Assembly (NCBI GenBank): GCA_023662725.1
Contig: JAMPIL010000003.1
Coordinates: 47,615 to 111,614 of the forward strand
Source of the DNA: Ruminococcus flavefaciens
GTDB taxonomy: Bacteria; Bacillota; Clostridia; Oscillospirales; Ruminococcaceae
Reading direction: 5' to 3'
DNA: 64,000 bases
Numbering within the stretch: position 1 is the stretch's first letter; each line of letters begins with the position of its first letter. The notes beneath the pieces were generated by a model that worked only from the letters and a program-made list of their open reading frames with translations, was not told where the DNA came from and did no database searches. Both the position numbers and the translations under genes were made by a program. Positions 1 through 64,000 of this stretch are shown here, piece by piece.

Positions 1-150
1 AACTCCCTCACTGAAAACAACAGCGGCAGCATAAACATCTCCGGCAAGAGGACCTCTTCCGGCTTCGTCAACTCCGCAAATTATCGGATAATCCTTACGG
101 ATTTCGGAATCAAAATCAAAAAGTTCTTTATGAAGAATTATTTTCGGCAT
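1..150 (-). CDS. rnhB: Ribonuclease HII, N-terminal part (runs off the left edge)
   Basis: Only the first 50 codons are in the window. They encode the N-terminus of ribonuclease HII, which cuts the RNA strand of RNA-DNA hybrids and removes misincorporated ribonucleotides. Residues 26-37 read [12 protein letters not shown], the family signature; its Asp and Glu are the first metal ligands. The ATG at 150 lies two bases after the rbgA stop, so the two genes are probably translated together. The order rplS-lepB-rbgA-rnhB is conserved in many Firmicutes. The remaining catalytic Asp residues lie outside the window, so integrity cannot be judged. Confidence 0.93.
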
Positions 151-152
151 AG

Positions 153-1031
153 TCAATCTCTTTTCTGAGGAAGTTCGAGAGTAATTCGTCCGAGCTTTCC
201 GCTGCGGAACTCGTCAAGAACCGTTATCGCAGCCCTTTCGGTATTGATCTCTCCTCCGGAAATCATCATCCCACGCTTTTTTCCGACTTTTTCAAGAAGT
301 TCAAGTCCGGAATTTTCAGCATCAAATTCAATTTTATAACGTTCTTTCAGCGACTGCGGATAATTCTCAGCCATGAACGACAATAATTTCATAGCAAGAG
401 TTTCTATATCAAGTACATCATCGCTGATTGCTCCGGTAAAAGCAAGTCTTACAGCAGCTTCCTGATCCTCAAATTTAGGCCAGAGAACTCCGGGCATATC
501 AAGAAGTTCAGTGTTTCTGTCAAGCTTCACCCATTGCTTTGTCCTTGTAACACCTGGTCTGTCTTCCACCTTGGCACGTTTTGTTCCGGCAAGTTTATTT
601 ATCAGCGATGATTTTCCGACGTTCGGTATTCCGACTATCATCAATCTTACAGCCGCTCCGGTCATGCCGTTTTTCTCACGCTTTTCCATAAGCTCTTTCA
701 GAACCTTAGTCTTTACCGTTGTGAGGACATTTTTAAGTCCCTTTCCGGACTTGCAGTCGACGGCAATCGCCTCGCAGCCGTTGTTTCTGAAATAATTTAT
801 CCACATCTGCGTTGCTCTGTCATCAGCAAGATCGCTTTTATTCAGAAGAATAAGACGAGGTTTCCCCTTAGTCATTGAATCCATTTCCGGATTACGGCTG
901 CTGAGAGGAGTTCTTGAATCAACGATTTCCACAACAGCGTCCACAAGCTTTAGATTTGCATCGATAAGCCGTCTTGTTTTCGCCATATGACCGGGAAACC
1001 ACTGGATTTGTTTCATATCAGTATTTTCCAC
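153..1031 (-). CDS. rbgA: Ribosome biogenesis GTPase RbgA (YlqF)
   Basis: A circularly permuted GTPase needed for late assembly of the 50S ribosomal subunit. The permuted motif order is visible: NKSD (G4) at residues 64-67, an SGK (G5) near 95, then the P-loop GIPNVGKSS at 134-142 and DMPG (G3) at 178-181. The N-terminal WFPGHMAK is typical of the family. The 292 aa length is normal. The start is a GTG at 1031, preceded by a perfect AGGAGG at 1037-1042 with 5 nt spacing. A downstream ATG at residue 6 is less well placed. It sits between lepB and rnhB in one operon. Confidence 0.96.
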
Positions 1032-1047
1032 AAATACCTCCTGTCCG

Positions 1048-1656
1048 CTACTCCAAAAAGCCTATGCAGCTGAATGGAGTCAGACGAAAAATTACTTTTC
1101 CTATTATATTGTCAACAGCCACAAGTCCGATTTCGTAAGAGCGGCTGTCGATGGAATTTCTCCTGTTATCCCCCATAACAAAAACATAGCCTTCCGGTAC
1201 TGTTATGGGGTATTTTCCGGTAAATGCGCCGGAATCGCTATGGGTAAGACCGCTTATATAATCTTCACTGAAAACCTCTCCATCAATATAAACTATACCT
1301 TTTTCAAAGTCAAAATCGACAGTTTGTCCTTCAGTCGCAATAATTCTTTTAACCAGATTGCGTCTTAACCCCGGATTTATCAAAAGATTATTTTCATCAT
1401 CAAAGGTAACTGAATCAGCCGCATAAAAAACAACTATATCGCCTTGTTTCGGATTCATATAAAAATTTGTTATAACTACCTTGTCACCGGATTCAATTGT
1501 TTTCGACATTGACTCTCCTGTCACGGATGTGATCCTGAAAGCATAAGTAAAAATCAGACTGACTATAAGCATCGTTATAAAAAGCGTCTCAATAAATCCG
1601 AAAACAGCTTCGATCGGCTTTGGCAGACCCCTTTTATCTTTCATCGGAGGATTCAT
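1048..1656 (-). CDS. lepB: Signal peptidase I (second of a tandem pair)
   Basis: A type I signal peptidase that removes signal peptides from secreted proteins at the outer face of the membrane. One hydrophobic segment (about residues 18-42) anchors the enzyme. The catalytic Ser is in GESMS (Ser49) and the general-base Lys is in VKRIIA (Lys103); the GDNRRNSIDSR box near residue 162 is also conserved. The 202 aa length is normal. It overlaps the upstream signal peptidase gene by 23 bp, so it is in the same operon and probably arose by duplication. The ribosome binding site for the ATG at 1656 is weak, as expected for translational coupling. Confidence 0.95.
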   Translation of the reverse strand: MNPPMKDKRGLPKPIEAVFGFIETLFITMLIVSLIFTYAFRITSVTGESMSKTIESGDKVVITNFYMNPKQGDIVVFYAADSVTFDDENNLLINPGLRRNLVKRIIATEGQTVDFDFEKGIVYIDGEVFSEDYISGLTHSDSGAFTGKYPITVPEGYVFVMGDNRRNSIDSRSYEIGLVAVDNIIGKVIFRLTPFSCIGFLE

Positions 1657-2338
1657 TTACCGTATTTCCAAGTAATCTGAATTCGCTGAAAGGAGCATAT
1701 CTAATTATTGCCTTACCGTAAATCTGATCCTTTTTGATAAGACCAACCCTGCTGTCACGGCTGTCTGACGAATGTTCACGATTATCTCCCATAACGAAAT
1801 AATATCCCTCCGGAATTGTTATAGGATAACTTCCGCTAAACGCATCAAGAGTATTCGTCTTTGCGCCTGAAGCAATATATGGTTCATCGAGAATTTTTCC
1901 GTCAACGGAAAGCTGTCCATCCTTTATATCGACCGTCTGTCCTTCGCCTGCAATAATTCTCTTGATGATACATTCTTTAAGCTGACTTCCGTCAATGTTC
2001 ATCTGTACGGCATTTCCGTCGCTGTCAAGGCCGTAAGCATAATCGTTATTTATAATAACAATATCGCCATAATCGAGGCTTGTGTAAACAGTTGACATGA
2101 ATATTCTGTCTTCATTGACAAGAGTCGGATTCATCGAATCTCCGACAACATTGACCGGATGCAGAAAGAATGTGAAAACAAGCATAATTACAAACATAGT
2201 AACAACTGTAGATTCAATGATCTCCAGAATATCGTCAACGATCTTGTGATTATTCTTATTTTCTTCCGGAACGTTTTCGGATTTATTTTCCTGTTCTTCA
2301 TCCACTTTCCCGATCTCAAGCTCTGTATTTTCGTCCAT
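1634..2338 (-). CDS. lepB: Signal peptidase I (first of a tandem pair)
   Basis: Another type I signal peptidase. It begins with an acidic N-terminus of about 35 residues, absent from the downstream copy, followed by a membrane segment (about residues 38-62). The catalytic Ser is in VGDSMNPTL (Ser68) and the Lys in IIKRIIAGEG (about Lys126-127); GDNREHSSDSR follows. The start ATG at 2338 has AGGAGG six bases upstream. Two divergent copies in tandem suggest a division of labour among exported substrates, in keeping with a strain that secretes large multidomain enzymes; that link is inference. Confidence 0.95.
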   Translation of the reverse strand: MDENTELEIGKVDEEQENKSENVPEENKNNHKIVDDILEIIESTVVTMFVIMLVFTFFLHPVNVVGDSMNPTLVNEDRIFMSTVYTSLDYGDIVIINNDYAYGLDSDGNAVQMNIDGSQLKECIIKRIIAGEGQTVDIKDGQLSVDGKILDEPYIASGAKTNTLDAFSGSYPITIPEGYYFVMGDNREHSSDSRDSRVGLIKKDQIYGKAIIRYAPFSEFRLLGNTVNESSDER

Positions 2339-2444
2339 CGTAAGCCTCCTGTTAAAATTCAGAATTTGTATTCAAAAGAAAAGCAGTTGCAGCGTATCAT
2401 AAATGAATGCAAATTCTCATAATATATTAAATTGTCTTAATAGC

Positions 2445-2467
2445 AAAAAAGGGACTTTAAGTCCCTT
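2445..2467 (-). terminator. Intrinsic terminator after rplS
   Basis: On the minus strand the stem AAAGGGACTT/AAGTCCCTTT is followed directly by a run of T, the normal form of a Rho-independent terminator. It lies about 70 bp past the rplS stop and 107 bp before the first lepB start. No convincing promoter was seen between it and lepB, so it may terminate only part of the transcripts. Confidence 0.8.
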
Positions 2468-2515
2468 TGAGGTCACCTCAAGGAAAGAAGACGAGCCAGC
2501 CGGCAGAAACCGGCT
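2467..2515 (-). repeat. Two extra hairpins between rplS and its terminator
   Basis: Positions 2467-2481 form a 15 nt palindrome (TTGAGGT/ACCTCAA around one base). Positions 2498-2515 form a second stem, AGCCGG/CCGGCT with a 6 nt loop. With the terminator they give three hairpins in a row in the 3' untranslated region of rplS. They may protect the transcript end or tune read-through into the signal peptidase genes. Confidence 0.5.
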
Positions 2516-2534
2516 GAACCCGATCTGCCGCCTT

Positions 2535-2879
2535 TTAGCGGATCTGTTCCTTAACCTTAGCAGCCTTACCAACTCTGTCTCTGAGGTAATAAAGCTTAGC
2601 TCTGCGAACCTTACCGTATCTTACAACCTCTACCTTGTCAACAACAGGAGAGTGAAGCGGGAATACTCTTTCAATACCGCAGCCGTGAGCAACACGTCTT
2701 ACAGTAAATGTTTCGCTGATTCCGCCGTGCTTCTTAGCAATTACAGTTCCCTCGAAGATCTGGATACGGCTCTTGTCGCCTTCCTTGATCTGAACGTGAA
2801 CCTTAACGGTATCACCTACGCTGAACTGTGGAACATTTTCCTTCATGCTTGATTCGCTGATTAATTTGAGTGCATCCAT
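2535..2879 (-). CDS. rplS: 50S ribosomal protein L19
   Basis: Ribosomal protein L19, located at the interface between the 30S and 50S subunits. At 114 aa it has the normal length, with the family segments [38 protein letters not shown] and [10 protein letters not shown] (shown in part). The start is the ATG at 2879 (MDALKLI), with AGGAGG at 2889-2894; an in-frame ATG at 2909 lies upstream of that ribosome binding site and is rejected. It is first in the rplS-lepB-lepB-rbgA-rnhB cluster and has its own promoter and a long leader. Confidence 0.97.
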
Positions 2880-3091
2880 TTTAATTTTCCTCCTAAAATT
2901 TCCGAACATTCATACCCGTCCCATAAAAACCGTTCAGCATTCGGAAAATACGGGAAAAATACAAAATCACGCTTAAAACAGCGTAAAACCGGATCACCGG
3001 GCAATACAGGCAGCGGACTATTCGATTTAATGTCTTTCGGCATTAATTCTCATTCGCAATGACAAAATCATAACGAACGGATTTCAAATGC
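2880..3091 (-). ncRNA. Structured 5' leader of rplS, candidate L19 leader RNA
   Basis: About 210 nt separate the predicted transcription start from the rplS ATG. On the minus strand there are paired elements: ACGCT/AGCGT with a 6 nt loop, CCGG/CCGG, CCCGT/ACGGG, and a long-range TTTCCGAA/TTCGGAAA pair that closes just before the ribosome binding site. Firmicutes rplS mRNAs are known to carry an autoregulatory L19 leader (Rfam L19_leader family). I infer a similar element from position and pairing, but could not test it against the covariance model. Confidence 0.5.
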
Positions 3092-3097
3092 TTTTAT

Positions 3098-3126
3098 ATC
3101 ATATCATACTTTGAGAAAAAATGCAA
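3098..3126 (-). promoter_or_regulatory. Promoter of rplS
   Basis: TTGCAT (-35, 3121-3126), a 17 bp spacer and TATGAT (-10, 3098-3103). It starts seven bases past the stop of the preceding gene and directs transcription into the long rplS leader. Confidence 0.75.
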
Positions 3127-3132
3127 GTGTTT

Positions 3133-3801
3133 TTATGAAAAAATTTCATTATTTTCGCAAAAAATTCCCGTACGGCATATTTTTTCCGCTGTAAACGATA
3201 CGCAGCCATGCTTTACAAGAGCATCAAAGAAGAGATTAGGGTTGTAATTTGTCTGAGTTCCGGCTGGAAGTCGCATTATCATGTCGACTGATTTTTCCGC
3301 AGCTTCACACTTGCATACTTCTGTTTCAGGCTTGATATCGACAGTTTTTATGCCTTTCTTAGTTTTCTTGTCAACAAGTATCTGATCCGATTCAAGAAGT
3401 TCATTTATATTCTTCATAAGCTCTGACGTATTTTCTGAAAAAAGTGAAAAACTGTATTCCGCTTTGGCAATGCGAGTTATTTTCATTTTCTGTTCTGCAA
3501 CCGATACTACACGCATTCCCTCCGGCATAACTTCATTAAGCTTATCACGTATCACATCAAACGGAATATCCTCATTCAGATTAAAATCAAGTATCTCACA
3601 TCCGCTTTCGTATCCGAGCGAAAGTGCGAGAGCAAACGAATAATAAGGATGGGGATTGAATCCCTCGGTATACCATATGGGAAGACCGGAGCGACGGAAG
3701 GTTCTCAGCATACATCTGTTCAGATCAAGATGTGAAATATATTTGGCACGGCCTTTTTTCTCAAAAACGGCTCTTACTCTAATCAAAACATCTTCCTCCA
3801 A
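3133..3801 (-). CDS. TIGR03936 / DUF2344 radical-SAM-associated protein
   Basis: A 222 aa protein recognised by its N-terminal pattern: KKGRAKYISHLDL, FRRSGLPIWYTEGFNPHP and the downstream ALSLGYES. The family is regularly found next to, or fused with, a B12-binding radical SAM protein; its biochemical role is not established. Here the coding sequence overlaps the radical SAM gene by 23 bp, so the two should be translated as a pair. There are no signal peptide or membrane segments. It is the last gene of the operon that starts with the DUF896 gene. Confidence 0.88.
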   Translation of the reverse strand: MEEDVLIRVRAVFEKKGRAKYISHLDLNRCMLRTFRRSGLPIWYTEGFNPHPYYSFALALSLGYESGCEILDFNLNEDIPFDVIRDKLNEVMPEGMRVVSVAEQKMKITRIAKAEYSFSLFSENTSELMKNINELLESDQILVDKKTKKGIKTVDIKPETEVCKCEAAEKSVDMIMRLPAGTQTNYNPNLFFDALVKHGCVSFTAEKICRTGIFCENNEIFS

Positions 3802-5620
3802 TCTCTTTACTTACTCCGCAGGCGGAACATTTCAGCCTGCAATTCGGCGTTGTTACAGCATTATGAGCCGTTTTGTTTTCCCTGATAAAGAAATCCTTTG
3901 AAACATAGTAATCCAGATGATCCCACGGCAAAATTTCATCATATTCAAAGCGTCTGTTTGCATAAAATGACATATCAATTCCGCATTCGCTGAAAGCCTC
4001 GGTCCATTTATCAAAGCGGTAATGTTCGTCCCAGCTATCGAACTTACATCCTTTCTTCCAAGCTTCGTAAACGACCTTACAGAGCCTTCTGTCTCCTTTG
4101 GCAAGAATAACTTCGAGCATACTCACATTCGGATCGTGATAGCTGACCTTGATTTTCTTTGATTTTACGGAATCCAGAAGAAGCTTCTGTTTATGCTCTA
4201 TCATTTCACGGGTATCCTGGGGTTCAAACTGAAACGGCGTAAATGGTTTCGGGACGAAAGTCGCAACGCTTATCGAAATCTGAACGCCTTTTCCTTTCGG
4301 TCGATTTTCAATGCTGTAGAACAAATCGATTATCCTCTGCGCAAGGTCGGCTATTCCGACAATATCCTCGTCCGTTTCAGTCGGCAGTCCCATCATGAAG
4401 TAAAGCTTGACGCTGGAATATCCTCCCTCGAAAGCAATACGACAGGTGTTCATTATCTCCTCTTCGCTGACATTTTTATTTATAACGTCACGAAGCCGCT
4501 GTGTTCCGCCCTCGGCAGCAAATGTAAGACCGCTTTTTCTGACTTTTTTGATTTTTTCAAGAAGCGATTCCGAGAAGTTATCTACTCGCAGGGACGGCAA
4601 AGAAAGATTTATCCTTTCCGCTGCTGTATAATCAATAAGATGAGAAAGCAGTTCATCAATTTCAGAGTGGTCGCTCGTACTCAGAGAAGCAAGAGATACC
4701 TCGTCATATCCGGTATTTTCACAAAGACATTTTGTTTCACGGCAGATCGTATCGCTGTGTTTTTCCCTGAAAGGACGGTAAATAAAGCCTGCCTGACAAA
4801 ATCTGCATCCTCTTATGCATCCTCTCAGAACCTCAACGGAAGCCCTGTCGTGAACGATTTCAGTAAAAGGAACAACGAAATTTTCAGGATAGTAAACTTT
4901 ATCAAAATCCTTGATGATACGTTTTTTCACAGTTTCAGGAGCATTTTCAAGAGCTTCAACGCTGTCTATCGTACCGTCCTCTTTATAATTGAATCGATAA
5001 AACGACGGCACATAAATTCCCTCAATATGCGCAGCTTTTTTAAGAAATTCTTTTCTTGTTGCTCCCTGTTTTTTCATTTCATTATAAAGATCCATAAGTT
5101 CAAGGTTAACTTCTTCGCCCTCTCCAAGAATAAAGAGGTCGAAAAAATCTGCAAGCGGTTCAGGATTGCAGACACACGGACCTCCGGCAACCACGATCTG
5201 TGTAAGCTCCTCCCCTCTTTCATCCGCAAATATCGGTATTCCGGCAAGATCAAGCATATTAAGAACATTAGTGTATGAAAGCTCATACTGCATTGTAAAT
5301 CCGATGAAATCAAAATCCTTTATGGGATCAAGACTTTCAAGGGCGTAAAGCGGAATATCGTTTTCACGCATTATAGCCTCAAAATCCTCTGCCGGAGCAA
5401 AGCAGCGTTCACACCAGTAATTACTGCGCTCGTTTATGAGCGAATAGAGAATTTTCATGCCAAGATGCGACATTCCTATATCATATGTATCCGGAAAGCA
5501 GAAAGCGAAACGAACGTCGATTCCGGATTTATCTTTTATCACGCTTCCGACTTCTCCGCCAATATAACGTGAAGGTTTCTGAACTTCGAGAAGATGTTTT
5601 TCTATTTTATCTTTTAACAT
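3779..5620 (-). CDS. B12-binding-domain radical SAM protein (TIGR03960 family)
   Basis: A 613 aa radical SAM protein. The 4Fe-4S motif CIRGCRFC (CxxxCxxC) is at about residues 267-274, within the segment VEVLRGCIRGCRFCQAG. The N-terminal about 200 residues match the cobalamin-binding-like domain seen in this family (FCFPDTYDIGMSHLG; VVAGGPCVCNPEPLADFFD). A short Cys-rich tail (NCRLKCSACG) closes the protein. The substrate is unknown; partnership with DUF2344 suggests one modification system. It lies 24 bp downstream of cdd in the same operon. No catalytic residue appears lost. Confidence 0.92.
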   Translation of the reverse strand: MLKDKIEKHLLEVQKPSRYIGGEVGSVIKDKSGIDVRFAFCFPDTYDIGMSHLGMKILYSLINERSNYWCERCFAPAEDFEAIMRENDIPLYALESLDPIKDFDFIGFTMQYELSYTNVLNMLDLAGIPIFADERGEELTQIVVAGGPCVCNPEPLADFFDLFILGEGEEVNLELMDLYNEMKKQGATRKEFLKKAAHIEGIYVPSFYRFNYKEDGTIDSVEALENAPETVKKRIIKDFDKVYYPENFVVPFTEIVHDRASVEVLRGCIRGCRFCQAGFIYRPFREKHSDTICRETKCLCENTGYDEVSLASLSTSDHSEIDELLSHLIDYTAAERINLSLPSLRVDNFSESLLEKIKKVRKSGLTFAAEGGTQRLRDVINKNVSEEEIMNTCRIAFEGGYSSVKLYFMMGLPTETDEDIVGIADLAQRIIDLFYSIENRPKGKGVQISISVATFVPKPFTPFQFEPQDTREMIEHKQKLLLDSVKSKKIKVSYHDPNVSMLEVILAKGDRRLCKVVYEAWKKGCKFDSWDEHYRFDKWTEAFSECGIDMSFYANRRFEYDEILPWDHLDYYVSKDFFIRENKTAHNAVTTPNCRLKCSACGVSKEIGGRCFD

Positions 5621-5644
5621 ATTTCCTCCAAAAGAGATTTATTA

Positions 5645-6049
5645 TCATTCCATACTTTTTTCATCAAAGCGCATGGGAAGAAAATCAGACAGCCTGTATT
5701 CGCCGTCAGACAGAATAATTTTCAGATCGTTACCGCAAAATTCGCTCATTACCTGCAAACACGCTCCGCACGGAACGCACGTTTTTCTGAAATTCCCGTC
5801 TGAACTTCCTGCAACAGCGATCGCTCTGAACTGAGTATACCCTTCAGAAACAGCTTTGAATACAGCCGTTCTTTCTGCGCAAACAGTAAGCGAATACGAA
5901 GCGTTCTCAATATTGCATCCCGTGAAAACTTTTCCGTCCGCCGTCAGAAGAGCTGCTCCGACATGAAATCCGGAATATTTACTGTAAGATTTTTCCGCAG
6001 CTTTAACAGCAAGTGAAAAAAGATCGTCGCTATTCATATCGTCACCCAT
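5645..6049 (-). CDS. cdd: Cytidine deaminase
   Basis: Converts cytidine and deoxycytidine to uridine and deoxyuridine for pyrimidine salvage. The zinc site is complete: CAER (Cys57 ligand, Glu59 proton shuttle) and PCGAC (Cys94 and Cys97). The substrate-binding segment GCNIENAS is present. The length (130-134 aa) is typical. Two starts are possible: the ATG at 6049, overlapping the DUF896 gene by 8 bp, or the ATG at 6037, which has a GGTGA about 5 nt upstream. It is the second gene of a four-gene operon. Confidence 0.95.
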   Translation of the reverse strand: MGDDMNSDDLFSLAVKAAEKSYSKYSGFHVGAALLTADGKVFTGCNIENASYSLTVCAERTAVFKAVSEGYTQFRAIAVAGSSDGNFRKTCVPCGACLQVMSEFCGNDLKIILSDGEYRLSDFLPMRFDEKSME

Positions 6050-6245
6050 TTTTCCCGATTTTATGCTTTTTTCCGTCCGGAGTCATAACATAAGTATTTT
6101 TAAGCTGTGCAGCAAGATTTCCTGTTACCGACTGCCTGTATTCGTTGCGGAGAGCAGTCTGTTCGTCTTTTTCCTCATCGGTAAGACCTTCTGTCCTGGA
6201 TTTTCTGGCAAGCTCGTTGATTCTATTTATTTTTTCCTGATTCAT
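6042..6245 (-). CDS. DUF896 (YnzC-like) small protein
   Basis: A 67 aa protein matching the UPF0291/DUF896 family: EKINRINELARKSRTEGLTDEEKDEQ (shown in part) and the tail VMTPDGKKHKIG. Members are short three-helix proteins; Bacillus YnzC is the best-known relative, with no firm molecular function. A canonical promoter lies just upstream and an AGGTG precedes the start, so this gene begins the DUF896-cdd-radical SAM-DUF2344 operon. Confidence 0.9.
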   Translation of the reverse strand: MNQEKINRINELARKSRTEGLTDEEKDEQTALRNEYRQSVTGNLAAQLKNTYVMTPDGKKHKIGKNG

Positions 6246-6271
6246 TTCAATTCACCTTTCTGTTTTTTCTA

Positions 6272-6300
6272 ATTGTACCATAAAATTATATTTTTTTCAA
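6272..6300 (-). promoter_or_regulatory. Promoter of the DUF896-cdd operon
   Basis: TTGAAA (6295-6300), 17 bp spacer, TACAAT (6272-6277). It is divergent from the promoter of the SDR gene about 30 bp away. Confidence 0.75.
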
Positions 6301-6329
6301 GTATTACTATAGATTTTTATATTTCCTTG

Positions 6330-6338
6330 TGATATAAT
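6330..6338 (+). promoter_or_regulatory. Extended -10 promoter of the SDR gene
   Basis: TATAAT at 6333-6338 preceded by TG at 6330-6331; there is no clear -35 box. The expected transcript start near 6345 would cut away the ribosome binding site of the upstream ATG (6353). This supports the TTG at 6371 as the true start. Confidence 0.55.
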
Positions 6339-6370
6339 TAAGGAAGCACTATATGAAAGGAGAAATTATC

Positions 6371-7075
6371 TTGAAAACCGCACTTGTTACCGGAGGAAGC
6401 CGAGGTATCGGCGAAGCGGTCTGCCGCAGACTTGCTGATGAAGGTTACTCCGTTCTGATCAATTATCTTAATTCAAAAGAAAAAGCCGAGCAGCTGGCCA
6501 AAGAAATTCAAGGAACTGCTGTACAATTCGATGTTTCGAACGTAGATTCTATCTCAAAGGCTGTTTCAGAATTGGAAAAGATAGACCTTCTTATTAATAA
6601 TGCAGGAATTTCAGAAATAGATCTTTTTACACATATTCCACGGGAAAAAGCCAACCGTATCATGAATATAAATCTTATAGGAACTATGAACTGCTCAAGA
6701 GCCGTTCTTCCGTCCATGATCAGCAGAAAATCAGGCTGTATCATCAATATATCGTCCATGTGGGGACAATGCGGAGCTTCATGCGAGGTTGATTATTCCG
6801 CTTCAAAAGCAGGAATAATCGGATTCACAAAAGCTCTTGCAAAGGAAGTTGCACCGTCTGGAATACGAGTCAACTGTGTTTCCCCCGGATTTATAATGAC
6901 AGAAATGAACAGCCGCTTTTCTCAGGAAGATCTTGAAGAAATCCGCTCGGAAATTCCTCTCGGAATATTCGGAAAACCGGAACACGTTGCCGATGCCGTC
7001 GCTTTTCTCGCATCTGAACATTCCGAATATATCACCGGACAGGTTATTGCCGTAAATGGCGGAATGGTTATTTGA
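6371..7075 (+). CDS. SDR oxidoreductase, FabG/YmfI-like
   Basis: A classical short-chain dehydrogenase/reductase using NAD(P)H. It has the cofactor motif TGGSRGIG (residues 7-14), NNAG, NISS with the catalytic Ser, and YSASK (Tyr142, Lys146). The segment SSMWGQCGASCEVDYS resembles YmfI, the reductase that completes the 5-aminopentanol modification of elongation factor P, as much as FabG; the choice is open. The start is taken as TTG 6371 because AAAGGAG lies 8 nt upstream; the in-frame ATG at 6353 would add six residues before the family's usual N-terminus. Confidence 0.85.
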   Translation: MKTALVTGGSRGIGEAVCRRLADEGYSVLINYLNSKEKAEQLAKEIQGTAVQFDVSNVDSISKAVSELEKIDLLINNAGISEIDLFTHIPREKANRIMNINLIGTMNCSRAVLPSMISRKSGCIINISSMWGQCGASCEVDYSASKAGIIGFTKALAKEVAPSGIRVNCVSPGFIMTEMNSRFSQEDLEEIRSEIPLGIFGKPEHVADAVAFLASEHSEYITGQVIAVNGGMVI

Positions 7076-7090
7076 AAGGATGATTTCACT

Positions 7091-7684
7091 ATGATAAACG
7101 AAAGATTAAAAAAACAAATCAATTTTATGCTCGAACTTGATAAAATGAAAAATATCTACCGTCAAACCTACGTTATTCATGAAAACAGAAAGGAAAATGA
7201 TGCCGAACATAGCTGGCATCTTGCAATTCTTGCATTTCTTCTTGCAGAATATGCCTCTGTACCGATAGACGTTACAAAAGTTATGAAAATGGTTCTTGTA
7301 CATGATGTTGTAGAGATAGATGCCGGAGATACATACTGCTACGATGAGGCTGGAAATAAAACCAAGGCAGAACGTGAAGAAAAATCTGCTCAGAGGATTT
7401 TCGGACTGCTCCCTGATGACCAGAAAGAAGAATTCTATTCTCTATGGCGTGAGTTTGAAGATAATCAGACAAACGATTCAAAATTTGCTGCTGTTCTCGA
7501 TAAAATGCAGCCTGTTATCCTTAATTATACCAAAAACGGTATTTCATGGAAAGAACATGGTGTTTATAAGGAACAGGTCGAGCAACGCTGTCTCTCTTCA
7601 TCAGAAGCGTCCGATAAACTTGCTGAATTAATACAAAGTATTATAGATGATGCAGCTTTAAAAGGATTTCTTAAAACAAAATAA
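7091..7684 (+). CDS. HD-domain phosphohydrolase (YfbR-like)
   Basis: A 197 aa protein of the HD_3 type. The metal ligands are seen as EHSWH near residues 38-42 and VHDVVEID near 75-82, with a later Asp in AAVLDKMQP. Relatives such as YfbR are 5'-nucleotidases acting on deoxynucleoside monophosphates; the substrate here is unproven. It lies 15 bp after the SDR gene and is probably cotranscribed. No membrane segment is present. Confidence 0.88.
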   Translation: MINERLKKQINFMLELDKMKNIYRQTYVIHENRKENDAEHSWHLAILAFLLAEYASVPIDVTKVMKMVLVHDVVEIDAGDTYCYDEAGNKTKAEREEKSAQRIFGLLPDDQKEEFYSLWREFEDNQTNDSKFAAVLDKMQPVILNYTKNGISWKEHGVYKEQVEQRCLSSSEASDKLAELIQSIIDDAALKGFLKTK

Positions 7685-7778
7685 TTGTCAAAATGCACAA
7701 ATTAAACAGCGTTCCGACGTGCAACATTACCTAAACGCCGAAAAATAGTGACAAATTAATGATTTTTTTTTAGATAGC

Positions 7779-7807
7779 TTGAACTTTATTTCAAAATATG
7801 ATATATT
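7779..7807 (+). promoter_or_regulatory. Promoter of the LTA-synthase-like gene
   Basis: TTGAAC (7779-7784), 17 bp spacer, TATATT (7802-7807), about 70 bp before the start codon. Confidence 0.7.
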
Positions 7808-7877
7808 AGTCATTGTAAGAGAAAAGATATAAACGCTGTAATTTCAAAATAATATTTTAATAGAGGGATGATAATAA

Positions 7878-9821
7878 ATGGCTGAAAAGTCAATCAAAAA
7901 AAATAACGCTGTTTCTACAGCTGAAAAAATGGATGATGTTTCAAGCAACATCAAAAAGTCGGAAAATCCATCAGATACTCCGAAAAAAGTATGTTTTGAA
8001 AAATGGAAGAAATTCAATGAGAAACGCCGGGAAAATACTGAAAAATACGGTAAGTTCAACACTTTCCTTATGATAATTTTTCCTGTTTTTATCCTGGTGT
8101 TATCCGCAAGTATTGAGGGAAAAGGACTTTCAAAGTTCTTCAGTCTATGGGTTCACAGTCCTGGCGCTATGATATTTACCCTTATTATAACTTATATTGT
8201 TTTCGCTCTTATGCTTGCTGTTTTCAAGCATGGCTGGCTGGCTATGCTGGTACACAGTATTCTTTATATTGCCCTGAGTACGACGGAGCTGTTCAAATTC
8301 AATACCAACGGAAATCACCTTATTCTTTCCGATATGAAAATTATCAGAAGCGCTAAAAGCCTTGCTTCATTTGCATACATAAAAATCACTCCACTGCTTG
8401 TTGTTTCTTATATAATCGCTATTGCTTTTCTTGTTATGGCGTTTTATTTCAATCCTAAAAGCAAAATGAAAGCCGTTCCGAGAATCGTTACGACTGTTTT
8501 ATGTCTTCTTCTTGTTCCCGGATTTGTAATGCTACCGGGATTTTACAATCCTGTATACTCTTTCTTCCACATAGATACAACAGCCGCTCACAACGATATG
8601 CTCCTTAAAGAGAAATTCAACAACAACGGCTTCTTCACTTTCCTTATTCAGACAGCCTCTGAAAGCTATGCGAATCGTATTATCGAGCCGGATGATTATG
8701 ATGATAATCACGTTGACGATATCCTCGATGTAAATGTTGTCGGAGGCGGAAACTTCAATAATGGAAAAAAACCGAATGTTATTGTGATTATGAGCGAATC
8801 GTATGCAGATTTCCGTGTATTCGACCAACTTGATATTGACGACGAGGTTTATAAATATTTTGATAAAGCCTGTGAAGAGGGCAAAAGCGGTACTATTATA
8901 ACTCCAACATATGCAAGCTGGACTGTTCGTTCAGAATTTGAGCTTATGTTCGGACTTCCTGTAAAAGGAATCAACGATCCGAATATGCCACAGAGAGAAC
9001 TTGCAGAACGTGAGCTTCCCGCTATGGCTCAGTATTATGATACATGGGGATATGAAACAGCTTATGTTCACCCTTTCCAGTCAACATTCTACGGAAGAAA
9101 AAATAAATATCCAAGATTAGGTTTCAATAAGCTTCTCTTCCACGAAAGCCTAAAACCCGAAACGGATGCTATCGAAAATACCGATTTCACAGTTCCGGTT
9201 GAACGATACGGTACTTACATTGATGACAAAACTATCTTTAATCAGATACTTCAGCTTATAAATGAAACCGACGATCCCATGTATATCCACACAACAACAA
9301 TGCAGAACCACCAACCCTATAATCTCGGCGAAGATCCTGATGATGAGTTCGGCAATTATCTCCAGTGGATTCAGCATTCAAACGAAGGTCTTAATGAATT
9401 TCTTGAGACGCTTAAAACCATCGACGAACCAACTTTAGTATTCTTCGTAGGAGATCATTTCCCATCGCTCAAGGGCGAAACAAGCGTTTATAATGAACTT
9501 GGACTTAACGGTGATAATTGCAGTATTCTTTATGAGCAGAAATATTTCCTCTGGAGCAATTATAATGCTGATTTCTCAAATGTTCCCGATGAAAAGATCT
9601 CGTTCTTCTATACGCCTTATGTCATTCTTGATATAATCGACGCTCCTCATGATTCATTCATTGAAAAAATGATGCAATTTATGAAAGAAATTCCTGTTTA
9701 CTCTACAGCATATAACAGCGAAATCCCTAATAATGAAGAACTTGATGTACTCACATACGACAGAGTAATTGGCGATCTTTATTCCGAATCTCCGATCACG
9801 GATAAAGTTAAAGGAGAATAA
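7878..9821 (+). CDS. LTA-synthase-family sulfatase-fold membrane enzyme
   Basis: A 647 aa polytopic membrane protein with an extracellular sulfatase-fold domain, as in lipoteichoic acid synthase LtaS, which polymerises glycerol phosphate from phosphatidylglycerol. Several membrane segments lie between about residues 60 and 220. Catalytic residues are recognisable: Glu in MSESYAD (Glu307), the nucleophile Thr in SWTVRSEFE (Thr349), and the metal ligands GDHFPS (Asp526, His527). The first 55 residues are charged and probably cytoplasmic. It could also be a phosphoglycerol transferase acting on another glycan. A 17 bp-spaced promoter lies upstream, and the thioesterase gene begins 2 bp after its stop. 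Confidence 0.88.
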   Translation: MAEKSIKKNNAVSTAEKMDDVSSNIKKSENPSDTPKKVCFEKWKKFNEKRRENTEKYGKFNTFLMIIFPVFILVLSASIEGKGLSKFFSLWVHSPGAMIFTLIITYIVFALMLAVFKHGWLAMLVHSILYIALSTTELFKFNTNGNHLILSDMKIIRSAKSLASFAYIKITPLLVVSYIIAIAFLVMAFYFNPKSKMKAVPRIVTTVLCLLLVPGFVMLPGFYNPVYSFFHIDTTAAHNDMLLKEKFNNNGFFTFLIQTASESYANRIIEPDDYDDNHVDDILDVNVVGGGNFNNGKKPNVIVIMSESYADFRVFDQLDIDDEVYKYFDKACEEGKSGTIITPTYASWTVRSEFELMFGLPVKGINDPNMPQRELAERELPAMAQYYDTWGYETAYVHPFQSTFYGRKNKYPRLGFNKLLFHESLKPETDAIENTDFTVPVERYGTYIDDKTIFNQILQLINETDDPMYIHTTTMQNHQPYNLGEDPDDEFGNYLQWIQHSNEGLNEFLETLKTIDEPTLVFFVGDHFPSLKGETSVYNELGLNGDNCSILYEQKYFLWSNYNADFSNVPDEKISFFYTPYVILDIIDAPHDSFIEKMMQFMKEIPVYSTAYNSEIPNNEELDVLTYDRVIGDLYSESPITDKVKGE

Positions 9822-9823
9822 TT

Positions 9824-10225
9824 ATGAAAAATCCCGAAATCGGCATAAAAGGAATTGCTGAACTTACTGTTTCTTCTAATGAACTTGCCGTTAATATAGG
9901 AAGCGGAAGTCTGGAGGTATTTGCAACTCCGGTTATGGCTATGCTGATGGAAAAATCCGCCTGTAATTGTCTTGTCGACTATATGGATAATGACGAAACG
10001 ACAGTCGGAACAGAACTTAATATCCAGCACATTTCTGCTACTCCGGAAAGAATGAGGGTTTATGCCGAAGCAGTTCTCACTGCAATAAACGGACGAGAAT
10101 TCACCTTTGAAGTCATGGCTTATGATGAAACCGGACTTATCGGCAAAGGAACTCATAAACGTTTTCTCGTTTTCGGAGAAAAATTCACAGCGAAAACTAA
10201 ATCCAAACTAATCAAAACTAAATAA
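9824..10225 (+). CDS. Hot-dog thioesterase, FlK-like
   Basis: A 133 aa protein resembling the fluoroacetyl-CoA thioesterase family (hot-dog fold). It shows the Thr/Glu pair in VFATPVMAMLMEKSA and the His in LNIQHISATP, which match the catalytic positions of that family, with a hydrophobic hot-dog core. In gut Firmicutes the natural substrate is unknown and is unlikely to be fluoroacetyl-CoA. It is tightly coupled to the LTA-synthase-like gene and followed by a strong terminator. Confidence 0.82.
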   Translation: MKNPEIGIKGIAELTVSSNELAVNIGSGSLEVFATPVMAMLMEKSACNCLVDYMDNDETTVGTELNIQHISATPERMRVYAEAVLTAINGREFTFEVMAYDETGLIGKGTHKRFLVFGEKFTAKTKSKLIKTK

Positions 10226-10234
10226 TATCTTATA

Positions 10235-10264
10235 AAAAGCTCCCGAAAACCGGGGGCTTTTTTA
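10235..10264 (+). terminator. Terminator after the thioesterase gene
   Basis: Stem AGCTCCCG/CGGGGGCT (one G-T pair) with a short A-rich loop, followed by TTTTTT. Confidence 0.85.
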
Positions 10265-10364
10265 GCTGAAAAAATTAATCAGTATTTTTTCTATATGTTA
10301 TCATCATTTTATCACAAAAAAGCTTATAATAATAAGTATGAAATAAATTGAAAGGACGATTTCT

Positions 10365-11792
10365 ATGTCTGATAATCTTAATGATTTTAACTCTTCTGAT
10401 TCTCAATATAATGCAAACCATTATACAGAACCCTCAGATCAGAATGAAAACAGAAATATTCCGCCTGTTTCCGATTCAACCTCATATGCTTACACAGCAA
10501 ATGATTCAATAAAAACAAAAAGAGCAAAAAAGCATCCTCTTCTCAAAGCAGTCGCTTTTGTGCTTTGTCTCGCTATAGTCGGCGTAGGCTCAGTTCAGGG
10601 ATATAAAATTTATAAGGATAACAAGGATAAGTCAGAACTTGACGAATTTAATGCTGATAAAGACAGCGATTCCGACTATTCTGATATTCCCATTTCCAAC
10701 AATGGAACAAATGACGACGATGATTATCCAAGCATAATCCAGCTTGCTGCAAGAACAGACGCTAAAGCTCTTCCTGATATTGTCGACGATATTATGCCGT
10801 CGGTCGTTGGAGTTTCTTCCAATTTTGAGTTTACTCAGTCTTACGGATTTTTCGGATGGGATTCCGGTCCTCAGGAAAGACAAATGCTTGGAACAGGAAC
10901 CGGATTTATTATTTCTGACGACGGATATATTGTCACAAATGCTCATGTAATCTATGATGAGAGCGAATATAATGCCGGTGAAGCGGTAAGCGTTTCGATC
11001 ATGTTCAGCGATGAAACTCAGCATGACGCAAAAATAATCGCTTATGATACTGAAACCGATATTGCTGTTCTGAAAGTTGATGAAACAGGTCTTAAGCCTG
11101 CCGTTCTCGGAAACAGCGATGATCTAAGAGTCGGCGAACTTGTTATAGCAGTCGGCAATCCGCTTGGACTTGATCTTTTCGGTTCTGTAACACATGGTAT
11201 TGTTTCCGCACTTAACAGAAAAATTGATATAAATGAAAAAAGCATGACTCTTATCCAGACCGACGCTCCTATAAATTCCGGTAATTCCGGCGGACCTCTT
11301 CTTAATAGCTGCGGTCAGGTAATAGGAATAAATTCCGCTAAAATTTCATCGAATTATTCAAGCGGAAGCGCAAGCGTTGAAGGACTTGGATTTGCTATCC
11401 CGATAACCGAAGCCAAAGCCATTATAGACGATCTCATCAACTATAATTACGTTAAGGGCAGACCGCAAATGGGAATTACTACCAGCGATATTACAGAAGC
11501 ATATTCAAGATATCTGAATCTTCCTATGGGAGTTTATGTAGTCACTGTTGAACCCGGAAGCGCCGCTGAAGCGGCAGGACTTAGAAAGGGTGATGTTATT
11601 ATCGATGTTGAGGGCGAACCGGTTACAACGGCTGATGAGCTTAATCAGATAAAAAGCCAGTATAAAGCCGGAGATACAATAACTTTGACGGTCAATCGAA
11701 ATGATATGGACGTTGAGATCACTTTGACTCTGGAAGAGGCTAATGCTGAAAAAACAAATATATCCGATAAGGATAAAGACAAAGATAATTAA
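10365..11792 (+). CDS. htrA: HtrA/DegP-like membrane-anchored serine protease
   Basis: A 475 aa trypsin-like protease with one PDZ domain, of the type that handles misfolded proteins at the outer face of the membrane. A Ser/Asn-rich cytoplasmic part (1-55) and one membrane segment (about 59-79) come first, then an acidic linker. The catalytic triad is complete: TNAHV (His194), TDIAVLKV (Asp232), GNSGGPL (Ser308). The PDZ domain covers about residues 366-455. The start ATG has GAAAGGA about 9 nt upstream. It is monocistronic, between two terminators; a TATAAT at 10325 lacks a good -35. Confidence 0.93.
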   Translation: MSDNLNDFNSSDSQYNANHYTEPSDQNENRNIPPVSDSTSYAYTANDSIKTKRAKKHPLLKAVAFVLCLAIVGVGSVQGYKIYKDNKDKSELDEFNADKDSDSDYSDIPISNNGTNDDDDYPSIIQLAARTDAKALPDIVDDIMPSVVGVSSNFEFTQSYGFFGWDSGPQERQMLGTGTGFIISDDGYIVTNAHVIYDESEYNAGEAVSVSIMFSDETQHDAKIIAYDTETDIAVLKVDETGLKPAVLGNSDDLRVGELVIAVGNPLGLDLFGSVTHGIVSALNRKIDINEKSMTLIQTDAPINSGNSGGPLLNSCGQVIGINSAKISSNYSSGSASVEGLGFAIPITEAKAIIDDLINYNYVKGRPQMGITTSDITEAYSRYLNLPMGVYVVTVEPGSAAEAAGLRKGDVIIDVEGEPVTTADELNQIKSQYKAGDTITLTVNRNDMDVEITLTLEEANAEKTNISDKDKDKDN

Positions 11793-11816
11793 AAAAATCT
11801 TCTATTCTCCTTTTAA

Positions 11817-11848
11817 CATATCTGTTTTCTAAACTATAAACAGATATG
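11817..11848. repeat. Perfect inverted repeat after htrA
   Basis: CATATCTGTTT at 11817-11827 and its exact reverse complement at 11838-11848, with a 10 nt loop. It sits immediately before the bidirectional terminator and gives a second hairpin in the 3' region shared by htrA and addA. Confidence 0.6.
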
Positions 11849-11850
11849 AA

Positions 11851-11887
11851 AAGGTCTGCTGTATTTTCCGTACAGCAGACCTTTTTT
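11851..11887. terminator. Bidirectional terminator between htrA and addA
   Basis: An 11 bp perfect stem (GGTCTGCTGTA and complement, 11853-11863 and 11871-11881) with a 7 nt loop. T runs follow on the plus strand, and a shorter one on the minus strand. It serves the convergent htrA and addA genes. Confidence 0.9.
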
Positions 11888-11893
11888 GCATTA

Positions 11894-14800
11894 TCACATC
11901 AATTTTATCGGTATAGTTTTTCTCAGCTCAAATGAATAAAGAAACGCTTCTTTCACTCTTTTTTTAGAAGTAAGCTCAATAGCAGATTTATAAAGTCTTA
12001 GCTGAACATTGTATCTTTCTGCAAGCTTTTCCGCAGAAACTCCGTGATCAGATTTGTAATCGACAATAACGATTCCGTCCTCCTCTTCAAACATAAGATC
12101 AACGATTCCTTTTATCATTCCGTCCGACTTCTTTAAAAGTTCCATAAGCTCATTTTCAATTTCAAGCTGAGCTACAGCGACCATAAACTTTTTTTCACGC
12201 CAGACATTTTTGGCAGATATCATCCTTAAATATAATTCGCTGTCAAAAAATGCAGCAACGTTCTTTATGTTAATAGAATCTGCCTGAGTCTGATTTATAT
12301 ACCCCATTTCCGTCATATGAACAATCTCATATTCAGGATCTTCTTTCGCATTGTCAAAATCGCAGTACTGAAAAAATGTATGTATAGCCGTACCACGCTC
12401 TGCTCCGGTAAGACGAGAAGCGGATGTGAGGAATTTCGGACGTTTCAGTCTGAAATCAAATTCCTCTTCCTTTTCAAATTTTTTAGTAATCTGTGTAACA
12501 CTAAGCTTGGCAGGCAGCTCTGAAAGAGAAGAATCATAATCCGAATGAATCATTTCATTTATATCCCTGCATATTTCCGGATCAGATTCAGCTTCCGCCT
12601 CGATCAGTTCACTTTCTTCAACGCAGTTATCTTTGACTTCATTAAATTCAAACTCAAAAATTGGTTCAGAATTCTCTGAAATTGCAGAAACTTCTTCACT
12701 GCTGCAAATCTCAAGACGCTCGGCAGCTTCAGCAAATCCGTCAGCTTTTATCAATGAAAGCCATATCCAGTCCGCAAAACATTCGGCTTCTTTAACCGCA
12801 TCGCTTATATTTCCATGACATAAAATACATTGTTCCAGATTCGCTCTTATTGATTTCCGGTTCTTTTCACCGAATTTAAGATTAATAAAAAGTTTCTGCT
12901 TTGCTCTTGTCATAGCAACATACATAAGACGCATTTCTTCGCTTTTAGTATTATTTTTCTCTTCTTCGCTGAGCATAGTCTGCTGAAAGGTTTTATATTT
13001 TCTCAAAAGCTTGGGATCGTATAATCTGTAACCGATCCGTCCGTCATCCGAACACATTACGGCTTTTGAATCGTACATAAACTCGTGCGAAGTTTCAGCA
13101 ATAAATACGAATGGATATTCTAATCCCTTTGAACCATGATGAGTTTGTATTGAAACATAATCGCCCGATGCTGCTGAAGTCTTTCCCTGAGAAAAATCAC
13201 CGTTTTCCATTACACGATCGATATGCCTTAAAAATCCTCCAAGACCGCCAAGACCTTCGGCAGCAGCTGAATTTTCATAATTCTGAGCATATTGTATAAG
13301 CAAACGCAGATTTGCTCTTTTTTTCTCGCCGTCACTGTAAAGCTGCATAACAGAAATAAAGTCGGTTGTATCATAAATTGCACTGATAAGTTCTCCTATG
13401 GTCATCGTAACAGAATCAAGGCGAAATGAATCCACAGCGCTGAGAAAATCCTTGCAGCGTTCAATGAAAAACATATCGCAGAGTTCACCGTATTCTCCCT
13501 GTGAAATTTCAAGAAGAACGGAATATATCGGTCGGGAATTATCCAGTGATTTTATAAAAGCCATTTCCTGAATGCTGAACATATACATCGGCGAAGTCAT
13601 TACAGCCATCATAGAAATATCAAGCAGAGGATTGTTTATTATTCTCAGAAGATCTATCAAAAGCGCTATTTCACGTGACTTTAGATATCCCTTTTCTCCG
13701 CTTCCCTTCGCAGGAATTCCTCTCTTGTTAAGCTCTTCGGCATAAACGTTTATATAATCGTTTGCTCTTACAAGAACGCAGAAATCAGACGGTCGGCAGG
13801 GACGTTTTTTCCCTCCGGCAGTTATGACCGGTACACCGCTTTTTATCATTTCAGCAATTTTTACGGCAGTGCAAACGGCTTCCGGATTTTTTTTCTGAAA
13901 AATATTTTGCTGTGAAGTTTTCTTTTCATTTTCGGAAGAATCATCATCAGAAACTTTATCCAAATCAGTATTTATAAAGGAAATATGAGTGCGGCATTCC
14001 TTGTTATAGGGCTCATAATCCTTTGCGCCGAAGTAGAGCATTTCATTTTCGTTATAATCAATATCTCCACACTGCTCCGTCATTATCTGACTAAATATAA
14101 AATTTACGGAATCTATCACCATTTTCGAGCTTCGGAAATTTCTGTTAAGGAAAATCGCTTTATTCGGACAGGAGCTTTCTTCGCTGTACGGTTCGGAACT
14201 TTTAAGAGTTGCTATAAAATTTCTTGGATTGGCAAGCCGGAAACGATAAATCGACTGCTTTACATCTCCTACAAGAAAAGCGTTATCGCCGTACATCGGC
14301 TTTCCATTCGAATCATGCTTATAATTTTTTGAAATAAGCTTGAAAATCAGATCCTGTTTATTATTGGAATCCTGATATTCGTCGATCATGATAATATCGT
14401 AATATTCAGCAGTTCTTACCGCCGTTTCAGATGGAATTATTCTTCCGTTTTCATCTGTCTCAGCAAGAATCTCCAATGCAAGCCGTTCGCCGTCATCAAA
14501 GCTTATTGCGTTTTTCTCACATTTCCTGCTCCAGATAATTTCCTGATATTTTTTCAGAATCTCTATAAGAACGACTGTTACTTCCCTTGATTCTTCAAAA
14601 TCTCCCTCGACATTTTTAAGTATTGATACCGATTCACAAGCCGTTTTCTTCATTTTGGTTCTTTTCGCTTTATAAACATCTCGAAGTTTAGCATTACATG
14701 GAGTTTTTGCCGTTACTCTTGGCAAATCCGAAAAATTAAGAAGCCTTGTATTTTCATCCTCCGACGGAAAACGTCCGCTTTTAATAATTCCGAACAGCTC

Positions 14801-15577
14801 TGAAATTTTGTCACAATCATCCTCTGCAATTGCAAAAGATTTTTTCGCCTGTGCGTAACCCTCTATATCCGGAAATATATCTTTTATCATACCAAGACAT
14901 TCATCCGCAAGACAAAACGCTTTTTCAAGCTTTTTCGCAACATACTCCATCAGGAAATCAAAATAAACAGAATCGTTTAATTTTTTATTATATTCGCTTT
15001 CAGCCTTTTCAAACCATTTTTCTCTTAGAGCAACTGAAGCAAGAAAATTATCCGCAAGCTGTATAACTTCAATAAGAGATCTCTCATTTTTGATACAGAA
15101 GCGATCGTATAAGAAAGATATTTTTTCATAGTCGTTTTCACTGTAATAATCGAAAAGCTCCTCCATAGCCTGAGCTTTCAGTATCTTGGATTCCGATTCA
15201 TCAAGAATTGAAAATCCGGAGGTTACTCCCTGATCGGTAATATTATCTCTTATCAGTTCAAAGCAAAATGAATTTATAGTTGAGATTTTCGCATTTTGAA
15301 GAAGAGTCTGTTGTTTCAAAAGATGTCTGTTAAACGGATCTTCATTTATCATCGCTCTTAAATTCATATCAAGACGCTTTTTCATCTCTGATGCAGCGTC
15401 GTTGGTGAACGTAACAACAACCATTCTGTCTGCTCTTATCCCTGAATCCGGATCGGAAATCAATTTCGCAAGACGTTCTGTTAAAACAGATGTTTTTCCG
15501 CTTCCGGCAGCGGCAGATACGATAACGGACGAACCTCTTGCATTTATAGCATTTTCCTGCTGCTGTGTCCATGCCAT
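11894..15577 (-). CDS. addA: AddA, helicase-nuclease subunit A
   Basis: The 1227 aa AddA subunit of the AddAB double-strand break repair complex, the Firmicutes counterpart of RecBCD. The N-terminal UvrD-type Walker A motif SAAAGSGKTSVLTERL (about residues 21-36) is followed by helicase motifs such as IIMIDEYQDSN, GDVKQSIYRFR and VMTSPMY. The C-terminal RecB-like nuclease has VDYKSDH near residue 1180, with the usual Asp and Lys. It starts 2 bp after the addB stop. The length is typical, and no frameshift is seen. Confidence 0.97.
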   Translation of the reverse strand: MAWTQQQENAINARGSSVIVSAAAGSGKTSVLTERLAKLISDPDSGIRADRMVVVTFTNDAASEMKKRLDMNLRAMINEDPFNRHLLKQQTLLQNAKISTINSFCFELIRDNITDQGVTSGFSILDESESKILKAQAMEELFDYYSENDYEKISFLYDRFCIKNERSLIEVIQLADNFLASVALREKWFEKAESEYNKKLNDSVYFDFLMEYVAKKLEKAFCLADECLGMIKDIFPDIEGYAQAKKSFAIAEDDCDKISELFGIIKSGRFPSEDENTRLLNFSDLPRVTAKTPCNAKLRDVYKAKRTKMKKTACESVSILKNVEGDFEESREVTVVLIEILKKYQEIIWSRKCEKNAISFDDGERLALEILAETDENGRIIPSETAVRTAEYYDIIMIDEYQDSNNKQDLIFKLISKNYKHDSNGKPMYGDNAFLVGDVKQSIYRFRLANPRNFIATLKSSEPYSEESSCPNKAIFLNRNFRSSKMVIDSVNFIFSQIMTEQCGDIDYNENEMLYFGAKDYEPYNKECRTHISFINTDLDKVSDDDSSENEKKTSQQNIFQKKNPEAVCTAVKIAEMIKSGVPVITAGGKKRPCRPSDFCVLVRANDYINVYAEELNKRGIPAKGSGEKGYLKSREIALLIDLLRIINNPLLDISMMAVMTSPMYMFSIQEMAFIKSLDNSRPIYSVLLEISQGEYGELCDMFFIERCKDFLSAVDSFRLDSVTMTIGELISAIYDTTDFISVMQLYSDGEKKRANLRLLIQYAQNYENSAAAEGLGGLGGFLRHIDRVMENGDFSQGKTSAASGDYVSIQTHHGSKGLEYPFVFIAETSHEFMYDSKAVMCSDDGRIGYRLYDPKLLRKYKTFQQTMLSEEEKNNTKSEEMRLMYVAMTRAKQKLFINLKFGEKNRKSIRANLEQCILCHGNISDAVKEAECFADWIWLSLIKADGFAEAAERLEICSSEEVSAISENSEPIFEFEFNEVKDNCVEESELIEAEAESDPEICRDINEMIHSDYDSSLSELPAKLSVTQITKKFEKEEEFDFRLKRPKFLTSASRLTGAERGTAIHTFFQYCDFDNAKEDPEYEIVHMTEMGYINQTQADSINIKNVAAFFDSELYLRMISAKNVWREKKFMVAVAQLEIENELMELLKKSDGMIKGIVDLMFEEEDGIVIVDYKSDHGVSAEKLAERYNVQLRLYKSAIELTSKKRVKEAFLYSFELRKTIPIKLM

Positions 15578-15579
15578 AT

Positions 15580-18500
15580 TTATTCCTCCTCTCCTTCAGA
15601 AACATCAATTTTTCGGCTGAGAATTTCTTCCGCTTCAGCAACGCTTTCCGCGTCAGGAGTTTTAAACCTTTCCAGACGGGAATTATCACATATATTCACA
15701 TATCCGCAGTATTCGCAAGGATTTTCTTTCTTTTTCACAAGGGGTTCCGCCTCGGCATCTCCGCTTAAGAGAGATTCAGCCATTTTTATAAGTTTTGAAT
15801 ATGTGAAATCCCTCAGCTTTTTTATGCTTTCTTTGGATATACAAGTTGAATACCTGTCAAATTCTCCTGATTTAAGCAGTTTTACCGGAATATATTTTCC
15901 TCCGATACCGCTTTCCATTGCTTCAAGGACAGTTTTGTCACTTATAACAAGTCCGCTTGTTTTCAGCTCGGAATTAAGAACCGAACTATTCAGGCTATCT
16001 ATCTTATAGTCGTCAGATTCAACTGTTGAGATCTGAATCGGAGAGTAAAGCACTCCCGCCGGCTCGTAATTTTCATAAACTCCGCCCTTATCTGTTGCCG
16101 CAAAAAGATATAGAAGCATCTGTAAATCTATTCCGCTGCCAAGTGTAACGGGAGTAATTTTCTTCTGGCTGCTCTTATAATCGACGATACAAATATAATT
16201 TTGTCCATTAACCTCGCATATGTCAACTCTGTCAACAATTCCGCCGAAAGTGAGTTTATATTTTTTTCCAAAATCAAGAACCACTGCATTTTTATCACGC
16301 ATATCCAGCTCAAAAGAGTGCGGCGTAAACGAGGAATTCATGAGAGATTGCTGAGTATGAAGAAAAACATTAGTCAAACGTTCAGCAGTTTTATTATAAA
16401 TAAGTTCAAATTTCGGTTTTTTTCCAAAATCCCCTGCCATTTTTTCTTTGCGGTATTTCTCGGCACACGAAGAAATCTCGTTTTGCAGCTCACTATAAGA
16501 AAACTCAATAAACTTCTCTTTTGTGCGTGAAGCAAGTATCTCGCTGAAACAAAGATGGGCAAATTCTCCGCTTGCTCTTGCGTCAAGCTCAACTTTTTCA
16601 CAGGTTTGAAGCTTAAGGCATTTTTCGCAGAAATACTTGAAATGACACAAATTGTACTCATTAAGAGCTGTTGCAGAAAGCTTCAAAGGAGCAAAGTTTT
16701 TCAGCTTTTTCATTATATCCTCATCAATTTTGTAATTCTGCTTATATCCATAACGGCTTAAAACCTGAACTATCCTTCTGCTGTATTCCTGGTTTTGCAG
16801 AAGAACTTCCTTAATTGAAGCAATTTCGCTGTTATTAAGTCCTCTGTTCTGCATATAATGATAATAAGCCGAATGAATCGTAACAGCGTAATAATGCGGA
16901 GGAACATCATCCTGTGTAATCAGCATTTCCTTATCACCGAACATTTTTATGATCTGGTCAACAGCCGGTGCAGGATATTTGGCCTGTCCGGACAGATCTG
17001 AAAGAGGATATGTGATATAAAGCTTATCAGATGCTGATGAAAGCGTTTTGTAAACAACCAGCCGTTCAGACGCTATAAGGTCAGCCAGAGGACGTGATAT
17101 CTCTATTCCGTTTTTGGCAAGAACCATTTTATCTGATTCCGAAAAAAGTCCATGCATACTGATCTGATTCGGAAAATCGCCGTCTGTTGAACCTATTGCG
17201 AAAACGACTTTAGGCGAATTAAGTCTTGCAGTTCTTGCAGAAGCGGCTATGACTGAATCAAGAGTCTGCGGCGGAACAGAATAATTTATTTTGCCTATCA
17301 TTGATTTTATTATTTTCGCAAGCTCACTAAACGATATGATATTTTCTTTCAGAGTACCAGCAACACTGTCGAGAATATCAATAAGACATCCCCACATTCT
17401 TTTTACTTCCGATGCTTCAAAATCAAGATTCTCTTTAATAAGCCCCGACATCAATCTTCCGGTATTACGTTCTGCACCGCAGTTTACAAGGTGATCATAT
17501 AAGATGCGGCAGATTTTTTCAGCAGTTATGTCTTTCTTATTCAGCTTTTTTTTCAAGGCGATTATCGGTTCAATAAACGAGGAACGAATCGTTTCAATTC
17601 TTTCAAGATCTTTATCATCCGCTGTAAAAGTCTCTTTCCAGATATCTCCGTCAATGCTCCATTTATAGCAATAATTTTCAAGCAGAGAAACGTCCGTCAG
17701 CGAAACATCCAGAAGTCCGCTTTTCATAATTCTGAAAATCTGCTCTGAGCGGAATTTTTTTGCAGATAAAATATTAAGCAGAGACGTGAAAAAGACCATG
17801 ACTGCTGTATGGGTAACGGCTCTTTCAATGCTGAGAAAATACGGTATCTCATATCGGCTGAAAGCAGCTTTCAGAACGTCGGAATAATTTGCAATATCGT
17901 TTGAAACAACCGCAAAATCACGATATTTCAGCGATTTGTCACTGTGAATTAGTCTTTTTATTGAAGCGCAGACGTATTCAGCCTCACTATACATATCTTT
18001 AGCTTCAAAAATTCTGATATTTTCAACTTCAGGAGCTTCCTGCGGAGAATATCTGAAATTACGCATAATATGTCCACTGAGATATTCAAGATCAGGATGC
18101 TTAAATCTATAGCTTTTGCCGCACTTGGTTATTTTATATTCCTTATTGTATTCACGGCAAATATCGGTAATTTTACGGTATGTACTGTTTACTGTTTCAA
18201 AAAGAGTAAATTCTCCTGCCTCCACATCGTCAGTCCGCAAATTTATTGTAATATTTTTAGCTGATGAGATCATTACACGAAGCATTTTTATCTGATCTCC
18301 GGTAAAACTTTCAAATTCGTCTATAAACACACTCTTGCCGTCGAAATAGTTGTTTTTATCAGCAATAACAGCAGCCTCTTTTATATTATCGAGAATATTT
18401 TTAAAACCATATTTTTTCATAAGCTGCTCATATTCAAGATAAATCATAGAAATGTCCGTTGTTTTATCCATAAGCCGCTTATCCATCATTGCTGCTTTAT

Positions 18501-18918
18501 TCAAAAGCTGCTGAGGTTCTATTCCGGAACGTTTCATATCGTTTATAATATCGAGAACTTCTTCAGCAAATCCGCTCTGTAAGCTTTGACGGCGAAAGAA
18601 ATTTAGTGATTCAGGCTGATTTCTAACGGAATATATCGCTTGATAAATCATTATCATTCTTGCATATTCGTTGGCATATTCGCCCTTTCTGTCCGGTTCT
18701 CCGAAAAGCTGGAAAAGTTCTCGTGAAAGTCCGGTAAAACTCAGCGAGGTCTGCTCGTTGAATTTTTCAGCTCCAAGATAAAAATATAATGTTTTATCAA
18801 ATTCATACGAAAACTGTTCAGGAACTATTATACACGCTTTATCAGTATTATTCTTTATGCGTTCAAACATAAGAGTAGTTTTTCCGCTTCCTGCCTGACC
18901 AATTATAAATTCAACCAT
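15580..18918 (-). CDS. addB: AddB, helicase-nuclease subunit B
   Basis: The 1112 aa AddB subunit. Walker A IGQAGSGKTT is at residues 6-15. The C-terminal nuclease domain contains CIVDYKSS. The four cysteines that bind the structural iron-sulfur cluster are visible: one in NLCHFKYF and three in the terminal NPCEYCGYVNIC. AddB recognises and degrades broken ends together with AddA. The start ATG at 18918 has only a weak GGATG upstream. The 117 bp to the lysozyme gene hold a strong inverted repeat but no clear promoter, so transcription may depend on read-through. Confidence 0.95.
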   Translation of the reverse strand: MVEFIIGQAGSGKTTLMFERIKNNTDKACIIVPEQFSYEFDKTLYFYLGAEKFNEQTSLSFTGLSRELFQLFGEPDRKGEYANEYARMIMIYQAIYSVRNQPESLNFFRRQSLQSGFAEEVLDIINDMKRSGIEPQQLLNKAAMMDKRLMDKTTDISMIYLEYEQLMKKYGFKNILDNIKEAAVIADKNNYFDGKSVFIDEFESFTGDQIKMLRVMISSAKNITINLRTDDVEAGEFTLFETVNSTYRKITDICREYNKEYKITKCGKSYRFKHPDLEYLSGHIMRNFRYSPQEAPEVENIRIFEAKDMYSEAEYVCASIKRLIHSDKSLKYRDFAVVSNDIANYSDVLKAAFSRYEIPYFLSIERAVTHTAVMVFFTSLLNILSAKKFRSEQIFRIMKSGLLDVSLTDVSLLENYCYKWSIDGDIWKETFTADDKDLERIETIRSSFIEPIIALKKKLNKKDITAEKICRILYDHLVNCGAERNTGRLMSGLIKENLDFEASEVKRMWGCLIDILDSVAGTLKENIISFSELAKIIKSMIGKINYSVPPQTLDSVIAASARTARLNSPKVVFAIGSTDGDFPNQISMHGLFSESDKMVLAKNGIEISRPLADLIASERLVVYKTLSSASDKLYITYPLSDLSGQAKYPAPAVDQIIKMFGDKEMLITQDDVPPHYYAVTIHSAYYHYMQNRGLNNSEIASIKEVLLQNQEYSRRIVQVLSRYGYKQNYKIDEDIMKKLKNFAPLKLSATALNEYNLCHFKYFCEKCLKLQTCEKVELDARASGEFAHLCFSEILASRTKEKFIEFSYSELQNEISSCAEKYRKEKMAGDFGKKPKFELIYNKTAERLTNVFLHTQQSLMNSSFTPHSFELDMRDKNAVVLDFGKKYKLTFGGIVDRVDICEVNGQNYICIVDYKSSQKKITPVTLGSGIDLQMLLYLFAATDKGGVYENYEPAGVLYSPIQISTVESDDYKIDSLNSSVLNSELKTSGLVISDKTVLEAMESGIGGKYIPVKLLKSGEFDRYSTCISKESIKKLRDFTYSKLIKMAESLLSGDAEAEPLVKKKENPCEYCGYVNICDNSRLERFKTPDAESVAEAEEILSRKIDVSEGEEE

Positions 18919-18943
18919 AAGTCACATCCATTCAATAAAATAC

Positions 18944-18995
18944 GGCAGCCTCTGAAAAACCTGTTTTTTCTCAAAAGTGGTTTTTAGAGGCTGCC
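18944..18995 (-). terminator. Long inverted repeat between lysozyme gene and addB
   Basis: GGCAGCCTCT plus an A-rich arm pairs with its complement over 17 bp with one bulge (18944-18961 with 18979-18995). On the minus strand it follows the lysozyme gene and is trailed by GTATTTTATT, so it is probably a leaky terminator or attenuator before addB. Confidence 0.65.
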
Positions 18996-19035
18996 ATAAG
19001 TATACCGACGAAATCCTTGCCGGTATGTACAAAAA

Positions 19036-20670
19036 TCAAAACCCGTTAAGATGATTTGCAGTCATGATATAAGGATAATAGTCATAACAATTACTCAAAT
19101 AAACGTATCCTTCTACGCCGCCTGCCGAGCCGGTATTGGTATAATTCCACAAGCCGTAGAATCGTGAGAAATCAGGAGCATTAACACCATAATGAGCTGC
19201 TGAAACATCATATTTATCAAAAATAGACGGTTCAATTCTGTTATTCAGAAAATTTACATAACTCATAATTCCAACGTAATATCCTTTGCTTTCCATAAAT
19301 GAACAAAAAGCCTCTGTTATTGCAGTTATTTCCTCTACGCTCAAGTCGGAAAAAATCGGATCCTCAATGTTGAAATAAACCGGATATTCAAACTGATAGT
19401 CCTTTATGGTCTCATAGAATAATTCAGCTTCCTGAAGAGCCTCTTCAACTGTAACAGCATAACTGTACCAATATGCTCCGCAATCTACTCCGGCAGATTT
19501 TGCTCCGAGAATATTCTGGTCGAATTTCTCATCCTCCTGAGAAGCTAACTTTCCGTATCCGGCACGTATTATAGCGTAATCAATTCCACTGTCTTTAGCC
19601 GCCTGCCAGTCAATATCACCCTGCAATGCACTAACATTCATTCCCTCTGCAATAATTTTATTATCAACGGAAGCGGTTGTGGTAGAAGTTGTTGTCGCTG
19701 ATGAATTGACCAAAGACGTTGTTGAAGTTGGAGGCGTATATGTTTCGGGAGAAATCAGATAGGGATAATTCAGATATGAGTAATCCATATCTACATTTCC
19801 ATTTATTCCATTGACAGAACCTGTACTTGAATACTGCCACATTCCAAACTCCCCATTAAAGTCCGGCTGCATTACGTCAAAATGTGCAACCCATACGTCA
19901 TACTTTTTCAGAACAGTTTCAAAAACATGAGTTGTAAGAAAATTTGCGTAGCTGTATAGCCCAACATAACAGCCTTTCTCTTGAAGAGTTGTGCAGAATG
20001 TTTCGATAATAGCAGAAATCTGTGCTGCGGACAGATTTGACTGCGAGGGATCTTCGATATCGAAATAAACCGGATAATTGAAATCATAATTTTTGATGAT
20101 CTCGTAACAAGCTTCCGCTTCAGCCTGTGCATCCTCTACAGTCAAAGCATAGCTATACCAGTAAGTTCCGCAATTCAGACCAACTCGCTGAGCATTTTGA
20201 ACATTATAATCAAATGTCGGATCTTTCTGCGAAACAAGCTTGCCGTATCCGGCTCTTATAATAGCAAAATCAACTCCGCTGTCCTTAACAGCCTGCCAGT
20301 CGATATTCCCCTGCCACTGAGAAACGTCAATACCCTTAGACATTAAATAAATATCAGGCGGTTCAACCGCAGCGACATGAGCATTATAAATATCAAAAAC
20401 ATTAAACGGAGTTTCTTCATCCTCATCCGTTTTGTTCAAAGAATCATTTTGTTCATCCGAGCTGCCAACATCTTTTAAACTATCTGTTCTTTCAGATGTG
20501 TCTTTACTTTTATTGTCATTTGTGGTATTATATAGATAGAGCGAATCATTCGTTTGCGAACTGCTGAAAGAATCTGCATTATATTCCGCAATGGGAAACG
20601 CCGGAATAACCGATAATCCAGCAAGAACTATTGAAACAACTGAAGAAAAAATGAGGCTTTCTTTCTTCAT
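19036..20670 (-). CDS. Secreted lysozyme with two GH25 domains
   Basis: A 544 aa exported protein: a signal peptide (about residues 1-28), a Ser/Asp/Lys-rich linker to about 110, GH25 domain 1 (113-305), a Thr/Ser-rich linker (312-337), and GH25 domain 2 (341-535). GH25 enzymes cleave the beta-1,4 bond between MurNAc and GlcNAc in peptidoglycan. Domain 1 keeps the catalytic set: Asp115 (GIDVSQWQG), Asp204 and Glu206 (YFDIEDP), and Asp294/Asp296. Domain 2 has Asn345, Asn434, Tyr524 and Ser526 at the matching positions and keeps only Glu436, so it is probably inactive and may bind cell wall. There is a strong promoter and an AAGGAGG site. Confidence 0.92.
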   Translation of the reverse strand: MKKESLIFSSVVSIVLAGLSVIPAFPIAEYNADSFSSSQTNDSLYLYNTTNDNKSKDTSERTDSLKDVGSSDEQNDSLNKTDEDEETPFNVFDIYNAHVAAVEPPDIYLMSKGIDVSQWQGNIDWQAVKDSGVDFAIIRAGYGKLVSQKDPTFDYNVQNAQRVGLNCGTYWYSYALTVEDAQAEAEACYEIIKNYDFNYPVYFDIEDPSQSNLSAAQISAIIETFCTTLQEKGCYVGLYSYANFLTTHVFETVLKKYDVWVAHFDVMQPDFNGEFGMWQYSSTGSVNGINGNVDMDYSYLNYPYLISPETYTPPTSTTSLVNSSATTTSTTTASVDNKIIAEGMNVSALQGDIDWQAAKDSGIDYAIIRAGYGKLASQEDEKFDQNILGAKSAGVDCGAYWYSYAVTVEEALQEAELFYETIKDYQFEYPVYFNIEDPIFSDLSVEEITAITEAFCSFMESKGYYVGIMSYVNFLNNRIEPSIFDKYDVSAAHYGVNAPDFSRFYGLWNYTNTGSAGGVEGYVYLSNCYDYYPYIMTANHLNGF

Positions 20671-20746
20671 GATGTATCTCCTCCTTAAAATATTTTATTT
20701 AAAGTGAAATTCAGTTACAAAGTCTTAAAAATGTTACTCTTTTGTA

Positions 20747-20775
20747 ATTATAACACGTTCACGAGTAAATTGCAA
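20747..20775 (-). promoter_or_regulatory. Promoter of the GH25 lysozyme gene
   Basis: TTGCAA (20770-20775), 17 bp spacer, perfect TATAAT (20747-20752). Confidence 0.8.
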
Positions 20776-20871
20776 CTGTTTTAAATAAAAAACAAACTAA
20801 CAGCTAAATTTTGTAGCATTATATATTTTTTAGAGGGAATTTTTAGTAATCTTTACCACAAATTAGTCAGA

Positions 20872-21834
20872 ATGGATAATAATAATATGAAAAAATTTAC
20901 TATTAATAACAACGATTGCGATCAAAGAATCGACAAATTCATACTCAAGGCAATGCCGGATATGCCTAAAGGTATGCTGTATAAACTAATAAGAAAAAAA
21001 GATATAAAAATCAACGGAAAGCGATGTGAAATATCGACCAGACTCTGTGAGGGAGATATTGTGACCGTATTTGTCAAAGATGAATTATCTGCTTCAAAAA
21101 AGCATGACATGAGCTTTCTTAACGCTTCAGGCGAACCGGAAATAGTCTATGAAGACGAAAATATCCTTATCGCTGACAAACCTATCGGTCTTGATTCACA
21201 TTCCTCCGATTTGTCTGGCGGAGATACTCTTATCAACAGAATAAAACTCTACCTTTACAATAAAAAGGAATATTACCCCGAAAGCGAAAACTCATTTGCT
21301 CCGGCGATTTGCAGCCGTCTGGACAGAAATACATCCGGACTCGTTATATCAGCAAAAAATGCAGCATCACTTCGTGAGATCAATTCTGCAATAAAAGACG
21401 GAGCTGTACATAAGATATATCGCTGTATATGCACAAATCATCCTCCGAAAGCAGCAGATATAATCATCGCATTCCACAAAAAAGAGGAATCAGGAAACAT
21501 TGTTAAAATTTCAGATTTTCCTGCTGACGGATATAAGGAAATCAAAACAGGCTATAAAATTATTCGACAGAAAAAAGGTCTTTCCCTCGTAGAGATCAGG
21601 CTGTTCACCGGCAGAACTCATCAGATAAGAGCTCATATGTCACATATCGGTTCCCCTTTGCTTGGTGACGGAAAATATGGCGATATTCAGGCTAACAAGC
21701 GTTACAATACTTTCTGTCAGCAGCTTTGTGCTTATTCTCTCGAATTCAATTTACCCGAAACCTCTCCGCTCAGTTATCTTAATAAACTGGATATCACTGC
21801 CGGAATTCCTGATTTTGAGAAGAAATTTTTCTGA
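20872..21834 (+). CDS. RluA-family pseudouridine synthase
   Basis: A 320 aa enzyme that isomerises uridine to pseudouridine in RNA, probably 23S rRNA. An S4 RNA-binding domain covers about residues 8-75. The catalytic domain has SRLDRNTSGLV with the catalytic Asp151 (the usual first residue is His, here Ser) and GRTHQIRAHMSHIGSPLLGD (the family's second signature). Two starts are close together (20872 and 20887); neither has a strong ribosome binding site. The specific target (RluC-, RluD- or RluB-like position) cannot be told from sequence. It is convergent with tyrA. Confidence 0.9.
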   Translation: MDNNNMKKFTINNNDCDQRIDKFILKAMPDMPKGMLYKLIRKKDIKINGKRCEISTRLCEGDIVTVFVKDELSASKKHDMSFLNASGEPEIVYEDENILIADKPIGLDSHSSDLSGGDTLINRIKLYLYNKKEYYPESENSFAPAICSRLDRNTSGLVISAKNAASLREINSAIKDGAVHKIYRCICTNHPPKAADIIIAFHKKEESGNIVKISDFPADGYKEIKTGYKIIRQKKGLSLVEIRLFTGRTHQIRAHMSHIGSPLLGDGKYGDIQANKRYNTFCQQLCAYSLEFNLPETSPLSYLNKLDITAGIPDFEKKFF

Positions 21835-21842
21835 ACTGATTT

Positions 21843-22694
21843 TTAATTAGGCTGACCGATTCTGCGACGTAGATTATTTTCTTTAAGTTCTCTGCCTTCT
21901 GCTATGAGATTTTTCATTGTTTCGGCATCACTGTTCATCAAAGCTTCACTGTATTTTTTAAGATTTTCTATAAGCAGATCCAGTTCATATTGAAGATGTT
22001 CACGATTCTGCATAAAAAGATCGGTCCACATTCTTTCATTCATGGTTGCGATTCTGGTCATATCCTGAAAGCTTCCGCCGCTGAATCCGCATTCAAGTCC
22101 AAGTTCCGGACTTTTTACATATGCACTTGAAACAATGTGCGCAAGCTGAGAAGTATATGCGATCATTTTATCATGGTTTTCGGGAGTTGTTACAACAATT
22201 TTTCCGGCTCCGATCTCCTCGGCAAGTTTTTTCAGGAGGATCGTATCGGATTCACTGCTGTCCTCAAAAGGCGCAACAATAAAATTCGCCTTAACGAAAA
22301 GATCAGCGGAACTATTATAATATCCTCCGAATTCTTTTCCTGCCATAGGATGAATCCCAACATATCTGAGTTCGTTTTCCTCTGCTATTTTTTTCATTCT
22401 TTCAGAAAATTTGCCCTTGATTCCACAAACATCAGTAATAAGCGTATTTGGACTTATTTTTGCTGCATTTTCCCGAAGATATTTTTCTGCCGCTTCCGGA
22501 AACAGTGCAATAACGATAAGCTCGGATTTGCTGTAATCTCCGTCAAAAACCTCGTCTATCGCTACATCACGAAGAGCGGCATATTCTATATCAGAATTAA
22601 TATCGCTTCCGATCACGTTATGATAAGTATATTTTTTCATCGCCTTGCAAAGCGAACCTCCGATAAGTCCAAGTCCGACAACAAGTATATTCAT
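21843..22694 (-). CDS. tyrA: Prephenate dehydrogenase
   Basis: A 283 aa NAD(P)-dependent enzyme of tyrosine synthesis that converts prephenate to 4-hydroxyphenylpyruvate. The Rossmann motif VGLGLIGGSL (residues 5-14) and GIHPMAGKEFGG (His and Gly of the active site) are clear. The helical C-terminal domain is complete, and there is no ACT domain. The stop is 8 bp from the convergent pseudouridine synthase stop, and no obvious terminator separates them. It has its own promoter, divergent from maf. Confidence 0.94.
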   Translation of the reverse strand: MNILVVGLGLIGGSLCKAMKKYTYHNVIGSDINSDIEYAALRDVAIDEVFDGDYSKSELIVIALFPEAAEKYLRENAAKISPNTLITDVCGIKGKFSERMKKIAEENELRYVGIHPMAGKEFGGYYNSSADLFVKANFIVAPFEDSSESDTILLKKLAEEIGAGKIVVTTPENHDKMIAYTSQLAHIVSSAYVKSPELGLECGFSGGSFQDMTRIATMNERMWTDLFMQNREHLQYELDLLIENLKKYSEALMNSDAETMKNLIAEGRELKENNLRRRIGQPN

Positions 22695-22725
22695 GACAAC
22701 ACCTCATTTAAATATTTATATATAG

Positions 22726-22754
22726 ATTATAACGCTTTAAATGATAAAAGTCAA
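22726..22754 (-). promoter_or_regulatory. Promoter of tyrA
   Basis: TTGACT (22749-22754), 17 bp, TATAAT (22726-22731). Its -35 box is 13 bp from the -35 box of the divergent maf promoter. Confidence 0.8.
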
Positions 22755-22767
22755 GTTTTTTCAAAGC

Positions 22768-22796
22768 TTGACATATTTTATGCTATGTGGTAAAAT
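22768..22796 (+). promoter_or_regulatory. Promoter of maf
   Basis: Perfect TTGACA (22768-22773), 17 bp, TAAAAT (22791-22796). Confidence 0.8.
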
Positions 22797-22832
22797 AATA
22801 TCAGAATATATTTCCTGCAAGGAGTTTATCAA

Positions 22833-23396
22833 ATGAAAATAATTCTCGCCTCCGCTTCGCCAAGAAGAAGAGAACTTATGAAGCTGATAACAGATGATTT
22901 TACGGCTGTTTCCACCGATTCGGATGAAAGTCTTCCTGATAAAATAAAGCCTGCTGAAGCTTCGGAATATCTTGCGTCGCTTAAAGCTGCGTCAGCGATG
23001 AAATCTTATCCTGACGACGTTATTATCGGGTGCGATACTACAGTTATCTGCGGCGATAAAATTCTTGGCAAGCCGAAAAATCGTGAAGAGTGTCGGAAAA
23101 GTCTTGAACTGCTCTCAGGACGAACACATCAGGTAATTACCGGTTGTACGGTTATATGCAAAAATAAGAGAATTTCTTTTTCCGTCGTTACAGATGTAAC
23201 TTTCCGCAGTCTTTCAGATGAGGATATTGAGTGGTACATCTCAACAGACGAGCCTTATGATAAAGCCGGAGGTTACGGTATTCAGGGCAAGGGCGCTCTT
23301 CTTATTGAAAAAATCAACGGAGACTACTTCAATGTTGTCGGTCTGCCCGTTTCACGGCTTAATATTGAACTTAGAAATTTTACAAATCAAATATAA
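22833..23396 (+). CDS. maf: Maf-family nucleotide pyrophosphatase
   Basis: A 187 aa Maf protein. It has the N-terminal LASASPRRREL (about residues 5-15), the metal/base site GCDTTV, and ILGKPKN. Maf proteins hydrolyse non-canonical or pyrimidine nucleoside triphosphates and were first linked to septum formation. AAGGAG lies about 8 nt before the ATG. The DUF1015 gene starts 12 bp after the stop, so the two form an operon. Confidence 0.94.
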   Translation: MKIILASASPRRRELMKLITDDFTAVSTDSDESLPDKIKPAEASEYLASLKAASAMKSYPDDVIIGCDTTVICGDKILGKPKNREECRKSLELLSGRTHQVITGCTVICKNKRISFSVVTDVTFRSLSDEDIEWYISTDEPYDKAGGYGIQGKGALLIEKINGDYFNVVGLPVSRLNIELRNFTNQI

Positions 23397-23408
23397 AGGA
23401 GCTTTTTT

Positions 23409-24680
23409 ATGAATTCAACAGCTTTTAAAAGTACGGATATTCTTATCCCCAAGGAATCTGTGGATATGCAGAAATGGTCGGTTATAGCCTGCGATCAGTA
23501 TACAAGCGAGCCGGAATACTGGGATGCTGTTTATCAGAATGTCGGCAGTTCGCCATCTTCACTAAATCTCATTCTTCCCGAACTTTACCTTGAACAGGAC
23601 GGTGTTGACGACCGTATTGAAGCCATTCACAGCTCAATGGAAAATTATCTCAATGGAGATATTTTCGATGAATATAAAAATGCCATGATTTACGTTGAAA
23701 GAACTCAAAACAACGGTATCCTCCGTCAGGGAATCGTCGGAGCTATTGATCTTGAGAAATATGATTTCTCTAAAGGAAGTTCGTCTGAAGTACGTGCTAC
23801 GGAAGCAACCGTTGTTGAACGTATTCCTCCAAGAATCAAAGTAAGACAGGGTGCACCTTTGGAACTTCCGCATATCATGATACTCATTGATGACCCGGAA
23901 TGCACTGTTATTGAGCCTCTTGCAGAAACATCTGGAAACATGAAAAAACTCTACGATTCCGCTCTTATGCAGAACGGCGGAAGCATTAAAGGATATCTTC
24001 TCGACAGCTCTTATCAGGAAAAAATCGACTCCGCTTTATCAGCTCTTGCAGAGCCGGAGGCTTTCTGTAAAAAATATAACCTTGATAATTCTCCTGTTCT
24101 TCTTTATGCCATGGGAGACGGAAACCACTCGCTTGCTACTGCAAAGGAATTCTATGAACAGCTTAAAGCTGCTGAGCCTGATAAAGATCTTTCCGGTCAT
24201 CCGGCAAGATACGCCCTTGCGGAAATTGTCAATCTTCACAGCGACGCACTCAAGTTTGAGGCTATACATCGTCTCGTTTACGATGTTGACTGCGATAAGC
24301 TTATAAATGAACTTACCGTTGCCCTCGGACTTTCAGAAACCGCTGAATCCGACCAGTACGTTATCTGTTCATACGGTTCCGAGGAGAAAAAACTCTGGAT
24401 TCATAATAAATCATCAAATCTCTCCGTTGGTTCGCTCCAGAATTTCCTTGATAAATACATCAAGGAAAACGGTGGAAAAATCGATTATATTCACGGTACT
24501 GATACTGTCAAGTCGCTTGCAGAAAAACACGGCGGAATCGGATTTATTCTTCCTGATATGGATAAATCGCAGCTCTTCCCTACCGTTATCAAAGACGGCG
24601 CACTTCCGAGAAAAACTTTCTCTATGGGTCATGCTGAAGATAAGAGATTCTATATAGAGGCGAGAAAAATTACAGATTAA
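23409..24680 (+). CDS. DUF1015 family protein
   Basis: A 423 aa protein of the DUF1015 family, recognised by MGDGNHSLATAK (starting at residue 235) and the N-terminal CDQYTSEPEYW. The family is widespread in anaerobes and has no proven function. There are no signal or membrane segments. AAAGGAG lies 8-9 nt before the ATG. It is downstream of maf and followed by a strong terminator. Confidence 0.88.
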   Translation: MNSTAFKSTDILIPKESVDMQKWSVIACDQYTSEPEYWDAVYQNVGSSPSSLNLILPELYLEQDGVDDRIEAIHSSMENYLNGDIFDEYKNAMIYVERTQNNGILRQGIVGAIDLEKYDFSKGSSSEVRATEATVVERIPPRIKVRQGAPLELPHIMILIDDPECTVIEPLAETSGNMKKLYDSALMQNGGSIKGYLLDSSYQEKIDSALSALAEPEAFCKKYNLDNSPVLLYAMGDGNHSLATAKEFYEQLKAAEPDKDLSGHPARYALAEIVNLHSDALKFEAIHRLVYDVDCDKLINELTVALGLSETAESDQYVICSYGSEEKKLWIHNKSSNLSVGSLQNFLDKYIKENGGKIDYIHGTDTVKSLAEKHGGIGFILPDMDKSQLFPTVIKDGALPRKTFSMGHAEDKRFYIEARKITD

Positions 24681-24692
24681 TATAAACAAAAT

Positions 24693-24742
24693 GCGTGCTT
24701 ACATAAATCCAGTATATGGATTTTATGCAGGCACGCTTTTAT
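24693..24742 (+). terminator. Terminator after the DUF1015 gene
   Basis: An outer stem GCGTGC/GCACGC and an inner stem CATAAATCC/GGATTTTATG are followed by TTTTATTGTTTT. Confidence 0.85.
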
Positions 24743-24785
24743 TGTTTTACATAAATCTACACTCAAATGAAAAGTTTCCGCACAA

Positions 24786-24818
24786 AAATGACGATACCGC
24801 CGGAGCGATATCGTCATT
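24786..24818 (-). terminator. Terminator after the mannanase gene
   Basis: AATGACGATA (24787-24796) pairs with TATCGTCATT (24809-24818) around a GC-rich 12 nt loop; on the minus strand TTTTTG follows the stem. Confidence 0.85.
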
Positions 24819-24852
24819 ACAGTGTGATGAACCGAAACTATCTATTGTTTAA

Positions 24853-27800
24853 TTATGATGCGATAGGAAGACTATCAACTAATTCCAGTTTATATTTCTG
24901 AATTGCAAGAGCGTCTTCGTTTGTAATTCCATCGCCCTTATTGCAGCAATCAGCATTTATAAGTCCCTGTTCAGTGATATGTGAAGCATCAGAACCGTTT
25001 ATTCCGTATTTATCCGGATTTGAGAGAGACTGCATGATAAGAACTGCGTCTGACATATCTACCTGTCCGTCACAGTTTGAATCTCCTGCGAGATACTTTG
25101 AATCGGATGTGTAAAGAGAGATATTATCAATATACCATGTTCCACTCTTTGAAGGAGTAATAGGCGCTGAACCAAGCTTAACCGATGTTTCCTGAATACC
25201 GTTTTTGCCGTAAACTACGTTTTTACCCCACTCTGTAAGAGTATTTCCGGCCTGGTCTGTTGTTAAGTCGAGGAAGTAGTCGCTTGAACCGTTTCCGCAC
25301 CATGACCATGCGAGCCAGCCTACGCTCTTTTCCTGACAGTAGTCCATAATTGTCTGCCATGCAACATCATACATCTGTCCGCTCATCATATGATTGCATC
25401 CGAATTCGCCTATACAGAGACAGATGTTCTGAGCGAGAGCATTGTCGATATGAGACTTGACTGTAGCGTCGTCAGCTCCTGCAACAGCGTACATATGGAT
25501 CGAGAACATTACGTTTTTATCAGGATCTGCATTAAGGATAGTATTTGCGTTTGTGATCATTGTATTTGCATCCTGTCCCCAGCCGGGAGCGTCGATCATG
25601 ATAACATTTTTAAGACCTGCATTACGGAGAGTCTTTATTGCGCTCTCATATGTCGGAGCGTATGTAGGAAGATTCCAGTTACCCTGCCACTCGTTAAGAA
25701 TATTCAGAATACAGCAATCTGTATACTTATTGAGCATATCAACCATTTCCAGCCAGTATGCAAGCGCATTATCAACGTACTTTGTATCGTCTCCGCCTGT
25801 TCCGTTATGATATTCAACGATAGCCACCTGTCCGTTTGCTTTACACTCCTGAATGAGCGATTCAACTGTTGCAATATCGTCCTTATAGCCCTGCCAGCCA
25901 TTTGCTGCATAGGTATCGTCCGAAAGAACGATTCTTGTTGTGTTAGAGCCGTATTCTGCTGACTTTTTAATTGCACCTACAGTGTCGTTTTTAAACCATG
26001 TATGAGCAATATTCATACCTCTCATAATGAATTCTGTACCGTCTGCTGTATAAAGTTTTTTACCGTCTACATACATTCCGCTTGAAGCCTTACTGCTCTT
26101 TACGTTGTCTGACACAGCAAGAACTGTTTGCGCAGCCATTTTAACTTCCGGCATTTCTGAAGTTGCTGAGATAGCGGAAACTGATGAAAGAACCTCAAAA
26201 TTGCTGATCTCAAATGTACCGCTTGCAGGTGTGCCGTCTGTATAAAGCTTGAATGCGATTGCTCTTACGTCGTCAAGATTTGAAAGTGAGCCTGTGTATG
26301 TCCAGTTGGAGGCAAGAGATTTCCAGTAAGGCTTATTGAGAGAATAATAAACGTCTACACTCTTTCCGGCAGGGATAATCATTTCTCCCTCTTCTGTTCC
26401 GGCTGTAAGAGTTCCTCCGTTTTCTGCCCATGTCCAGTCTTTACCGTTCTTTATGATAAGTGTTGCATGAACATCCTTATCTCCCTTATTTGTAAGAGTT
26501 GCCTTGATAGCGTTGTATTTTGTGAAATCAACACCCTTACCGCTTCCGGGATTTGTTTCTGTCTGAACGCCTGCGCCGTCATTACTTGTGATTCCGTCAT
26601 ATTCAATAGTAATAACGCCATCTTTAAGAGATGTATTCACTGTTTTCGTGAAAGATGTTTCCGGATATGCCCATGTGAAATAATCCGCTGATTTAGGTCT
26701 GTTCATTTCAGCGATCTCATCTTCATAAGCCCCGTCTGCAAGATCGAATCCCATTGATACAATATCTACAGGATTTGTAACTGCACCGCTCGAAGGCTGA
26801 AGTCTGAGAGCGATCATCTTTACATCTTTAAGATCTGCGCTTGAAATATCAAAGCTTATCTGAGATGTCATTCCGCCGGGAACGTCAATGTACGGATTCG
26901 GCTTATTAGGCTCTACCCAAGTCCAGTCGCTGCCAACCTTGAGCACGAGATTTGCCTGAACTGCCACCGAGTTATTATTTCTTATTACGAAATCCATCGT
27001 ACTATGCTTACTGAGATCGTAACCGTCACTGTTCATAGTGATCATAGTCGGATAATTTTCTTCTTCAAGATTTACGTTCGCTCTGACTCCGCCGTTGCTG
27101 AGTTCTTCAGTAGTAGTGATAAGGCACTTATCATCGGGATCTCCGTTTATACCCCATACCCATTCATAATTCAGGAGTTCTCCTGCTGAAATCGGAACTT
27201 CCGTATCCGAAATTATTGGACCCGGCATTGAGATATCTGGATCGGGAACTGAATCCGGAACATTCTGAACCGTTTTCTCCTTATCATAGCCTTTGAGAGT
27301 ATATGCCAGCTTAGCTGTTTCCTGAATACCATTTGTACCACAGAATACCCAAGCTCCCCAGTCAGTTAAATCCTTGCCAGCCCAGTCGTTTGACATATCA
27401 AGAGGAATATCATATCCGCCGTTGCCCTTCCAAGACCATGCCAGCCAGCCGATTTGGCTGTCCTCACAATAATCTACAAGATAACGTTCGTCAACTCCCT
27501 TGAAATTCTGCCAGTATCCGAATTCGCCGATTGCAAGACATACTCCCTGATTTTTAATGCCGTCGATAGCTTCTTTTATAGTATCCTCGTTTTCACCTAC
27601 AACTGAATACATATGATACGAGAAAATAATATTCTTATCCTTATCAGCTTCAAGAACTTCCTTACAAGCGCTTTCCATAGGACCTGTTTCCTGTCCGTAA
27701 CCGGAAGCGTCAATCATGATTGCAGTTTCCAAGCCAGCGTCACGAAGAGATTTTACCGCTGTTTTATATGTATCAGCCCAAAGGCTTCCCATATTCCATG

Positions 27801-28788
27801 TACCCTGCCACTCGTTAGCGATATTTACAATAACATAATCTTTATTTGCATTGACAACGTCGATCATTTCTTTCCAGTAGTTTACCGCTTTTACAGTAAT
27901 ATTAGACGGATCATCGTCTCCTGTAAAATCATGTATCTCAAGAATACATACAAGACCTCTCGCCTTGCTCCAGTTAATGATGTTTTTTACCTCTTCCTTA
28001 GTTGTCTTAGTGTAGGTTGAACCTTCGCCAAGTACGATTCTTACGGTATTGGCTCCCAAATCAGCAACTGCGTTGATAGAAGTCTGAGTATGTTCGGTAT
28101 ACCAATCGTGGGGAAGATTTACGCCCTTCATAATAAATTCGTTATTTGCTCCATCATAAAGTTTGCCGTTTGCAACGTGCATAGAGCCTTCACGATCAAC
28201 AATAACAGGTACAGTTGTTGTAGTTGTAACAACCGGAGAAGGAGCAGTTGTTGTGGTTACTACAGAGCCGTCGTTTTCATTTGCATAAATAGAAAGCTCG
28301 GATATACCTTTAAGGTTAGGAGATTTTGCAGAAGAAGCAGTCTGGAATTTAGTAAAAGGAATATCGATTTCAGTCCAACCCTTTGTTCCGGAAAGATTCT
28401 GTTTGCATTCCCATTTAACTCCGTCGCCGTCCACAAAGCTTATTGTAGTAAGCTCTTTGTTTCCGTTTACATTGATAAGGAAATTTACTCCGGTGTAGCC
28501 GCTCCAGTCAGCTTTGCCAATATTTTTTGTAACTCCGGCATAACCTGAATCGCCGAGATCGTAATCATACTGAAGCGCCTTGCTGCCATCGGAAGAATTC
28601 GTCAGTGAAAGCTTAACCTCTCCGCCCGAATTATCGGCCTTATAAGCACCGGAAACATCTGAGGCGTTTCCATACGACTCAAAGTCATCGATTACTTTTT
28701 TTGCGTCGGCTGCGCCGGCAGGAAAAGCAGCAGCAATTGAACTTGCCGTCAGGATCGCAGAAGTGAACGCTGATAAAAACTTTTTCAT
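24853..28788 (-). CDS. Dockerin-bearing enzyme with two GH5 (GH5_8-like mannanase) modules
   Basis: A 1311 aa secreted modular enzyme: a signal peptide (1-27), a jelly-roll module resembling CBM11 (about 32-173), a Thr-rich linker (176-195), GH5 module 1 (about 203-500), two related carbohydrate-binding-like modules that share a DWTW motif (about 535-690 and 700-868), GH5 module 2 (about 903-1205), and a type I dockerin (about 1234-1303). Both GH5 modules keep acid/base and nucleophile: NEW Glu326 and IGEFG Glu422; NEW Glu1033 and IGEFG Glu1128. The segments HMYxxxG, GWLAWSW and GIQET match Bacillus beta-mannanases of subfamily GH5_8. The dockerin has two Ca-binding repeats (DSNCDGQVDMSD; NKGDGITNED), so it should dock on a scaffoldin. 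Mannan as substrate is inference. Confidence 0.92.
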   Translation of the reverse strand: MKKFLSAFTSAILTASSIAAAFPAGAADAKKVIDDFESYGNASDVSGAYKADNSGGEVKLSLTNSSDGSKALQYDYDLGDSGYAGVTKNIGKADWSGYTGVNFLINVNGNKELTTISFVDGDGVKWECKQNLSGTKGWTEIDIPFTKFQTASSAKSPNLKGISELSIYANENDGSVVTTTTAPSPVVTTTTTVPVIVDREGSMHVANGKLYDGANNEFIMKGVNLPHDWYTEHTQTSINAVADLGANTVRIVLGEGSTYTKTTKEEVKNIINWSKARGLVCILEIHDFTGDDDPSNITVKAVNYWKEMIDVVNANKDYVIVNIANEWQGTWNMGSLWADTYKTAVKSLRDAGLETAIMIDASGYGQETGPMESACKEVLEADKDKNIIFSYHMYSVVGENEDTIKEAIDGIKNQGVCLAIGEFGYWQNFKGVDERYLVDYCEDSQIGWLAWSWKGNGGYDIPLDMSNDWAGKDLTDWGAWVFCGTNGIQETAKLAYTLKGYDKEKTVQNVPDSVPDPDISMPGPIISDTEVPISAGELLNYEWVWGINGDPDDKCLITTTEELSNGGVRANVNLEEENYPTMITMNSDGYDLSKHSTMDFVIRNNNSVAVQANLVLKVGSDWTWVEPNKPNPYIDVPGGMTSQISFDISSADLKDVKMIALRLQPSSGAVTNPVDIVSMGFDLADGAYEDEIAEMNRPKSADYFTWAYPETSFTKTVNTSLKDGVITIEYDGITSNDGAGVQTETNPGSGKGVDFTKYNAIKATLTNKGDKDVHATLIIKNGKDWTWAENGGTLTAGTEEGEMIIPAGKSVDVYYSLNKPYWKSLASNWTYTGSLSNLDDVRAIAFKLYTDGTPASGTFEISNFEVLSSVSAISATSEMPEVKMAAQTVLAVSDNVKSSKASSGMYVDGKKLYTADGTEFIMRGMNIAHTWFKNDTVGAIKKSAEYGSNTTRIVLSDDTYAANGWQGYKDDIATVESLIQECKANGQVAIVEYHNGTGGDDTKYVDNALAYWLEMVDMLNKYTDCCILNILNEWQGNWNLPTYAPTYESAIKTLRNAGLKNVIMIDAPGWGQDANTMITNANTILNADPDKNVMFSIHMYAVAGADDATVKSHIDNALAQNICLCIGEFGCNHMMSGQMYDVAWQTIMDYCQEKSVGWLAWSWCGNGSSDYFLDLTTDQAGNTLTEWGKNVVYGKNGIQETSVKLGSAPITPSKSGTWYIDNISLYTSDSKYLAGDSNCDGQVDMSDAVLIMQSLSNPDKYGINGSDASHITEQGLINADCCNKGDGITNEDALAIQKYKLELVDSLPIAS

Positions 28789-28839
28789 TAATATAACCTC
28801 CGTTAATTATTTTTATAATTAGGTAATGAAGTCCGTTTG

Positions 28840-28872
28840 AACAAGAGAAGTTTTCCTAAGCATTCTCTTGTT
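28840..28872 (-). promoter_or_regulatory. Hairpin or operator at the mannanase transcript start
   Basis: AACAAGAGAA (28840-28849) and TTCTCTTGTT (28863-28872) form a perfect 10 bp inverted repeat with a 13 nt loop, within a few bases of the predicted transcription start. It could be a 5' mRNA-stabilising stem-loop or a repressor-binding site. The LacI-type gene nearby is one candidate regulator, but the spacing is wide for a LacI operator. Confidence 0.55.
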
Positions 28873-28883
28873 TGGTTTACTTA

Positions 28884-28912
28884 ATGATACCACAGATTAC
28901 TTAAAAAGTCAA
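28884..28912 (-). promoter_or_regulatory. Promoter of the mannanase gene
   Basis: TTGACT (28907-28912), 17 bp spacer ending TGTGG, TATCAT (28884-28889). The spacer is similar to that of the next upstream minus-strand promoter at 29154-29182. Confidence 0.78.
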
Positions 28913-29040
28913 GAAAAATTTAGCTAATTTTAAATTTTCCACATTTTTTCCAAAAAACAGTTTCAAATTTATACAAATTGAACATAAAGTAACGAGATGT
29001 TATATTTATGCTAATCATAAAGATAAACGCTTTTTAAAGC

Positions 29041-29147
29041 TAAAACCGCCTATGCTCCGGGAGGATGCGCATAGACGGTTTTAGTGGGATTATAATGTAT
29101 TATATTAAAGAGAGGATCATCAGGAAAGTAATATCGCTTTACCTGAT
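29041..29147 (-). ncRNA. Candidate small RNA or distal mannanase leader
   Basis: A near-consensus promoter fires into about 100 nt that encodes no credible ORF but has two hairpins. The first is ATCATCAGG/CCTGATGAT (29116-29150) at the predicted 5' end. The second is a 14 bp stem with one mismatch (29042-29055 with 29069-29082), followed by a weak U tract. The shape fits a small RNA ending at a terminator, or an attenuated leader reading towards the mannanase gene. The 517 bp interval 28789-29305 otherwise holds only promoters. Confidence 0.42.
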
Positions 29148-29153
29148 GATTAA

Positions 29154-29182
29154 ATTATACCACATTAAGCTTAAAATGTCAA
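29154..29182 (-). promoter_or_regulatory. Strong minus-strand promoter with no obvious gene
   Basis: TTGACA (29177-29182), 17 bp spacer ending TGTGG, TATAAT (29154-29159). Both boxes are perfect consensus. Confidence 0.75.
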
Positions 29183-29237
29183 GCAAATTTACTTAAAAAA
29201 TCATTTTTCAGCATTATGCACAAAGCAGAAAATAGAC

Positions 29238-29266
29238 TTGACGTCAAACTAACTATATGTTATAAT
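29238..29266 (+). promoter_or_regulatory. Promoter of the mmcQ-like/lacI operon
   Basis: TTGACG (29238-29243), 17 bp, perfect TATAAT (29261-29266). Confidence 0.78.
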
Positions 29267-29305
29267 TAATATAAACATATATAAAACTCGTGAAAGGATA
29301 TACAT

Positions 29306-29683
29306 ATGAATTGCGATGAACTCAGGGCTTACGTTAGTCATACATATAATGCCGAGGCAGAATTTCTCTGGTCAAAAACACCTAACAGCATGATTTTCAG
29401 ACATAGTGACAACCGTAAATGGTTTGCCGCTGTACTGGAAGTAGAAAAAACAAAACTTGGACTATCTGAAAGCGGAATTATATATGTCCTGAATGTGAAA
29501 TGCGGTCCGATTATGATAGGTTCTTTTATTCGTGACCCCGGCTTCTTTCCTGCATATCACATGAATAAGGAAAACTGGATTTCTATTGCGCTCGACGGCA
29601 GCGTAGATGATGAAAAAATCAAATCACTGCTTGATGTAAGCTATGAACTGACATTGAAAAAGCAGAAGAAAAAAAGCGTATAG
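29306..29683 (+). CDS. MmcQ/YjbR family protein
   Basis: A 125 aa protein of the MmcQ/YjbR family, seen from FRHSDNRKWFAAVLEV, NVKCGP, DPGFFPAYHMNKENWISI (in part) and the terminal DVSYELT. Members have a CyaY-like DNA-binding fold; cellular roles are not settled. GAAAGGA lies about 10 nt before the ATG. The LacI gene begins 10 bp after the stop, so they share a transcript. Confidence 0.88.
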   Translation: MNCDELRAYVSHTYNAEAEFLWSKTPNSMIFRHSDNRKWFAAVLEVEKTKLGLSESGIIYVLNVKCGPIMIGSFIRDPGFFPAYHMNKENWISIALDGSVDDEKIKSLLDVSYELTLKKQKKKSV

Positions 29684-29693
29684 GAGTTTAAAT

Positions 29694-30704
29694 ATGGCTA
29701 AAGCAGTCAGAATGGCGGATATTGCCGAAAAACTTAATGTAAGCGTAGTTACAGTTTCAAAGGCTTTAAGCGGAAAAGACGGCGTTGGAAACGAACTTCG
29801 TGAAGCAATTATTAAAACGGCCGATGAAATGGGTTATTCAACTAATAAAAAAATCGATTCATCCAATTCGGATTCTCTCCTTATCGGAATCCTGAATGCT
29901 CATCGTTATCTCGAAAAAGGTTCTTCCTTTTATTGGAGCTTATACGAAAAGCTTCTTAAGAGCTTTTCTTCTACAGGAGATTTAGGTGTTCTTGAGGTCA
30001 TAACCGAAGACGCTGAAAAAAATCTTATTGTTCCTAATCTTGTTAAAAGCAACCGTGTGGACGGTATTATCGCTATGGGACCTTTCAATGACGATTACCT
30101 TAAAATGCTTTCAGAACTCGAAGTTCCGGTCGTTCTCCTTGATTCTTATAAATCAAGACTCGGATTCGATTCAGTTATTTCTGACGGTTACTATGGTATG
30201 TATATTATGACCGATTATCTTATTCAGCAGGGACATCGTGATATCATGTTTGTCGGAACTATCGGCGAGACAAGCAGCATCACCGACAGATTTTTCGGCT
30301 ATTGCCGTGCACTTATCGACGCAGGTATTCCAATCAGAGACGATATGATAATTCCTGACAGAAACGAAGTTGGTAAAATTGAATTTGCTCTTCCGGACGA
30401 TATAACCAAACGTGCAACGGCTCTTGTCTGCAACTGCGACAATACTGCTTATGAAGCAATAAATATGCTTTCTGAGCGTAACATCAAAGTTCCGGACGAT
30501 ATTTCAGTTGTCGGCTTTGATAATTATATTCTTTCATGGATTTCACCGATAAAAATTACGACCTATGAAGTTAATCAAGACAGAATGGCTCGTGAAAGCG
30601 CCAAGCAGATACGCAATAAAATAAAAAATCCCAATATGCCGCATGATGTCCGCATGGTCAACGGCGATATTATTATCCGTGACAGCGTTAAGAAAATACA
30701 GTAA
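29694..30704 (+). CDS. LacI-family transcriptional regulator
   Basis: A 336 aa repressor-type protein: a LacI helix-turn-helix (VRMADIAEKLNVSVVTVSKA, about residues 5-24) followed by a periplasmic-binding-protein-like sensor domain (SVVGFDNYILSWISP near the end). Such proteins usually sense sugars and control polysaccharide or sugar genes. It is encoded divergently from the mannanase gene across a 517 bp promoter region, so control of that gene is a reasonable inference. The ligand is unknown. Confidence 0.93.
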   Translation: MAKAVRMADIAEKLNVSVVTVSKALSGKDGVGNELREAIIKTADEMGYSTNKKIDSSNSDSLLIGILNAHRYLEKGSSFYWSLYEKLLKSFSSTGDLGVLEVITEDAEKNLIVPNLVKSNRVDGIIAMGPFNDDYLKMLSELEVPVVLLDSYKSRLGFDSVISDGYYGMYIMTDYLIQQGHRDIMFVGTIGETSSITDRFFGYCRALIDAGIPIRDDMIIPDRNEVGKIEFALPDDITKRATALVCNCDNTAYEAINMLSERNIKVPDDISVVGFDNYILSWISPIKITTYEVNQDRMARESAKQIRNKIKNPNMPHDVRMVNGDIIIRDSVKKIQ

Positions 30705-30714
30705 CTCATTTTAA

Positions 30715-30759
30715 AAAATCCGCAGCAGAATTTAAAAATTATTCTGCTGTGGATTTTTT
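30715..30759. terminator. Terminator between lacI and copA
   Basis: A stem of about 16 bp (AAATCCGCAGCAGAAT and complement, with a G-T pair) followed by TTTTTT on the plus strand. On the minus strand A/T runs flank the same stem, so it can serve the convergent copA gene too. Confidence 0.88.
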
Positions 30760-30763
30760 CGCA

Positions 30764-33289
30764 TTATTTTATTCCATGAAATTTGTATCCTGCACTTTCA
30801 ACAGCTTTTTTGATTTTTTTGCTGTCAATCTGTGAAGAAAGCTTTAATTCAGCTGTTCCCTTTTCGTGTGAAGCTATCACCTCTTCCACTCCTTCAAGTT
30901 CTTCAAGCGCATTCTTGATCCTTCCCTCGCAGTGAGCGCACATCATTCCCTTGATCTTAACAGTCTGAACCGAACATTCAGATTCCTCTTCGGCACTTTC
31001 CGAAATAACAGGCTTAATTTTCTTGTCTCTGCCTGAATCATGAATCTTAAAGAAATTAAGACGAAGAGCATTCGTCACAACGCAGAAACTCGAAAGACTC
31101 ATTGCAGCCGCTCCAAACATCGGATTAAGCTGCCAGCCGAATAAATGAATGTATACTCCAGCCGCAAGCGGAATTCCGATAACATTATAAATAAATGCCC
31201 AGAAAAGATTTTCACGGATATTTTTCAACGTTTTTCGGCTGAGTCTTATAGCCGCCGGAACATCGCTGAGCGTACTTTTCATAAGAACAACATCGGCAGC
31301 ATCGACAGCGATATCTGCTCCTGCACCAATGGCAATTCCGGTATCTGCGCCGGTAAGAGCCGGAGCATCGTTTATTCCGTCTCCAACCATTGCTGTTCTT
31401 CCCTTTTTCTTCAATTTACGGATTACGCTTTCCTTGCCGTCAGGCAAAACTCCTGCAATAACCTCATCCACTCCCGCTTGTCTGCCGATAGCTTTTGCAG
31501 TTCGTTCATTGTCACCTGTGAGCATTACAACACGGATTCCCATATTCTGAAGCTCACGAATCGCTTCAGGACTGTCGCTTCTTATAACATCCGCAACAGC
31601 TATAATTCCTGCTGCTTTACCGTTTTCCGCAAAAAACAGCGGCGTTTTCCCCTCTTCCGAAAGCTCTTCCGATTTAAATTTAAGACTGTCGCTTACTTCT
31701 GCCTGCGAGCTGATGAAGCTGTAATTTCCTCCGGCAAGTTTTGAATCGCCCATTTTTCCGGTAAGACCGTTTCCCGCAACAGTTCTGAAATCAGAAACTT
31801 CCTCCGGCTCGATTTGTTCCTCATCACTTCGTATGAGAATCGCTTTGGCAAGAGGATGCTCACTCTTTCTTTCAAGAGCGTTGGCAAGCTTTAAAAGTGA
31901 ACGTTCATCGTATCCGTCCGCCGGAATGATATCGGTAACTCTCGGTTCGCCTGATGTTATAGTTCCTGTTTTGTCAAGAGCCACTATCTGAACCTTTCCT
32001 GTTTCCTCAAGAGAAACTGCGGTTTTAAAAAGAATACCGTTTTTCGCACCCATTCCGCTTCCAACCATTATTGCGACAGGTGTTGCAAGTCCAAGAGCGC
32101 ACGGACAGCTTATTACAAGAACTGAAACTGCTCTTGCAAGTGAAAAACCGATACTTTGTCCGACTATCAGCCATACTCCGAGAGTAACAAGCGCAACGGC
32201 TATGACTACCGGTACAAATATACCCGAAACCTTATCTGCAAGCTTAGCGATCGGAGCTTTTGTAGCCGAAGCGTCACTAACCATTTTTATTATCTGCGAA
32301 AGAGTTGTATCTTCTCCGACTCTTGACGCCTCACAGCGGATATATCCCGACATATTTATGGTTGCCGAAGCTACCGTATCTCCGGCAGTTTTGTCAACAG
32401 GAATACTTTCTCCCGTGAGAGCAGACTCGTCTACAGCGCATTCTCCCTCGATAACAACGCCGTCAACAGGAATGCTTCCGCCTGAACGAACCACAAAGAT
32501 ATCTCCCTTTTTCACCTGTTCTATCGGAACGGTGATCTCTGCCCCATCTTTCAACAGAACGGCAGTTTTCGGAGCAAGCTTCATCAATCCTTTAAGGGCA
32601 TTTGTCGTTTTGCCTTTTGAATAGGCTTCAAGCATTTTTCCGACAGTTATCAAAGTCAGTATCATTGCCGCCGATTCAAAGTAAAACTCATGCATATAAT
32701 TCATAACAGCTCCGGAATCGCCTTTCATCTGAGCATCGGTCATTGCAAAAAGCGACCACACGCTGTAAACGAACGAAGCCATAGAACCGAGCGCAACAAG
32801 AGTATCCATATTCGGCGAGCGTCTTATAAGTCCCTTGAAACCGTTAATGAAGAATTTCTGATTTATTATCATGATTATTGCTGAAAGAATAAGCTGAGTG
32901 AGACCTATCATCACATGATTTCCTGCCATAAAACCAGGCAGAGGGAAATCCCACATGGTATGTCCCATTGAAATATACATCAGCAGAATAAGGAAAACAA
33001 CCGAAGATACCAGTCTTTTTTTCATTGATGATATTTCGGGATCTGTTACAGAATCCTCTGTATCTTCAATAAAATCAGAAGAAGCCGTGCCTCCCTTGAC
33101 AGAAGCTCCGTAACCCGCATTTTTTACGGCATTGATTATTACAGAATCAGATACATTTCCCTCAACACCCATAGAATTGGTAAGAAGATTTACAGAACAT
33201 GATTTAACTCCGTCCACAGCGGAAACTGCTTTTTCTACACGGGAACTGCAAGCTGCACAGCTCATTCCTGTTATGTCATATTGCTTCAT
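30764..33289 (-). CDS. copA: Copper-transporting P1B-type ATPase CopA
   Basis: An 841 aa copper efflux ATPase. An N-terminal heavy-metal-associated domain with GMSCAAC (Cys11, Cys14), membrane segments, the metal-site CPC (about residues 395-397) and the phosphorylation motif DKTGT (Asp439) are present. A second metal-binding domain with GMMCAHC is fused at the C-terminus (about residue 775 onward), an arrangement less usual than tandem N-terminal domains. The start is the ATG at 33289, because AGGAG (33298-33302) lies 8 nt upstream; the in-frame GTG at 33298 overlaps the ribosome binding site. Confidence 0.94.
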   Translation of the reverse strand: MKQYDITGMSCAACSSRVEKAVSAVDGVKSCSVNLLTNSMGVEGNVSDSVIINAVKNAGYGASVKGGTASSDFIEDTEDSVTDPEISSMKKRLVSSVVFLILLMYISMGHTMWDFPLPGFMAGNHVMIGLTQLILSAIIMIINQKFFINGFKGLIRRSPNMDTLVALGSMASFVYSVWSLFAMTDAQMKGDSGAVMNYMHEFYFESAAMILTLITVGKMLEAYSKGKTTNALKGLMKLAPKTAVLLKDGAEITVPIEQVKKGDIFVVRSGGSIPVDGVVIEGECAVDESALTGESIPVDKTAGDTVASATINMSGYIRCEASRVGEDTTLSQIIKMVSDASATKAPIAKLADKVSGIFVPVVIAVALVTLGVWLIVGQSIGFSLARAVSVLVISCPCALGLATPVAIMVGSGMGAKNGILFKTAVSLEETGKVQIVALDKTGTITSGEPRVTDIIPADGYDERSLLKLANALERKSEHPLAKAILIRSDEEQIEPEEVSDFRTVAGNGLTGKMGDSKLAGGNYSFISSQAEVSDSLKFKSEELSEEGKTPLFFAENGKAAGIIAVADVIRSDSPEAIRELQNMGIRVVMLTGDNERTAKAIGRQAGVDEVIAGVLPDGKESVIRKLKKKGRTAMVGDGINDAPALTGADTGIAIGAGADIAVDAADVVLMKSTLSDVPAAIRLSRKTLKNIRENLFWAFIYNVIGIPLAAGVYIHLFGWQLNPMFGAAAMSLSSFCVVTNALRLNFFKIHDSGRDKKIKPVISESAEEESECSVQTVKIKGMMCAHCEGRIKNALEELEGVEEVIASHEKGTAELKLSSQIDSKKIKKAVESAGYKFHGIK

Positions 33290-33333
33290 AAACATCACTC
33301 CTAATTTTATGTAAAGTTTTATAAAACAATATA

Positions 33334-33362
33334 ATTATAACACATTGATATTTTTCTGTCAA
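33334..33362 (-). promoter_or_regulatory. Promoter of copA
   Basis: Perfect TTGACA (33357-33362), 17 bp spacer ending TGTG plus T, perfect TATAAT (33334-33339). The 12 bp palindrome GTTTTATAAAAC just downstream (33316-33327) could be a regulator site; it is not a standard CopY box. Confidence 0.8.
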
Positions 33363-33369
33363 TTTTTTG

Positions 33370-33726
33370 TTAATCACGGTTAACAAACTGCTCCCAATCG
33401 GATTCTTTAAATCCGGTTATAACCTTACCGTCTTTCAGCAGAATAGGTCTTTTAACCAGCATTCCGTCCGTCGAAAGAAGCTTGAGCTGCTCCTCTTCGC
33501 CCATTTCTGAAAGCTTGTCTTTAAGATTCATCGAACGGTAGATAAGTCCGCTTGTATTGAAAAATTTCTTCAGCGGAATACCGCTCTTTTCGTACCAGCC
33601 TTTAAGCTCTTCATAAGACGGATTGTTCTCTTTAATATCACGCAAGGTGTACTCTATCTCGTTTTTATCAAGCCAAGCCTGCGCCTTTTTACAGGTTGTA
33701 CATTTTGGATAACAAATAAATTCCAT
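33370..33726 (-). CDS. ArsC/Spx-family thioredoxin-fold protein
   Basis: A 118 aa protein of the ArsC/Spx/MgsR family: YPKCTTCKKAQAWLD carries a CxxC, followed by FNTSGLIYRS and KRPILL. The arginine triad of true arsenate reductases is not obvious, so a Spx/YusI-like redox protein is as likely. AGGAG lies 9-10 nt before the ATG. The stop is just upstream of the copA promoter. Its own promoter was not found; the gene follows the inverted-repeat element. Confidence 0.88.
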   Translation of the reverse strand: MEFICYPKCTTCKKAQAWLDKNEIEYTLRDIKENNPSYEELKGWYEKSGIPLKKFFNTSGLIYRSMNLKDKLSEMGEEEQLKLLSTDGMLVKRPILLKDGKVITGFKESDWEQFVNRD

Positions 33727-33747
33727 AATAATAATCTCCTTTTATTT

Positions 33748-35919
<2,172 letters not shown>

Positions 35920-35930
35920 CTATAAGTAAT

Positions 35931-35941
35931 ATTATACCACA
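35931..35941 (-). promoter_or_regulatory. Extended -10 promoter of ligA
   Basis: TATAAT (35931-35936) preceded by TGTGG; no good -35 box at the usual distance. Confidence 0.5.
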
Positions 35942-35991
35942 TTTTGTATGCATAATGCTATATTTTCATGAAAACTTTTTCATTTTTTTGC

Positions 35992-36020
35992 TTGCAAAAG
36001 TTTCACAAAAATGATATAAT
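35992..36020 (+). promoter_or_regulatory. Promoter of the moxR operon
   Basis: TTGCAA (35992-35997), 17 bp, perfect TATAAT (36015-36020). Confidence 0.75.
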
Positions 36021-36054
36021 AATTATATTCAAATTCACTAATGGGAGATAATAA

Positions 36055-37008
36055 ATGAATAACTATACAAATCAGATAAATTCGATCGTAAACGAGGTCA
36101 AAAAAGCGGTAGTCGGAAAAGATTCTATCATTATTAAAGTCCTTCTTGCTATTCTCTGCAAGGGGCATATTCTTATAGAAGATATTCCGGGAGTAGGAAA
36201 AACTACTCTTGCGCTCGCTTTTTCAAAGGCTTTGTCTCTTGAACATAACCGAATGCAATTTACTCCGGACGTTCTTCCATCAGACGTTACCGGCTTTAAC
36301 ATATACAATAAATCAACAGGCTGCTTTGAATTCCGCAAAGGAGCTGCTTTCTGCAATCTTTTTCTTGCGGACGAAATAAACCGTACATCAAGCAAAACCC
36401 AGTCGGCGCTGCTTGAACTTATGGAAGAAAAAAGAATTACTGTTGACGGTAAAACATATAAACTCCCAGCGCCGTATACGGTTATTGCAACTCAGAATCC
36501 TATCGGTTCTGCCGGAACGCACAGTCTGCCCGATTCTCAGCTCGACCGTTTTATGATAAAACTGAGTATGGGATATCCTGATTTTGGAAGCGAAGTAAAT
36601 ATCCTTAAATCAAAATACAATTCAAATCCTCTTGGTCTGGTAAATACCGTTGCAGACGCTTCAATGATTATTCAGCTTCAGGAATATATCTCGAATATTT
36701 ATGTTGACGACAGGATTTACGAATATATCGTTGCACTTTCATCTGCAACACGAAATCATCCTATGATCAAACTTGGGGTAAGTCCAAGAGGAACTCTCGC
36801 TCTTATGCAGATATCAAAGGGCATTGCTGTAGCTATGGGGCGTGATTACGTCATCCCCGATGATATCGCTTTTATCTGCGGCGATGTTTTTGAACACCGT
36901 ATAATGCTTAATTCCAAAGCCAAACTTTCAGATGTAACTGCATCCAACGTCATTTCCGACATAATCAAATCAGTTCCTGTTCCGGGAATTGCATCATCCG
37001 GAAGGTAA
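36055..37008 (+). CDS. MoxR-family AAA+ ATPase
   Basis: A 317 aa AAA+ ATPase. Walker A GVGKTT (about residues 45-50), Walker B LADEINRT, sensor-1 ATQNPIGSAGTHSLP and SQLDRF are intact. MoxR proteins act as chaperones in the maturation of surface or metal-dependent complexes and are often encoded with a DUF58 and a transglutaminase-like protein, as here. GGGAG lies 7-8 nt before the ATG. The DUF58 gene follows after 4 bp. Confidence 0.93.
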   Translation: MNNYTNQINSIVNEVKKAVVGKDSIIIKVLLAILCKGHILIEDIPGVGKTTLALAFSKALSLEHNRMQFTPDVLPSDVTGFNIYNKSTGCFEFRKGAAFCNLFLADEINRTSSKTQSALLELMEEKRITVDGKTYKLPAPYTVIATQNPIGSAGTHSLPDSQLDRFMIKLSMGYPDFGSEVNILKSKYNSNPLGLVNTVADASMIIQLQEYISNIYVDDRIYEYIVALSSATRNHPMIKLGVSPRGTLALMQISKGIAVAMGRDYVIPDDIAFICGDVFEHRIMLNSKAKLSDVTASNVISDIIKSVPVPGIASSGR

Positions 37009-37012
37009 AGCT

Positions 37013-38206
37013 ATGATTATAACTAAAATAGTATTCCTTTTGATGATAATAATATGTATAATGTTTTATATCCTATATTTGTGGGATTTTGCACTTGTTC
37101 TTCTTGTTGTTATAACCGCTCTTCCTATCGTAATGTTTATTGCGGCATTGATACTTAAACATAATGTCAAAGCGGATATCGTCATTAAGGATCAGACTGT
37201 TCCCAAAAAGCATCCCTTTCCGGTTCAGCTTTGCGTGACAAACAAAAGCTTTATCCCGATCGGAAAAGCGGAGGCACGCATTGATTACTACAATATTTTC
37301 AGCAATCAGATAACTACATTTTATCTTGATATGCCGATTCAGGCAAGAAACACTCAGAAAATAACGTTTCAGCTAAGTTCAAAATTCTGCGGAATAGTAA
37401 ATATCAGAACGGAATACATAAATATTTATGACCCAATGAGATTGTTCCGCTTCAAAACAGCTAAAAAAATCAGCGCTAACGTTTCGGTCATGCCGGAAAT
37501 GCATGAAATCTGCGGAACCGTGAATCTTTCCGACAAAATAAATGAGGAAAGCAATGCCTTTTCCGAATTCCAATCCGGCGACGACCCATCCGAAATTTTT
37601 GACCTTCGTGAATACAATGCGGGAGATAAACTTAACCGTATTCATTGGAAGCTCAGTTCGAAACGGGACGATCTTATTGTTAAAGAATACAGCCTTCCCG
37701 TAGACGTTCCATCTATGATCTTCATTAATCTCAAATGCTATGATGACTCGGATTACACTCTTCCGGTATTTGATACACTTGTTGAAACTCTTTTTTCCGT
37801 TTCTCAATTTTTCATAGAAAATGAAAGAATACACAAAATTGTTTTCTACAGCGAAAAATCTAAGGAATTTACCGAAAGGATCATAGCTTCTCCGGAAGAT
37901 ATCGCTGAAACCGCAAAAGAACTTGTCTGTTCTTTTAACGATGATCTCGTCTGTCCTGAGACTGATGTTTATTTTGCCGATAACAGCGGTTTTTCCCTTT
38001 CATCATTTACGTACATTACTTCTTCCGAAAACGATCCTGCATTTTCTTATATTGATGAGAAAATTGATGCCGATATAAAAAATGCTGCTGTTATCGTGAA
38101 ATCTTCCGCCGATGCTTCAAAAATTTCTGACGGAGGTCTTGGAATAAACATCGTTCCTGTTATAATAGGAAGAATATCTTCATCAATAAAGGATATTGAA
38201 TTGTAA
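37013..38206 (+). CDS. DUF58 membrane protein
   Basis: A 397 aa protein with two N-terminal membrane segments (about residues 2-20 and 22-45) and the DUF58 core: EFQSGDDPSEIFDLREYNAGD (in part) and NRIHWKLSSKRDDLIVKEY. DUF58 proteins have a von Willebrand A-like fold and pair with MoxR ATPases. The start is the ATG at 37013, with GGAAGG 7 nt upstream; an in-frame ATG at 36989 inside moxR is rejected. The stop overlaps the next start in TAATG, so the genes are coupled. Confidence 0.88.
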   Translation: MIITKIVFLLMIIICIMFYILYLWDFALVLLVVITALPIVMFIAALILKHNVKADIVIKDQTVPKKHPFPVQLCVTNKSFIPIGKAEARIDYYNIFSNQITTFYLDMPIQARNTQKITFQLSSKFCGIVNIRTEYINIYDPMRLFRFKTAKKISANVSVMPEMHEICGTVNLSDKINEESNAFSEFQSGDDPSEIFDLREYNAGDKLNRIHWKLSSKRDDLIVKEYSLPVDVPSMIFINLKCYDDSDYTLPVFDTLVETLFSVSQFFIENERIHKIVFYSEKSKEFTERIIASPEDIAETAKELVCSFNDDLVCPETDVYFADNSGFSLSSFTYITSSENDPAFSYIDEKIDADIKNAAVIVKSSADASKISDGGLGINIVPVIIGRISSSIKDIEL

Positions 38207-40899
38207 TGAAAAAACATACTATTCAAAATAGCAACGGCATCATAATACATGACAGTATTGTGATGTATGTTAAGAAAAAACGTCCTGATTTACGAAAATT
38301 TGAAGCTGTTGTAATCGCAGTGATCGGCTTTGTATCTGTTATAATGTCGTTTCTCGGAATGTTCAGCTTCAATTACAACGTTCCGAAAGTTATTGGATCA
38401 GCTGTATTTTTTTCAGTTATTTACATTGTTCTTACACTTTTTAACCGAAAACTTTTGTGGGCTATCGCAGCTTCACTTGTAGCATTCGCAGCTCTTGCAT
38501 TCAAAATGATTGACAGAATAACTGACGGCTTTAAATTTGTTTATAACGTTATCTACAAAGAATCATTCCACAGCGATATAAATTTTTACAAATATATCAA
38601 GCCGTCTGTTGAAGAAGACGCAACAACAACTCTATTTATTTTCGGAATATGGCTTATCGCCTTTATTATTTATTTTTTCACTGTTTATCACCCAAATCTA
38701 ATTCTACCGTTGTTAGTTACCTTTCCGGTTATCGAAATAGGACTCTATAACGGAATCAAAATCCCGGTTTTCTGGGGAATGCTGACTGTTTCATACTGGC
38801 TTGCCATGTTCGCCATAACTTCAATAGATGTAGGAGAATATACCGGTGGTTCAGGCGGTTTTGTAAGAAGAGATAACACTTTCTTCCCTAAACGTCAAAT
38901 GAAGTTTAAAGTAACCGAAAAGTGCGGATTCTTCATTATATCAGTAATTCTTATAATATCTGTCGTTACTCTTATCATTATGAAGCTTACGGGATATGAA
39001 AGAAGTGACGCTATCAATAAAAAAAGAATTGAAATAAGCAACGCTTTTGAAGATTTTTCTGTAAACAATATTGAAGATAGCCTTGAAAAGCTTGCAAACG
39101 CATTCGGTCTCTCTTATAAAAGCAATAAAAATAAGCTCGGCTCACATGATCATGTTTCATATAAAAATTCTACCGATCTTATCGTTACGATCGACAAAAA
39201 ATATGATGGCGCAGTTTATCTTAAAGATGCCGTTAAGAGTATTTATGATGACAACGAATGGCTTGAATTAGACGATAAGGCTTATTCAGGAAGTCTGTTC
39301 AGTGATTTTAAGGAATATGGAATTTTTCCACAGGATTTTCCATGCCTGTTTACAAAATTAATAAATCCCGGTACAGCTGAACTTTCTATCGATATAACTT
39401 CAAAAGTTAATAAAGACCGCATTTTCTCTCCTTACGGAATAGACAACTACGGCGGACTTTCATACAACCGTGATATGATAGTTTCTTCTATCAATAACTC
39501 GGCAAGAAATTTTTCATATCAATTTGTTCCTATCGAACCGAATTATATCGCTTCAAATATGAATCGAAGCATGACAACTCTTCATTCAACATCCGATCTT
39601 TTTGACGATGAATGGCGTGAAAAAATTATCTCTTACTGCAATGAAAACGACCTTATGGATGATGGAGATCTATTTAAGATATACACATATATACAACCGT
39701 CTGATTCTTTGGAATACGGTCATGGACAGTTTATAATGTCGGCGCTTCTGGAAAATACTTACAGAGATTTCGTCTATGAAAATTATCTTCAATTTCCCGA
39801 TAATCATAACAAGGATATGGAAGAGGTATATGCCGAATATTCAGATATACTCAATAAAGCGGAATTCGCCGAAACTGCATCGGATAAATTGGCAATTCTT
39901 AATGAAATAAGAGAAAAAATGGGGGCGGATACCAGCTACACGCTCTCCCCCGGAAAAACTCCTTCAAATCGTGACTTTGTAAATTACTTCCTTATTGAGA
40001 ATAAAAAAGGATATTGTATTCACTATGCAACATCAGGAGTTATTCTTGCCCGAATGGCAGGTATCCCGGCAAGATATGCGACCGGATATGTGATAGTTGC
40101 TGATGATTTCAATGATTCTTCCCTTAACAGCAACGGTTCTTACACCATTAATGTTACAGACAACAGAAGCCATGCATGGACAGAAGTTTATCTTGACGGC
40201 TTCGGCTGGGTTCCGTTTGAATTTACCGCCGGATATTCAAGCAGTTCGATCAACCATGATACACCTGAAGAAACCACTGCTGATACAACATCAACTCCAA
40301 ATACGAATGCAACAACTTCAGCAGTAACCACTTCAACAGCTCCGGCTTCACAGCTCACTACTACAAATATAATAACATCAACTTCTTCTACTTCTTCCAT
40401 TATTGTTTCAGAAAGCAAAGAAATTGTTTCCCCTCATGAATCATCGGATTCGGGATTTCATATTCCTTTAGCTGTTAAGATAATTCTTATATCAATATTA
40501 TCGATCATTCTTATAGCAGGAATCATACTCCTGCGACGTATGATTATCCTTCGTATAAGAATGAATAGATTTACAAAAGGAAAAGCTTCTGAAAGAGTCG
40601 GTTATATGTATGCCTATGCGGAAAAACTTCTATTAACGTTCAGACTGAATAATGATGATAATAATTATACAGCATTCGCTGAAACTGTAGAGGATGCGCT
40701 CGGCGGAGAATTGTTCGAGGAAAACAGTTTCAAAAACTTTATGAATATCGCTCTCAGAACAAACTTCAGCGGAAATGCTCCGAATAAAGACGAACTGAAA
40801 TTCTGCGAAGACCTTGTTAATCAAATTTCTGAGGGCATATATGCAAAGTCGAGTCTTATCCGTAAGATATGGCTTAAAATCGGAAATGTTCTTATATAG
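38206..40899 (+). CDS. Membrane-bound transglutaminase-like protein (TgpA-like)
   Basis: An 897 aa protein. Several N-terminal membrane segments (about residues 30-265) precede a large external domain with a transglutaminase/protease-like core: GYCIHYATSG (Cys604), RSHAWTEVYL (His656) and GWVPFEFT (Glu672 where some relatives have Asp). A Thr/Ser-rich linker (about 690-745) leads to a further membrane segment and a cytoplasmic tail. Members of the MoxR-DUF58-TgpA clusters are thought to process or cross-link surface proteins; the substrate is unknown. It overlaps the DUF58 stop by 1 bp. Confidence 0.88.
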   Translation: MKKHTIQNSNGIIIHDSIVMYVKKKRPDLRKFEAVVIAVIGFVSVIMSFLGMFSFNYNVPKVIGSAVFFSVIYIVLTLFNRKLLWAIAASLVAFAALAFKMIDRITDGFKFVYNVIYKESFHSDINFYKYIKPSVEEDATTTLFIFGIWLIAFIIYFFTVYHPNLILPLLVTFPVIEIGLYNGIKIPVFWGMLTVSYWLAMFAITSIDVGEYTGGSGGFVRRDNTFFPKRQMKFKVTEKCGFFIISVILIISVVTLIIMKLTGYERSDAINKKRIEISNAFEDFSVNNIEDSLEKLANAFGLSYKSNKNKLGSHDHVSYKNSTDLIVTIDKKYDGAVYLKDAVKSIYDDNEWLELDDKAYSGSLFSDFKEYGIFPQDFPCLFTKLINPGTAELSIDITSKVNKDRIFSPYGIDNYGGLSYNRDMIVSSINNSARNFSYQFVPIEPNYIASNMNRSMTTLHSTSDLFDDEWREKIISYCNENDLMDDGDLFKIYTYIQPSDSLEYGHGQFIMSALLENTYRDFVYENYLQFPDNHNKDMEEVYAEYSDILNKAEFAETASDKLAILNEIREKMGADTSYTLSPGKTPSNRDFVNYFLIENKKGYCIHYATSGVILARMAGIPARYATGYVIVADDFNDSSLNSNGSYTINVTDNRSHAWTEVYLDGFGWVPFEFTAGYSSSSINHDTPEETTADTTSTPNTNATTSAVTTSTAPASQLTTTNIITSTSSTSSIIVSESKEIVSPHESSDSGFHIPLAVKIILISILSIILIAGIILLRRMIILRIRMNRFTKGKASERVGYMYAYAEKLLLTFRLNNDDNNYTAFAETVEDALGGELFEENSFKNFMNIALRTNFSGNAPNKDELKFCEDLVNQISEGIYAKSSLIRKIWLKIGNVLI

Positions 40900-40909
40900 G
40901 AGGTAAAAA

Positions 40910-41470
40910 ATGAAAGTTAGTAAATCCGGATTTATTTCAAAAGGAATATTGTTGGCTGCCGCCGGTATAATCATTGCGTTTATTCCGCAGATAATCAATA
41001 TGGCATTCTACATTATAGGCGGAATAGTTATCGCCGCCTGTATAATTACGTTTATATCCTCGCTGTTTTCCGGAGAACCGGGAGTAATGCTTCCAAGCAG
41101 CATCGGAGGTATTCTCTTGGGAATCGTTATAATTTTTCTTCCGAAAATTATTTCTTTTGGCATAGCAATAATCGGCGGAATCATTTTTTCTATCATGGGA
41201 ATAACAAAGCTTATCACAGCCTTTAATTACAATAAGCCCAAAAACACAAGAATATTTAATGGAATATGCGGTGTTCTTCTTATGATAACTGCGATAATAC
41301 TGTTTGTTAATCCATTCGGAGCAGCAAGCGCAGCACGTTTTATTATCGGAATCGTTATAATTCTGTATAGTTTATTTTATTTCTATGCCGCATATGTTGC
41401 CTCTGAAAGAGATAAAAACGTATCTCCGGATATTATCGACGTTACAAATTTTACAATTGACGACAAATAA
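40910..41470 (+). CDS. DUF308 membrane protein
   Basis: A 186 aa, very hydrophobic protein with about six membrane segments arranged as repeated helix pairs (GIIIAFIPQ, GGIVIAACI, GIVIIFLPKI, GGIIFSIMGI), typical of DUF308/HdeD-like proteins. The function is unknown. AGGAGG lies 7 nt before the ATG. It is the last gene of the moxR operon, directly followed by a terminator. Confidence 0.8.
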   Translation: MKVSKSGFISKGILLAAAGIIIAFIPQIINMAFYIIGGIVIAACIITFISSLFSGEPGVMLPSSIGGILLGIVIIFLPKIISFGIAIIGGIIFSIMGITKLITAFNYNKPKNTRIFNGICGVLLMITAIILFVNPFGAASAARFIIGIVIILYSLFYFYAAYVASERDKNVSPDIIDVTNFTIDDK

Positions 41471-41478
41471 AAAAATCA

Positions 41479-41511
41479 AGCTGCTGTACTTTTAGTACAG
41501 CAGCTCTTTTT
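41479..41511 (+). terminator. Terminator of the moxR operon
   Basis: A perfect 12 bp stem AGCTGCTGTACT/AGTACAGCAGCT with a 3 nt loop, then CTTTTTAT. The A-rich flank also allows some function on the minus strand for the convergent peptidase gene. Confidence 0.9.
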
Positions 41512-41534
41512 ATGGTTTATTTCAGAACTTCCTC

Positions 41535-42938
41535 TCAATCCTCAACAAACGCCATAAAAGCCTTATATGCCATATATGTGTCTATCTTTGAAACAATTTC
41601 GTAAGGAGCGTGCATCGAAAGTACAGGAACTCCAAGATCGATTGTGTCAACATTGAGATTAGCTATATATGCAGCAACTGTTCCGCCGCCGCCCTCGTCA
41701 ACTTTTCCAAGCTCTCCGGTCTGCCAGATAACATTCTTTTCGTCCATAAGGCGTCTGATTCTTCCTGTAAATTCTGCGGAGGCATCTGAAGTTCCAGACT
41801 TTCCTCTTGCTCCGGTATATTTTGTCACAACAACTCCCCTGTTGATATATGCGCAGTTATTTCGTTCGTTTACTTCCGGGAAAGTCGGATCAAACGCTGC
41901 ATTTACGTCGGCAGAAAGGCATTCCGAAGCAGAGAGAACTGTTCTTCCGTCAGAACCGAGAGCTTCTGCAATATCAGCGATAAAATATTCCAGATAAGCT
42001 GAGCAAAGACCTGTATTTCCGTCGCTTCCTGTTTCTTCCTTATCTGTAAGGACTGTTACGACCGTATGAACCGGATTTTTGCAGTCAACAGTTGCCCTGA
42101 GAGCCGTATATGCGCAAACCTTATCATCGTGACCGTAAGCTCCGATCATGCTTCTGTCAAAGCCGATATCTCTCGCCTTGAGCGCTGGAACTGCTTCAAG
42201 CTCTGACGAAATGAAATCAGCCTCTGTGATTCCGTATTTTTCAAAAAGAATGTTCATGATATTAAGCTTAACTGCGCCGCTTTCCTCGTCATCCTTGAAA
42301 GGTCGTGACCCGATAAGAATATTAAGCTGTTCACCGGTAATACCCTTAGCAAGAGTTTTCGACATCTGTGTGTTAGCAAGGTGGGGAAGAAGATCCGTTA
42401 CACAGAAAACCGGATCGCTTTCATCCTCGCCGATAGATACGTTGACTGATGTTCCGTCCGCCTTGCATACAACGCCATGAAGTGCAAGAGGGATCGTAGT
42501 CCACTGATACTTCTTGATTCCGCCGTAGTAATGAGTTTTAAAAAGCGCAAGCTCGGTATCCTCATAAAGCGGATTCTGCTTTAAATCAAGTCTTGGCGAA
42601 TCGATGTGGGCCGCACAAAGTCTTACTCCCTCGTCGATAGGCACTGTACCGATAACTGCCATAAGAACAGCTTTTCCACGGTTATTGCGGTAAATTTTAT
42701 CACCTGCATTAAGCTTCATTCCCTTTTTGTATTCAACATAGCCATTCTGTTTTAAAAGCTCTATCGAATAAACAACAGCTTCACGTTCAATTTTTGCCTT
42801 ATCCATAAAATCTTTATAATCCTCGCAGAAGTTGTCGCACTCAGTAAGTTCCTCCTCAGACATATTGTACACTGCATTTTTACGGTTAAAAAGAAGCTTA
42901 TCCTTTAATTCTTTCACCAACTCGTTATTTCTCTCCAT
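41535..42938 (-). CDS. M18-family aminopeptidase
   Basis: A 467 aa zinc metallopeptidase of family M18 (aspartyl aminopeptidase type), which removes acidic N-terminal residues from peptides in the cytoplasm. Metal-site segments are seen: CAAHIDSPRLD (His and Asp), GHDDKVCAYTALRA, DKEETGSDGNTG and the terminal SMHAPYE. The length is typical for the bacterial family. The start directly follows the coaE stop, with AGGGAG upstream, so it is the last gene of the operon from the DUF951 gene. Confidence 0.93.
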   Translation of the reverse strand: MERNNELVKELKDKLLFNRKNAVYNMSEEELTECDNFCEDYKDFMDKAKIEREAVVYSIELLKQNGYVEYKKGMKLNAGDKIYRNNRGKAVLMAVIGTVPIDEGVRLCAAHIDSPRLDLKQNPLYEDTELALFKTHYYGGIKKYQWTTIPLALHGVVCKADGTSVNVSIGEDESDPVFCVTDLLPHLANTQMSKTLAKGITGEQLNILIGSRPFKDDEESGAVKLNIMNILFEKYGITEADFISSELEAVPALKARDIGFDRSMIGAYGHDDKVCAYTALRATVDCKNPVHTVVTVLTDKEETGSDGNTGLCSAYLEYFIADIAEALGSDGRTVLSASECLSADVNAAFDPTFPEVNERNNCAYINRGVVVTKYTGARGKSGTSDASAEFTGRIRRLMDEKNVIWQTGELGKVDEGGGGTVAAYIANLNVDTIDLGVPVLSMHAPYEIVSKIDTYMAYKAFMAFVED

Positions 42939-43619
42939 TTAAATATACTCCCTTCTTAAAATAGTGTTATTAACACCTGTGCTGTCAGAATTTTCACGAT
43001 TTAAATAAAAATCTTTTATCTTATCGGAAACCTCTTTAGAAATCTCATTAACGGTATCTATATGACCGTTATTATGGATTATGTAATCTGAATGCGATGT
43101 AAAAAACTCCTCCTCCAGCTGAGAATTCATACGCTTTCTTGCCTGTTCCCGAGTTAAGTCATCACGGGAAATAATACGCTTTTCACGAATGTCTGCATCT
43201 GCAAGAACGGAAATAATTATCTCGCAAAAATCATCAGCACGGCTTTCAAAAAGCGTCGGCGCATCAAGAAGAATAAATTTTTCGCCGCATTTTTCATATT
43301 CCCTTATTCTTTTCAGAATAGCTCCGGTGATATATGGATATATGATAGAATTAAGAGTTTCAAGCTTTGCTTTATCTGAAAAAACGATTGCTGCAAGAGC
43401 CTTTCTGTTAAGCGTTTTATCGGGATTGATTATCTCGTTTCCAAAAAAATCTTCTATTTCCTCAAGACATCTGCTCCCCTTTTCAACAACTTCTCTGGCA
43501 ACCATATCAGCATTGATAACCGAATATCCGTTGGCAGCAAAAACCTTTGAAACCGTACTCTTTCCGGCGCCGGTCTGTCCTGTTAGTCCCACAACCATAA
43601 CTCCGCTTAAATTGTTCAT
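42939..43619 (-). CDS. coaE: Dephospho-CoA kinase
   Basis: A 226 aa kinase for the last step of coenzyme A synthesis (phosphorylation of dephospho-CoA). Walker A GQTGAGKST is at residues 14-22; INADMVAREV and LLDAPTLFES are the substrate and lid segments. The C-terminal extension of about 25 residues past the usual end is unremarkable. The ATG overlaps the tsaC stop by 4 bp (ATGA), with GAGGTG 8 nt upstream. Confidence 0.94.
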   Translation of the reverse strand: MNNLSGVMVVGLTGQTGAGKSTVSKVFAANGYSVINADMVAREVVEKGSRCLEEIEDFFGNEIINPDKTLNRKALAAIVFSDKAKLETLNSIIYPYITGAILKRIREYEKCGEKFILLDAPTLFESRADDFCEIIISVLADADIREKRIISRDDLTREQARKRMNSQLEEEFFTSHSDYIIHNNGHIDTVNEISKEVSDKIKDFYLNRENSDSTGVNNTILRREYI

Positions 43620-44629
43620 ATCCTTATCACCTCAAATCCCGCCGCCCTTATAAGACGGTTATATACTGCAAGGCCTACGCCTTCAAGCGAAGGCGCCCGC
43701 ACATAAACTTTTTTTGCTCCTATATCATCAAGTTCACGCAGCCTCTGAAATATCCAATGAGCCTGCTGAACGCTGTTCTTACCGTATGTAAGAAATTTAT
43801 ACGGGAAATTTTTTTCATCACCGTCAAAAATAAGACAATAAGTATCTTCGGAAATATTTCCGCCGACATAACGTATAAAATCATCAATAGAACTCTCTAC
43901 CATTATTATATCCGCTTTCGGCGAATAATGCTTATATTTCATTCCCGGAGAAGCTGCTTTCTGTCCGGCTTCCAACTCATGAAGTATCGCATGGTCAATT
44001 ATAACGTCATTGCAGACTTCAAGCAGCATCTCTCTTGTTATATATCCCGGACGCAGAATTCTTACTGCCTTTTCATTTTCTATAGCGATAACCGTTGACT
44101 CAACTCCGAATTCAGACTGTCCTCCGTCTACGACAGCAGCGATTTTTCCGCTCATATCACGCATAACGTGTTCAGCGGAAGTCGGACTCGGATAGCCGGA
44201 CGTATTTGCCGACGGAGCTGCTATCGGACATCCGGAAAGCTCAATTATACGCTTCATTACAGGATGCGAAGGCACTCTTATTCCAACAGTATCAAGTCCG
44301 CCGGACGTTACCATAGGAATTTTTTCGTTTTTCGGAAGAACTATTGTAAGCGGTCCCGGACAAAATCTATCTGCAAGACGATATGCAAGCTCCGGTATAT
44401 TTTTTGTATACTCTCTTGCGGAAGAAAAATCAGCAAGATGAACTATAAGCGGATTGTCTGCCGGTCTGCCCTTGGCTTTAAATATACGTTTTACGGCTTC
44501 TTCATTTGATGCATCCGCTCCGAGACCGTATACGGTTTCAGTAGGAATCCCGACGATCTCTCCTTTTTTAATAAAATCCGCCGCCTTTTCCAGCTGAAAC
44601 TGACTATCGTTTAACAAAATCGTTTCCAT
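43616..44629 (-). CDS. tsaC: Threonylcarbamoyl-AMP synthase (Sua5/YwlC type)
   Basis: A 337 aa Sua5-type enzyme that makes threonylcarbamoyl-adenylate from Thr, bicarbonate and ATP for the t6A37 modification of tRNA. The YrdC domain has KGEIVGIPTETVYGLGADA (residues 22-40) and KAKGRPADNPLIVH. The C-terminal Sua5 domain (SPGMKYKHYSPKA onward) makes it the long form. It overlaps coaE by 4 bp and follows prfA by 5 bp, so all three genes are cotranscribed. Confidence 0.95.
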   Translation of the reverse strand: METILLNDSQFQLEKAADFIKKGEIVGIPTETVYGLGADASNEEAVKRIFKAKGRPADNPLIVHLADFSSAREYTKNIPELAYRLADRFCPGPLTIVLPKNEKIPMVTSGGLDTVGIRVPSHPVMKRIIELSGCPIAAPSANTSGYPSPTSAEHVMRDMSGKIAAVVDGGQSEFGVESTVIAIENEKAVRILRPGYITREMLLEVCNDVIIDHAILHELEAGQKAASPGMKYKHYSPKADIIMVESSIDDFIRYVGGNISEDTYCLIFDGDEKNFPYKFLTYGKNSVQQAHWIFQRLRELDDIGAKKVYVRAPSLEGVGLAVYNRLIRAAGFEVIRI

Positions 44630-44634
44630 AATTT

Positions 44635-45708
44635 TTACGCTTCCTGATTTGCAAGCTTTGCTGCCTGATCGGCAGTTGCGAGCGCATCGAATACTTCATC
44701 AAGATTTCCGTTAAGAGCGTCCTCAAGACGATAAAGGGTAAGCCCGATTCTATGATCAGTAATACGTCCCTGTGGATAATTGTACGTTCTTATTCTTTCC
44801 GAACGATCGCCTGTTCCTACCTGCATTTTTCTTTCCGATGCAATTTTGGCGTCATGCTCTTCCTGCATAGCCTCATAAATTCTTGAGCGCAGGATCTTCA
44901 TTGCCTTGTCTTTATTTTTGTGCTGGCTTCTTTCATCCTGACATTCAACAACAACATTAGTCGGAAGATATGTGATTCTTACAGCGGACTCTGTTTTATT
45001 TATATGCTGACCGCCAGCTCCGCTTGCACGAAAATAGTCTATTTTAAGCTCAGTCGGATTTATTTCAAGTTCAACCTCATCCGCTTCGACAAGAACCGCA
45101 ACTGTTACAGTCGAAGTATGGATACGTCCCTGTGACTCAGTTTCCGGAACACGCTGAACACGATGAACTCCGCTTTCATATTTAAGACGTGAATACGCTC
45201 CGCTGCCTTCGATAGAAAAGCTTATTTCCTTAAATCCGCCAAGTTCAGTTGGGTTTGCATTAAGGATCTCCTGCTTCCAGCCTCTGGCTTCGGCATACAT
45301 TGAATACATTCTGTAAAGTGAATTTGCGAACAAAGAGGCTTCTTCTCCGCCTGCGCCGCCTCTTATCTCAATAATAACATTTTTTTCATCATTCGGATCT
45401 TTCGGCAGAAGAAGAACCTTTAATTCTTGAGTGGTATGTTCCATATCTTCTTTTGCTTCTTCAAATTCCGATTGAACCATCTCACGAAAATCCTTTTCAA
45501 GACCTCCGCCGTCAAGAAGTTCTTTAGCTTCTTCAAAAGCTTTACGAGCCTTAATATATTCACGGTATTTTTCAATGACCGGAGTCATATTTTTATATTC
45601 CTTCATAAGCTGCGAATATAGATTATTGTCGCTTATAACATCCGGATTCATAAGCTTACGGCTTATTTCTTCATATTTTTCTTCCATTACTGCAAGTTTT
45701 TCAAACAT
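44635..45708 (-). CDS. prfA: Peptide chain release factor 1
   Basis: A 357 aa class I release factor for UAA and UAG codons. The GGQ motif lies at residues 232-234 in [15 protein letters not shown]; the codon-recognition tripeptide region precedes it. The length and all domains are normal. It is in an operon with the DUF951 gene upstream and tsaC downstream. AGGAG lies 6-8 nt before the ATG. Confidence 0.97.
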
Positions 45709-45756
45709 TTTAATTCTCCTTTAAAAGTAAGTATCAGCCAAAAACTCCACAGTAAG

Positions 45757-45945
45757 CTAACCTTCTTCAACCCGTTTTATTTTACGGATACTTTTTTCAA
45801 TTTTGCTTCTTGGAACCATAAACTCTCTGGAACATTTCATACATCTTAATTTAAAATCCATTCCTGAACGTATCACATACATCTCGTTTGAACCGCACGG
45901 GTGATTTTTTTTCATAACAAGAATATCATCCGGTCTAACATCCAA
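45757..45945 (-). CDS. DUF951 small zinc-ribbon-like protein
   Basis: A 62 aa protein of the DUF951 family: RPDDILVMKKNHPCGSNE, then LRCMKCSREFMVPRSKIEK. The Cys residues (HPCGS and CMKC) suggest a small metal-binding fold. The function is not known. It lies directly upstream of prfA and has a canonical promoter. GGAGG precedes the start. Confidence 0.88.
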   Translation of the reverse strand: MDVRPDDILVMKKNHPCGSNEMYVIRSGMDFKLRCMKCSREFMVPRSKIEKSIRKIKRVEEG

Positions 45946-45990
45946 AGTTGTTTCCTCCTTTGCAAAAACTCAAAAAATCGTACACCTTTA

Positions 45991-46019
45991 ATTATACCCT
46001 AAAACGTATTTTAAATCAA
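45991..46019 (-). promoter_or_regulatory. Promoter of the DUF951-prfA operon
   Basis: TTGATT (46014-46019), 17 bp spacer, perfect TATAAT (45991-45996). Confidence 0.75.
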
Positions 46020-46115
46020 TATTTAGAGAGTATATTTTTTTGATTTTGTGTAAAAATAATAAAAACCGCCACTTAAACATATTGAACTATACTAAAAAAA
46101 TGAAAGGATGATAAA

Positions 46116-46469
46116 ATGATATCAAGAGTTTCAGCCGAGTTTGAAGCTCCGGAGCTTGCTGAGGCAGCGCTTGGACGAATAAAAGAAAGCGTCGGAAATA
46201 TTTATAAAACGGGAATAGTCTACAATAAAAAGTCAAACGAGGCATCAAGACTTCGGCATGGAATAACTTACACAGTTCTTCCTACTGCTGTTACAACTTA
46301 TAATTATATCACGGCAGTAATGGAATCTCCGGCTTCGGAAGACGTTATACCAGAACCGCAGCGCCGCAGAACAACTATGGCTTACGTTATTTGCGAGCAT
46401 ACAAGCAATAATAATGTAAGCGCAATTCTTAACGCTCTCGGAGGTCTTAATGTTCGTTCGGATTCATAA
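46116..46469 (+). CDS. Uncharacterised 117 aa protein
   Basis: I do not recognise a named family with confidence. The first 35 residues (SAEFEAPELAEAALGRIKES) look like the start of an alpha/beta domain of the kind found in small stress or ferredoxin-like proteins. The end, ICEHTSNNNVSAILNALGG, suggests a second half of the same fold. There is no signal or membrane segment. GAAAGGATG lies just before the ATG. It is followed after 84 bp by the S1-domain gene. Confidence 0.7.
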   Translation: MISRVSAEFEAPELAEAALGRIKESVGNIYKTGIVYNKKSNEASRLRHGITYTVLPTAVTTYNYITAVMESPASEDVIPEPQRRRTTMAYVICEHTSNNNVSAILNALGGLNVRSDS

Positions 46470-46553
46470 ACGTTAATTTTGATACAACGTTCTACTTCCG
46501 TTTCTTTACGCATAGAATTAACTATCCATGAACAGAATGACGGAGGTAAAAAT

Positions 46554-47468
46554 ATGAACTATAAACCCGAAGGCTCATTATTCAAAACAGATTTGAATTT
46601 GAAATTGATCTCATCTATTGAAGGACTTACAGAAGCAATGAACAAAGAAATTATTCTCGAAGCAAGAGTGTCCGTATGTGATAATTCTCATAATCTTATA
46701 GTAGATCTTCCCTGTGGAAAGGGTATAATTCCACGGGAAGAGGGCGCAATAGGTATCGCTGAGGGAAAAACCCGTGATATAGCTCTTATATCACGGGTAA
46801 ACAAACCGGTCTGCTTTATAGTCAAAGAGATACAAGAAAATTCCGGAGACATAACTGCTGTTCTTTCGAGAAAAGAGGTTCAGAAAAAATGTATGGACGA
46901 ATACATCAGCAAGCTTGCATCCGGAGACATTATTGAAGCAAGAGTTACTCATCTTGAACAATTCGGATGTTTTGTAGATATAGGCTGCGGAATTCCATCT
47001 CTTATCCCTATCGACGCTATTTCAGTTTCGAGAATTTCTCATCCCTCAGACCGTTTCTCTACAGGTCAGTACATAAAAGCCGTTGTAAAATCAAACGACG
47101 GTTCTCGTATCTGCCTTACTCACAAAGAACTCCTCGGAACTTGGGAAGAGAACGCTTCACTTTTCTCATCGGGAGAAACGGTATCCGGAATAGTCCGTTC
47201 CATCGAAGATTACGGCATATTTGTGGAACTTGCGCCTAATCTTGCAGGTCTTGCCGAGCCGAAAGAAAATATTCATGCCGGACAGAGCGTCAGCGTTTAC
47301 ATCAAAGCTCTTATTCCGGAAAAAATGAAAATCAAACTCATCATCGTAGATACATGCGAGGATATTTCTCCCATTAAAGATATGAAATATTTTTTGAGCG
47401 AAAGTCATATCGAAACTTGGAATTACGCTTCCGAAGCGTCGGGGAAAACAATAACGTCTGTTTTCTAA
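46554..47468 (+). CDS. S1 RNA-binding-domain protein
   Basis: A 304 aa protein with two S1-like OB folds: GDIIEARVTHLEQFGCFVDIG (in part) and GETVSGIVRSIEDYGIFVELAP. The N-terminal 100 residues may be a third, degenerate S1 fold (IILEARVSVCDNSHNLIVDLP in part, then GIIPREE). Such proteins bind RNA and resemble a shortened ribosomal S1. The start is the ATG at 46554, preceded by GGAGG at 46542-46546; a longer in-frame ORF start at 46479 has no support. It ends at a bidirectional terminator. Confidence 0.88.
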   Translation: MNYKPEGSLFKTDLNLKLISSIEGLTEAMNKEIILEARVSVCDNSHNLIVDLPCGKGIIPREEGAIGIAEGKTRDIALISRVNKPVCFIVKEIQENSGDITAVLSRKEVQKKCMDEYISKLASGDIIEARVTHLEQFGCFVDIGCGIPSLIPIDAISVSRISHPSDRFSTGQYIKAVVKSNDGSRICLTHKELLGTWEENASLFSSGETVSGIVRSIEDYGIFVELAPNLAGLAEPKENIHAGQSVSVYIKALIPEKMKIKLIIVDTCEDISPIKDMKYFLSESHIETWNYASEASGKTITSVF

Positions 47469-47474
47469 AAACAA

Positions 47475-47506
47475 GAGCTGTTGTACAGTATAACGTACAA
47501 CAGCTC
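47475..47506. terminator. Bidirectional terminator between the S1 gene and pfkA
   Basis: A perfect 12 bp stem GAGCTGTTGTAC (47475-47486) with its complement (47495-47506). ACTTTTTT follows on the plus strand and TTGTTTTT on the minus strand. Confidence 0.9.
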
Positions 47507-47515
47507 ACTTTTTTA

Positions 47516-48478
47516 TTAGAATGCGATCTGCTCTGCCATATGATGAAGCTTTTCATCATAGCTCTTCTGCATAGAAAGAGCTTCCTGAATATCATAATCA
47601 ACGATCTCGCTGTTTTTGATACCAACAACACGGTTACCGATACCCTGTTCGAGAAGCTCAACAGCGTAATAACCCATTCTTGTAGCCTCAACTCTGTCTC
47701 TTAATGTAGGAGAGCCGCCTCTCTGAACGTGTCCGAGAATAGTTGCTCTTGTTTCAACATGAGTTTTTTCCTGAAGAACCTTAGCGATCTCGTCAGCATG
47801 ACCAATACCCTCGGCAACGACAACAACAAAGTTCTGCTTGCCCTTAGCTTTCTTTTCGAGCATTGTTTTTGCAATAGCATCAAGATCATAAGGAATTTCT
47901 TTTGTGATAATATCTGTTGCACCGCAGGCAATACCTGTATTAACGGCGATGTGACCTGCATTTCTTCCCATAACTTCAACAACAGAACATCTGTCGTGTG
48001 ACTGAGAAGTATCACGAAGCTTATCAACAAGCTCCATAGCTGTATTCATTGCTGTATCAAAACCGATCGTATAATCAGTACAAGCAATATCGTTATCAAT
48101 AGTTCCGGGAAGACCGATACAAAGAACGCCCTTTGCGGAGAGATCGGCAGCTCCTCTGAAAGAACCGTCTCCTCCGATTACAACAAGACCTTCGATGCCA
48201 AGCTCTTCGCACTTAGCTCTTGCCTTTTCAACGCCCTCTTCCGTTCTGAATTCAGGACATCTTGCTGTGCAGAGAACAGTTCCGCCTCTATGGATAATAT
48301 CAGAAACGCTTCTTTCATCCATCGGGAAGATATCGCCTGTAATAAGTCCGACATAGCCTCTGCGAATGCCGTAAACTTCCATGCCCTTGCTGATAGCTGT
48401 TCTTACAACTGCTCTTACAGCGGCATTCATTCCCGGTGCGTCGCCTCCGCTTGTTAAAACACCGATTTTCTTAATCAT
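47516..48478 (-). CDS. pfkA: 6-phosphofructokinase
   Basis: A 320 aa ATP-dependent phosphofructokinase of glycolysis, with the typical bacterial length. TSGGDAPGMNAA (residues 9-20) is the ATP site; GGDGSFRGA and the catalytic PGTIDNDIACTDYTIGFDTA region (in part) are present. The start is the ATG at 48478, with GGAG 7 nt upstream; the upstream in-frame ATG adds nine atypical residues. It has its own promoter although it lies downstream of dnaE. Confidence 0.97.
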   Translation of the reverse strand: MIKKIGVLTSGGDAPGMNAAVRAVVRTAISKGMEVYGIRRGYVGLITGDIFPMDERSVSDIIHRGGTVLCTARCPEFRTEEGVEKARAKCEELGIEGLVVIGGDGSFRGAADLSAKGVLCIGLPGTIDNDIACTDYTIGFDTAMNTAMELVDKLRDTSQSHDRCSVVEVMGRNAGHIAVNTGIACGATDIITKEIPYDLDAIAKTMLEKKAKGKQNFVVVVAEGIGHADEIAKVLQEKTHVETRATILGHVQRGGSPTLRDRVEATRMGYYAVELLEQGIGNRVVGIKNSEIVDYDIQEALSMQKSYDEKLHHMAEQIAF

Positions 48479-48570
48479 ACATATTCTCCATTCTGCTTTT
48501 GGCATATATTAGAACCTGAAGTTCTCATTTACGGCTAAATACATACCGTAAGATAATTCCATACACTTAT

Positions 48571-48599
48571 ATTTTACTACTTTGTGCAGATATTGTCAA
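48571..48599 (-). promoter_or_regulatory. Promoter of pfkA
   Basis: Perfect TTGACA (48594-48599), 17 bp, TAAAAT (48571-48576). The transcript leader (48479-48564) contains TTACGG/CCGTAA and GAGAAC/GGTTCT stem-loops. Confidence 0.78.
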
Positions 48600-48635
48600 G
48601 GGGTTTAAAAGATTTTTAAATCAAATTATGAATAT

Positions 48636-51600
48636 TCATCTTATAAGCCCTACTGACGCTGCTCCGAACATATCTGAAAGCTCGTTGAAACTTTCGTGGG
48701 ATATATCAATACTAAGACGTTTTTTCGGCATAAGGGTCTTTTTAAGATCTGTAAAATAGAAACAAACCGGAACCGAACCATGAAATCGGCTGCAAAGATC
48801 TATCAATTCCGAGGTAGCCGCCGCTTTTTCAGAACTTATTTTTATACAAAGCTTCATATTGCCGATAAGACGTTCGAATTCACTTTCTTCCGCAATGGAA
48901 CTGCAAATTATGGTAATGCTTTCATCCTTAACGGATATTTTTCCGGTTATGAGAAGAATATTATCCTCTGTCAGTCTTGCGGAAGTTACAGAATACAGAT
49001 CAGGAAAAACAACGGATTCAATCTCTCCTGTTTCATCCGCCAACGATAAAAAGCACATCTTATCGTTTTTCTTTGTTACGTGATTTTTCTTGCTTTGTAC
49101 ACTGCATAGAAGCTTTACCGTATCGCCGTCCTTCAAGCCGGAATTTTCTGAAACTACGCTGCTCACGCTTCTTGTATGCATAAGGGAAGCGATATATGCG
49201 TACTCCGAAAGCGGACTTCCGCTTAAATACATTCCTGCCGCTTCCTTTTCCATTGCAAGAAGTTTTTTTGAATTGTAATCAGGCATATATGGGATTTTAA
49301 TATTCATGTCCTGCGTCTGATCGGATTCAAGAAAATTGAGCTGTCCATCTATAACGTCTCTTGAACCGCTTACGACTTTTTCAAGAATCATTTCATAATG
49401 ATCGAGCATCTGTCTGCGGTTAAGTCCAAGGCCGTCGAAAGCTCCTGCTTTTATAAGATTTTCCAGAGCCTTTTTATTCAGATCACGTCCCTCAAGTCTT
49501 TCACAAAAATCCTGCAAACTCCTGAAGCTTCCATGCATAAGCCTGTCCGCAATTATCCTGTCCGCAAGACCGCTTCCGGCATTTTTGATTGCAAGAAGTC
49601 CGAAATACATCTTATTGCCGCTATATGTGAAACCTTTCATGCTCTTATTTATATCCGGACGCATAATTTCTATGCCTCCTGCACGACATGAATTGATATA
49701 TTCCGCAAGCTTTCCTGCGCTGGACATAACACTCGACATGAGAGCTGCCATATAAATTCCCTTATAGTGATATTTAAGATAAGCAGTCTGATATGCAAGA
49801 TACGCATAAGCGGCAGCGTGGGATTTATTGAACGCATACGATGCAAAACTCACCATTTCGTCAAAAACGGAATTTGCGATATTTTCAGAAATTCCATTGT
49901 CCGCAGCTCCGCTTACAAAGCTTTCACGCTCTTTCAACATAACATCATGTTTTTTCTTAGCCATTGCTCTTCTGACAATATCCGCATGACCATATGAATA
50001 CCCCGCAAGACTGCGGCAGATCTCCATGACCTGCTCCTGATAAACCATTACGCCATAGGTGTCTTCAAGAATATTTTTCAGCAGCGGATGCTTGTAAACG
50101 ACCTTTTCAGGATGTTTCTTATTTTCGATATAGATCGGTATCGACTTCATCGGTCCGGGACGGTAAAGCGAAAGTATCACTATTAAATCTTCAAGTCTTT
50201 CCGGAGCAAGTTCGATCAGACGCTGAGTCATTCCATCGCTTTCAAACTGGAAAACTCCCGATGTATCGCCTGATGAAAGCATTGCATACACATCCGGATC
50301 GTCAACGGGTATTGAATTGATATCAAAATCCGGTTCTGTTCTTTTGATTTCATTTACAGCGTCACGAATTATAGTAAGATTTCTCAAACCGAGAAAGTCC
50401 ATTTTAAGAAGTCCGAGGGATTCAAGGACAGTCATTGTATACTGAGTAACAACAGTTTCATCATTCACCTGAAGAGGTACAATGTCACTGAGCGGAATGG
50501 CTGAAATCACCACTCCTGCCGCATGAGTTGAAGCGTGTCTGGGCATCCCCTCAAGCTGTCTTGCAAGATCGACAAGTCTTTTTACCGATCTGTCTGAACG
50601 ATAAAGCTGAGTAAGCTCCTCCGACTCTGAAAGAGCCTCGTCCAGCTTAGCTCTCGGATCGATCTGCTTTGCAACTTTATCACAAATCTGATAAGAAAGA
50701 CCCAAAACTCTTCCTACGTCACGAACCGCAGCCCTTGCTTTCAGGGTATCGAAAGCAATTATTTCAGAAACATATTCTTCCCCGTATTTACGAACAACGT
50801 AATCCTTAACACGCTGTCTGCCCTCAATACAGAAATCAATGTCGAAATCCGGCATACTAACACGTTCAGGATTAAGAAAACGCTCAAAAAGAAGATTGAA
50901 CTTTATAGGATCAATTCCCGTTATCCCGATGCAGTATGCGCAAAGACTTCCCGCACCCGAACCTCTTCCCGGTCCGACAGGAATATTATTTTCTCTCGCA
51001 TAACGGATAAAATCCCATACGATAAGAAAATAGTCCGTATATCCCATCTGAGTAATTACTGAAAGCTCATACTCCATACGACTGATAACTTCGTGGGACG
51101 GCTCTGCTCCGTATTTTTCGTACATACCTCTGCGGCAAAGCTCCTTGAAATACATATTATTATCGGTTATGCCGCTTATAGTAAACTTTGGCAGCTTTAT
51201 ATTGCCGAATTCAAATTCAACATTACATCTTTCCGCTATCAAGGAAGTATTGCTTACGGCTTCTTCGTGTCCTTTGAAAAGAGCTGACATCTCATCTGCT
51301 GATTTCAGATAAAATTCATTTGTTTCAAAGCTCATTCCATTCGGCTCTTCAAGAGTTTTTCCGGTTTGGATACAAAGCAGAACATTCTGCATTTCCGAAT
51401 CGCTTTTGCTTATATAATGACAGTCATTTGAAGCTGCAAGAGGTATTCCAGTTTCAGCAGAAAGACGGTAAAGAAGCGGCAAAACTTTAAGTTCCTGCTG
51501 AATTCCATGATTCTGAACCTCGATAAAAAAGTTATCCTTACCAAAAATTTCACGGTATTCAAGAGCGACCGATTTCGCTCCCTCATAATTTCCCATTGAA

Positions 51601-52046
51601 ATAAGACGTGGGATCTCTCCGGCAAGACAAGCCGACATACATATAAGTCCGCCGTGATATTTTTTCAGGAGATCTTTATCGACTCTCGGCTTATTATAGA
51701 ATCCTTTAACGCTTGCTATCGAAACAAGTTTTACAAGATTGCGATAACCCTCGTTGTTCTCACAGAGAAGAATCAGATGATACGGCGATGAATCAATCTT
51801 CGGTTCTTTATCAAGATGAGTTCTCGGAGCAACATAAACTTCGCAGCCGATTATTGGTTTTATACCGGATTTTTTCGCTTCATTCCAGAATTCCACAGCT
51901 CCGTACATATTTCCGTGATCTGTTATTGCTGCCGCAGTTTGCCCCAATTCCTTTACACGTTTAAACAGCTCACCTATCCTGCAAGCTCCGTCGAGAAGGC
52001 TGTATTCGGTGTGAATATGAAGATTTACAAATTCATCATTTCTCAT
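48636..52046 (-). CDS. dnaE: DNA polymerase III alpha subunit DnaE
   Basis: A 1136 aa replicative polymerase. The N-terminal PHP domain starts with LHIHTEYSLLDGA (His10, His12). The polymerase catalytic aspartates are in MPDFDIDF near residue 398. The finger, beta-binding and OB-fold regions follow (LLCSVQSKKNHVTKKNDKM in part). The start is the ATG at 52046, with GGAGG at 52055-52059. It overlaps the whiA stop by 11 bp, so translation should be coupled. The long-range order hprK-murB-rapZ-whiA-dnaE-pfkA is typical of Clostridia. Confidence 0.97.
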   Translation of the reverse strand: MRNDEFVNLHIHTEYSLLDGACRIGELFKRVKELGQTAAAITDHGNMYGAVEFWNEAKKSGIKPIIGCEVYVAPRTHLDKEPKIDSSPYHLILLCENNEGYRNLVKLVSIASVKGFYNKPRVDKDLLKKYHGGLICMSACLAGEIPRLISMGNYEGAKSVALEYREIFGKDNFFIEVQNHGIQQELKVLPLLYRLSAETGIPLAASNDCHYISKSDSEMQNVLLCIQTGKTLEEPNGMSFETNEFYLKSADEMSALFKGHEEAVSNTSLIAERCNVEFEFGNIKLPKFTISGITDNNMYFKELCRRGMYEKYGAEPSHEVISRMEYELSVITQMGYTDYFLIVWDFIRYARENNIPVGPGRGSGAGSLCAYCIGITGIDPIKFNLLFERFLNPERVSMPDFDIDFCIEGRQRVKDYVVRKYGEEYVSEIIAFDTLKARAAVRDVGRVLGLSYQICDKVAKQIDPRAKLDEALSESEELTQLYRSDRSVKRLVDLARQLEGMPRHASTHAAGVVISAIPLSDIVPLQVNDETVVTQYTMTVLESLGLLKMDFLGLRNLTIIRDAVNEIKRTEPDFDINSIPVDDPDVYAMLSSGDTSGVFQFESDGMTQRLIELAPERLEDLIVILSLYRPGPMKSIPIYIENKKHPEKVVYKHPLLKNILEDTYGVMVYQEQVMEICRSLAGYSYGHADIVRRAMAKKKHDVMLKERESFVSGAADNGISENIANSVFDEMVSFASYAFNKSHAAAYAYLAYQTAYLKYHYKGIYMAALMSSVMSSAGKLAEYINSCRAGGIEIMRPDINKSMKGFTYSGNKMYFGLLAIKNAGSGLADRIIADRLMHGSFRSLQDFCERLEGRDLNKKALENLIKAGAFDGLGLNRRQMLDHYEMILEKVVSGSRDVIDGQLNFLESDQTQDMNIKIPYMPDYNSKKLLAMEKEAAGMYLSGSPLSEYAYIASLMHTRSVSSVVSENSGLKDGDTVKLLCSVQSKKNHVTKKNDKMCFLSLADETGEIESVVFPDLYSVTSARLTEDNILLITGKISVKDESITIICSSIAEESEFERLIGNMKLCIKISSEKAAATSELIDLCSRFHGSVPVCFYFTDLKKTLMPKKRLSIDISHESFNELSDMFGAASVGLIR

Positions 52047-52953
52047 TGTCAACACCTCCTGCACGAATCTCATCGGCAATTGCAGCAATTTTTTTAAAGC
52101 GGTGGTTCACTCCTGAACGGCTCAACGGAACAGAAAGACTCTCGCCGATCTCCTGTAGGCTCATGTCGATATTTTCAAGACGAAGCTCTGCGATCTCACG
52201 AAGCTCATCTGACAAGCTTTCAAGTCCGTTTGTTTGTGAAATAAGCTTTATATCGTCGATCTGCTTCATTGCTGCTTTAACCACCTTATCAATGTTTGCG
52301 GCATCGCAGTTTGCAATTCTATTCGCCTTATTGCGAACATCCTTATATATTTTCACATTCATAAGCTCCAGCGTACACTGCTGAGCTCCGATAAAAGTAA
52401 GCGTATCTTCAATAGATTCGCTTCCCTTGATATAAACGATATACTGCCCCCTTCTTACGACAGTCTTGGCAGTCACTCCGATATCCCTGAGAAGCATCGC
52501 AAGCTCATTTGCGAGTTGTTCTTCCGGAACCGTAAATTCAAGGTGATATTCCTTTGAAGGATCATTGACGCTTCCGCAGGCAATAAAAATTCCTGCTGTA
52601 AAAACTCCGAGACTATTGGTTGCAATAATCTCGGAATTAATGATTCTTTCGGAAGTTTCAAGCTTATATTTTCTGAAAATATCCCCGATAACCGAAACAT
52701 TTTCAATATCAAATCTGTAAAGAATCGTACCGTTTCTTCTTAAATTTTCACAACACTCCGGTTCAATATGAAAAACGCTTTTAAAAAGTCCGCTGAAAAT
52801 TTCCGCAGACGTCTTGCTTTCAGTCTGAAAGCAGATTTTCTCTTCAGAAAGTGTCTTGCTGAAAAGCAAAATTCCATAGAGGCAGGCAAAACGTTTATCT
52901 TTATCATTTACGGACGAACGGATTTCATTTTTAACATCATTTGAGAAAGATAT
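52036..52953 (-). CDS. whiA: WhiA DNA-binding protein with an apparent ATA start
   Basis: A WhiA homologue (sporulation/cell-division regulator in actinomycetes, conserved in Firmicutes) with an N-terminal LAGLIDADG-like domain and a C-terminal helix-turn-helix (MSLQEIGESLSVPLSRSGV). The first in-frame ATG/GTG/TTG is a TTG at 52869, giving only 277 aa and removing the family's N-terminus. Upstream the same frame reads SFSNDVKNEI, the expected WhiA beginning, directly after an ATA codon at 52951-52953. AGGAG lies 9 nt upstream of that ATA. From there the protein is 305 aa, the normal length. The start codon is therefore odd, or the base is wrong. Confidence 0.85.
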   Translation of the reverse strand: MSFSNDVKNEIRSSVNDKDKRFACLYGILLFSKTLSEEKICFQTESKTSAEIFSGLFKSVFHIEPECCENLRRNGTILYRFDIENVSVIGDIFRKYKLETSERIINSEIIATNSLGVFTAGIFIACGSVNDPSKEYHLEFTVPEEQLANELAMLLRDIGVTAKTVVRRGQYIVYIKGSESIEDTLTFIGAQQCTLELMNVKIYKDVRNKANRIANCDAANIDKVVKAAMKQIDDIKLISQTNGLESLSDELREIAELRLENIDMSLQEIGESLSVPLSRSGVNHRFKKIAAIADEIRAGGVDNEK

Positions 52954-52968
52954 ATAAATCCACTCCTA

Positions 52969-53841
52969 TCAGAACTTTTTATCCTTTGTAATATCACGAT
53001 GATATTTCTGAATTCTGTAATCTTTTTCTCCTAAGTGCTTAGCCATAAGCTCGGCAAAGGTAACTGAACGATGCTTTCCGCCTGTACATCCGAAAGCTAT
53101 AACAAGCTGACTTTTGCCCTCATGAACGTAAAGCGGAATCAGATAATCTATAAGGTCGATAAGCTTATCAAAAAGTTCCTGTGATTGAGAAAATCCCATA
53201 ACATAGTCCCTTACGCAGCTTTCGCATCCGGTATGGTTACGAAGATTTTCTATGTAATAGGGATTAGGCAGGCATCTTACGTCAAAAACGAGATCGCAGT
53301 CGGTTGAAACGCCGTATTTGAATCCGAACGACATGACCTTGATAAGAAGAGAGTCCGAGCTTTTTTCAAGGAATATATCCTTGATCTGCTCTTTTAGCTG
53401 AGAAGCCGTAAGAGAAGTAGTTTCTATGTAATAATCCGCAATTTCCCTGAGCTGAGAAAGCTGCTGCCATTCATAGGCGATCGCTTCGTGGATATTACCG
53501 CTGAATTTTTCCTGTAAGGGATGTTTGCGGCGTGTTTCCTTATATCTCATCATAAGAACATCATGGCTTGCTTCAATAAAAAGAACCTTTACATCAACAT
53601 CTTTATCGTCTTTAAGATGCTGCCATGAACGGAAAATCTCGGCAAACATATCGCCTGTTCTGATATCTACGGCTACGGCTACCTTTGTTATCTCGGTTTC
53701 CGACTGTCGGCAGAGATCAACGAATTTTGAAATAAGTTTCGGAGGAATATTGTCGATACAATAATATCCAATATCTTCCATAACGTCCATAACGCTTGAT
53801 TTTCCTGCGCCGGACATACCTGTTACAATTAAAAGCTGCAT
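52969..53841 (-). CDS. rapZ: RapZ/YvcJ nucleotide-binding protein
   Basis: A 290 aa P-loop protein that binds ATP and GTP; in enterobacteria RapZ is an RNase adaptor controlling GlmS, and Bacillus YvcJ is linked to competence. Walker A GMSGAGKS is at residues 8-15. The C-terminal domain has the family's FGCTGGKHRSV. The start is the ATG at 53841, with GGAG 6 nt upstream; the in-frame ATG at 53853 is less well placed. It lies between murB and whiA. The yvcK gene that often separates rapZ and whiA is absent here. Confidence 0.95.
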   Translation of the reverse strand: MQLLIVTGMSGAGKSSVMDVMEDIGYYCIDNIPPKLISKFVDLCRQSETEITKVAVAVDIRTGDMFAEIFRSWQHLKDDKDVDVKVLFIEASHDVLMMRYKETRRKHPLQEKFSGNIHEAIAYEWQQLSQLREIADYYIETTSLTASQLKEQIKDIFLEKSSDSLLIKVMSFGFKYGVSTDCDLVFDVRCLPNPYYIENLRNHTGCESCVRDYVMGFSQSQELFDKLIDLIDYLIPLYVHEGKSQLVIAFGCTGGKHRSVTFAELMAKHLGEKDYRIQKYHRDITKDKKF

Positions 53842-53876
53842 AAATGTCTCCATTCCCTATGATTTCAAACAAAATC

Positions 53877-54782
53877 CTAACGTAGTATTATCGGTTCAAG
53901 TTCAAGTGTGTAACCTGTTTTTTCTTTTACGATTTCTGTGACTTTTGAACACAGCTCAAGAACATCCGCACAGGTCGCATAGCCCTTGTTTACCACAAAT
54001 CCGCCGTGTTTTTCACTTACCATAGCTCCGCCGCAGGTCATTCCCTTCAAACCGCACTGATCTATGAGCAAAGAAGCATAGCTCCCCTCCGGCCGTTTGA
54101 AAGTGCTTCCTGCACTCGGATATTCAAGCGGCTGTTTAGAGCTTCTTTTAGCCATACATTCGTTCATAGCATTCTTAATCTCCTCGGAATTTCCTTCGTA
54201 AAGCTCCATTGTCACAGAAAGTATCACAAATGAAGAATCCGAAAAAATGCTGTGACGATATGAAAGCTGCATATCCTTGTTTGTTATAGTACGGATATTG
54301 CAGTCGCTGTCGAGATATTCAGCCGAAACGACAATGTCTTTCATTTCGCTGCCGTATGCTCCGGCATTCATATAAAGCGCTCCGCCGACTGTTCCGGGAA
54401 TACCGAAAAGGTTCTCCATTCCGCTTAAAGAGGCCTGCTGCGCATGAACGCAGGCTGAAGCAAGAAGCGCTCCTGCTTCACACCGGATAGTATTCCCCTC
54501 CTGCTTTATATCGGCAAAATCTCCTCCGAACAACAGGATAACTCCATCGAATCCTTCATCAGCAGCTATAATATTGCTTCCCCTTCCGATGATGCCGTAA
54601 CGGACATCGTTCTGCTTCATATATTTTATCAGTTCAACCGCGGAATTTGCAGAATTGACGCTTATAAGCGCTCTGCACGGACCGCCAAAACGAAAAGTGA
54701 TATATTCGCTTAACGAACATTCCGGAGTTATCCGGCATCCAAGCTGTTTGCACAGTTGAGTAAGTTCCTCTGTATTGATCAT
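53877..54782 (-). CDS. murB: UDP-N-acetylenolpyruvoylglucosamine reductase
   Basis: A 301 aa flavoenzyme that reduces UDP-GlcNAc-enolpyruvate to UDP-MurNAc for peptidoglycan synthesis. FAD-binding segments FRFGGPCRAL and GIIGRGSNII are clear. The catalytic Ser is in YPSAGSTFKRPEG, as in the YSAGSxF-type MurB, and a Glu lies near the C-terminus. It is in an operon between hprK and rapZ. Confidence 0.96.
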   Translation of the reverse strand: MINTEELTQLCKQLGCRITPECSLSEYITFRFGGPCRALISVNSANSAVELIKYMKQNDVRYGIIGRGSNIIAADEGFDGVILLFGGDFADIKQEGNTIRCEAGALLASACVHAQQASLSGMENLFGIPGTVGGALYMNAGAYGSEMKDIVVSAEYLDSDCNIRTITNKDMQLSYRHSIFSDSSFVILSVTMELYEGNSEEIKNAMNECMAKRSSKQPLEYPSAGSTFKRPEGSYASLLIDQCGLKGMTCGGAMVSEKHGGFVVNKGYATCADVLELCSKVTEIVKEKTGYTLELEPIILR

Positions 54783-54830
54783 TATGTCCCTCCAAAAGTT
54801 AATAATTAAATATGTAATTCAACTTCCGGA

Positions 54831-55790
54831 TCAAAACGCTTCATAATCACGGACAACTTCTTTTGCGTCAGACTCCATTCCAAGTCTGTTAAGAAGCTCC
54901 TGAGCAGCGTTGTAGCCCATTTTTTTCTGTCTGTTATTCATAGCGGCAACTTCAAGGATAACCGCAAGATTTCGTCCCGGCTTTACAGGGATAGTAAGCG
55001 ATGGAACTTTTACTCCAAGAAGAGATACAAATTCCGTATCAACACCCATTCTGTCGTAGATTTTCTCAGGATTCCACTGTTCAAGTTCTACGACAAGATC
55101 GAGTTTTTCGGTCATTTTAACAGCTCCGATACCAAAAAGGCGACGGGCATTTATAATTCCGATACCTCTTAATTCAAGGAAGTGCCGGATATTATCTGGC
55201 GAGCTTCCGACAAGACTTATATTCGACACTTTTCGTATCTCAACAGCGTCGTCGGCAACAAGACGATGACCTCTTTTAACAAGTTCGATAGCCGTTTCAC
55301 TTTTTCCGACTCCTGATTCTCCCGTTATGAAAACTCCCTCGCCGTAGATTTCGATAAGTACGCCATGACGTGTGATTCTCGGAGCCAACGTAAGATTGAG
55401 ATATGCGATAAGTCCGGACATAAAGTTAGAAGTACTTTCCTTGCTTCTTAAAAGCGGCACTTCATACTCCTTTGCAAGCTCAAGCATTTCAGCAAAATAC
55501 GGAAGTTCTCTTGTAATTATAAGAGCCGGTATCCTTTGTGAAAAAAGAAGCTGGAGTCTTTCTCTTCTTGTTTTTTCATCAATTGTTGAAAGATAAGCAA
55601 ATTCCATTTTACCTATGATCTGTATGCGTTCAGGATTAAAATATTCATAAAAACCCATAAGCTGCAAGCCCGGTCTGTTTACATCGTTTTCATCGATCAT
55701 AACATCGTTTGCATCTTTATGAATATAAATAACCTCAAGTTTAAACTCGTCTATTACTCTCTGAAGAGATACCTTAAAATTTTCAGCCAT
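54831..55790 (-). CDS. hprK: HPr kinase/phosphorylase
   Basis: A 319 aa bifunctional enzyme that phosphorylates Ser46 of HPr and removes the phosphate again, setting carbon catabolite control in Firmicutes. Walker A GESGVGKS is at residues 157-164; the catalytic His is in RHGVL (His142). The C-terminal signature RRLFGIGAVKM is also present. There are no signs of decay. The next gene downstream is murB. Confidence 0.96.
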   Translation of the reverse strand: MAENFKVSLQRVIDEFKLEVIYIHKDANDVMIDENDVNRPGLQLMGFYEYFNPERIQIIGKMEFAYLSTIDEKTRRERLQLLFSQRIPALIITRELPYFAEMLELAKEYEVPLLRSKESTSNFMSGLIAYLNLTLAPRITRHGVLIEIYGEGVFITGESGVGKSETAIELVKRGHRLVADDAVEIRKVSNISLVGSSPDNIRHFLELRGIGIINARRLFGIGAVKMTEKLDLVVELEQWNPEKIYDRMGVDTEFVSLLGVKVPSLTIPVKPGRNLAVILEVAAMNNRQKKMGYNAAQELLNRLGMESDAKEVVRDYEAF

Positions 55791-55832
55791 TTTTTTCTCC
55801 GTTCTCCGGCTTCGACCGGAATTTAAAATTAA

Positions 55833-57047
55833 TTATCCTATCACAAATGATTTATAGCCCTTTTCCTCAAGTTCGTCCCTTGCATCAAGAATCTCAGACA
55901 TATTTGCCGAATCGCCTGAAATCCTCACAGCAACATTGAAATCAGCCAGAGAATCCTCGACCATATCAATAGCCTTGAGCACTTTATCGGAAGCTTTTCC
56001 TGTAAACTCGTAAACGGTATCCTTGGAATAAACTCCATTGCTGAGTTCATCAATGTCAATGTTGAGGACTACAGTCTTCACATTCAGCAGCATAGGCTGC
56101 AAAATATCGTTATTGCCCTTTATAAGCTCCGCTGCCGAAACCTCAATAAACATTGCCGAACCATTGGAAAGAATCTTATCGTTAAAAAGATTTGCCGCAG
56201 AGGTCATTGCTCTCGCTCTTCCACCGGATGCAAGTTCTGGATCGAGCATATCAAGATCAGATTGGCGGAAATTCGGGAAAATAAAGTCCGAACACACAAC
56301 TTTTTCAAATCCTGAGGAAGAAACTTCACTAACGATATCAGAAATATAATTCAGTGATGTCTGAGAATACGGCGTAGTCCAGGGTTTTCCTCCGGCATTG
56401 TAATCATCGTCTATCCACTGCTCATCGGTGTTATAAGTACGATAACCGGCGTTTCTGTCAATAACGGGAAGAAGGTTATCATTGAAAGTGCTTACGATCG
56501 CTGCAGGTTTATATCCGGCATTTTGAATTGCTGTTGCTATTTCCTGCAAAGTAAGCATATTCTGAAAAGCCTGCGCACTTGAAGCGTAATAAACAGAACT
56601 TGAGTAATAAACTCCGCCGCCGCTCACTTTCAAAGGAACTTCTATATATTCGATATTCTGTCCGGTCGGGAGTCGGTCGAGCGCAAGTTTCAGCGTGTCA
56701 GCATTCATAAGATCCGATTCTTTTAATGCCGCCGCCATGTAAGTTTCAGAATTAATATTCTGATGAATATATGGATTTTCCGGATTGGCATTATCAGTAG
56801 TCATTCCACTCACAAGAGAATTTTCCTCTGCCGAAGTTGTTGCCTGCACTGAAACAGAGGTATCCTGATCGCCTTTTTTCTTATTGTAATTGATTATCGG
56901 TTCAGCGACACTGTATCCGATAAAACCGATTCCGCCTATGAGAAGAATTGAAAGACCAACTGAAAATGCTTTTCCCACAGGACTTTTTCCGTAATAATTT
57001 TTTTCTTTGGTCTTATAGATTTTCCTTCCTTTATTTTTTATTTTCAT
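55833..57047 (-). CDS. DUF4015-like putative glycoside hydrolase, membrane-anchored
   Basis: A 404 aa protein: a basic N-terminus, a single membrane segment (about residues 28-50), then an extracytoplasmic domain. The pattern GKPWTTPYSQTSLNYISDI followed by GFEKVVCSDFIFPNF resembles DUF4015, a putative TIM-barrel hydrolase family (usual motif ending DYVRFP). The match is partial, so assignment is tentative. It lies 32 bp after the RnfA-like gene and 42 bp before hprK, within the large minus-strand operon. Confidence 0.6.
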   Translation of the reverse strand: MKIKNKGRKIYKTKEKNYYGKSPVGKAFSVGLSILLIGGIGFIGYSVAEPIINYNKKKGDQDTSVSVQATTSAEENSLVSGMTTDNANPENPYIHQNINSETYMAAALKESDLMNADTLKLALDRLPTGQNIEYIEVPLKVSGGGVYYSSSVYYASSAQAFQNMLTLQEIATAIQNAGYKPAAIVSTFNDNLLPVIDRNAGYRTYNTDEQWIDDDYNAGGKPWTTPYSQTSLNYISDIVSEVSSSGFEKVVCSDFIFPNFRQSDLDMLDPELASGGRARAMTSAANLFNDKILSNGSAMFIEVSAAELIKGNNDILQPMLLNVKTVVLNIDIDELSNGVYSKDTVYEFTGKASDKVLKAIDMVEDSLADFNVAVRISGDSANMSEILDARDELEEKGYKSFVIG

Positions 57048-57079
57048 TTTTATCTCCCACTTACAGTTTTACGAATTCT

Positions 57080-57652
57080 CTATTTCAACGTATAAACTGC
57101 CATTGATATAATTCCAAGATATACAAGCATAGCCGGAAATCCTCGGAATGAAGCCGGAACCTTTGCAGAATTAAGCTTTCGGTAAGCTGCCGTAAGAATA
57201 AGGGAAGCTAAAATAAAGCCAAATCCTGCTTCAAGACCTGCCGCAGCATAGCTTTTCAGATTCATAAAAGAAGAATCGTCTGCGGCTCTCTGGCTTATTG
57301 TAAAAAGGGTTCCCATAACAGCGCAGTTAAAAGCGGATATGTGTATATATTTTCTTGATTTTTCAAATTTTTCTCTACTGATCAAAAAAAGTGCAGAAAG
57401 AAAAATCACATATAGTATTCCAATCAAAGTCGTGTAAATAAGCAGTTTGAGGTCGGAATATTTTGCCGGAAGCAGACTATCCGCAAAATATGCTCCCATC
57501 GAACCAAAAACTGTAAAAACAGTTATAACAAAAGCTGTTCTTAAAAGATTTCTTCTGCTGTTTGCGGCGATGAACAGCGTACTTGTTCCAAGCGCCTGAG
57601 TGAGTATCAGATTTGCCGCAAGCAGCGCAATAAAATCATTTATCAGAAACAT
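57080..57652 (-). CDS. RnfA-like membrane protein missing one cluster Cys
   Basis: A 190 aa protein with about six membrane segments, aligning with RnfA/NqrE: AANLILTQALG at the start and KVPASFRGFPAMLVYLGI at the end correspond to the family's first and last signatures. In Rnf and Na+-NQR, RnfA and RnfE share an intramembrane [2Fe-2S] cluster held by two Cys each. Here the first site reads LGTST (Ser24) instead of LGLCP, and the second Cys is kept (FNCAVMG, Cys110). The start is the ATG at 57652; the longer ORF from 57691 lies within the RnfE-like gene. The stop of rnfE overlaps by 17 bp. Confidence 0.85.
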   Translation of the reverse strand: MFLINDFIALLAANLILTQALGTSTLFIAANSRRNLLRTAFVITVFTVFGSMGAYFADSLLPAKYSDLKLLIYTTLIGILYVIFLSALFLISREKFEKSRKYIHISAFNCAVMGTLFTISQRAADDSSFMNLKSYAAAGLEAGFGFILASLILTAAYRKLNSAKVPASFRGFPAMLVYLGIISMAVYTLK

Positions 57653-58271
57653 CCGCCTCACCTCTTTTATCGTTATAATTATGATACGCAACCGATCTTA
57701 TTTTTCGGTAAACTCCGCACATTATGCCAAGGAAAATGAATCCGCCGAAAGGCTGTGAAAGTCCGCTTATAGTAGTATCTATATCCACGATTTTACCGTT
57801 TATAGTACCAAATGCAAAAAGCTCACGGATAAAGCCTGTTATTAGCATGACAGCATCGAACCCAAGAATGTAGAAAAATAGTGAAGCAATCATTTTTCCA
57901 CGTTTCATGCGGAATAATTTCGCCTCCGACTGAAAAACGATAAGCGAATTTACAGCGAGCAAAGGATAATATATCCCGATTCTTGTTATTGAATCCGGAA
58001 AGAACTCATTTGCAGCCATTCTGACCGGTATATAGACGATAGACGAAATAAGAGCATAAATTATGACTTTTAATGCATAAGGAAGCTTTCTCGGCACAAA
58101 CGATGAAACCACAACTGACAAGAAAGTTATGGAATTAAAAGCGTATATCAGAGCTTCGGCATTCTTCAATGTGTTTCCGCAAATTATTACCGGTGAAATT
58201 ACCATTAGAGATGAAAGAACGATATTTTCTCCCAATATTCCGCCAAAAACTGTAGATTTTCGGTTATTCAC
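57636..58271 (-). CDS. RnfE-like membrane protein missing both cluster Cys
   Basis: A 211 aa polytopic protein matching RnfE/NqrD: ENIVLSSLMVISPVI, then PLLAVNSLIVFQSEA and FIRELFAFGT. The two Cys that would complete the [2Fe-2S] cluster are replaced: Ser26 where the family has the Cys of GLCPLLA, and Ser109 where it has the Cys of TNCIVVGRAEA. A Cys31 nearby is at a different position. Six membrane segments are plausible. It overlaps rnfD by 4 bp (ATGA) and the RnfA-like gene by 17 bp. Confidence 0.83.
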   Translation of the reverse strand: MNNRKSTVFGGILGENIVLSSLMVISPVIICGNTLKNAEALIYAFNSITFLSVVVSSFVPRKLPYALKVIIYALISSIVYIPVRMAANEFFPDSITRIGIYYPLLAVNSLIVFQSEAKLFRMKRGKMIASLFFYILGFDAVMLITGFIRELFAFGTINGKIVDIDTTISGLSQPFGGFIFLGIMCGVYRKIRSVAYHNYNDKRGEADVSDK

Positions 58272-59257
58272 TCTGAATCAGCCTCCTTCCCGTCGGCATC
58301 ATCGGATTCCGGCTCAGGACTCAGATCACTTTCATATGCAAGTTCGATTTTCTTTTCGAGGTTCCTGAATCCGAGAGCAACAGGAGTAAACAGAATCGAA
58401 ATTATAATTATAACGTTTTCCTTTGCCGTAGTGAGAAGCACTATATAAGAGAAAAAAGCTATAAACAATCCATAAAAAAATGCGTAATATTCTCTTTTTG
58501 GAGCAATTCTTTTATCGGAAATAATGTAAATCGCCGCAAAAAGCACCATATTAGTCACAAGTGAATATTTAACGCTGTCAGCAGCAGTCAGTGAGGCGGA
58601 AACCGGCATGATATAGGCAAGAAATCCCGTACCCAAAATTGTTCCGATAAAAGCTCCTGCTGAAATGTCTCTTCGGAAGATGAGTATAACTGCCGCTACT
58701 ATCAGGAGAAGTATACTCGCTGAACCGGCAGATCCGCTGAAGTTGCCAAGCAGTATCTCAAAATCGGTATAGTCCATTTTTCCCGTTGTATTATAGACAT
58801 AAGAAGCTGAACTTACAAGACCGTCCGGCATATCAAACAATCCTGTTCTGACATGAGGTTCCGGATAAAGAAGCAATTTTTTTTCCCATGAAGCAAGCAT
58901 AAAAACATATGCTGCCACTGCCGGTGAAAAAATCATATTCTTTCTTCCGCCAAAAATATTTTTGGCTGCCGTAACCGCAAATACACAAGCAATCGCCGCT
59001 ATTTTATAATCCATGACCGCAGGCATCATAAGAGAAATTATCAAAGCATCAGAAGTACACATAAGATCATCCGCAGTAAAACTTTTGTGCATAAGTCTCA
59101 AACTTATCATCTCTGTTAAAAGAGAAACTGCCACACATACTCCACCAAGAACGAGTGAACGTATACCATAATAAAAATAAGACATAAGCTCTAAAGCAAG
59201 AAGCGTTATAGTTATATCTATCCAGATAAGACGCTCTTTTCTGGCTTTTTTCAGCAT
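58268..59257 (-). CDS. RnfD-like membrane protein with degraded flavinylation site
   Basis: A 329 aa protein related to RnfD/NqrB: N-terminal DITITLLALELMSYFYYGIR (in part), MIFSPAVAAYVFM, and a second signature GSAGSAS (175-181, family GSIGETS). In RnfD a Thr in (D)xxSGAT carries covalent FMN. The matching stretch here is DGLVSSAS (145-152), so the Thr is Ser152 and the Gly is lost. The C-terminal tail (about 306-329) is unusually acidic. It overlaps the rpe stop by 7 bp, so it is coupled to rpe. Confidence 0.82.
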   Translation of the reverse strand: MLKKARKERLIWIDITITLLALELMSYFYYGIRSLVLGGVCVAVSLLTEMISLRLMHKSFTADDLMCTSDALIISLMMPAVMDYKIAAIACVFAVTAAKNIFGGRKNMIFSPAVAAYVFMLASWEKKLLLYPEPHVRTGLFDMPDGLVSSASYVYNTTGKMDYTDFEILLGNFSGSAGSASILLLIVAAVILIFRRDISAGAFIGTILGTGFLAYIMPVSASLTAADSVKYSLVTNMVLFAAIYIISDKRIAPKREYYAFFYGLFIAFFSYIVLLTTAKENVIIIISILFTPVALGFRNLEKKIELAYESDLSPEPESDDADGKEADSE

Positions 59258-59910
59258 GATCCGGCGCTCCTCAGCTTTTCGGCAGCCTCAGACATATATT
59301 CAGCTTTAAAAAGATAACTTCCCGAAACAAGCACGTTTGCTCCGGCGTCAATGACGTCTTTTGCCGTTGAATCGTTTATTCCGCCGTCAACCTGCAAATG
59401 CGTATCAAGTCCGAGTTCTTCTATTTTTTCGTGTATCTTTTTTACCTTGTCAACAGTTTCGTAAATAAAACTCTGACCTCCGAATCCCGGTTCAACGGTC
59501 ATAACAAGAACCATATCCAACTCCGGAAGATACGGGAATATCTCCTCGGCTGGAGTTGCTGGCTTTATTGCAAGAGCAGCTTTTGCTCCGGCAGATTTTA
59601 TTGCCTTTATCGTTTCCGAAACGCTGCTTTCGCTTTCAACATGGAACGAAATATAATCCGCTCCGCAGATTGCAAATCGTTCGGCATATTTAAGCGGATC
59701 CGTTATCATGAGATGAACATCGAGTATCAATCCGGTTTTCTTTCTGACCTGTTCCAGAATCGGAAGACCGTACGTTATATTGTTCACGAAAACTCCGTCC
59801 ATAACATCGAAATGCAGCATTTCTATACCGCTGTTTTCAAGCTTTTTTATTTCCGTTTCAAGATTCAGCATATCCGCACTCAATACAGACGCCGATACCA
59901 TATTATTCAA
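59251..59910 (-). CDS. rpe: Ribulose-phosphate 3-epimerase
   Basis: A 219 aa TIM-barrel epimerase interconverting ribulose-5-phosphate and xylulose-5-phosphate in the pentose phosphate pathway. SASVLSADML, LHFDVMDGVFV (metal-site His and Asp) and VEPGFGGQ with DGGIN are all present. The ORF opens with a TTG at 59910; an ATG at 59901 is the alternative, and the ribosome binding site (AAGGAAG) does not decide. A canonical promoter lies about 50 bp upstream, and the gene leads the long operon that continues into rnfD-E-A. Confidence 0.95.
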   Translation of the reverse strand: MNNMVSASVLSADMLNLETEIKKLENSGIEMLHFDVMDGVFVNNITYGLPILEQVRKKTGLILDVHLMITDPLKYAERFAICGADYISFHVESESSVSETIKAIKSAGAKAALAIKPATPAEEIFPYLPELDMVLVMTVEPGFGGQSFIYETVDKVKKIHEKIEELGLDTHLQVDGGINDSTAKDVIDAGANVLVSGSYLFKAEYMSEAAEKLRSAGSC

Positions 59911-59960
59911 TTTACCACTTCTTCCTTAGTATTGCAATTCAAATATTTTATACACTTTTT

Positions 59961-59989
59961 ATTATATAATATTTCTTCAATTTCGTCAA
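59961..59989 (-). promoter_or_regulatory. Promoter of the rpe operon
   Basis: TTGACG (59984-59989), 17 bp, perfect TATAAT (59961-59966). Confidence 0.75.
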
Positions 59990-60034
59990 TATGCTAAAAT
60001 TGTTTTTTCTTTTATTTTTATCTATAAACAACGA

Positions 60035-60072
60035 AAAAGCCACCTAATATTCAAGTTCATCAAATGGCTTTT
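60035..60072 (-). terminator. Terminator after the SHOCT remnant
   Basis: AAAAGCCA (60035-60042) pairs with TGGCTTTT (60065-60072), followed on the minus strand by a TTTTTC tract. Confidence 0.65.
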
Positions 60073-60079
60073 GTCGGAA

Positions 60080-60215
60080 TTAAATTTTATTGATAAATGA
60101 TTTGCGTTTTTCCTCAAATTTCTCTGGAGTAATAAGTCCCTGATCAAGGAATTTTTTAGGTAAGAAGAGATTTCATTGTATCGTTATCGTATGATATTAA
60201 AATTTTCTCATCATT
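60080..60215 (-). pseudogene. SHOCT-domain gene remnant
   Basis: On the minus strand the final 27 codons read LPKKFLDQGLITPEKFEEKR and then KSFINKI, matching the short SHOCT motif (GxITxEEFExKK) found at protein C-termini. Upstream the homologous frame shifts: ILISYDNDTMKSLL is read one frame off and runs into a stop. No start codon is in either usable frame, although AGGAG lies at 60220-60224. The gene is probably broken by a small frameshift. Confidence 0.5.
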
Positions 60216-60322
60216 TGTACTCCTGTCAGATTTACACTTGACCGTTCTTTTTAGTATAATAAAACAAAAAGCAGTGATAATTGTGCATAAATTTAATTAA
60301 AACAATCTCTCAAATCTAATTA

Positions 60323-60352
60323 GAATATTGTTCAAGCTCTCTAACATACTAT
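60323..60352 (+). promoter_or_regulatory. SigE-type promoter of sigK
   Basis: GAATATT (60323-60329), 15 bp spacer, CATACTAT (60345-60352). This matches the mother-cell SigE consensus (KMATATT, 14-15 bp, CATACAMT) except for one -10 base. In Bacillus, sigK is transcribed by SigE, so the site fits the gene. Confidence 0.6.
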
Positions 60353-60383
60353 TTTATATCATTTTTTCCGGAGGTATGTATTT

Positions 60384-60719
60384 ATGCTGCTTGAACTGCT
60401 CAGAAATTTCTTTTTTTTCGCTCTTCACGTTGAAAATAACACGGTTTTTCCAAAGCCGCTTTCCAAAAAAGAAGAGGAAGAATGCTTTTTAAAAATGTCG
60501 GAAGGAGATAAAAATGCTAAAAATATGCTTATCGAACATAACCTCAGACTCGTTGCTCATATCGCTAAAAAATATTCAGCCAGTCTCGCCGATCAGGATG
60601 AGCTCATCTCTATAGGCACAATAGGTCTTATTAAAGCCGTTTCAACTTTTGATTACTCTAAAGGAGCTAAGTTTGCTACTTATGCAAGCAGATGTATTGA
60701 AAATGCTACCCTATCATAA
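60384..60719 (+). pseudogene. sigK: Truncated sporulation sigma factor SigK
   Basis: The 111 codons match the N-terminal half of pro-SigK, the late mother-cell sigma factor: a hydrophobic pro-sequence (1-20), FPKPLSKKEEEECFLKM, the core NMLIEHNLRLVAHIAKK, DLxSIGTIGLIKA-like DELISIGTIGLIKA and KFATYASRCIEN. Identity stops after Asn107; the normal continuation EILM is replaced by ATLS and a stop. In the original frame after the stop, NKKQNKLLLEN may be a decayed trace of the next region, with further stops. Regions 3 and 4 are not found. RBS (GGAGG) and a SigE-like promoter are kept. Confidence 0.75.
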
Positions 60720-60837
60720 CGGCTCTAAGAAACCAACAAGAAGCAAAACAAGCTCCTCTTGGAAAACACATCAAAAAGTAAATGAAAACTTCTATATTGT
60801 ATATCGAATTCAATATGATAAAATTATTTATACACCT

Positions 60838-61317
60838 TTGTATATCCATTCTTTTAAATTTCTCACTTGCCGACATTTAGTAAAATCTCAAAGATTTCTA
60901 TTTGAAAATCCCAATCCTGAAAAGCTTGCAACTGTATCAGATAAGCTAAAATGGCATAGAGTAAACAATGGGCTTTTACAACGTGATGTGGCTAATGCTA
61001 TCAACGTTAATAGAACTACCTATGAAAGATATGAAAAAAACATACTGGAGGCTTATCCGCTAAACAAACTTAAAAAAGTTGCTAAACTTTTTGGAATTGA
61101 TGTAACTGTATTACTTGATGATTATAATTTGTTTCTCTATTATGATCAAGGAGAACAAATAAAAAAACTGCGTAAGTTATTAAAACTCACGCAGCCTGAA
61201 TTTGCAAAATATATAGGTGTTCCTCTTGGCGCGCTAAAAAAATGGGAGCAGAATAAAACTTTTATGCCCAAAAATATATTCAAAAAATGCAAATATATTT
61301 TTCAACAATACTTCTAA
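60838..61317 (+). CDS. Protein with two helix-turn-helix domains, start uncertain
   Basis: The frame encodes two XRE-like helix-turn-helix segments: KLKWHRVNNGLLQRDVANAI with TTYERYE, and a second QIKKLRKLLKLTQPEFAKYI with GALKKWEQNK. LLDDYNLFLY joins them. Similar double-HTH proteins are common in gut clostridia, near mobile or accessory DNA. No ATG or GTG lies in frame before the first domain; the TTG at 60838 is only a placeholder and has no ribosome binding site. The upstream open frame overlaps sigK out of phase. The gene may be 5'-truncated. A+T content is visibly higher than in neighbours. Confidence 0.5.
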   Translation: MYIHSFKFLTCRHLVKSQRFLFENPNPEKLATVSDKLKWHRVNNGLLQRDVANAINVNRTTYERYEKNILEAYPLNKLKKVAKLFGIDVTVLLDDYNLFLYYDQGEQIKKLRKLLKLTQPEFAKYIGVPLGALKKWEQNKTFMPKNIFKKCKYIFQQYF

Positions 61318-61343
61318 ATTGTTAAATAATTATATCCGATATA

Positions 61344-62618
61344 TCAGGTGTAATTTTTTTCTATTTTTGCATTCAGATTAAGCTCTTCAAGGGTTTTAAA
61401 AAACTCATCTTCAAGAGTAGATTCTTCAATACTTCTTATCATATTGATATAAAGCTTATTTTTATATGATAAAATTCCGCAGTTATTAACACCCTTAAGC
61501 TGAACACCAAGAGTAAAATCAAACCTTTCTATATAAGGTTCCATTTCTTTTGGTATTTTGATAACACCTAGATTTGACATTGTAAGACAGGATTTCTTCT
61601 CGCCAATGCTGTTATAGATCATTTTCATTCCGAAATTTTTAACAAACAAAGGAAGGCTTTTAAGGAATGCATTTTTTTCGGCTTTTACATTAGCGGTTAT
61701 ACGCATCTGCATTTGTTTTTTTGTAAGGAGAAGTTTCATCTGATGATGGATATTCTGAAGAATTTCATCGAATGTAAAGTCTCCTGTATTTGCCTTTATA
61801 CCAGGAGTAATATAAAGAACAAAATTTCTCATCGAATTGCTTTCAAAATAATTTCTGAGATTAACCGGTACAAGAATCTTGACAGGTTTCTGCTTTTCAG
61901 TTACAGCCGTTTCTCTTTTCTGAATTTTCATGGCGGAATAAATCATTGCAGAAACAAGAAAAGCCGTAAGAGTGACGTTTTCCTTTTTTGCGACTTTAAG
62001 TGCCTCTTCTGTGTTTATTACGCATGTCGTGTGATAAAGAAAGCCGTCCGTTCTTGTGCCGTGAACAACATAAGAATTTTTTTCACGTCTTGATTTAGAA
62101 ACTTTGCCCTCGTTTTTCAGATAGCTGTCTTCAAGTTCGTTTTTATCCGGTGTTTCGTTGATATCATAAACGCCCGATACAGTGGGAATTTCAGCACCGT
62201 TTTTTTGTTTAAGGTATTCTGCAAGAAGAGTCTTTAAAAAAATAAGTCCTCCGTTTCCGTCTGTAAGAGAATGAAAAAATTCTACGGCAATTGTCCTTTC
62301 GCTGTATAAAACTCGGAAAGCACATTTTTTTACATCTGCCTTTGTCATAACGGAACAGGGGAACGAAGTGTCGGGAACTATCTCTGGCATTTTTTCAATT
62401 TCTTCAAGATGATACCAGAAAAAATTTTTTCTCAACCCCATAGCAATAGAGGGAAAACGCTTTATTACAACACCGAGAGAAGACTGCAATACCGCAGGGT
62501 CGACCTTTTCTTCAAGCCCCGCCGAAATCCGAAAAACATTGCTCCATTTTTTCGTCCTTACAGCCGGATATATCTTGGCGGCGTTGTCCAGATTAAGACG
62601 CAAGCGCTTTTCAGCCAT
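61344..62618 (-). CDS. Condensation-domain-like acyltransferase
   Basis: A 424 aa protein of the CoA-dependent acyltransferase superfamily (alcohol acetyltransferase / condensation domain type). The active-site HxxxDG is seen as FHSLTDGNGG, and the later SNLGVIKIP matches the usual DFG-like second landmark region. The start is the ATG at 62618 with AGGAGG 9 nt upstream; the TTG at 62624 is too close to that site. It overlaps the esterase gene by 8 bp. The substrate is unknown; it could acylate an alcohol, lipid or sugar. Confidence 0.8.
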   Translation of the reverse strand: MAEKRLRLNLDNAAKIYPAVRTKKWSNVFRISAGLEEKVDPAVLQSSLGVVIKRFPSIAMGLRKNFFWYHLEEIEKMPEIVPDTSFPCSVMTKADVKKCAFRVLYSERTIAVEFFHSLTDGNGGLIFLKTLLAEYLKQKNGAEIPTVSGVYDINETPDKNELEDSYLKNEGKVSKSRREKNSYVVHGTRTDGFLYHTTCVINTEEALKVAKKENVTLTAFLVSAMIYSAMKIQKRETAVTEKQKPVKILVPVNLRNYFESNSMRNFVLYITPGIKANTGDFTFDEILQNIHHQMKLLLTKKQMQMRITANVKAEKNAFLKSLPLFVKNFGMKMIYNSIGEKKSCLTMSNLGVIKIPKEMEPYIERFDFTLGVQLKGVNNCGILSYKNKLYINMIRSIEESTLEDEFFKTLEELNLNAKIEKNYT

Positions 62619-63501
62619 TATCAAGCACCTCCTTTAAAAAAATGTTTATATTTACGTAATCTTCACTGAATTCTTTAAGATTAAAAAGAACATATATATG
62701 CCACATTTCAGGTGCTACATGAATCTGAGATTTACAGCCGCATGCAAGCAGTTTTTTGTGAATATCAAGAGCGTCACTGAGCATAATCTCTGCACCGCCC
62801 GCAAAAATAATCGAAGGCGGAAGACCATCCAAATCTCCGAATATGGGCGAAACAAACTTGTTTTTTATATCGTTAGTATAACACCCTGCAAAGAAAGCGA
62901 GCCGTTCTTTCGTCATGGAGGGATCGTTTTTCCTGTTATATTTATAAGAATCCCCCGATGATGTAAGGTCTGTCCATGGAGAGATGGAAATTATGCCTGT
63001 CGGCATGGGCATTGCATTTTCTTTGATTTTCAGTGCAAGCGAATAGACCAGTCCTCCCCCTGCTGATTCTCCGCAAAGAACGATATCATTAGGAGAATAT
63101 CCCTCAGAAAGAAGATAGCCGTAGACTTCATATGCATCGTCAAGAGCCGCAGGGAATTTGTTTTCAGGTGCCAGCCGATATTCAACACACAGTACCTTTA
63201 TATGATTGAAAGCGGCCAGAATGGTCGCAAAACCCCTTGCATAACTCATTTTCCCCGATACATATCCACCTCCGTGAAGATAAAGGATAACTCCACTCAT
63301 ATCCGTCCTTTTCGGTATAACAAATTCAGCTGAAAAATCGATGGATTCAACTTGTTTATATATCACGTCTTCTCTGTATTTATGAGACATGAGCATCCCC
63401 AGTTTATCTTGCATATTCCGAGAATTTTCTACAGAACACACACTGTTTAATTTTGTTGCCAGTGCAACCTGAGATTTTATCAGTTTTGTAAAAAAATCCA
63501 T
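62611..63501 (-). CDS. Alpha/beta hydrolase of the HSL/GDXG esterase family
   Basis: A 296 aa esterase-type hydrolase. The oxyanion motif HGGGY (in LYLHGGGYVSGK), the nucleophile GESAGG (Ser), the YRLAPENKFPAALDDA segment and a C-terminal His (EMWHIYVLF) are all present. It is cytoplasmic, with no signal peptide. Translational overlap with the acyltransferase gene suggests that one removes and one adds acyl groups on related compounds; this is inference. It has a strong promoter with an operator-like palindrome. Confidence 0.9.
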   Translation of the reverse strand: MDFFTKLIKSQVALATKLNSVCSVENSRNMQDKLGMLMSHKYREDVIYKQVESIDFSAEFVIPKRTDMSGVILYLHGGGYVSGKMSYARGFATILAAFNHIKVLCVEYRLAPENKFPAALDDAYEVYGYLLSEGYSPNDIVLCGESAGGGLVYSLALKIKENAMPMPTGIISISPWTDLTSSGDSYKYNRKNDPSMTKERLAFFAGCYTNDIKNKFVSPIFGDLDGLPPSIIFAGGAEIMLSDALDIHKKLLACGCKSQIHVAPEMWHIYVLFNLKEFSEDYVNINIFLKEVLDNG

Positions 63502-63514
63502 TCTTCCCCCCTTC

Positions 63515-63542
63515 TACAATAAAATTAATATATTTTATTGTA
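63515..63542 (-). promoter_or_regulatory. Operator-like palindrome over the esterase -10 region
   Basis: TACAATAAAAT (63515-63525) and ATTTTATTGTA (63532-63542) form a perfect 11 bp inverted repeat with a 6 bp centre. It includes the -10 box and the transcription start, as a TetR- or MarR-type operator would. Confidence 0.55.
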
Positions 63543-63565
63543 ACATTTTTTTCTACTATTGTCAA
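63537..63565 (-). promoter_or_regulatory. Promoter of the esterase-acyltransferase operon
   Basis: Perfect TTGACA (63560-63565), 17 bp, TACAAT (63537-63542). Confidence 0.8.
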
Positions 63566-63580
63566 GAGTAAATACAAATT

Positions 63581-63711
63581 TAGAATAAAGTAATTTTAGT
63601 ACTACAATAGAAATTAAACATAATTAAGAAAAAAAGAGAGATAAACAAAACTCTGATAGAATAAAGTAATCTCACAAAATTCAGCATCAGAAGAAAGAAG
63701 GTCTATCTCTC
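63581..63711. repeat. Direct and inverted repeats in an A+T-rich gap
   Basis: The 14-mer TAGAATAAAGTAAT occurs at 63581-63594 and again at 63657-63670. GAGAGATA (63636-63643) and TATCTCTC (63704-63711) are inverted around the second copy. No ORF or promoter with a clear target was seen in 63566-63771; it may be the end of a mobile element. Confidence 0.45.
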
Positions 63712-63771
63712 ATAAATAGTATAATACAAGATATGAAATTGTATTTTAACATCTGGATTATGTAGTCACTT

Positions 63772-63936
63772 CTATTTCATATTATCACATATCCTTTTCA
63801 TAATATTCTTGACTTCTTCTTCGGACAATTGCAACGTTTGAATTTTATTTACTACATATTGGGCATGGAATTTTGCTACACGTCTTTTCAATTCTTGAAT
63901 ATTATTTTCATCTTTTGGATAGTGAACAATTGCCAC
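63772..63936 (-). CDS. Small uncharacterised protein of 54 aa
   Basis: A small ORF not recognised as a named family: VAIVHYPKDENNIQELKRRV, then AKFHAQYVVNKIQTL and EEEVKNIMKRICDNMK. Charged helical composition is evident, with no membrane segment. The start is the GTG at 63936 with AGGTGG (63945-63950) 8 nt upstream; a TTG at 63939 is the alternative. Another minus-strand ORF appears to end at 63963, so the small gene may follow a gene beyond the window. Its style suggests mobile-element cargo. Confidence 0.55.
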   Translation of the reverse strand: MAIVHYPKDENNIQELKRRVAKFHAQYVVNKIQTLQLSEEEVKNIMKRICDNMK

Positions 63937-64000
63937 CAATTTTACCACCTACTATAATAAAATTAGTCGTTAAATCCATGACAAGCCAGCCATGGTTTAC

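Follow-up and report, generated by a model that had tools for sequence, protein, structure and literature searches.

The window, by which we mean the whole 64,000-nucleotide stretch analysed here, carries on its minus strand three overlapping genes (D, E and A) for homologues of RnfD, RnfE and RnfA, with rpe upstream and a further gene, H, downstream. The features are as follows.

59961..59989, minus strand: sigma-70-like promoter (TTGACG-17-TATAAT) upstream of rpe, suggestive only; consensus scan, 11 of 12 matches
59251..59910, minus strand: rpe, ribulose-phosphate 3-epimerase, the conserved upstream neighbour of the cassette; TIGR01163, 255.5 bits
58268..59257, minus strand: D, RnfD/NqrB homologue with SSAS at residues 149-152; PF03116, 128.5 bits
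57636..58271, minus strand: E, RnfE/NqrD homologue with Ser26 and Ser109 at cluster cysteine sites; PF02508, 79.2 bits
57080..57652, minus strand: A, RnfA/NqrE homologue, ATG start; PF02508, 59.2 bits on a 203-residue frame
55833..57047, minus strand: H, DUF4015-like protein with one N-terminal hydrophobic helix (residues 30-48); PF13200, 26.8 bits

The promoter call is only suggestive, since the consensus scan gave 15 promoter-like hits in the region against 14.0 expected in shuffles. D, E and A are intact open reading frames that score above the Pfam cut-offs for PF03116 and PF02508, in agreement with a sequence-only reading of this locus, and far below the NCBIfam cut-offs for rnfD, rnfE and rnfA. 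The overlaps measure 7 nt (rpe/D), 4 nt (D/E) and 17 nt (E/A), and H starts 32 nt past A. Two starts are available for A, the ATG at 57652 and an upstream TTG at 57691; the ATG is preceded by the Shine-Dalgarno-like AGAGGTGAGG. Between the starts of D and H the single minus-strand terminator-like match falls within A and has G-C at 3 of its 9 pairs.

The absence of rnfB, rnfC and rnfG beside the cassette, also part of the sequence-only reading, was borne out. No FMN-bind (rnfG) match occurs on this contig, the genome's matches lying on contigs C11 and C13; inspection by eye of the open reading frames of at least 80 residues at 50,000-64,000 found no rnfB-like gene; and no RnfC is encoded beside the cassette, the sole strong RnfC match in the genome being the canonical one. 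The RnfC search also returned two weak ferredoxin-like matches of 94-100 residues in the genome. A complete rnfCDGEAB set, which had been proposed as something to look for, is present on contig C11 of the same genome, and the PF03116 and PF02508 proteins of the genome are those of the cassette and of this canonical set only.

Two samples of relatives were compared. Relatives of window A were confirmed at 179 places in named genomes and the best 80 of these were analysed, 73 titled Ruminococcus and 7 others (Oscillospiraceae, Clostridiales, Clostridia, Bacillota and Alistipes); the search pattern behind them includes A N112 and a His, so that the 80/80 counts for these two residues are partly by construction. 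The closest A within the best 80 of 179 is 93% identical and comes from a roe deer caecum genome; R. flavefaciens strains come next. The second sample consists of 40 loci from the family of the window, 20 from near the top of the D ranking and 20 chosen, including G102 and G087 for their small genomes. D-E-A is contiguous in 38/40 family loci and rpe adjoins in 38/40; H follows A in 35/40, and an rnfC-like gene (C) lies ahead of D in 13/40, being absent from the window and from 27/40. BLAST with canonical RnfB and RnfG found neither rnfB nor rnfG in the 40 family loci or the best 80 of 179. The suggested search for D-E-A cassettes lacking B, C and G recovered 38 of 40 family loci for B and G, with C present in 13. 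The two exceptions are the small genomes: in G102, C-D-E and rpe-A sit on separate contigs, rpe-A at a contig end, and at the G087 locus D alone was found. Many family loci carry an opposite-strand MecA-family gene between rpe and C or D. The proposed coupling of the cassette to rpe thus stands as regards the 7-nt overlap and the conserved neighbourhood (38/40), with no sign here of a functional link to rpe. With the cassette this common in the family, Rnf-type energy conservation could be wrongly predicted where just one D, E or A gene is taken as evidence.

Wider searches gave a limited view. An A profile matched 213 of 398 genomes of the phylum; of the 30 loci fetched one was the window, and the other 29 all had canonical cysteines and no cassette. 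This profile blurs cassette and canonical RnfA, so the search says little on absence outside the family. An H profile matched 89 of 243 genomes of the class, and among 30 loci read with flanks of ~1.5 kb, A and E stood beside H in three, all from the family of the window. The cassette may be restricted to this family, in searches that favour canonical RnfA and free-standing DUF4015 proteins. Within the family, E and D queries matched 181 and 184 of 197, canonical proteins being included among the matches. In a tree of the A and E columns, 44 cassette sequences form one clade apart from 31 canonical sequences (support 0.87), joined to canonical Rnf by a long branch of 1.42. Most loci with C branch before the rest, with inner supports from 0.2 to 1.0; on this topology C looks ancestral and later lost, perhaps more than once, and the cassette ancestor probably also had an rnfC-like gene.

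The cluster sites were aligned against the genome's own canonical subunits and family loci L010-L039 (L010 being the window). One of the four [2Fe-2S] cysteines is kept, A Cys110 (Cys123 counted from the TTG), and three are serines: A Ser24 (Ser37 from the TTG), E Ser26 and E Ser109. Alignment to RnfA and RnfE of A. woodii (PDB 9eri) led to the same four columns, so that own-genome, family and A. woodii alignments agree on the three replacements and the retained cysteine originally read from the window. The pattern extends to the relatives. Cysteine was found at A C25 in 0/26 family loci without C, 0/12 with C and 0/80 of the best 80 of 179; at E C25 in 0/26, 0/13 and 0/77; and at E C108 in 0/26, 0/13 and 0/78, respectively. 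At A C113 it was found in 18/26, 6/12 and 80/80. In the best 80 of 179 loci the A sites are invariably Ser (80/80) and Cys (80/80), and both E sites are Ser in all readable cases (77/77 and 78/78, of 79). As a control, all four A/E sites are Cys in 29/29 non-window loci of the phylum search, where the canonical proteins were chosen within each locus by their Cys motifs and no locus dropped out. Serines acting as cluster ligands were considered and rejected: they are possible only in the best 80 of 179 loci, and in the other loci the E C25 position holds Ala, Thr, Gly, Val or Pro, with a single Ser, which makes a ligated cluster unlikely as a shared function.

The flavinylation motif of D reads SSAS at 149-152, as had been reported, where the genome's own RnfD has SSAT. 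Among the best 80 of 179 loci residue 152 could be read in 77 of 78, and is Ser in 76 of these and Thr in one, as counted from a motif alignment; the T156 column of the residue alignment is misaligned in a gapped loop. The motif around Ser152 varies outside the best 80 of 179 loci. The lack of three cluster cysteines in every aligned cassette, purifying selection on the genes (below) and five draft genomes with the cassette genes but no canonical Rnf pair support a repurposed scaffold unable to pass electrons by the known route. The proposal of a repurposed scaffold without electron transfer holds as to the loss of that route; it was too strong for D, which keeps Asp248 and whose Ser may be modified.

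The module had been described as D-E-A. That trio is conserved, and the next gene, H, which was missed, belongs to it as well, as judged from its adjacency to A and its co-evolution with D, E and A. H follows A in 79/80 of the best 80 of 179 loci, the sole miss being at a contig end; beyond it, hprK starts <400 nt from the end of H in 57/76 loci. The window copy falls just short of the PF13200 cut-off (26.8 bits, cut-off 27), and four of four relatives scanned exceed it (60.3, 96.1, 122.6 and 147.1 bits). The H family profile aligns with 4s1a, an uncharacterised protein, at E 4.4e-26, the only solved relative found at E < 0.001. By hydropathy H has a single N-terminal helix, and the domain past this helix is probably extracytoplasmic.

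Co-evolution was assessed by partial distance correlations over those 66 of the best 80 loci that have all eight genes, with rpe, hprK, murB and rapZ removed. The correlations of H were 0.71 with D (reached in 0/2000 permutations), 0.51 with A and 0.48 with E, matching or exceeding those of D, E and A among themselves (0.44-0.54); with rpe, hprK, murB and rapZ, H gave 0.15-0.27. Control neighbour pairs for which interaction is not expected reached 0.39 (hprK-murB) and 0.32 (murB-rapZ) with two genes removed. D-E-A with H is a second, Rnf-derived membrane module, found across many genera of the family of the window.

H differs from free-standing DUF4015 proteins at their FDYxRFP motif, whose Asp we infer to be catalytic. 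Among 32 free-standing proteins from 27 loci the Asp is present in 32/32 and the Arg in 31/32, while the window H reads CSDFIFP at this position. In cassette H proteins the Asp was found in 10/12 with C, 2/23 without C and 0/79 of the best 80 of 179, and the Arg in 0/12, 0/23 and 2/79. With both residues lost, H may not be an active enzyme; together with the loss of the cluster cysteines, this leaves both halves of the machine without what looks like their chemistry.

Residues of the ion path are in part kept and in part lost. According to the available text of a study of A. woodii (PMC11889175), RnfA/E rather than RnfD is the proposed Na+ carrier; the pair switches between inward- and outward-facing states around the cluster by a rocker-switch mechanism, with gates that include RnfE L103 and the R67-E115 pair. 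The same portion reports that the RnfE substitutions R67A and L103G abolished autotrophic growth, leaving 10 and 11% activity, that T110G gave no growth, and that growth at 20 mM Na+ was normal for E115A and T111G. Alternating access is likewise described in the accessible part of a review (PMC12174285). At the gating positions R67, L103 and E115, window E has Lys68, Leu104 and Glu116; window A keeps Asn109 and has His104 in place of Pro107 of A. woodii RnfA.

Every locus without C (26/26) has Arg or Lys at E R67, and these loci keep E115 in 22/26 and L103 in 20/26; the corresponding counts in the best 80 of 179 are 78/78, 72/78 and 78/78. A N112 is kept in 26/26 and 80/80 and the His for Pro107 occurs in 21/26 and 80/80, both of the latter counts being partly forced by the search pattern; the His is found in 0/12 loci with C. 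Where C is present, R67 is kept in 7/13 and E115 in 4/13, so this ion path does not characterise the clade as a whole. Several A positions are lost as well: E88 is kept in 0/26 loci without C, T111 is Phe in 26/26 and T110 is kept in 8/26; Q85 falls outside the six commonest residues of its column, and E88, Q85, T110 and T111 are all lost in the window.

With the gates kept and the electron path not, ion movement through a cluster-free E/A pair is the most likely action. We tentatively favour, as somewhat short of probable, a redox-free, Rnf-derived D-E-A core that works with H by alternating access on an ion gradient. E and A would still pair as a pseudo-symmetric dimer that switches between inward- and outward-facing states. 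With no cluster to reduce, the switch would be powered by Na+ or H+ running down its gradient, through a site lined by A Asn109, E Asn108 and the three serines, with the Lys68-Glu116 gate above. H, tethered by a single helix like RnfG, would fill the role of RnfG as a mobile extracytoplasmic arm on D and E/A. The outcome of each cycle would be either the passage of a small solute through the membrane or the transmission of force or a signal to H at the surface. The more specific picture, in which a redox-pump core has become an ion-gradient-driven alternating-access machine whose RnfG arm is replaced by a surface pseudo-glycosidase, is a rather doubtful possibility.

The simplest explanation in this lineage is a redox-free core working with H. 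Against it weigh the losses of A E88, T110, T111 and Q85, and chiefly the weak ion path in loci with C; the retention of the D249 riboflavin ligand, superfluous for a redox-free D; the basic residue at A Lys32, an RnfB contact, which 18/26 loci without C keep as Lys or Arg; and the control gene pairs, not expected to interact, that correlate as well. Were the more specific picture correct, many genera of gut Ruminococcus relatives would carry a new class of transporter or envelope energiser, and the Rnf A/E rocker switch would be shown to work with no cluster. The redox-free reading would likewise make the module a case of a respiratory complex re-used minus its redox chemistry. Which subunit carries Na+ in Rnf and NQR is disputed (PMC11889175, available text). 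A natural A/E pair that lacks the cluster and keeps the gates offers a test, as ion movement through it would mean that A/E alone is the ion path.

Compared with Rnf (RnfABCDGE of A. woodii, PDB 9eri), E and A align over nearly their full length and D over much of it, and several gating residues are retained in the lineage of the window. The cassette differs in having no RnfB or RnfG beside it, an RnfC that the window lacks and other loci have in divergent form, the loss of three out of the four cluster cysteines, a replaced RnfD Thr and an added DUF4015-like partner. Na+-NQR has also been proposed to be an rnf duplicate minus rnfB (PMC4014512, in part); NQR, however, retains its cluster and flavins, as the accessible sections of PMC12174285 describe, whereas the cassette retains one cluster cysteine and the window contig has no FMN-bind match for an NqrC-type FMN subunit. 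Among published partial systems, the NQR/RNF-like clusters described by Meheust et al. 2021 come closest. As far as the available portions of PMC8238504 and PMC10979944 go, these also have a partial Rnf set and an RnfD-like subunit minus the flavinylated Thr, but their partners differ: RnfD is fused to a NAD-binding domain and joined by an RnfG-like FMN protein, with two apparent subunits only, mainly in Actinobacteria and CPR. H resembles DUF4015 (PF13200) in that its family profile aligns with 4s1a, and differs where cassettes without C are concerned, whose H no longer has the FDYxRFP Asp and Arg seen in free-standing proteins. No description of an rpe-D-E-A-DUF4015 arrangement was found in the literature searched, which covered few subscription papers; one paper naming DUF4015 was found, and its available text reports no DUF4015 assay.

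Flavin-only chemistry in D is possible and is the chief rival to the redox-free reading. D would bind riboflavin through Asp248 and perhaps FMN on Ser152, with E and A structural only; where C is present, its [4Fe-4S] clusters would trade electrons with this riboflavin. Overall we regard this reading as unlikely. In A. woodii RnfD the counterpart of Asp248 is D249, a riboflavin ligand, and this residue is kept in 20/27 loci without C (with Glu in 4 more), 12/13 with C and 78/78 of the best 80 of 179. N123 of RnfD is likewise kept in 13/13 loci with C, but in 11/27 without, and in the best 80 of 179 its column is Ser in 75/78 and Asn in none. Both CxxCxxCxxxC motifs occur in each of the 11 divergent C proteins, none of which has the glycine-rich GGxGxPTH motif of canonical RnfC; one of the two scanned passed the Complex1_51K cut-off (L031, 40.8 bits). 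C itself is missing from the window and from 27/40 family loci. The near-invariant Ser at the flavinylation site (76/77 readable, best 80 of 179) is consistent with FMN attachment, as are an intact ApbE encoded in the genome and, in the part of PMC10979944 available, other ApbE substrates flavinylated on Ser; the lack of motif conservation beyond the best 80 of 179, and of an FMN-bind protein both at the locus and in four of the five cassette-only genomes, argue against it.

It is similarly improbable that the work is done by H and powered by D-E-A, with ion flow driving pushing, pulling or binding by H in the cell wall. D-E-A and H would then be analogous to ExbB/ExbD or MotA/MotB. The one N-terminal helix of H and its co-evolution, strongest with D, fit such a role; against it, an H that has lost the FDYxRFP Asp and Arg may not be an active enzyme.

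In the INDEPENDENCE/constraint comparison, five drafts (G177, G194, G102, G166 and G076; 97, 93, 94, 84 and 83% complete) have two PF02508 proteins each, both of them the cassette's, and no FMN-bind protein was found in four of the five, the exception being G177. The canonical complex, named earlier as a potential obligate partner, is thus probably not one. We consider it very unlikely that the cassette paralogues join or replace canonical Rnf subunits in the same cell as regulators or alternates: a complete rnfCDGEAB is present in the same genome, but shared use is disfavoured by the five cassette-only drafts, and A R154, an RnfB contact kept in 9/12 loci with C, is lost in 26/26 without. In G135, a genome of the same genus that is 98% complete, neither cassette nor canonical pair was seen, so the cassette is not needed everywhere.

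The cassette genes are under purifying selection. Across nine close pairs, dN/dS of D, E, A and H was ~0.02-0.24 where computable, as calculated on stop-to-stop frames with extra upstream codons, with dS >1 in several pairs and D and H not computable in one. A decaying duplicate under relaxed constraint, to which the motif losses and the 1.42 branch might point, is highly improbable, being disfavoured by these ratios, by the invariant Ser/Cys pattern and by a gene order kept across many genera.

Eleven loci encode a divergent RnfC (L018, L021, L027, L028, L031, L032, L033, L034, L036, L037 and L039) in which both [4Fe-4S] motifs are retained. The glycine-rich GGxGxPTH motif of canonical RnfC is missing from the same 11 proteins, which possibly constitute an RnfC subtype.

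Four small genomes of 0.7-0.9 Mb (G068, G160, G087 and G174, with loci L224, L225, L226 and L227) each encode a single PF02508 protein, which is of the cassette E type, together with one match to D apiece. A was not found among the PF02508 proteins of these four genomes, and a homodimer may possibly take the place of the A/E pair.

In L130, a locus from a metagenome-assembled genome, E (2500-3148) is split across two frames, the result of either an error in sequencing or disruption of the gene. Neither the cassette nor canonical Rnf was found in G135, which belongs to the same genus and is 98% complete. A second match to ApbE, the flavin-attaching enzyme, is perhaps a remnant:

L234 (G000:C1:34655-35122): ApbE match spanning 149 positions of the model and containing a single in-frame stop

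As for neighboring genes, many of the family loci carry an oppositely oriented MecA-family adaptor gene between rpe and C/D, as in the following:

L042, 9060-9635, opposite strand: MecA-family adaptor gene between rpe and C/D
L047, 8977-9552, opposite strand: MecA-family adaptor gene between rpe and C/D
L057, 10980-11549, opposite strand: MecA-family adaptor gene between rpe and C/D

The MecA-family gene had no BLAST match in the best 80 of 179 confirmed related loci. In L180, from a genome of the same class, an RnfB-like polyferredoxin gene (330 aa) is followed directly downstream by a free-standing DUF4015 gene; this adjacency is either due to chance or a hint at the origin of the DUF4015 partnership.

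Two overlapping ORFs are also present in the window:

60384-60719: ORF matching sporulation sigma factor SigK (TIGR02846, positions 6-114 of 227)
60649-61317: ORF with two repressor-like HTH stretches

The SigK match is confined to the N-terminal half of the factor and stops at approximately the skin-element split site of Bacillus sigK. Together, these ORFs could represent a sigK gene interrupted by an element.
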